IMG/VR virus record: IMGVR_UViG_3300022927_000149
Location: 1 to 20,929 of that record
DNA length: 20,929 bases
Source of the DNA: a virus
Direction: 5' to 3' (one strand)
Made by a program: the position numbers and the translations under genes. Below, in pieces: positions 1 through 20,929 of this stretch (position 1 is the first letter of the stretch; each line of letters opens with the position of its first letter). Under the pieces are notes generated by a model. It was not told the DNA's origin and ran no database searches. It worked only from the letters and a program-made list of their open reading frames with translations.

Positions 1-2
1 AG

Positions 3-197
3 GGGACACCAAGTATTAAGAAAGAATTTGAACAAGTACATGGACTTTTACAGATGATGCATGGACAACCGTTTTTTTGTTTGACTGACAACCCCAAGTT
101 GGAGAAGTTCGTACAGTCTATTGGTTATCAATATGTACAAACCCTCCCGTGTGATGACGGGGTAGATAGACCTATGTGGAGATATACAAATGGGTAA
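3..197 (+). CDS. C-terminal fragment of a phage protein, possibly GNAT-like
   Basis: An open frame enters from the left edge and stops at TAA 195-197, giving the last 64 residues of a protein. It overlaps the start of the next gene (ATG 190) by 8 bases, which supports it being real coding sequence. The tail has a pattern of helix, short strand, then a turn with Gly-Tyr (LEKFVQSIGYQYVQ) and a final strand ending WRYTNG. This resembles the last part of GNAT acyltransferase-like proteins found just before internal virion protein genes in podoviruses (T7 gp13 occupies this place). The acetyl-CoA site is outside the window, so the family call is tentative; the coding call is firm. Confidence 0.6.
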   Translation, partial: GTPSIKKEFEQVHGLLQMMHGQPFFCLTDNPKLEKFVQSIGYQYVQTLPCDDGVDRPMWRYTNG

Positions 198-948
198 TGT
201 CGTAGGCGGTATCACTAACGCCTTATTTGGAAAAGGTGGTGCAGGTACTGCCGCTGAAGCCGTTGCTCGTGCGCGAGAGTTAGGTAAAGAAGCTGTATTC
301 AATCCGTTTACAGTTACTACTAGCGCAGGTACTGGTCAATACTTAGGTGACGGACAGTATCAGACTACGTTATCTGCACCGTACTCACAGATTCTTAGCT
401 CTGCCCTTGGCGGTGCAGGAAGTATGTTTGAGCAAGCGGCGGCGTTTGATCCATCGGCAAGAGCGCAACAGGTGTTTGGTGAACAAGCGGCTTTGTTACA
501 ACCACAGTTTGAACAGCAGGCTACAGCATTACAGTCACGGTTGTTTGGTGGTGGACGTTTAGGTCTACGACTTGCAGGAGAATCTCAAGGACTTGGCGCA
601 GGCTCTGGTATGGTTAATCCTGATGCGCTAGGACTTGGACAAGCACAACAACAAACTCTTGCACAGCTAGCGGCTCAGTCTCGTCAGCAAGCATTTGGTG
701 AACAAGCACAACTACAGCAAATGGCGGGTGGTATGTTGCAAGCAGGTATGGGTATTTCTGGCTTAGAACAATCATTACTTGCTCAAGGTTTGGATGCAGA
801 GACTGCTCGTGCGGCGGCGGCATATGCTTCAGGTACTATGCAACTTGATCCATATAAGACGCAAGCGCAGATTGAACAAGAACAACGTGGTCAGAATGCA
901 GGCTTCTTTGGTTCTGTCTTGGGTGGTTACCTTGGGGGAAAGGGGTAA
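190..948 (+). CDS. internal virion / DNA-transfer protein, 252 aa, unshifted product
   Basis: The protein is rich in Ala, Gly and Gln. It begins with a glycine-rich hydrophobic segment (MGNVVGGITNALFGKGGAG) and has a central Gln/Ala-rich helical region (about residues 75-215) with repeated FGEQA motifs at residues 96-100 and 176-180. This composition and its place among other large virion proteins match the small ejected internal proteins of podoviruses (T7 gp14 or P22-type DNA-transfer proteins), which help form the channel carrying phage DNA across the host envelope. The start at ATG 190 overlaps the previous stop. It ends at TAA 946-948 directly after a -1 slippery heptamer, and the -1 frame stays open for another 55 codons, so a longer form is expected (separate entry). 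Function is inferred from position and composition; no enzyme motif is visible. Confidence 0.75.
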   Translation: MGNVVGGITNALFGKGGAGTAAEAVARARELGKEAVFNPFTVTTSAGTGQYLGDGQYQTTLSAPYSQILSSALGGAGSMFEQAAAFDPSARAQQVFGEQAALLQPQFEQQATALQSRLFGGGRLGLRLAGESQGLGAGSGMVNPDALGLGQAQQQTLAQLAAQSRQQAFGEQAQLQQMAGGMLQAGMGISGLEQSLLAQGLDAETARAAAAYASGTMQLDPYKTQAQIEQEQRGQNAGFFGSVLGGYLGGKG

Positions 949-1109
949 GCGGTAGTCCTCCTCCAACATCGTTTGGCCCTACTCAATCAGGCTTTGGCCC
1001 GCTAGCAGGAACATACGGATCAGGATTTGGAACTGCCGCAACAGGTTACATGAACTCACCTTCATTGTTTACAACCACATCGCCTAATCAGTTTAGATTT
1101 TATCAGTAG
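936..1109 (+). other. predicted -1 ribosomal frameshift site and C-terminal extension (306 aa fusion)
   Basis: Bases 936-942 read G GGA AAG in the frame of the upstream gene, an X XXY YYZ heptamer; GGGAAAG is the heptamer used in the lambda gpG/gpGT tail-chaperone frameshift. The zero frame stops only one codon later (TAA 946-948). After slipping back one base, reading continues GGG GTA AGC and runs open for 55 codons to TAG 1107-1109, 8 bases before the next gene. The extension is Gly/Ser/Phe/Thr-rich (FGPTQSGFGPL, GTYGSGFGTAATGY) and ends NQFRFYQ. The total would be 251 + 55 = 306 residues. A 5-base stem (AGCGG 948-952 with CCGCT 999-1003) could start 5 bases after the heptamer, but it is short with a long loop. 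A one-base insertion or assembly error is the alternative. Confidence 0.65.
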
Positions 1110-1117
1110 GATTTATT

Positions 1118-2350
1118 ATGGCACAACGTGATCAAGTATTAGGAATGTTCGGAGCTTCTCCTGAGCAAATCATGGCAAGGCGTAGACGCGAACAAGCACA
1201 AGAAGTCTTACGAACTCAAGATCCTTTTCAACGCGCAGGTGGCGCAATTGGAATGGGATTAGCTCGTATGTTTGGAGGAGAGCCTGAAGAGGTTACTCGT
1301 CAACGTCGATTACAACAAGCACTGCAAGGTGTTGACATGACTAACCCTGAGCAGATGACTCAAGCGGCAAGTATGCTTAACCAAGCAGGGTTCTCTAATG
1401 AAGCTATGCAATTGCTGTCTCGTGCTGATCAGTTCAGAACATCTGAGCAACAACGTGCAACTTCAGAAGCTCAAGCGGCTTATGCTACTCAACAAACAGA
1501 AGCTTCTAAGGCTGATGTTAAACGAGGATTGTTTGAGCGTGTTGACGAAACTATTTCTCAAGCTGTTACAATTGATGGTAAGACATTCTATGTTCCTGTT
1601 AAAGCTAAAGTCAAATACAACAAAGAAACAGGTGACCGAGAAGTCTTAACATCTCCTTCTGAGTTAGAGCAAATGGGACAGCAAGCAGCTCAGAAGATGA
1701 ATCGTGAAGAGCTTGCCGCACAGTCTGAAGCTACATTACGAGAAACACAATTAACCACAGCTAAGAAACAACAAACTCTTGCAGAAGCTCAATTGACAGC
1801 AACTCAAAAGAAAGCAGGAGAAACCACTGGTCTTGTTCGTGTACCAATACAACGTGATGAGTTTGATCCATTGACTCAACGGACAAAGAAAGTCACAGGG
1901 TTTGAGTACAAAGCGACAACAGGTACAATGAAAACTGATGAAAACGGTAAAGAAATCTTTGTTCCTAACATGCAATTACCGCCTGACGCAGAAGTAGTTG
2001 ATGATAAGGGATTACCTCAAGGTGCTATCGAAATTGATAGAAGCAAAGACCTAACTATTGAAAGTCGTGGACAAGAGTTTGTTAAAGTTGGTGCAGGAAA
2101 AGATGAAAAGTTCTATCAGTTAGTTAGGATAGGAGATTTAGAATACTACATGCCTACTCCTGTAGATCCCGGCACTATTTACCAATCACAGCAAGAAGGA
2201 CAAAAACCTAGCACATCGGTAGAAGCTCGTCCTACTGCCCCCGGAAATACAAAAGCTAAAGCTGACTGGGACAGACAATACGGCAGGACACATTATTCTG
2301 ATGGTACGTTAAAACCAAATCAAGAAGGTTTTGAAGACGCGGCAGGTTAA
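1118..2350 (+). CDS. internal virion protein, 410 aa, helical
   Basis: The start ATG follows AGGA at 1108-1111. The protein is Gln/Ala/Glu-rich with long predicted helices at about residues 85-135 and 180-235 (AAQKMNREELAAQ, TLAEAQLTATQKKAGE), separated by a beta-rich stretch (about 145-175, ISQAVTIDGKTFYVPVKAKV). A second beta-rich region follows (about 240-350), then a hydrophilic, Pro-containing tail. There is no signal peptide and no clear enzyme motif. The gene lies between the small DNA-transfer protein and the giant internal protein, the place of T7 gp15, so a structural role inside the capsid or in the ejection conduit is the best inference. Gene identity is not recognised from sequence alone. 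Confidence 0.72.
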   Translation: MAQRDQVLGMFGASPEQIMARRRREQAQEVLRTQDPFQRAGGAIGMGLARMFGGEPEEVTRQRRLQQALQGVDMTNPEQMTQAASMLNQAGFSNEAMQLLSRADQFRTSEQQRATSEAQAAYATQQTEASKADVKRGLFERVDETISQAVTIDGKTFYVPVKAKVKYNKETGDREVLTSPSELEQMGQQAAQKMNREELAAQSEATLRETQLTTAKKQQTLAEAQLTATQKKAGETTGLVRVPIQRDEFDPLTQRTKKVTGFEYKATTGTMKTDENGKEIFVPNMQLPPDAEVVDDKGLPQGAIEIDRSKDLTIESRGQEFVKVGAGKDEKFYQLVRIGDLEYYMPTPVDPGTIYQSQQEGQKPSTSVEARPTAPGNTKAKADWDRQYGRTHYSDGTLKPNQEGFEDAAG

Positions 2351-2361
2351 AGGAAAAAATC

Positions 2362-4329
2362 ATGGCTATTGTAGTCAATCATCCGGTTCTTGGAAGAGTA
2401 TCATTTCCTGACAACTACACTCCGCAACAGATTGATGCCGAGCTACTTCAGCTTGGAGCATCTTTATTACCAGAGAAATCTTCTGGTGATGTATTCTTTA
2501 ACCAACTAGGCGAAGGTTTTGAGGCGACCATTGAAGGGCTTGGTCAGCTTACTGGATTAGGCGGTGAGCCAACACAAGAAGACTACATTGATGAGTTTCA
2601 AAACCGTGTTGAATTAGAACAGAATCCTGTTGCGGGTTATGGTGGTTATGTTGTTGGTGCTATCCTTGATCCTATTACAATCCCTGCCGCATTCTTAAAG
2701 CCTATTGCTATTGGTGGTAAACTTGCTACTGGCGCGGCTAGAGGTGCTACAGCAGGTGTGCTCTACGGCGGTACTGCTCCAGTCTATGAAGAGTTTGGAG
2801 ACAGTCGTTTACTCAACACAACTGTTGGTGGTGTATTTGGTGGTGCATTAGGTGGTGCATTGTCAAGAATTACAGCGGCTGATATTACTAAGCCTATTGC
2901 TCCTGAGAAAATGGATGACGCTGTTGACAGTGTACTAGAAGATGTAGCTGAGTCTGTGACTCCTCAAGTAAGAGTAGCTGAAACTGCAGAGCCACAGCCA
3001 CTGAGTGTAGGTCCAGAGCTTGCCCTTACAAAACTTGAAGAAGAGTTAACTCCGCTTGCACAGCCTGCTCTTAAGTCTGGTGATCGTAAAACAACAGAAT
3101 CATTAGTTGCTCAACTTGAAAATAAAATTAACAACATGGAGCGCACTAAGCCAAAGCGTGGGTCTAAGGTTGCTAAAAATTTAGAAGAAGCAAAACAAGA
3201 AGTCAAAGGTCTGAAAGAACGGTTAGCTCAGAATACTGATGAAGCACAGGCCGCTAGACTTGATCTTGAAAACTTACGCAAAGGTGAAATAGATAAATTA
3301 TCTCCTGCAAGTAGAGCAAGAGTTGATGAGCTATCAACCATTCAAGTTAAACCTAAGACTCCAATACAGCAAGCGGTACGTACTCAAGCAGATGTTGCTC
3401 AAGAAGCGGCAGAACAGCCAATCTTCTTTGTACGCCCTGCAGTCACAAGACCAGTAGCTTCTACTCCTGTTACAAAAACACTTGAACAAATATCAGAAGA
3501 CACTAAGCAGGTCATTCAACGCGCTGTTACAGGTGAGCCTGAGCCTGTTCCTACCATGCCTCAGCGTCAGTTTACAATGGATGACATTATGCAACGCAGA
3601 GTTGTAGGCTCTGGTGCGGCTCGTGTGTCTCCATTACAGACAGCAGATGAGTTAAATCTTAAGTGGGCTGAAAAAGCGAGACTACAATCTGGTGCGCTTG
3701 GGCCTCGTATGGTGACTCGTAAGTATCTTCCTCCAGATCAACCTCCGGGTTCTCCTATGACTACAAAAGTAGAAGAAGGAGCGTTCCCTGAGTTTGAGTT
3801 TCCTGCAGGACCAGTGCGTAACTATGCGGCTCAGTTGTACCAATCACTTAACAAGCTCCGTTATGGTGCTAATGTGGCAAGAGGACGTGGTGATACTCGT
3901 GGCTCTGGTACAAGACAAGCTCGTATTAATGCGGCAGGACGTTGGATTGAAAGTCTTGAGGAAGAAGGTAAGTACGTAGAAGATTTTATTCTTTCGGCTG
4001 AGCGTGGAGATATCGGACCTACTCAAATTATGGGATCAGCTAGAGTTCAACAAGATGTTCAAGAAATTGTTGCAAGACAATCTCAAGAATATGAAGATTT
4101 AATAGAGGAGTTTGGCTCAATTGATGCAATACCAAAAGCAATCTACGATGAGCACGTTGCTCGCTCAGTCCCTGCGCTAATGATCAACGCTAAACTTAGT
4201 GGTGCATTAACAGAAGGTTCAGATATGTTGAATGCTTCTAAATGGGTGAAGCAAGCTCTTGGGTTAGATTCTAAAGGTAAGCGTACTAAAGCTCGTATGA
4301 CAGAATTATTCGGAACAAGGTGTATTTAA
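2362..4329 (+). CDS. large internal virion protein, N-terminal reading frame, 655 aa
   Basis: The start ATG follows AGGA (2351-2354). The first 35 residues (AIVVNHPVLGRVSFPDNYTP...) form a short beta-then-helix module often seen at the N-terminus of large podovirus internal proteins. Next comes a Gly/Ala-rich, potentially membrane-active stretch (about residues 95-170: GYVVGAILDPITIPAAF, GGVFGGALGGALS), then a charged coiled-coil region (about 220-310) and a Pro/Gln-rich linker. No lysozyme or transglycosylase catalytic motif is evident. The frame ends at TAA 4327-4329, where the next frame begins with a one-base overlap (TAATG). The following 733-residue frame looks like a continuation, and together they give about 1,390 residues, similar to T7 gp16 (about 1,318). 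This is either a coupled two-gene arrangement or a gene split by a one-base indel. Confidence 0.75.
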   Translation: MAIVVNHPVLGRVSFPDNYTPQQIDAELLQLGASLLPEKSSGDVFFNQLGEGFEATIEGLGQLTGLGGEPTQEDYIDEFQNRVELEQNPVAGYGGYVVGAILDPITIPAAFLKPIAIGGKLATGAARGATAGVLYGGTAPVYEEFGDSRLLNTTVGGVFGGALGGALSRITAADITKPIAPEKMDDAVDSVLEDVAESVTPQVRVAETAEPQPLSVGPELALTKLEEELTPLAQPALKSGDRKTTESLVAQLENKINNMERTKPKRGSKVAKNLEEAKQEVKGLKERLAQNTDEAQAARLDLENLRKGEIDKLSPASRARVDELSTIQVKPKTPIQQAVRTQADVAQEAAEQPIFFVRPAVTRPVASTPVTKTLEQISEDTKQVIQRAVTGEPEPVPTMPQRQFTMDDIMQRRVVGSGAARVSPLQTADELNLKWAEKARLQSGALGPRMVTRKYLPPDQPPGSPMTTKVEEGAFPEFEFPAGPVRNYAAQLYQSLNKLRYGANVARGRGDTRGSGTRQARINAAGRWIESLEEEGKYVEDFILSAERGDIGPTQIMGSARVQQDVQEIVARQSQEYEDLIEEFGSIDAIPKAIYDEHVARSVPALMINAKLSGALTEGSDMLNASKWVKQALGLDSKGKRTKARMTELFGTRCI

Positions 4330-6530
4330 TGGAAACTTGCCGTAGCGTATTCGCTGATTTCATGAAAGGCAAAAAGATGGCTGACTCTATGGGGCCGCGA
4401 GTAGGAGAGAAGTATCTTGATGCAGTCGCAAGAGGTGAGTTAGCAGGAAAGAAAACTGCAAGTGATATTGTTATGGATTCTGTTGCAGAGACTGCTGTGT
4501 CAGGCCTGTTATCTAACCCTGCCTCATGGTTAATTCAGATTGTCTCCGGTGTTACTCAGTCTGTACTGATGCCTTTAGTTAGATTATCGCAAGGGTTAGT
4601 GCAAGGGGGTCCATTTACTAAAGTAGGTAAGGAATCGCTTACAGACGCAGGAGCCATGCTGTTTGGTGCGATCCAAGGATACAAAGAGTTTGTACCATTT
4701 CTAGTTAAGGGGTGGAAAAATGGCTTACCAATTGACATTGACTTTACTAAAGGTCTTAGTGAAAAAGAACTACGTGCTTTGTTGCGAAACGCAGGTTTAA
4801 CAGAAGACTCTAGTCCTCGTGAGTTGAATGCTTTCTTAAAAGACAGATACGATTATATTAACCAAGGTATCCCTAGTCGTTTTGGTGGAGACTTTATTCG
4901 GTTACCTACCCGTATTATTGTTGCCCTTGATGAGGGTATGAAAGCTGTATTCCGTAGACAAAAGTACAACGCTCTTGCATTCCGTAAAGCAATGGAGATT
5001 ACTGACAACGGTACTAAGGGTGATCCTCTAGCTGAATGGAACAAGCTCATTGGAGTTAATCTTGCTAAGGCTGATGAGTCTGAGAAAGCATGGAAGTTTA
5101 TCAAAGGTAAAGATGATGCAGATATGGGTGAGTTGTCTGCTCTGTATCGCGCACAAGATTACGCCAAGCTTAACGCATTCCAACAAGAGTTATTTGGTGC
5201 GGCACGGCAGATGCAAAAGTATCGTGCTGAACATAAGATCCTTGTATTCGCTATCCCGTTCCTGAAGTCTCCATACAACATTCTCAAAGAAGGTGTAACT
5301 TTTGTACCCGGCTTAGGTTACATGGCAGGGAAGTTCTATAAGAAAGCAACTAGCGTAACAAATCTAGGTAGACTAGATGATGCTCAACGCTCTCGTTTCC
5401 TTGAGTTAAGTGACAAGCTTAACATGAACAAAGCCGAGGCTTCTGAGTTAAAGAAACTGCGTAACATCATTGGCCCTACCCGTTATGAGAAGATGGATAC
5501 CAGTGAGATTATGGGACGACAGCTTCTAGGGTTTGGCGCGGCTGTTACAGCATACTCAATGTTTGATGAAGGGTTAATTACAGGTAAGATGCCTGAAAAT
5601 CCTGCTGAGCGTGAGGCATGGAGAGCTAATGGAATCCCTGAGTTCTCAATACGTGTTGGAGATCAGTGGATATCTTATCGTAAGATCGAGCCTCTCTCTA
5701 CTGTGTTTGGTTTGATGAGTGACCAGTATCGTTTGTGGGATGAGTACTTTGAGAACGCACAAGATCCTAACATTGATGAGTGGGAAAAGTATATCAGTGC
5801 TACACATGGATCATTAGTTCAGAATATTATGGGTAAGTCTTTCATGGAGGGACTGTCTAACATTGTCAACCTTGCAACAGCAGGGGCAACGGGTAACTCA
5901 GGACAAGAACTACAAAACATTGCGGCTAACCTTGGTCGAGTTGTTGTACCTTACGGTGCGTTCCTTAACTCAGTTGCTATCTCAATGGACACAGAGAATG
6001 CACCAAGTGGTAAGGCATGGGATAGACAAGCAACATCAGTCATTGAAAAACTACAACAGCGAATTCCCGGATTTCGAGAGTCGCTTCCGTTAATGTATGG
6101 CATCTATGGTGAGGCACGTAAGCTAGATATTATTGATGTATGGGATGGTATTAAGACTGTTGATGACGTGGACAAGACAGCCTTACAAGAAGAACTAGCT
6201 ACCCTTGGCGTTGCTTATGCTCCGATTGACAGAACAATTAAAACAGATATGAAGCTTAACAATAATGAACTAGGTCAGCTACGTGAGATCTCAGCGCAGA
6301 TGGTGACACCTATGCTTGAAGATATGATTAGCGCACCGGGTTGGAGGACTCTACCTAACTCGCTAAAGGATAGAGTATTCAAAGACACCATGAGAGCAGG
6401 ACGCTCTGCCGCAATGAAAGTATTCATCGGTAAGAACATTGGTGTTAAAGAATTTGAGAAGCGGTATATGTTTGCATTACTGAAGAACAAAGGATTGCAA
6501 GACTTAATGACTGAACCCGGAGTTTTGTAG
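4329..6530 (+). CDS. large internal virion protein, C-terminal reading frame, 733 aa
   Basis: I place the start at ATG 4329 (TAATG overlap with the previous stop) with AAGG at 4317-4320, 8 bases upstream; a GTG at 4320 is in frame but lacks its own ribosome binding site. The protein opens directly with helical sequence (METCRSVFADFMKGKKMADS), more like mid-protein than a natural N-terminus. It has hydrophobic segments at about residues 50-80 (GLLSNPASWLIQIVSG) and 300-330 (KILVFAIPFLKSPYNILKEG) and is otherwise helical and charged. It probably belongs to the ejected internal core that forms the periplasmic and inner-membrane DNA conduit. It is the last plus-strand gene; its stop TAG (6528-6530) lies inside the palindromic element at 6524-6538. 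No catalytic motif is recognised. Confidence 0.75.
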   Translation: METCRSVFADFMKGKKMADSMGPRVGEKYLDAVARGELAGKKTASDIVMDSVAETAVSGLLSNPASWLIQIVSGVTQSVLMPLVRLSQGLVQGGPFTKVGKESLTDAGAMLFGAIQGYKEFVPFLVKGWKNGLPIDIDFTKGLSEKELRALLRNAGLTEDSSPRELNAFLKDRYDYINQGIPSRFGGDFIRLPTRIIVALDEGMKAVFRRQKYNALAFRKAMEITDNGTKGDPLAEWNKLIGVNLAKADESEKAWKFIKGKDDADMGELSALYRAQDYAKLNAFQQELFGAARQMQKYRAEHKILVFAIPFLKSPYNILKEGVTFVPGLGYMAGKFYKKATSVTNLGRLDDAQRSRFLELSDKLNMNKAEASELKKLRNIIGPTRYEKMDTSEIMGRQLLGFGAAVTAYSMFDEGLITGKMPENPAEREAWRANGIPEFSIRVGDQWISYRKIEPLSTVFGLMSDQYRLWDEYFENAQDPNIDEWEKYISATHGSLVQNIMGKSFMEGLSNIVNLATAGATGNSGQELQNIAANLGRVVVPYGAFLNSVAISMDTENAPSGKAWDRQATSVIEKLQQRIPGFRESLPLMYGIYGEARKLDIIDVWDGIKTVDDVDKTALQEELATLGVAYAPIDRTIKTDMKLNNNELGQLREISAQMVTPMLEDMISAPGWRTLPNSLKDRVFKDTMRAGRSAAMKVFIGKNIGVKEFEKRYMFALLKNKGLQDLMTEPGVL

Positions 6531-6538
6531 TGTACAAA
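6524..6538. repeat. palindrome TTTGTA-GTG-TACAAA at the convergent junction
   Basis: This copy of the window's TTTGTA/TACAAA dyad has a 3-base instead of 2-base centre. It overlaps the stop codon of the last plus-strand gene and merges with the U-tract of the minus-strand terminator. Unlike most copies it does not precede a minus-strand gene. Confidence 0.6.
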
Positions 6539-6558
6539 AAAAGCCCTCCGAAGAGGGC
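6536..6558 (-). terminator. rho-independent terminator ending the minus-strand block
   Basis: On the minus strand GCCCTC, a TTCG tetraloop and GAGGGC form a perfect 6-bp stem, followed by seven T residues (complement of A 6536-6542). It begins 19 bases after the stop of the last minus-strand gene. On the plus strand the hairpin is not followed by T residues, so it should work mainly leftward. An alternative stem (CCCTCC 6545-6550 with GGAGGG 6567-6572) competes with it. Confidence 0.9.
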
Positions 6559-6576
6559 AATCCACTGGAGGGTGGT

Positions 6577-6768
6577 TCAGTCGTCAGCAAGTCCGTAAAC
6601 ATTACCAACCATAATCTTTAAAAATGGTATGTTGAATATATACCCATCAAAGAAATAAATTGTAGTGTCCTCTTCTGATTCTCCACGTTGTCGTCCATAT
6701 ACAGGCTGTGCTTCTACAGACTCAACAGATAATCCAAAGACGTGCCACCAACTAAATTGTACTACCAT
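6577..6768 (-). CDS. hypothetical protein, 63 aa, downstream of nrdB
   Basis: I use ATG 6768, which lies just before the nrdB stop (TAG 6762-6764) in another frame; AAGGAG inside the nrdB end provides a ribosome binding site about 10 bases upstream. A TTG six bases earlier is also possible. The protein has an aromatic start (VVQFSWWHVFGL), an acidic middle (GESEEDTT) and a hydrophobic end (FFDGYIFNIPFLKIMVGNVYG). No family is recognised. It is the last gene before the terminator and shares the transcript with the reductase genes, so a small accessory role is possible but unproven. Confidence 0.6.
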   Translation of the reverse strand: MVVQFSWWHVFGLSVESVEAQPVYGRQRGESEEDTTIYFFDGYIFNIPFLKIMVGNVYGLADD

Positions 6769-7715
6769 CCCCAATCATCTCCTTTTAGTCCATGTGCATT
6801 GTAATCAGTCACTCGCTTTTCAAAGAAGTTACTCATAGAGCTACCTCCAAGAATCTCCTCCATCCACGGTAGAGGGTTCTCCTTAACCTTCCAGTTTGTC
6901 TTGAGACCAAGTTGCAATAGTCGTCTGTCTGCGAGATAACGAATGTACTGCTTGACATCTGCCGCCGTGAGACCTTCCAAGTCACCCATCTCATACGCAA
7001 GATCAATAACCTTGTCTTCAAGTTTGACTGCAGTACGGAACATCTCGTAAATACTTTTCTTGAAATCGTCATTAACGATGCGTGGATGTTCATTACAATA
7101 CTCCCTGAATAACTTAGCCATCCCCTCTGCGTGTTGTGACTCATCCCGTACTGACCACTCAACAACAGTACACATACCCGGCATCTTACCGTAGCGTTGG
7201 TAGTTCAGTAGCATCGCAAATGCTGAGAACAAACTCATACCTTCATTCAATACTGATCGTGCAATTGCAAGTGCTGTACCATGTACACTATTTACGTCAA
7301 TATCGGACATGAACTCCAGTTTTGCAGACATTTGCTGATACTCTAAGAACGATGTGAACTCCTCTTCAGGTAGTCCGAGAGTGTCATTGAGTAAGGCGTA
7401 TGCTCGTTGATGGATGAACTCACGAGAAGCAAAGGCTGTGAGCATGGCTCTAATCTCATTGTTCTTGAACTTGGGAATATAATACTCAAGATAGTTTGTT
7501 CCAACCGCCACGTCTGTCTGCGTAAATAACCGCAAGATCTGGGTGATATGGTTCTTCTCGCTCTCCGATAATGCGCCTGACTTCCAGTGTGATACATCTG
7601 TTTGTAACTCTAGCTCATCTTCAATCCAATGGATACGCTCATGCTCCGTGGCATACGTAACAGCCCAAGGGTAGTTGAATGGTTTATAACTTTTGCTCTG
7701 TTCCTGCAAGCTCAT
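6762..7715 (-). CDS. nrdB: class I ribonucleotide reductase, small (beta, radical) subunit
   Basis: The 317-residue protein contains the expected diiron and radical set: Asp68, Glu99-x-x-His102, Tyr106 four residues after the histidine (the radical tyrosine equivalent of E. coli Tyr122), Glu158 and Glu192-x-x-His195. The family generates a stable radical and passes it to the alpha subunit for reduction of ribonucleoside diphosphates to deoxynucleotides, in the cytoplasm. The length is typical or slightly short. The start ATG 7713-7715 overlaps the end of a 56-residue small gene, with GGAG about 10 bases upstream. The nrdA gene lies just upstream on the same strand, so the two subunits are co-transcribed. 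Confidence 0.95.
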   Translation of the reverse strand: MSLQEQSKSYKPFNYPWAVTYATEHERIHWIEDELELQTDVSHWKSGALSESEKNHITQILRLFTQTDVAVGTNYLEYYIPKFKNNEIRAMLTAFASREFIHQRAYALLNDTLGLPEEEFTSFLEYQQMSAKLEFMSDIDVNSVHGTALAIARSVLNEGMSLFSAFAMLLNYQRYGKMPGMCTVVEWSVRDESQHAEGMAKLFREYCNEHPRIVNDDFKKSIYEMFRTAVKLEDKVIDLAYEMGDLEGLTAADVKQYIRYLADRRLLQLGLKTNWKVKENPLPWMEEILGGSSMSNFFEKRVTDYNAHGLKGDDWGW

Positions 7716-7854
7716 ATATTTGTCTCTCCAGTGTGTCCAGTCTGTTGGACAGTTCTATGATTGTGTCGTATGCGTCATTTAATAATTGTTTATTGAAAGG
7801 GTCTACGTCTTTGACCAGTTCAATTCTTTCCAGTATCTTAGTTACCCCTGACAT
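7684..7854 (-). CDS. small coiled-coil protein between nrdA and nrdB, 56 aa
   Basis: Read directly from the minus strand: ATG 7852-7854 overlaps the nrdA stop (TAA 7842-7844) by 13 bases, and the frame ends at TAA 7684-7686, overlapping the nrdB start by 32 bases. The product begins MSGVTKILERIELVKDVDPF and ends LERQIYELAGTEQKL. It is charged with heptad-like leucine/isoleucine spacing, so a short coiled coil is likely. It fills the whole gap between the two reductase genes, which is strong contextual support. No family is recognised; it could modulate subunit assembly, but that is speculation. Confidence 0.72.
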   Translation of the reverse strand: MSGVTKILERIELVKDVDPFNKQLLNDAYDTIIELSNRLDTLERQIYELAGTEQKL

Positions 7855-9596
7855 GATACACATACCTCATCTTCAAAGTCCTTCAGGGCATTACGATCTA
7901 CTTTAGTCCCAACCTTCTCCGCTGTAACACCTGCAGTCGTGCGTAAATAATATAGTCCTTTAAGCCCTTCCTTCCACGCCTTGAGGTGTACTTGATTGAC
8001 AATAGCCTTGTCAGTACCCGATGGGAAGAACACGTTAACACTCTGCCCCTGACATATAAACTCTTGTCTTTTGGCTGAGTGTTCGACAACCCACCCCTGA
8101 TCGAGTTCAAATGCTGTCTTAAATGTAGCCTTCTCGTCGTCGGATAGGAACTCCAAGTGCTGTACAGAGCCTTCATTCTCAAGAATACTTTGCCATACCT
8201 TCTTAGTGTTCTTTCCTTTCTCATCTAGTAGGTCCTCCAAGTATGGATTACGAACCGTGTGAGATCCTGCTCTCGTCCGATGAACAAAGCAATTAGATAT
8301 GCGAGGCTCAATAGAGGCAGAGCAACCGCATAGGATGCTACTGTTAGCGTTAGGAGCGACAGCCAGAAGATGCATGTTACGCACACCTGTACCCCTACCA
8401 TCAGGGCATTCACCACGCTCCATAGCCAACTGGTACGTACTGTATTGAGCCTGTTGTTTGATCTCTTGAAACATCTGATAGTTTTCACTAGCGGCCTGCC
8501 AAGATTCCCAAGCTATCCCTTTGCCTTGGAGGTAGCCGTGGAAGCCCATTGCTCCGAGGCCAACTGAGCGTTCTCTGTAAGCTGAGTAAACAGCTTTTGA
8601 TAATTGTTCTGGTGCGTTGTCAACAAAGAATTGAAGCACGTTGTCCAAGAATCGGATAAGGTCTCCAACCATGCCGCTTGATTTCCAGTCGTCGTATCTT
8701 TCGAGGTTGACTGATGAGAGGCAACAGACTGCTGTGCGCTCTTCATTTGTTGCGAGATGGATTTCATTGCAGAGGTTACTACCCATAATTGTGAGTCCAA
8801 GCCGTCTCTGAGCTTCTGGTAAACTTCGTCTGGCTGTGTCGATAAAGTTAAGGTAAGGACTGCCAGTTCTGAAGCGAGCTTCAAGTATTCGTTGCCAAAG
8901 TTTGCGAGCCTTGACTGTATCTCTGACAATTCCTGTACTTGGGTCTGTAAGGTTCCATTCTGTATCATTGATTACCGCCTCCATAAAAGCGTCAGTGATG
9001 TTCACTGCATTAAAAAGATTAAAACATTTGCGATTGATGTCACCACCAGTCGCTACCTTGAAGGAGATAAACTCCTCAATATCAGGATGGCTTACGTCTA
9101 GGTACGCCGCGTAGCTTCCCTTCCGTGTCTTCCCCTGTTTGTACGCTGTCATCTGAGCGTCCACTACTTTCATGAATGGGATCGGTCCCGGAGCTTTGTC
9201 GCTCACTCCTCTCACGTCTGACCAATGCCCACCCACACCTCCGCCCTTTACGGAAAGCCATGCTACTTCACCATTATGTTCAATAAGAGAATCAAGATTG
9301 TCCCCCACGTAAGTAAGGAAACAGCTAATAGGCAACCCACTAACCTTTCCATTCGGTTCTGGGGCATTACTAAGGACAGGAGACGCAAACATGAACCAAC
9401 CCTTTGAGGCATAGTCATAAATACGTTGTGCCAAATCCAGATCCCCGTAGCAGTAGGCCACTGCCGCACGTGCGAAAGCCTGCTGAGGAGACTCTTCATG
9501 TTCAAGCATATAGTAGTCACGCATGAGCGTACTTGCTTGATCACTAAGGCGATTGTCTCTTTCATAATCAATCGTTATCCCAAGGTGTTGAGTCAT
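7842..9596 (-). CDS. nrdA: class I ribonucleotide reductase, large (alpha, catalytic) subunit
   Basis: I choose ATG 9594-9596 (MTQHLGITIDYERD, 584 aa) over an upstream in-frame start because GGAG lies 10 bases before it. Catalytic residues are present: Cys92 (SGLPISCFL), the Asn-Leu-Cys276-x-Glu278 active-site motif, Cys292 near VCCLSSVNL, the PNANSS phosphate-binding loop, the Tyr-Tyr radical-transfer pair (GLKGLYYLR), and a C-terminal Cys579-x-x-Cys582 relay. No ATP-cone is visible at the N-terminus, so overall dATP inhibition by that domain is probably missing, common in phage enzymes. It works with the adjacent nrdB product to make dNTPs for phage DNA synthesis. No thioredoxin or glutaredoxin gene is in the window, so a host reductant or one encoded elsewhere would be needed. 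Confidence 0.96.
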   Translation of the reverse strand: MTQHLGITIDYERDNRLSDQASTLMRDYYMLEHEESPQQAFARAAVAYCYGDLDLAQRIYDYASKGWFMFASPVLSNAPEPNGKVSGLPISCFLTYVGDNLDSLIEHNGEVAWLSVKGGGVGGHWSDVRGVSDKAPGPIPFMKVVDAQMTAYKQGKTRKGSYAAYLDVSHPDIEEFISFKVATGGDINRKCFNLFNAVNITDAFMEAVINDTEWNLTDPSTGIVRDTVKARKLWQRILEARFRTGSPYLNFIDTARRSLPEAQRRLGLTIMGSNLCNEIHLATNEERTAVCCLSSVNLERYDDWKSSGMVGDLIRFLDNVLQFFVDNAPEQLSKAVYSAYRERSVGLGAMGFHGYLQGKGIAWESWQAASENYQMFQEIKQQAQYSTYQLAMERGECPDGRGTGVRNMHLLAVAPNANSSILCGCSASIEPRISNCFVHRTRAGSHTVRNPYLEDLLDEKGKNTKKVWQSILENEGSVQHLEFLSDDEKATFKTAFELDQGWVVEHSAKRQEFICQGQSVNVFFPSGTDKAIVNQVHLKAWKEGLKGLYYLRTTAGVTAEKVGTKVDRNALKDFEDEVCVSCQG

Positions 9597-9744
9597 CGAA
9601 ATCATTCTCCAGTGTATCTTGTTTTTCTTCAATGCGATCAGCGAACCGATCTACCAAGTCTTCTGAGGTAATCTCTAACGTCTCCATCAGAGTTACCTCA
9701 TCCAACTGCTTGAGCTTATCCTTAATTTCTTCAAGCGTAAACAT
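9568..9744 (-). CDS. small acidic protein upstream of nrdA, 58 aa
   Basis: ATG 9742-9744 opens a frame ending at TGA 9568-9570, overlapping the nrdA start by 29 bases. The product starts MFTLEEIKDKLKQLDEVTLM and ends in the acidic tail FDDSTPWDND. It is strongly helical and acidic. No good ribosome binding site precedes this ATG, whereas an internal ATG (9685-9687, residue 20) has GAGG 8 bases upstream. The promoter at 9747-9775 would start transcription at or just past the first ATG, so a 39-residue form may also be made. No family recognised. Confidence 0.65.
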   Translation of the reverse strand: MFTLEEIKDKLKQLDEVTLMETLEITSEDLVDRFADRIEEKQDTLENDFDDSTPWDND

Positions 9745-9746
9745 CT

Positions 9747-9775
9747 ATTTTACCATACTTCAATCAGTTTGTCAA
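9747..9775 (-). promoter_or_regulatory. sigma70-type promoter for the reductase genes
   Basis: TTGACA (9770-9775) and TAAAAT (9747-9752) are separated by exactly 17 bases on the minus strand. The -35 is perfect and the -10 matches 5 of 6. The site overlaps the end of the DUF3310 gene. Transcription should start near 9740, just inside the 58-residue gene, and read nrdA and nrdB. Confidence 0.65.
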
Positions 9776-9980
9776 GATAATGTTTGCACTTTTGCAAATC
9801 TAATACACCACCTTTGTCTTGAAAACGAGCAATGTATTTGATCACATTACCAATTAAGAATCCCTTGAATTGATCCTCAGTCATCCATGACTGCATTGCG
9901 TCCCAAGGCTGTATATCTTTGTCGGTGTAGTGTGTACCTCCAAGTTGATACTCACGCGCCATATCATGTAAGTCAGGCAT
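9750..9980 (-). CDS. DUF3310 (SaV-like) protein, 76 aa
   Basis: The sequence has the family signature: Gly-Gly-Thr-His-Tyr (GGTHY, residues 14-18), Gln-Pro-Trp-Asp, a Gly-Asn-Val-Ile-Lys-Tyr-Ile-Ala-Arg core (44-52) and a C-terminal DLxKxxxYLxxLI helix. DUF3310 proteins are common in phages, sometimes annotated as nucleotide kinases, but a biochemical role is not established. The start ATG 9978-9980 overlaps the end of the metallophosphoesterase gene, and GGGAG inside that gene is the ribosome binding site. It sits next to nucleotide metabolism genes, a typical setting. Confidence 0.88.
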   Translation of the reverse strand: MPDLHDMAREYQLGGTHYTDKDIQPWDAMQSWMTEDQFKGFLIGNVIKYIARFQDKGGVLDLQKCKHYLDKLIEVW

Positions 9981-10734
9981 ATCGCTCCCTTAAATAATTA
10001 ATAGACACTGGCATCTCATCGAACGTCCCTTCAATCACTTCGTGCAACATCCAAATACCAGACCATGATCCGTTAGTCTGTGGATTCAAGTAGTCCTCAT
10101 CATGTTGATAGTAGATACCTGCAAACAATCCCGTAATGCGCTTACCATCAGCGCGTCTAGCGTAAGAGATACTACGATCCTGTACGTGGCCCATGACACA
10201 AGACATGTGTTGCTTGTTGATCAGTGCGTTAGAAGAACTTACTGGTCTTCCCATAACACCACTAACAAAATAATGGCTGTAACAGACACCATCAATAACC
10301 ACAGGCTGTAAGAAATCATAGACCTCCCATCCCATCTCTGTTAAGTACAGATCATCAAACGACATGAGACCTTCTAGCTTAGGATCTGCATTGATAGCAC
10401 GAGCAATACGATACTCATGGTTACCCAATGTAAATACTAAACGAGGGTTCCACTGCTTGTCCTTGTTGCGCTTGAGTCTCTCCTGTTCCTTACGAATAGG
10501 ATCAAGGAACTCTTGCATTGCCTCAACACCTGAGTTGATGTCATTGATGTAGCGTCTACCTTCAAAAGACTTCTTACCTACATCATAGGTAGAGAGACTA
10601 GGTAGATCAAAGTGATCACCAATATGCACAATTACATCAGGCTTCTTCTCAACGGCATATTCTCCTGCCCAACGCAGATGATCTGTCGGGTGTCCCGGCT
10701 TCACTTGCGTGTCAGGTATGACCATGTGTTTCAT
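9973..10734 (-). CDS. metallophosphoesterase (calcineurin-like), 253 aa
   Basis: Metal-binding motifs appear in order: Asp8 (PDTQ), Gly39-Asp40-His (HIGDHFD), Gly104-Asn105-His106-Glu107 (TLGNHEYR), His154 (YSHY) and Gly182-His183-Val-Gln185. The family uses two metal ions to hydrolyse phosphoester bonds in nucleic acids, nucleotides or proteins. Two usual histidines are changed: the first motif is D-x-Q rather than D-x-H, and the last is GHVQ rather than GHxH. Both are seen in phage versions but mean activity cannot be assumed. ATG 10732-10734 overlaps the TGA of the endonuclease gene (ATGA). Its place among replication nucleases suggests a DNA end- or nucleotide-processing role. Confidence 0.85.
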   Translation of the reverse strand: MKHMVIPDTQVKPGHPTDHLRWAGEYAVEKKPDVIVHIGDHFDLPSLSTYDVGKKSFEGRRYINDINSGVEAMQEFLDPIRKEQERLKRNKDKQWNPRLVFTLGNHEYRIARAINADPKLEGLMSFDDLYLTEMGWEVYDFLQPVVIDGVCYSHYFVSGVMGRPVSSSNALINKQHMSCVMGHVQDRSISYARRADGKRITGLFAGIYYQHDEDYLNPQTNGSWSGIWMLHEVIEGTFDEMPVSINYLRERYA

Positions 10735-11090
10735 TTCTGATTCCTCAGTAATTCAAAGAAGTACTCTGCGTCAACGACTGCGAGTGGTCTTCTTCTGTTT
10801 TCTTTAACGATGACAAGCGGCTGTGCATCGCCTCGATTGTTGCACTGGTCAACATAACGATAGACTCCAACTCTCGCAAGCGACTTGCATTCGACATCGA
10901 ACGGGAAAGACTTGCTAGCCAAAGGGCTGAGTTGAAGATCACTGCCGCTAACACCCATACTTGTGCTTCTGACATCATTCTCCTCCAAATGTGGATACGT
11001 CTCCAGTACTCGATCACGGGTCCACTGCTGTAGCTTACGTCCTTTAGATTTAGCTGACTGCGTTTTCACTTGGCGGACTCCATATCTCAT
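10731..11090 (-). CDS. PD-(D/E)XK endonuclease of phage replication modules, 119 aa
   Basis: I use ATG 11088-11090 (MRYGVRQVK). An ATG at 11121-11123 is in frame but would put the palindrome TTTGTACCTACAAA inside the gene, and the conserved region starts later (KSKGRKLQQWTRDRVLE). Catalytic residues fit a PD-(D/E)XK nuclease: Asp51 (SGSDLQLSP), Glu67 and Lys69 (FDVECKS). The SMGVSGSDLQLSP...FPFDVECK pattern is a well-known phage endonuclease family found beside DNA polymerase and exonuclease; it may cleave branched or host DNA, like T7 endonuclease I in role. The gene overlaps the exonuclease end by 41 bases and the metallophosphoesterase start by 4. Confidence 0.85.
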   Translation of the reverse strand: MRYGVRQVKTQSAKSKGRKLQQWTRDRVLETYPHLEENDVRSTSMGVSGSDLQLSPLASKSFPFDVECKSLARVGVYRYVDQCNNRGDAQPLVIVKENRRRPLAVVDAEYFFELLRNQK

Positions 11091-11733
11091 CTGGATTTCT
11101 TTGTAGGTACAAAAGGATTCCATTCTCTATTGCACGTTCTTCACTGCCTAACTCTTCAACACAAACATCAAACATCTCTTGCGCTGTCTTATCCTCTAAC
11201 AACTTACGTGCTTTGACTGGGCCAATACCCCTGACACCAATGATGTTATCAATCCGGTCACCAACAAGGAACTGCATATAAAAGTTAAGCAGTCCCTCAT
11301 CGGCTGTAACGTAGTACTTCTCCTTCTTTACAAAGTTGTAGTGCCATCCCTGCACTTGATCGAAATCCTTGTCAAGAGACACGATGATGCTTTCATCTCC
11401 ATATGTTGTTGCGTCAATTGCAATAGCATCATCAGCCTCAATCCCTTCATACACTTTACCATTCCATGATAGTTCAAGATACTCACGCAACAGTCCATGA
11501 TGCGTAGGTTTCTCACCCTTACGGTTACCTTTGTAAGGTGCTGTGATGGCGTAGTCATGTCGATAGTTGGATGAGCCAGTTAGATAAGTCTTCCACTCCC
11601 CAACATCAAGATCAAACATAACTAAATCTTCAAGGAACGAGGCCATCGTCCTGATAGCCACATCCTGAGACTCCTCTTGTGTTGCAAATCCTATGCGGTA
11701 ACAGAGGATATCACCATCAATCAGTGCGATCAA
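11050..11733 (-). CDS. 5'-3' exonuclease / flap nuclease, 227 aa
   Basis: The protein has the acidic residues of the PIN/FEN nuclease fold: Asp6 and Asp8 (LIDGDIL), Glu96-Glu99-Asp101-Asp102 (YEGIEADD), Asp121 and Asp123 (SLDKDFDQ), and Asp159/Asp162 (GDRIDNI), followed by a helix-hairpin-helix GVRGIGPVKA (166-175) that binds DNA. The family removes 5' ends or flaps; in T7-like phages the gp6 counterpart degrades host DNA and removes RNA primers. The start codon is TTG (11731-11733), overlapping the TGA of the ssDNA-binding gene by three bases, with GAGG upstream. Length is close to stand-alone phage enzymes. Confidence 0.9.
   Translation of the reverse strand: MIALIDGDILCYRIGFATQEESQDVAIRTMASFLEDLVMFDLDVGEWKTYLTGSSNYRHDYAITAPYKGNRKGEKPTHHGLLREYLELSWNGKVYEGIEADDAIAIDATTYGDESIIVSLDKDFDQVQGWHYNFVKKEKYYVTADEGLLNFYMQFLVGDRIDNIIGVRGIGPVKARKLLEDKTAQEMFDVCVEELGSEERAIENGILLYLQRNPDEIWSPPSENAVS
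11100..11113 (-). repeat. palindrome TTTGTA-CC-TACAAA before the endonuclease gene
   Basis: A perfect dyad with the same 6-base arms as the other copies lies inside the exonuclease gene, 10 bases upstream of the endonuclease ATG. It encodes Leu-Tyr-Leu-Gln of the exonuclease, so coding constraint could also explain part of it. Confidence 0.6.
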
Positions 11734-12140
11734 AGTACTTCTACATCCTCGTACTTATCATCAGACTCAACGTATTCGCTAAGGTCTGTGACGATCAGCT
11801 TCTTGACACCAAGAGAGACACCTTTGTTACCTGTCGGTCCTTTCCATGCATATGGTTGAACCATCACAGTACCACGGGAGCCATTACCTACTTTGATATT
11901 GCGAGGTAAAGCTTCACCACTTGTATCGTAAGGTGTGATCTCATACTTAGACTTGCATGTCACAAAGAAACCACGCTCATCATCCTTGGTGCGCACATCA
12001 ACACCCAGACTCTCAAGCTTCTCAACTTGCTTAGGGTTGAGGTTTACCAAGTCAACTTGATACTTTTGAGATGTTGGATTCACCTCATACAGACTAGGCC
12101 AGTACAACTCAATGTCCTGAATCTTAAATAAATCACTCAT
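11730..12140 (-). CDS. single-stranded DNA-binding protein, 136 aa
   Basis: A beta-rich protein of about OB-fold size (KIQDIELYWPSLYEV, KYQVDLVNL, GFFVTCKSKYEI, SRGTVMVQPYAW, KGVSLGVKKLIVTDL) ends in an acidic tail (ESDDKYEDVEVL), the arrangement of phage ssDNA-binding proteins such as T7 gp2.5, whose acidic tail contacts the polymerase and helicase. It lies directly between DNA polymerase and exonuclease, where that protein is expected. GGAG is about 9 bases before ATG 12138-12140, and a strong sigma70-type promoter lies upstream. Family assignment rests on fold pattern, tail and context. Confidence 0.82.
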   Translation of the reverse strand: MSDLFKIQDIELYWPSLYEVNPTSQKYQVDLVNLNPKQVEKLESLGVDVRTKDDERGFFVTCKSKYEITPYDTSGEALPRNIKVGNGSRGTVMVQPYAWKGPTGNKGVSLGVKKLIVTDLSEYVESDDKYEDVEVL

Positions 12141-12171
12141 ACTTTTCTCCGTAGGAAGTAATTGAACATAT

Positions 12172-12201
12172 ATTATAACACAACTACTCAGTGTGTGTCA
12201 A
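12172..12201 (-). promoter_or_regulatory. strong sigma70-type promoter before the ssDNA-binding gene
   Basis: Perfect TTGACA (12196-12201) and perfect TATAAT (12172-12177) are spaced by 18 bases on the minus strand. The -35 lies in the last codons of the polymerase gene and the -10 in the 47-base gap. The predicted start near 12165 would give a leader of about 25 bases with GGAG before the ssDNA-binding gene. Confidence 0.82.
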
Positions 12202-13819
12202 ACCAATTGTTACCTATTTTACTTTCAGCATCAACGCGACACCGAAACCCCAAGACTTTTCCTGCGTGTGTCGCAGAAGTAGTCATCCACATTGCAACAT
12301 CTTGAGCATCTCTCTCCGATGTTTCAATTTGAATTTCATCATGTACAAATGCAACTTGTCGCACAGGTAAGCGAAATCGCTTGAATTGTTTGTGTGCTTC
12401 AATACACCACTGCTTTGCAATGATAGCCCCGCAACCTTGAAGGAGGCTGTTGAGCGCGGCATGCTCAGATCTAACAATGATTCTTCTACCATCCAACCCG
12501 GGTACGTACCCTTTGCTCGCCACTTTCTTAACTTTTTCCATAAGTCTTGATAACGCAGGGGTGTTAGCATAAAAGCGCGACAAGACCTCTTGCCCCTCAC
12601 GCGCACCTCCCCCGACAATACTACCAATCTTTGCGGGTCCCGCGCCGTAAAGGGTTGCATAGATGAGAGTCTTAGCCTGCGGTCTCGTAATGCCTGCGGC
12701 ATCAGCGTTCTTCTGATGGATATCTCCATTCAATAACTCCTCTGTCCATTCATCATCTTGCATGTAATGAGCTAGGCATCGTAGTTCTATGCCACTCAGG
12801 TCAGTACCAACGAGAACATTACCTTCCTCTACAATCCACAAGGCTCGACACTCCGCACCATACTCACTGTTGACACTAGGGATTTGCCCCATGTTTGGTT
12901 TCTGGTGTGTCATGCGTCCAGTCACAGCACCATTAGTGATCACCCTACCGTGTACCCTACCGTCATCCTTAACGCTATCAATCCATGAATCAAGCAGACC
13001 AACACGCTTCTGTATCATCAGATACTCAGCAATCAGTTGTGCTTCAGGTAGATCAATCCCCTTAAGTGTACCCTCATCAACTATGATACTGCCTTTCTCA
13101 GTCTTCTTAGTAAACTTAACGCCACGCTCCTGAAGACGCTGTGCGATTTGTTGTCTTGACCCCACATTGAATACGGTAACCCCGTCTTTGAGACGCTTGC
13201 CGGTCTTCTCTGACCAACGCTCTTCCACAATCGGAGGAAATATATTTTGCAAGTGGTCAGTGATAAAAGCCATCCTATCCTTAAGCGTAGCCAACAAAGA
13301 GATAGCTTCTTTCTCATTGAGTTTAAAACCATTGTCTTCCTGCTTCTTCATGATGTGTGCAACTTGATGTTCAAGATCAACAGAGTGACCGTAGTCCTTG
13401 AGTTCTCTTGACAACTTGTCATACAGTTTCACGGTTACGTTGACATCCTGCATACAATAGTCAGCCATCTCATCAGTGTAACCACCATCAAAATCAGTGA
13501 AGTCATCCTTGAAATCACCGAGCCTTTCACCCCATGCACGTAGACTATGACCACCCTCCAGTTGTGGATTCCATAGCCTTGACATGACCAGAGTGTCGTG
13601 GACTTTGGAGAGGGGAATCTTGACTCCCCAAACCCGTGACAACACTGGCCCATCAAACCCTATGATGTTATGTCCTACCACTACATCGGCTTTATCTACT
13701 AATGCTTGTACGTGCTTAGCATCTGTGTAGATAGAGGTGTAGTTGTCATAGTGGCAACCACAACACCATATCGTATCGTGTGCAAGGTTGGTCTCAATGT
13801 CGAGTACCAATACCCTCAT
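12188..13819 (-). CDS. family A DNA polymerase with 3'-5' exonuclease, 543 aa
   Basis: Proofreading motifs are present: Asp7/Glu9 (LDIET), Asn51...Asp56 (NIIGFD) and Tyr121-x3-Asp125 (YCMQDV). Polymerase motifs follow: A at Asp340 (GTDLSGIELR), B from Arg379 and Lys383 to Tyr391-Gly (RPQAKTLIYATLYG), and C at His493-Asp494-Glu495 (FVHDE). Tyr387 is the E. coli Pol I 762 equivalent, as in T7; Phe or Tyr there is linked to virulent phages and Leu to temperate ones. At 543 residues it is about 160 shorter than T7 gp5, so a thioredoxin-binding loop is probably absent. It replicates the phage genome with the primase-helicase, whose gene ends at its start codon (13819). Confidence 0.95.
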   Translation of the reverse strand: MRVLVLDIETNLAHDTIWCCGCHYDNYTSIYTDAKHVQALVDKADVVVGHNIIGFDGPVLSRVWGVKIPLSKVHDTLVMSRLWNPQLEGGHSLRAWGERLGDFKDDFTDFDGGYTDEMADYCMQDVNVTVKLYDKLSRELKDYGHSVDLEHQVAHIMKKQEDNGFKLNEKEAISLLATLKDRMAFITDHLQNIFPPIVEERWSEKTGKRLKDGVTVFNVGSRQQIAQRLQERGVKFTKKTEKGSIIVDEGTLKGIDLPEAQLIAEYLMIQKRVGLLDSWIDSVKDDGRVHGRVITNGAVTGRMTHQKPNMGQIPSVNSEYGAECRALWIVEEGNVLVGTDLSGIELRCLAHYMQDDEWTEELLNGDIHQKNADAAGITRPQAKTLIYATLYGAGPAKIGSIVGGGAREGQEVLSRFYANTPALSRLMEKVKKVASKGYVPGLDGRRIIVRSEHAALNSLLQGCGAIIAKQWCIEAHKQFKRFRLPVRQVAFVHDEIQIETSERDAQDVAMWMTTSATHAGKVLGFRCRVDAESKIGNNWFDTH

Positions 13820-15432
13820 TACAACTCCTCTTCATTAATCTCAGTCATTCTACCAGTGTTACGAGAATACAGCAATGCACCTGCAGGTCCAGTTGTGCCA
13901 CTGAATCGGTTCTTCAGCACACGCACACGGGTAGTGTTACGCTCTTGCACATCTTCAGCCTGACCATTACGCTCAAGTCCAATCACCATGTCAGATAACT
14001 GTGCGATAGAACCAGACCCACGCAGTTGAGCAAGAGATGTAGCCGCACCTTCCTCATGTCCCTTGGAGTCAGGACGCTTGAGATGTGACACCACAATCAA
14101 AGCAATGCCTGTCTCCTGCACAAGCATACGTAGCTTGGTCATGATCTCGTCTATTGCTTTGCGTTCATCACCACTGGCTTGAGCAGACACCACGATACTA
14201 ATATGATCGAGGAATACATAACTACAGCCCAGTCCCTTGGCAAGATATCGTACTCGACTAATAATGTTATCAACACTGGTACTACCAAAGTGATCGAACA
14301 GATATATACGGTCAGTACCGAGTGTCCTGTTAAACGCATCAGTCTTGTCCTCATCGGTTGCGTCTGTGTCTGGTAAGTGGAGTGGTTGGTTAGCCGCAAG
14401 AGACATCAATGATAGACCTGTCTTACGCACTGACTCCTCCAAGAACATCAGACCTAGGTTGTCCTCAGTCTTGTTGAGTACATGCCACACAATCTCACGC
14501 ACAAACTGTGACTTACCCAGTCCAGATCCTGCAGTGATAGTGACTAGCTCACCCTTGCGTATACCATAGGTCAGATCGTTTACCCCTGCAAAAGGATACA
14601 CACAATCAGCAGGTGCAAGAGGTTTCATCACATCATCATACAGACTACTACCCACAATGATCCCGTCAGGTACATGCTGTTCAGATGCCCACCACTTGTC
14701 GGAGAACTCCTTCATCTTCTTCTGCTGAAGATAATCACACGCATCCTTCATGCCATCGAGGTGCTTGAACACCTTGGCCTTACCACCAAAGATCTCTGCT
14801 ACCTGTGATGCCGCTTTCTGCCCTGCTTCATCGCCGTCAAAGCAGATAACGATGTTGTCAAAGGAATCAAACCACTCGTATTGCTTGCGTATATCCTTGG
14901 CGGCAGAGGTTGCACCATTGCGTACTGACACAACGGGATACTTAGACCCAAGCATCTGGTACGCGGCCATCGCATCGAACTCACCCTCAACAATCGTAAC
15001 GAACTTACCACCCTTACTGAACAGGTGCTGTCCATAGAACTGTGCGTCCTTCCAGTTACCGTTGATAAAAAAGTTCTTGTCATGCGAGCGTACCTTCTCA
15101 GCAATCACATTACCCTTGGCATCTGTGTACGCAAACATAGTCACACCATCTTCACCATCACGTATACACTTGTACGCCTTGGCGGTGTCTCGACTGATAC
15201 CTCTGTCGATAATCGTTCGGTATAAGTCGTCATTGTTCCAAGCCCCAATAGGCTCACTGTCGTATGTTGTAGCGTGCATCAGTACCTCACTATTACGCTC
15301 TGCCCAATCGTCTGACTCAGGTGCTCTACGTGCCTCACAGGAGAAGCAATGAGTCCATCCGTCATCATTTACACACAATGCATCACTAGACCCGCAATCA
15401 TTGCATGGTAGGTGCATCTTTACAAAAGCCAC
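13819..15432 (-). CDS. T7 gp4-like primase-helicase, 537 aa
   Basis: The N-terminal zinc-binding domain has Cys10, Cys13, Cys29 and Cys32. The TOPRIM primase domain follows, with Glu150 (IVEGEFDA) and Asp199/Asp201 (CFDGDEAG). The hexameric helicase domain has Walker A AGSGLGKS (301-308), LEES after the first beta strand, Walker B ending Asp409 (YVFLDH), VVSHLKRP, RGSGSIAQLSD and a basic finger (KNRFSG). The protein unwinds DNA at the fork and makes RNA primers for the polymerase encoded immediately downstream. The start is GTG (15430-15432) with AAGGAG 8 bases upstream, and overlaps the end of the preceding 78-residue gene by 35 bases. Length is close to T7 gp4 (566). Confidence 0.96.
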   Translation of the reverse strand: MAFVKMHLPCNDCGSSDALCVNDDGWTHCFSCEARRAPESDDWAERNSEVLMHATTYDSEPIGAWNNDDLYRTIIDRGISRDTAKAYKCIRDGEDGVTMFAYTDAKGNVIAEKVRSHDKNFFINGNWKDAQFYGQHLFSKGGKFVTIVEGEFDAMAAYQMLGSKYPVVSVRNGATSAAKDIRKQYEWFDSFDNIVICFDGDEAGQKAASQVAEIFGGKAKVFKHLDGMKDACDYLQQKKMKEFSDKWWASEQHVPDGIIVGSSLYDDVMKPLAPADCVYPFAGVNDLTYGIRKGELVTITAGSGLGKSQFVREIVWHVLNKTEDNLGLMFLEESVRKTGLSLMSLAANQPLHLPDTDATDEDKTDAFNRTLGTDRIYLFDHFGSTSVDNIISRVRYLAKGLGCSYVFLDHISIVVSAQASGDERKAIDEIMTKLRMLVQETGIALIVVSHLKRPDSKGHEEGAATSLAQLRGSGSIAQLSDMVIGLERNGQAEDVQERNTTRVRVLKNRFSGTTGPAGALLYSRNTGRMTEINEEEL

Positions 15433-15634
15433 TCTCGTTCTCCTTGTAGTACTTACTCAACACCATCAGTGCATAAGACTCTTTAGGATCGCAACAGTAA
15501 TCCGCAAGAGAAGTTAGTACACGATGAAGACCATAACGATAAATCATTTCACAACAGTCTGTCAACATAATGTGATTGTTGTGTTCTTCCATCGCAAGAG
15601 AGAACTCTTCAATTGGAATTTCTAAATCACCCAT
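15398..15634 (-). CDS. hypothetical acidic protein before the primase, 78 aa
   Basis: I choose ATG 15632-15634 (MGDLEIPIEEF) since GGAG lies 10 bases upstream; an earlier in-frame ATG at 15661 would start inside the palindrome. The protein is acidic and helical with Cys-Cys in two places (TDCCEMIYRYG, ADYCCDPKES). No family recognised. It overlaps the primase-helicase by 35 bases and is the first gene after the promoter at 15716-15744, so it probably belongs to the replication operon. Confidence 0.7.
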   Translation of the reverse strand: MGDLEIPIEEFSLAMEEHNNHIMLTDCCEMIYRYGLHRVLTSLADYCCDPKESYALMVLSKYYKENESGFCKDAPTMQ

Positions 15635-15648
15635 ACTCTGTAGTCTCC

Positions 15649-15662
15649 TTTGTAGATACAAA
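15649..15662 (-). repeat. palindrome TTTGTA-TC-TACAAA before the primase operon
   Basis: A perfect 6-base-arm dyad lies 15 bases upstream of ATG 15634. Its last bases (CAAAGGAG) run directly into the ribosome binding site. It lies in the leader of the transcript from the promoter at 15716-15744, roughly 50 bases past the predicted start, so it could act on RNA or as a DNA operator. Confidence 0.75.
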
Positions 15663-15715
15663 GACTCTAAAGATAATAATAATAAAGTAATCTCTTAGAT
15701 AACTCTAGAGAGAAT

Positions 15716-15744
15716 AGTGTATCATGAATAATCTTCAGTGTCAA
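15716..15744 (-). promoter_or_regulatory. sigma70-type promoter for the primase-polymerase operon
   Basis: Perfect TTGACA (15739-15744) and TACACT (15716-15721, 4 of 6) are exactly 17 bases apart on the minus strand, at the end of the zinc-ribbon gene. Transcription should start near 15709, where TCTCT...AGAGA (15707-15711 with 15691-15695) could form a 5' hairpin in the approximately 75-base leader. Confidence 0.65.
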
Positions 15745-15907
15745 CAATGTCATCAATACTCATGAGGTCATGTCGCTCAACTGCTTTGACTTGATCGCGT
15801 ATCGGATTGTAACAATCATTGCAAAGATCGAGGAACTCCTCAGTTTCTGACGACTTTCTTGTCGCCTCAAAGTCTGTCAACAGACAGTTACATGCAACAC
15901 ATCTCAT
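15722..15907 (-). CDS. zinc-ribbon protein, 61 aa
   Basis: Two Cys-x-x-Cys pairs (Cys3/Cys6 in RCVACN and Cys29/Cys32 in LCNDCY) should bind one zinc ion. Between them is LLTDFEATRKSSETEEFLDL, a pattern common to small conserved phage proteins of unknown function. The C-terminus is acidic (SIDDIVDTEDYS). ATG 15905-15907 overlaps the stop of a 28-residue membrane microprotein by ATGA. A role binding host transcription machinery or nucleic acid is possible but not shown. Confidence 0.8.
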   Translation of the reverse strand: MRCVACNCLLTDFEATRKSSETEEFLDLCNDCYNPIRDQVKAVERHDLMSIDDIVDTEDYS

Positions 15908-15990
15908 TCATCATCTCCTTTCTTTAGAAAAGATGTAATTAATAATGCCACATAAATCAACAAGATAGCTGATGTAATTAAAGTATCCAT
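15904..15990 (-). CDS. single-pass membrane microprotein, 28 aa
   Basis: Read directly: ATG 15988-15990 to TGA 15904-15906. The product is one hydrophobic helix (MDTLITSAILLIYVALLITS) followed by FLKKGDDE, which predicts a transmembrane segment with a charged tail. It overlaps the next gene by ATGA, and AAAGGAG near its end serves that next gene. Its own ribosome binding site is weak (GGGG about 10 bases upstream). Function unknown; early phage membrane microproteins can act on the host envelope or on superinfection. Confidence 0.6.
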   Translation of the reverse strand: MDTLITSAILLIYVALLITSFLKKGDDE

Positions 15991-15997
15991 TAAATAT

Positions 15998-16252
15998 TCA
16001 ACCCCACTTTTTCGTGACCATCCAGTGACCACAGGGTATCACACCATGCCATGCTTTGTCAAAGTTTTTACGAGGCGGAGCATGTCCTCCTTCACGCTTC
16101 TCAAGCCCATACTTTTTGCGGTAACGACAAGCAAATTGTCTGATTGAGTTGATCGAACCGCCCAACTTCTCAGCTATTTCAGCGGCAGTGTGTCCGTTAT
16201 TCCACATGCCAACAAATATTTTCATTTGTTCCGGTGTATACTTCGCTTGCAT
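15998..16252 (-). CDS. small helix-turn-helix DNA-binding protein, GcrA-like N-terminus, 84 aa
   Basis: Residues 6-46 read as a helix-turn-helix: YTPEQMKIFVGMWNNGHT, then AAEIAEKLGGSINSIRQFA, with a basic stretch after (RYRKKYGLEKR). The spacing resembles GcrA-type and homeodomain-like HTH domains. The tail WHGVIPCGHWMVTKKWG is unusual and aromatic. It is probably a transcription regulator, and a candidate to bind one of the repeated palindromes, but nothing links them directly. ATG 16250-16252 follows GGAAGGG. GcrA itself is alphaproteobacterial, a weak hint about the host. Confidence 0.7.
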   Translation of the reverse strand: MQAKYTPEQMKIFVGMWNNGHTAAEIAEKLGGSINSIRQFACRYRKKYGLEKREGGHAPPRKNFDKAWHGVIPCGHWMVTKKWG

Positions 16253-16329
16253 AGTCCCTTCCTATCATCCAGATAGTCTACAACTATCGATTCAAGACGC
16301 ACACGTCCATCCTCAAAAGTTATTGTCAT
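16222..16329 (-). CDS. hypothetical small protein, 35 aa
   Basis: ATG 16327-16329 to TGA 16222-16224. The product starts MTITFEDGRVRLESIVVDYL and ends KRSIHRNK. It fills the gap between the 49-residue gene and the HTH gene, whose start it overlaps by 31 bases; AAGG lies about 10 bases before its ATG. It could have a beta hairpin and a basic tail. No family recognised, and support is mainly contextual. Confidence 0.5.
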   Translation of the reverse strand: MTITFEDGRVRLESIVVDYLDDRKGLCKRSIHRNK

Positions 16330-16332
16330 TCT

Positions 16333-16482
16333 TCATACCTTCTCGTTTCTAATTAATTCCCAATATTCATCCCACTTGTACACTTTACCTTCGACTTCAA
16401 CATCTGCGGGGTAACAATCAAAGTGTATGTAGTGATCACGAACATACTCCAATATACTTGCAATCAGTGTGTTATCACTCAT
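16333..16482 (-). CDS. hypothetical small protein, 49 aa
   Basis: ATG 16480-16482 overlaps the previous stop by ATGA, and the frame ends at TGA 16333-16335. The product runs MSDNTLIASILEYVRDHYIH... and ends DEYWELIRNEKV. It is helical at the N-terminus with an aromatic, acidic second half (VYKWDEYWELI). It lies where no longer frame exists, within a chain of similarly overlapping genes, so it is probably real. Function not recognised. Confidence 0.68.
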   Translation of the reverse strand: MSDNTLIASILEYVRDHYIHFDCYPADVEVEGKVYKWDEYWELIRNEKV

Positions 16483-16691
16483 TCTTCATACTCCCTCTGC
16501 ATAAGATACAACTCACCAATCACATGCTCTGCCAACGCAAGACGACCACGCAAAAAGTCAATATGCTGTGACTGCGTTGACAATCGCACAGATGCGGCCT
16601 CAAGAATCCCATCATAACCATCAAACTCTACAGTTAAAGGGTCAATCTCCCTGATGAACTCAATCATCTGGTCTGTTGTGTAATGATTCAT
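16479..16691 (-). CDS. hypothetical helical protein, 70 aa
   Basis: Starts MNHYTTDQMIEFIREIDPLT and continues with a long amphipathic helix (SVRLSTQSQHIDFLRGRLALAEHVIGELYLMQREYEE) suggesting a short coiled coil. ATG 16689-16691 overlaps the previous gene's stop by ATGA, and the end overlaps the next gene by ATGA. No family recognised; similar coiled-coil microproteins are common in phage early regions. Confidence 0.7.
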   Translation of the reverse strand: MNHYTTDQMIEFIREIDPLTVEFDGYDGILEAASVRLSTQSQHIDFLRGRLALAEHVIGELYLMQREYEE

Positions 16692-16960
16692 GAGTAATCT
16701 ACCTCCACTATGTCAGCGACAGGACATCCATCACGTTCAACATCACACCAGACATTTGTACCATTACGCACATCCAGTCCATTATCATCATACTTACCGT
16801 TATACTGCTCGACCTCTAGGTCTTCCAAATGCCAGTAGTCAGGCATATCAGGATAGTTCTTCTCAAACTTCCACGTTGCACACAGGATGTACTCATTGTC
16901 ATCCTCATCCCACCAAAAATGCGTACCATGATAGAGGTACTGATCCTTATAACCAATCAT
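16688..16960 (-). CDS. hypothetical acidic, aromatic-rich protein, 90 aa
   Basis: The protein is rich in Asp, Glu, Tyr and Trp (GTHFWWDEDDNEYILCATWKF, NYPDMPDYWHLEDLEVE) with a predicted net negative charge. Such acidic early proteins sometimes mimic DNA, but no anti-restriction family is recognised here. ATG 16958-16960 overlaps the end of the DUF3846 gene, and the stop overlaps the next gene by ATGA. Confidence 0.7.
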   Translation of the reverse strand: MIGYKDQYLYHGTHFWWDEDDNEYILCATWKFEKNYPDMPDYWHLEDLEVEQYNGKYDDNGLDVRNGTNVWCDVERDGCPVADIVEVDYS

Positions 16961-17301
16961 CCTAGGTCTCCCATTACACTCACTTCATCGCGTGTCATGA
17001 ACTTGTGATCCATGTCCGCAACATCCTCTGCATCAAGCCATGCATCCTTGGAATTACCTCCCGCATCAATACCAAGGAACAACACACGACCTGCATAAGG
17101 GTAAGGGTACACATCCGGTGCATACCAGAACTCTGTCTCCTCATACAATCCCTCATCGTTCACATAGATTGCATCACCACCCTCATCGTATCCACCACTA
17201 CAAAAGAACCTACACTGCAAGTGCTTCTGGATGTCAGTCCAGTCACCTACTTCCACGTTCTCAATCGTCCGTGTATACGGATCAACTAATACACCTTTCA
17301 T
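16957..17301 (-). CDS. DUF3846 family protein, 114 aa
   Basis: The start MKGVLVDPYTRTIENVEVGD followed by a WTDIQKHLQC segment, then GGDAIYVNDEGLYEE, and YAGRVLFLGIDAGG are the conserved blocks of DUF3846, a family found in phages and plasmids with no established activity. ATG 17299-17301 overlaps the stop of the 51-residue gene by ATGA. It is acidic, and some DUF3846 genes neighbour anti-restriction genes, but no function is assigned here. Confidence 0.82.
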   Translation of the reverse strand: MKGVLVDPYTRTIENVEVGDWTDIQKHLQCRFFCSGGYDEGGDAIYVNDEGLYEETEFWYAPDVYPYPYAGRVLFLGIDAGGNSKDAWLDAEDVADMDHKFMTRDEVSVMGDLG

Positions 17302-17453
17302 TGGTCATTCTCCTCATCGTACCAACCCAACACAAGATTATCTAACGATGCTAGGTATTGTAGCTCGTCAAACAAATGATCGTATGCTTCTTCTTTAGTC
17401 TCGCCTGCAACTACAACAGTTACTTGAAACTCGTAATGATTAAGCTCTTTCAT
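17298..17453 (-). CDS. hypothetical small protein, 51 aa
   Basis: ATG 17451-17453 overlaps the previous stop by ATGA; the frame ends TGA 17298-17300, which overlaps the DUF3846 start. The product begins MKELNHYEFQVTVVVAGETK, then EEAYDHLFDELQYL, and ends acidic (GWYDEENDQ). A beta strand followed by an ExxEEA-type helix is also seen in the 70-residue protein just upstream (FSVEAESLEEATNKL), so the two may be distant paralogues. Function unknown. Confidence 0.72.
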   Translation of the reverse strand: MKELNHYEFQVTVVVAGETKEEAYDHLFDELQYLASLDNLVLGWYDEENDQ

Positions 17454-17662
17454 TTATCTTCCTCCTTTACATATTCTAATGATAACTCACCCCAAAACTC
17501 CTCGTAGTCATCTGAAGAATGTTGCTCTGAATCGTAATAATACATATGCGATTCTTTGTTAAGTTTGTTTGTCGCCTCCTCAAGAGATTCAGCCTCTACA
17601 CTAAACGTGGTCAGTCCTGTTACCGTCTCTTTGTACGGTACGGTAAACACAAACTTTTTCAT
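17450..17662 (-). CDS. hypothetical small acidic protein, 70 aa
   Basis: The product starts MKKFVFTVPYKETVTGLTTF with a beta hairpin, then the helix ESLEEATNKLNKES, then an acidic tail (SSDDYEEFWGELSLEY). AGGAG lies 7 bases before ATG 17660-17662, inside the end of the glycosylase-like gene. The stop overlaps the next start by ATGA. No family recognised. Confidence 0.7.
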   Translation of the reverse strand: MKKFVFTVPYKETVTGLTTFSVEAESLEEATNKLNKESHMYYYDSEQHSSDDYEEFWGELSLEYVKEEDK

Positions 17663-17663
17663 A

Positions 17664-18299
17664 TTACTCTCCTGTTAGTACAGTTAGATGTAGACGAGAC
17701 ACATCATCAGCAGATGCAAAACGCCCACGATTACACTTGTTATGCATGACCTGTTCACACCATGAGTCCCAGATCTTCTGCGTGGTACGATTACCAGTGA
17801 ACAGATTGACATAGTTCATGATCTTCTCGAACTTCTTGGAGTCCGACTTGACACCCTTCTGGATCGTCACATCCTTGATGTCAACCTTGTAGAGCCTACG
17901 CACGTTATGCACATCCATACACCCAACACGACCAAACATCATCTGCATGACAAAGCCTGCCTTAGCTAGTCCGAGTCCCGGCACATCTAAGAGACGCATC
18001 ATCATCGCCCCATCCTTGGTCTGAACAGTACCCCCAAGTTCCTTCTTGGGAGTCATCCACAACTCCATGAGATCATCGTACAACTCCGCACCATAGTCTC
18101 GCAGATACTCATACGTCTTGCGCTTGAAGCCGAACAAGTATTGGGAGTTACCCTTGTTAGCACGATAATCATCCATCATCTTAGGCCACATCCAATGAGG
18201 CATCTTGATGGTCAACACAACGGCAATGATACCGTCACACATCTGCTCGTGATTCTCCTGCATGTACGCATTGATCGCAGGATTGTATTTCTTAAACAT
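17664..18299 (-). CDS. HhH-GPD-like protein, putative phage DNA glycosylase, 211 aa
   Basis: About residues 103-137 carry a helix-hairpin-helix, LLDVPGLGLAKAGFVMQMM, followed by GRVGCMDVHNVRRLY. This matches the HhH-GPD layout of endonuclease III, MutY and AlkA, where LPGVG-x-K-T-A is followed about 20 residues later by an Asp in VDTH. The Asp is kept (MDVHN). The lysine used by bifunctional enzymes is not in its usual place (GLGLAKA), so a monofunctional base-removing activity, or DNA binding only, is more likely. There is no iron-sulphur cluster motif at the C-terminus. ATG 18297-18299 overlaps the previous stop (TAATG). Relatives occur in many marine phages; their substrate is not known to me. 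Confidence 0.68.
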   Translation of the reverse strand: MFKKYNPAINAYMQENHEQMCDGIIAVVLTIKMPHWMWPKMMDDYRANKGNSQYLFGFKRKTYEYLRDYGAELYDDLMELWMTPKKELGGTVQTKDGAMMMRLLDVPGLGLAKAGFVMQMMFGRVGCMDVHNVRRLYKVDIKDVTIQKGVKSDSKKFEKIMNYVNLFTGNRTTQKIWDSWCEQVMHNKCNRGRFASADDVSRLHLTVLTGE

Positions 18300-18538
18300 T
18301 ACTTCATCTCCTCAATTTCTGCCAAACGATCTTGACACTTCTTGGCGCGTAACTGATACCACTCAGAACCGCCCATCATAATGAACAACTCATATGCCGT
18401 ACCGTAATTACTACGAGCCAACGACATATACCCACCATCAAAGTCTTCCTGCGCTTCGTTGAAATACGACTCAGCGATGAACGACACTTGACCCTCAGTC
18501 AGATCCTTAAGATCAAACAACTTACACTCTACTTTCAT
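18299..18538 (-). CDS. hypothetical protein, 79 aa, first gene of its transcription unit
   Basis: ATG 18536-18538 has GGAG 6 bases upstream and the palindrome TTTGTACATACAAA just before that. The protein is helical and acidic, with FDLKDLTEGQVSFIAESYFN, then an ARSNYGTAYELFIMM helix and a C-terminal AKKCQDRLAEIEEMK helix; the helices are spaced like a small TPR-like hairpin. No family assignment. It overlaps the glycosylase-like gene start by TAATG, so both are probably translated from one message. Confidence 0.72.
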   Translation of the reverse strand: MKVECKLFDLKDLTEGQVSFIAESYFNEAQEDFDGGYMSLARSNYGTAYELFIMMGGSEWYQLRAKKCQDRLAEIEEMK

Positions 18539-18550
18539 ACTACTCTCCAG

Positions 18551-18564
18551 TTTGTATGTACAAA
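18551..18564 (-). repeat. palindrome TTTGTA-CA-TACAAA before the 79 aa gene
   Basis: One of four identical 14-mers in the window, all with CA at the centre on the minus strand. It lies 13 bases upstream of ATG 18538, directly before GGAG, and follows a run of T residues. Confidence 0.85.
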
Positions 18565-18587
18565 AAAATCATGGCGTTTCTCAACGA

Positions 18588-18626
18588 GCATAATACTTAG
18601 ACAAGGATTTGCCTAAAAAGTTCCCT
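18588..18626 (-). repeat. 39-base repeated element, copy B (candidate early promoter)
   Basis: Minus-strand copy of AGGGAACTTTTT-N5-AATC-N-TTGTC-N-AAG-N-AT-N-ATGC, matching 20624-20662 at 30 of 39 positions with no gaps. It fills most of the 89-base gap between the 46-residue gene and the 79-residue gene. TATTAT within it (AAGTATTATGC) resembles a -10 box, but no matching -35 is seen. Confidence 0.65.
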
Positions 18627-18627
18627 A

Positions 18628-18768
18628 CTACATCTCAACATCAATTACTTCAATTTCTACATCTCTGCAACGATGTTTCCACACATTGTATTCATCGAGT
18701 ATGGAATCAAGGTCAAAGGATTCTTTAAGATCCCAACCACCTACCCACAACACATAATACTCACGCAT
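18628..18768 (-). CDS. hypothetical small protein, 46 aa
   Basis: Read directly: ATG 18766-18768 overlaps the stop of the 65-residue gene (TGATG), and the frame ends TAG 18628-18630. The product starts MREYYVLWVGGWDLKESFDL and ends RCRDVEIEVIDVEM: a strand, a helix, then a strand, acidic overall. The precise overlap and absence of any competing frame make it convincing. It is the last gene of the transcription unit that begins near 19720. Function unknown. Confidence 0.75.
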   Translation of the reverse strand: MREYYVLWVGGWDLKESFDLDSILDEYNVWKHRCRDVEIEVIDVEM

Positions 18769-18965
18769 CACATTTCCCCCCAACCTGCACTACGCAACCA
18801 CGCATTGTCAGCATCAGAGTCAGCTTCTCTACGCTCCCGTGTGTGCTCACAAGAGTCACACAACAGAAGCTCCCCATGAATCCCAGTCGTACCACACTTA
18901 GACTCTACCTCACGATAGTCGTATCCGCATGGCACATACTGATACACCACATTGTCACACATCAT
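18768..18965 (-). CDS. small cysteine-rich (zinc-finger-like) protein, 65 aa
   Basis: Cysteines at about residues 13 and 24 (VPCGYDY, ESKCGTTG) and the pair LCDSC (36-39) could coordinate zinc. The rest is charged (HTRERREADSDADNAWLRS). AGGAG precedes ATG 18963-18965, which overlaps the previous stop. No known family assigned; a nucleic-acid or host-protein binding role is possible. Confidence 0.7.
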   Translation of the reverse strand: MMCDNVVYQYVPCGYDYREVESKCGTTGIHGELLLCDSCEHTRERREADSDADNAWLRSAGWGEM

Positions 18966-19182
18966 AACACTCCTTTACACACTCCCAATTGATGTCATAC
19001 AACACCGCATCATCGTGATACAAGTGTCTAAACACCATCGCAGAATCATCCTCAAACACGACAATCACCTTGTCAGTAAAAGACACATCAGGAAACTTAT
19101 GCTTCCACACTTCAGTGTCCATCTCATTGCGGTGAAACTCCCGCCTCAGAAGCTCTCGCTCCACTCTATCATCATCAAACAT
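18955..19182 (-). CDS. hypothetical protein, 75 aa
   Basis: I choose ATG 19180-19182 (MFDDDRVERELLRREF): GGAG lies 7 bases upstream and the start overlaps the end of the 76-residue gene. A GTG at 19209 is in frame but has no comparable ribosome binding site. The protein has a charged helix (residues 3-16), then a beta segment (KVIVVFEDDSAMVFRHL), and ends YDINWECVKECYDV. Function not recognised. Confidence 0.68.
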   Translation of the reverse strand: MFDDDRVERELLRREFHRNEMDTEVWKHKFPDVSFTDKVIVVFEDDSAMVFRHLYHDDAVLYDINWECVKECYDV

Positions 19183-19405
19183 CCATCGTCTCCGCGCCAT
19201 CAAGCTCACTGATCACAATAGTCCACGGATCGTATGAGTACTCCCACTCAGACTCACCCGCATCATACCTAGACAACATGAACTCACCCATCTTGTCACC
19301 GAGTCCCCTGCAATACAGTTCACTCAAGGTATCCTCAAGATTCAACACACGATTAACGAGTAAACACCCACCCTCCTCGTATGTATGAACAATCACTTTG
19401 AACAT
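19175..19405 (-). CDS. hypothetical acidic protein, 76 aa
   Basis: Starts MFKVIVHTYEEGGCLLVNRV with AGGAG 9 bases before ATG 19403-19405. Strand, loop, strand, then a helix (NLEDTLSELYCRGL) and an acidic aromatic end (ESEWEYSYDPWTIVISEL). No family recognised. It overlaps the next gene by 8 bases. Confidence 0.7.
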   Translation of the reverse strand: MFKVIVHTYEEGGCLLVNRVLNLEDTLSELYCRGLGDKMGEFMLSRYDAGESEWEYSYDPWTIVISELDGAETMDV

Positions 19406-19406
19406 T

Positions 19407-19508
19407 TTAGTTTCTCCTGTTCACCCATTCACACAGACCTGCAATCACACCCCAAAAGATGCACCACACACCAACGAATCCAATCGCCACAAGATAGAAC
19501 TCATCCAT
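19407..19508 (-). CDS. single-pass membrane microprotein, 33 aa
   Basis: Read directly: ATG 19506-19508 overlaps the previous stop TGA by one base (TGATG); the frame ends TAA 19407-19409. The product is DEF at the N-terminus, then about 24 hydrophobic residues (YLVAIGFVGVWCIFWGVI...) and a basic end (EWVNRRN): one transmembrane helix with basic residues at the C-terminal side. AGGAG near its end is the ribosome binding site of the next gene. Function unknown; a host-envelope role is a guess. Confidence 0.7.
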   Translation of the reverse strand: MDEFYLVAIGFVGVWCIFWGVIAGLCEWVNRRN

Positions 19509-19720
19509 CACTTCACCTCCGCGATCACACCATCACGCATCACAACAGACGCAAAGAACTCGCGCTTGCCTGTACCCTCGCGCAATTGCGGACGATTGGA
19601 ACCAGTGATCACACCAGTCGGACGATACTCATTACCGAACACTGAAGTCTCGGTGTATCGCAATGGTTGACCAATTGATTCTTTCAACTGCTTTTTGCTT
19701 TCGTAATTCAATATCATCAT
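19508..19720 (-). CDS. conserved-looking small phage protein, 70 aa
   Basis: I use ATG 19718-19720 (MMILNYESKKQL): AAGGAA lies 8 bases upstream, just after the palindrome. A start at 19762 would begin inside the upstream terminator and palindrome and is unlikely. The C-terminal part (GKREFFASVVMRDGVIAEVK) resembles small hypothetical proteins from other podovirus early regions. It is the first gene after the terminator at 19750-19783, so transcription must restart near 19734-19747 or read through. Confidence 0.72.
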   Translation of the reverse strand: MMILNYESKKQLKESIGQPLRYTETSVFGNEYRPTGVITGSNRPQLREGTGKREFFASVVMRDGVIAEVK

Positions 19721-19733
19721 TTCGTAATTTCCT

Positions 19734-19747
19734 TTTGTATGTACAAA
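19734..19747 (-). repeat. palindrome TTTGTA-CA-TACAAA before the 70 aa gene
   Basis: Identical 14-mer, 14 bases upstream of ATG 19720 and directly before AAGGAA. It joins the U-tract of the terminator at 19750-19783, so the minus strand reads GGGCTTTTTCTTTGTACAT. Confidence 0.88.
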
Positions 19748-19749
19748 GA

Positions 19750-19783
19750 AAAAGCCCGCCAACGATCACTCGCTAGCGGGCTT
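19750..19783 (-). terminator. rho-independent terminator after the first early gene
   Basis: AAGCCCGC (19776-19783 on the minus strand) pairs with GCGGGCTT (19752-19759) to form an 8-bp stem with a 16-base loop, followed on the minus strand by TTTTTC. It starts 16 bases after the stop of the 232-residue gene. The plus-strand side has only TT after the stem, so it should act leftward. Confidence 0.85.
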
Positions 19784-19798
19784 ATTCATCCAGTCGCG

Positions 19799-20497
19799 TT
19801 AACTTGCTTTCTTGTCAGTGTTCAAAAGCGCATGCGCCGCGATTTTGTGTTGCGCATATGCTTCAAGCTTTTTCGCGATAGTGCGAACCCCGAAAGCACC
19901 GCCGTCTCGCGAAAGCTTCAAGTACAGTTTCTCAACGATAAAGTCGTCGTCACTGCACCCGCGAACAGTACAATCGAATCCTGATACAGAAGCTTTTGAG
20001 TCATCGACAGTAGTTTGTTTATCTACTGATTCACCCGATGATTCCGGCGCTTCACTCGCATCATTCTTACTGGCGGGATCATTAGCTCCATTAGATGAAT
20101 TGTCGTCTAACAGGCTTTTGAGTCGTTTATATACGTTTTGAGGGGAATTACACCCGTCTAACGCTTGCTCGACTAAATCGCGTTTATTGTCTTTGATCGC
20201 TCGCAATATTTTGCCGATGTAGGTTCGATATTGCGATTGGGTAGACTCCGCGATTTTATCCCCTGTCGCGTCAGTGTAAGCAGTCTGGATGATTTCGATT
20301 GTTTCGGGTGTGATATGTACCTTTTCAACCGCCTTCAATCCTTTATGCTCCGCGACTGGTTTAATGCCAATGATCATTCGAATCTGATCAGTGATAACCA
20401 GCCCCGCCTTTTCTTTAATCATTAATTGCTTAACGACATTGTGCGAGAAGTTTGACGCGATAGTTTCGACAGAAAGTGTTTGCTTTTGAGTAGTCAT
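19799..20497 (-). CDS. first minus-strand gene, hypothetical protein, 232 aa
   Basis: ATG 20495-20497 has AAGGTGAT upstream, just after a palindrome copy. The protein has two folded parts joined by a low-complexity Ser/Asp/Asn linker (about residues 130-175: DDNSSNGANDPASK...). The N-terminal part is helical and basic (STQSQYRTYIGKILRAIKDNKR...), which could bind DNA or RNA. The C-terminal part has FDCTVRGCSDDDF and a helical, Lys/Ala-rich end. No family is recognised. Its own promoter, terminator and palindrome make it a single-gene unit at the entry of the block, the position of early host-takeover or regulator genes; it is a candidate binder of the palindromes by location only. Confidence 0.75.
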   Translation of the reverse strand: MTTQKQTLSVETIASNFSHNVVKQLMIKEKAGLVITDQIRMIIGIKPVAEHKGLKAVEKVHITPETIEIIQTAYTDATGDKIAESTQSQYRTYIGKILRAIKDNKRDLVEQALDGCNSPQNVYKRLKSLLDDNSSNGANDPASKNDASEAPESSGESVDKQTTVDDSKASVSGFDCTVRGCSDDDFIVEKLYLKLSRDGGAFGVRTIAKKLEAYAQHKIAAHALLNTDKKAS

Positions 20498-20511
20498 GAT
20501 TAATCACCTTT

Positions 20512-20525
20512 TTTGTATGTACAAA
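20512..20525 (-). repeat. palindrome TTTGTA-CA-TACAAA before the first gene
   Basis: Identical 14-mer, 15 bases upstream of ATG 20497, running straight into AAAAAAGG of the ribosome binding site. Confidence 0.88.
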
Positions 20526-20623
20526 GAATTGATCAATCGCGAGACTCCAAAGAAACCGCGTTAACTAGCTATGTTAAATAACGGGTATCGGAATCCCGCG
20601 ACCGATGCGACGATTTCCGCGCC

Positions 20624-20662
20624 GCATGATCCTTTGACAACGATTCATAGAAAAAGTTCCCT
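20624..20662 (-). repeat. 39-base repeated element, copy A (candidate early promoter)
   Basis: Matches 18588-18626 at 30 of 39 positions without gaps. On the minus strand it begins TTATAC-AGGGAAC; AGGGAAC after a TATA-like stretch resembles the start region of single-subunit phage RNA polymerase promoters, but no such polymerase is encoded in the window. On the plus strand TTGACA (20634) and TATAAT (20664) are 24 bases apart, too far for a normal sigma70 promoter. Confidence 0.6.
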
Positions 20663-20682
20663 GTATAATTTTTGTACAGTAG

Positions 20683-20696
20683 TTTGTATGTACAAA
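20683..20696 (-). repeat. palindrome TTTGTA-CA-TACAAA in the non-coding region
   Basis: Fourth identical 14-mer. It is not next to a start codon; instead it lies 21 bases upstream of the 39-base element on the minus strand, with a half-site TGTACAAA between them, as expected for an operator array. Confidence 0.85.
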
Positions 20697-20929
20697 GGAT
20701 AGGGCGGGTATCAATCCAGAAACTGTGGCGGGCAGTAGGTAATCAGTGTTGGGCAGTTTCTAGGTAGGTGCTAGCGGGTACTGTCTAGTCACTCACTCTC
20801 TCGAATTCTAGGCCGGAATCTAAACAGTCTTTGTTGCGGAATCGCTCAAAAGCGGCACTAGGGTACTCCGTAGGGGCGGGGGAGGGCTGTCGGCACAATT
20901 GGCAACCGGAGATACTGCTCAGATACAAA

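Follow-up and report, generated by a model that had tools for sequence, protein, structure and literature searches.

At the 3' end of one virion protein gene of an uncultured virus, a slippery heptamer stands one codon before the stop, and the reading frame one base back stays open up to 8 nt before the next gene. Does this arrangement encode a second, longer protein by programmed -1 ribosomal frameshifting, or has it another origin? The window, i.e. the whole stretch of DNA analysed here, is an IMG/VR record of 20,929 bases; its relevant features are as follows.

3..197, plus strand: last part of a gene cut off by the window start, acetyltransferase-like by position (an N-acetyltransferase gene lies at the same position in phiGT1, RHph_N2 and pCB2047-C)
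190..948, plus strand: zero-frame gene for the virion protein at the IVPB/gp14 position, 252 aa; about 70 relatives, synteny with HTVC019P, CRP-125 and phiGT1
876..1109, plus strand: open -1 frame, stop TAG at 1107-1109; no ATG, GTG or TTG in this frame before about 1050
936..942, plus strand: slippery heptamer G GGA AAG in the zero frame, shared together with the -1 arrangement by L026/L027, L028 and L041
942..1106, plus strand: predicted -1-frame C-terminal extension, 55 aa
946..948, plus strand: TAA stop of the zero frame, separated from the heptamer by 3 nt
1118..2350, plus strand: gp15-position protein, 410 aa, from the ORF and synteny
2362..4329, plus strand: first part of the large internal-virion-protein gene, 655 aa; frame change at 4320-4331 conserved in L017 and L019
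4329..6530, plus strand: gene for a 733-aa protein resembling internal virion protein D (phrog_6651, E 4e-27), overlapping the preceding gene in TAATG

The slippery site of the window gene

The last codons of the gene at 190-948 are CTT GGG GGA AAG GGG TAA, with a single codon (GGG) between heptamer and stop. Read from position 942, the -1 frame encodes 55 residues (GVSGSPPPTSFGPTQSGFGPLAGTYGSGFGTAATGYMNSPSLFTTTSPNQFRFYQ), and the ATG of the next gene follows at 1118, 8 nt beyond the -1-frame stop. The original prediction had placed GGGAAAG in the zero frame with the stop one codon on, the end of the -1 frame at 1109 and a gap of 8 bases behind it, all of which was confirmed. A -1 frame open over this length arises by itself with P ~0.07 (base shuffle), and heptamers of the form X XXY YYZ occur elsewhere in the family genes at ~0.001 per codon, corresponding to ~0.006 expected within 12 nt of the stop. 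The comparative evidence for the frameshift in the window, presented below, is far stronger than either of these chance figures.

On sequence grounds, the 3' end of this IVPB/gp14-position gene is very probably (about 0.88) a -1 programmed ribosomal frameshift cassette making a minority extended form. Most ribosomes would read ...GGA AAG GGG TAA and release the 252-aa protein. A minority would slip back by one base on G_GGA_AAG, the Gly-tRNA re-pairing from GGA to GGG and the Lys-tRNA from AAG to AAA, and would complete a form of 306 aa (251 + 55); the homologue L003, which encodes its tail in frame, has 307 aa. The long form would carry a conserved tail, rich in Gly, Ser and Pro and with FRFYQ as its last residues, and is expected to be the minority product by analogy with known sites of the same kind. 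Both forms would be expected in the virion, and the slip site would set the number of tailed copies. From the sequence we infer ribosome shifting, its efficiency, presence in the virion and a function in ejection or in interaction with the host. The heptamers G_GGA_AAG and C_CCA_AAG, the latter present in a relative, are rated highly shift-prone in E. coli (review, PMC5009743).

Conservation of the arrangement among relatives

A search based on the tail recovered L026/L027 and L028 from other metagenomes, i.e. three contigs with two distinct sequences, since L026 and L027 are near-identical sequences from two metagenomes. The core is 70% identical to that of the window in L026/L027 and 75% in L028, while the tail is 95% and 78% identical, respectively. 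Each of them retains GGGGGAAAGG, the -1 tail and the zero-frame stop, which is TAA in L026/L027 but TGA in L028. Conservation of heptamer and -1 frame in related phages, named in the original prediction as support for frameshifting, is found in diverged sequences.

In a wider scan of the family, about 70 loci were sorted by the distance from the zero-frame stop to the next gene (here L028 is listed as L060, L026 as L065, L003 as L062 and L036 as L063; L074 is nearly identical to L073). Every member with a gap of more than 100 nt has an out-of-frame ORF filling it. A zero-frame slippery heptamer lies 0-9 nt before the stop in 11 of 11 distinct loci with a -1 gap-filling ORF, namely GGGAAAG in the window, L060, L065 and L068, GGGGGGA in L067, L069, L080, L082, L085 and L098, and CCCAAAG in L073 (and L074). 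Among gapless members, any heptamer near the stop was found in 2 of 30 (Fisher P = 2e-8, a nominal value, as the loci are related and the cassettes recombine). Such nominal P values overstate significance, the family loci being non-independent samples. A stronger argument than the association P is the replacement of one heptamer by another: tail type C follows GGGGGGA in L067 but CCCAAAG in L073, and tail type D follows GGGAAAG in L068 but GGGGGGA in L085. The slippery function thus appears to be retained while the heptamer sequence changes. Across this group of uncultured marine-type phages, the predicted gain in the -1 loci is about 40-55 residues.

A further scan, intended as a held-out test, used the tail-B alignment; it recovered the four known loci and no additional frameshift locus, and its remaining matches are in-frame uses in other proteins. 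The family core was not found in bacterial and archaeal genomes, and tblastn with the core against isolate phages gave no match. A DNA-pattern match in L031 (1551-1572), with GGGAAAG one codon before TGA, a GTG overlapping the stop (GTGA) and a long -1 frame, belongs to an unrelated-looking protein and was set aside as a probably coincidental match.

The -1 frame was also compared codon by codon. Its dN/dS is ~0.13 between the window and L028 and 0.08-0.18 among more diverged tail-B pairs, and in the same comparisons the differences gather at the third codon positions of this frame; selection is weaker for the L068/L085 tail frame (dN/dS ~0.5). By these substitution patterns, purifying selection acts on the tail frame. 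In 9 of the 11 loci, the window included, there is no ATG, GTG or TTG able to give a near full-length tail. The exceptions with a possible separate tail start are L060 (ATGA) and L073 (GTGA, plus an ATG).

These start codons bear on the possibility of a free-standing tail, a small protein made by termination-reinitiation at the overlapping stop and never fused to the core. The ATG of L060 overlaps its TGA stop and the GTG of L073 overlaps the stop as well; moreover, other podovirus contigs have a separate gene of 116-123 aa which ends in the tail-B sequence and lies between equivalent genes. Reinitiation is nevertheless judged very unlikely, given the nine loci devoid of a suitable start and the association of the heptamers with the gap arrangement.

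Still harder to credit is an error of sequencing or assembly, or a natural indel that recently interrupted a normally continuous tail-encoding frame. The window site is rich in homopolymers (GGGGGAAAGGGG), and the nearest intact homologue of the gene, L003/L062 (core 79% identical), has a 58%-identical tail in a single uninterrupted frame and no heptamer. Precisely such a homologue had been named in the original prediction as pointing to an indel; it does exist, but the wider set of relatives reverses the conclusion. The same arrangement recurs in diverged contigs of other metagenomes, with another stop in L028 and other heptamers elsewhere, and the third-position bias of the -1 frame extends across these divergences. 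An error or indel is rejected at the level of the family, whose diverged relatives keep the arrangement with the -1 frame under selection. Because other relatives keep the heptamer and the -1 tail, the in-frame tail of L003/L062 is, as far as the sequences tell, one of several alternative 3' cassettes and not proof of an indel. Transcriptional slippage, by which runs of G (or T) would change the frame in the RNA, has in its favour the G5/G6 and T6 runs at several sites and is highly improbable, since CCCAAAG (L073) and GGGAAAG lack a long run and the common feature is an in-phase X XXY YYZ. Established bacterial transcriptional slippage occurs mainly on long A/T runs.

Ribosomal -1 frameshifting at GGGAAAG in a virion gene, as originally proposed, is accordingly backed by the kept heptamer and -1 frame, the association with the gap, purifying selection and the scarcity of alternative starts. 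Downstream stimulatory structures are common at -1 frameshift sites and are not required. In L067, L068, L069, L080, L082 and L073, the stems predicted downstream of the site outdid those of shuffled sequences, with z between about -1.9 and -2.5. In L098 and L085 the stem was no better than shuffles, and a strong downstream hairpin was not predicted in the window (z +1.8), L060 (+0.3) or L065 (+1.4). A small 6-bp hairpin following GGGGGGA in five loci covaries: at three of its pairs both bases have changed in a comparison of four distinct sequences, a small sample. A stimulatory RNA structure is therefore plausible in part of the family, the window not being among the loci with a predicted stem.

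Exchange of 3' cassettes

Not all family members with an out-of-frame tail use the -1 frame. L063 and L095 end with CTT TTT TCG TAG (site of L063: CTTTTTTCG) and have a 36-residue +1-frame tail reaching the next gene (L063:2740-2865, L095:1420-1545). The two tails are 92% identical with few nonsynonymous changes, a comparison of two loci only. The arrangement may reflect a +1 or a -2 shift, either of which fits.

Closely related members differ in this part of the gene. On either side of their differing 3' cassettes, L064 and L065 are 99% identical, over about 1.0 kb on the upstream side and 1.8 kb on the downstream side; the cassettes consist of an in-frame QLDFGSS tail in L064 and of GGGAAAG with a -1 tail in L065. 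The pairs L083/L092 and L100/L113 likewise differ by the presence or absence of a Peptidase_S74-type tail. On the core tree, a quick tree with many weak branches, at least nine changes between frameshift and in-frame states were counted. Relatives carry other heptamers (G_GGG_GGA, C_CCA_AAG), other tails, in-frame tails, Peptidase_S74, no tail or a +1/-2 site, exchanged as recombining 3' cassettes. We lean towards the view that recombination is concentrated at the 3' end of the gene and that phages swap tails there together with the translation mode that sets tail stoichiometry, be it in-frame, self-processing S74, none, -1 with any of three heptamers or +1/-2. That the tail is swapped with S74 and other tails suggests that it is a part making contact with a surface or envelope.

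The tail-B end, QSRMLAAQEF or a near variant, also ends the separate 116-123 aa gene in L140 (2237-2608) and L157 (2219-2569), two other podovirus contigs in which this small gene is flanked by the genes of an S74 virion protein and of the gp15-position protein. The same end is present in long tape-measure-like proteins of L152 and L153 and terminates another protein in L160. It is possibly a shared virion-protein motif.

Gene identity and comparison with known systems

The frameshift gene follows the acetyltransferase-position gene and precedes the gp15- and gp16-position genes, which is the IVPB/gp14 position. A comparable gene layout is found in HTVC019P, CRP-125, Sulfitobacter phages phiGT1 and pCB2047-C and Rhizobium phage RHph_N2; in phiGT1, pCB2047-C and RHph_N2 the equivalent position is occupied by an S74-type virion protein. 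The relative L033 has an SU10-type adaptor and a nozzle-position gene upstream. The core alone had no match in PHROG, Pfam and PDB, and hmmsearch with the core against HTVC104P, CRP-3, CRP-235, CRP-125, HTVC019P, phiGT1, RHph_N2 and pCB2047-C gave nothing significant. S74-tailed members of the family match phrog_4287 and phrog_6121, partly via the S74 domain, and a profile comparison of the core with the phiGT1-type protein (hhalign) was weak (probability 27%, E 7e-4). The AlphaFold model of the protein has low confidence (pLDDT 59); fold searches were uninformative in the PDB and matched uncharacterised phage proteins among viral structures. The designation as internal virion protein in the original prediction is consistent with synteny and the weak family links, while a direct match of the protein itself is lacking. 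Position and the S74-tailed members suggest that it may be an ejection protein.

The lambda gpG/gpGT frameshift uses the same heptamer, GGGAAAG. As predicted for the window gene, a -1 shift near the 3' end of the lambda gene gives a minority C-terminally extended form (PMC5009743). In contrast to the window gene with its podovirus-like ejection/internal-virion-protein position, gpG and gpGT have the tape measure protein as their target and do not occur in mature virions; the varying tail types of the window family are a further difference. A lambda-type chaperone gene lies beside the tape measure gene of a long-tailed phage, whereas the window gene has tail-nozzle/acetyltransferase genes on one side and internal virion protein genes on the other, in a podovirus-like module. 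Two virion forms per gene, produced by frameshifting, and variable C-terminal decorations are likewise known from the T7/T3 gene 10 capsid, from Ig-like-domain extensions and from TpeX of SPP1 and 936 phages (PMC5009743; PMC6669499). Gene 10 and TpeX products are major capsid or tail tube proteins, in contrast to the IVPB-position protein of the window family, which, within a single family, occurs with three -1 heptamers, with a +1/-2 arrangement and with in-frame tails. The S74 virion protein of phiGT1/pCB2047 and RHph_N2 (phrog_6121; phrog_4287, 'DNA ejection protein') has the same position after the acetyltransferase gene, but is annotated as one uninterrupted gene and shows no direct core sequence match to the window family.

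The type of recoding is known. Within the literature searched, the kind of gene in which it lies and the combination of several recoding modes by a single family appear to be new; no relevant paper describing a frameshift in an ejection or internal virion protein was found there, which does not prove novelty. Virion proteins known to be extended by frameshifting are mainly tail chaperones, capsids and tail tubes. If the frameshift reading is correct, with a site that is conserved and has been rebuilt repeatedly, a fixed minority of tailed copies matters in an ejection-position protein, the several natural heptamers feeding homologous tails offer material for comparison, and annotation pipelines ending at the zero-frame stop would overlook the long form in phages of this family.

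In the remainder of the window, the upstream fragment at 3..197 had no family match. The product of 4329..6530 matches internal virion protein D of cyano-, pelagi- and roseophages, and the large internal virion protein is split over two genes by the TAATG overlap at 4320-4331. A second programmed frame change at this site was considered and rejected in favour of an ordinary gene overlap, which is also present in L017 and L019. A contig from another metagenome (L025) is 99.9% identical to window positions 5661-11750 (6.1 kb), an overlap that lies outside the frameshift site. Positions 6762-20497 encode ribonucleotide reductase subunits, DNA polymerase, primase/helicase and exonuclease on the strand opposite to the structural genes, as in HTVC104P, and the DNA polymerase is 48% identical to that of HTVC104P.
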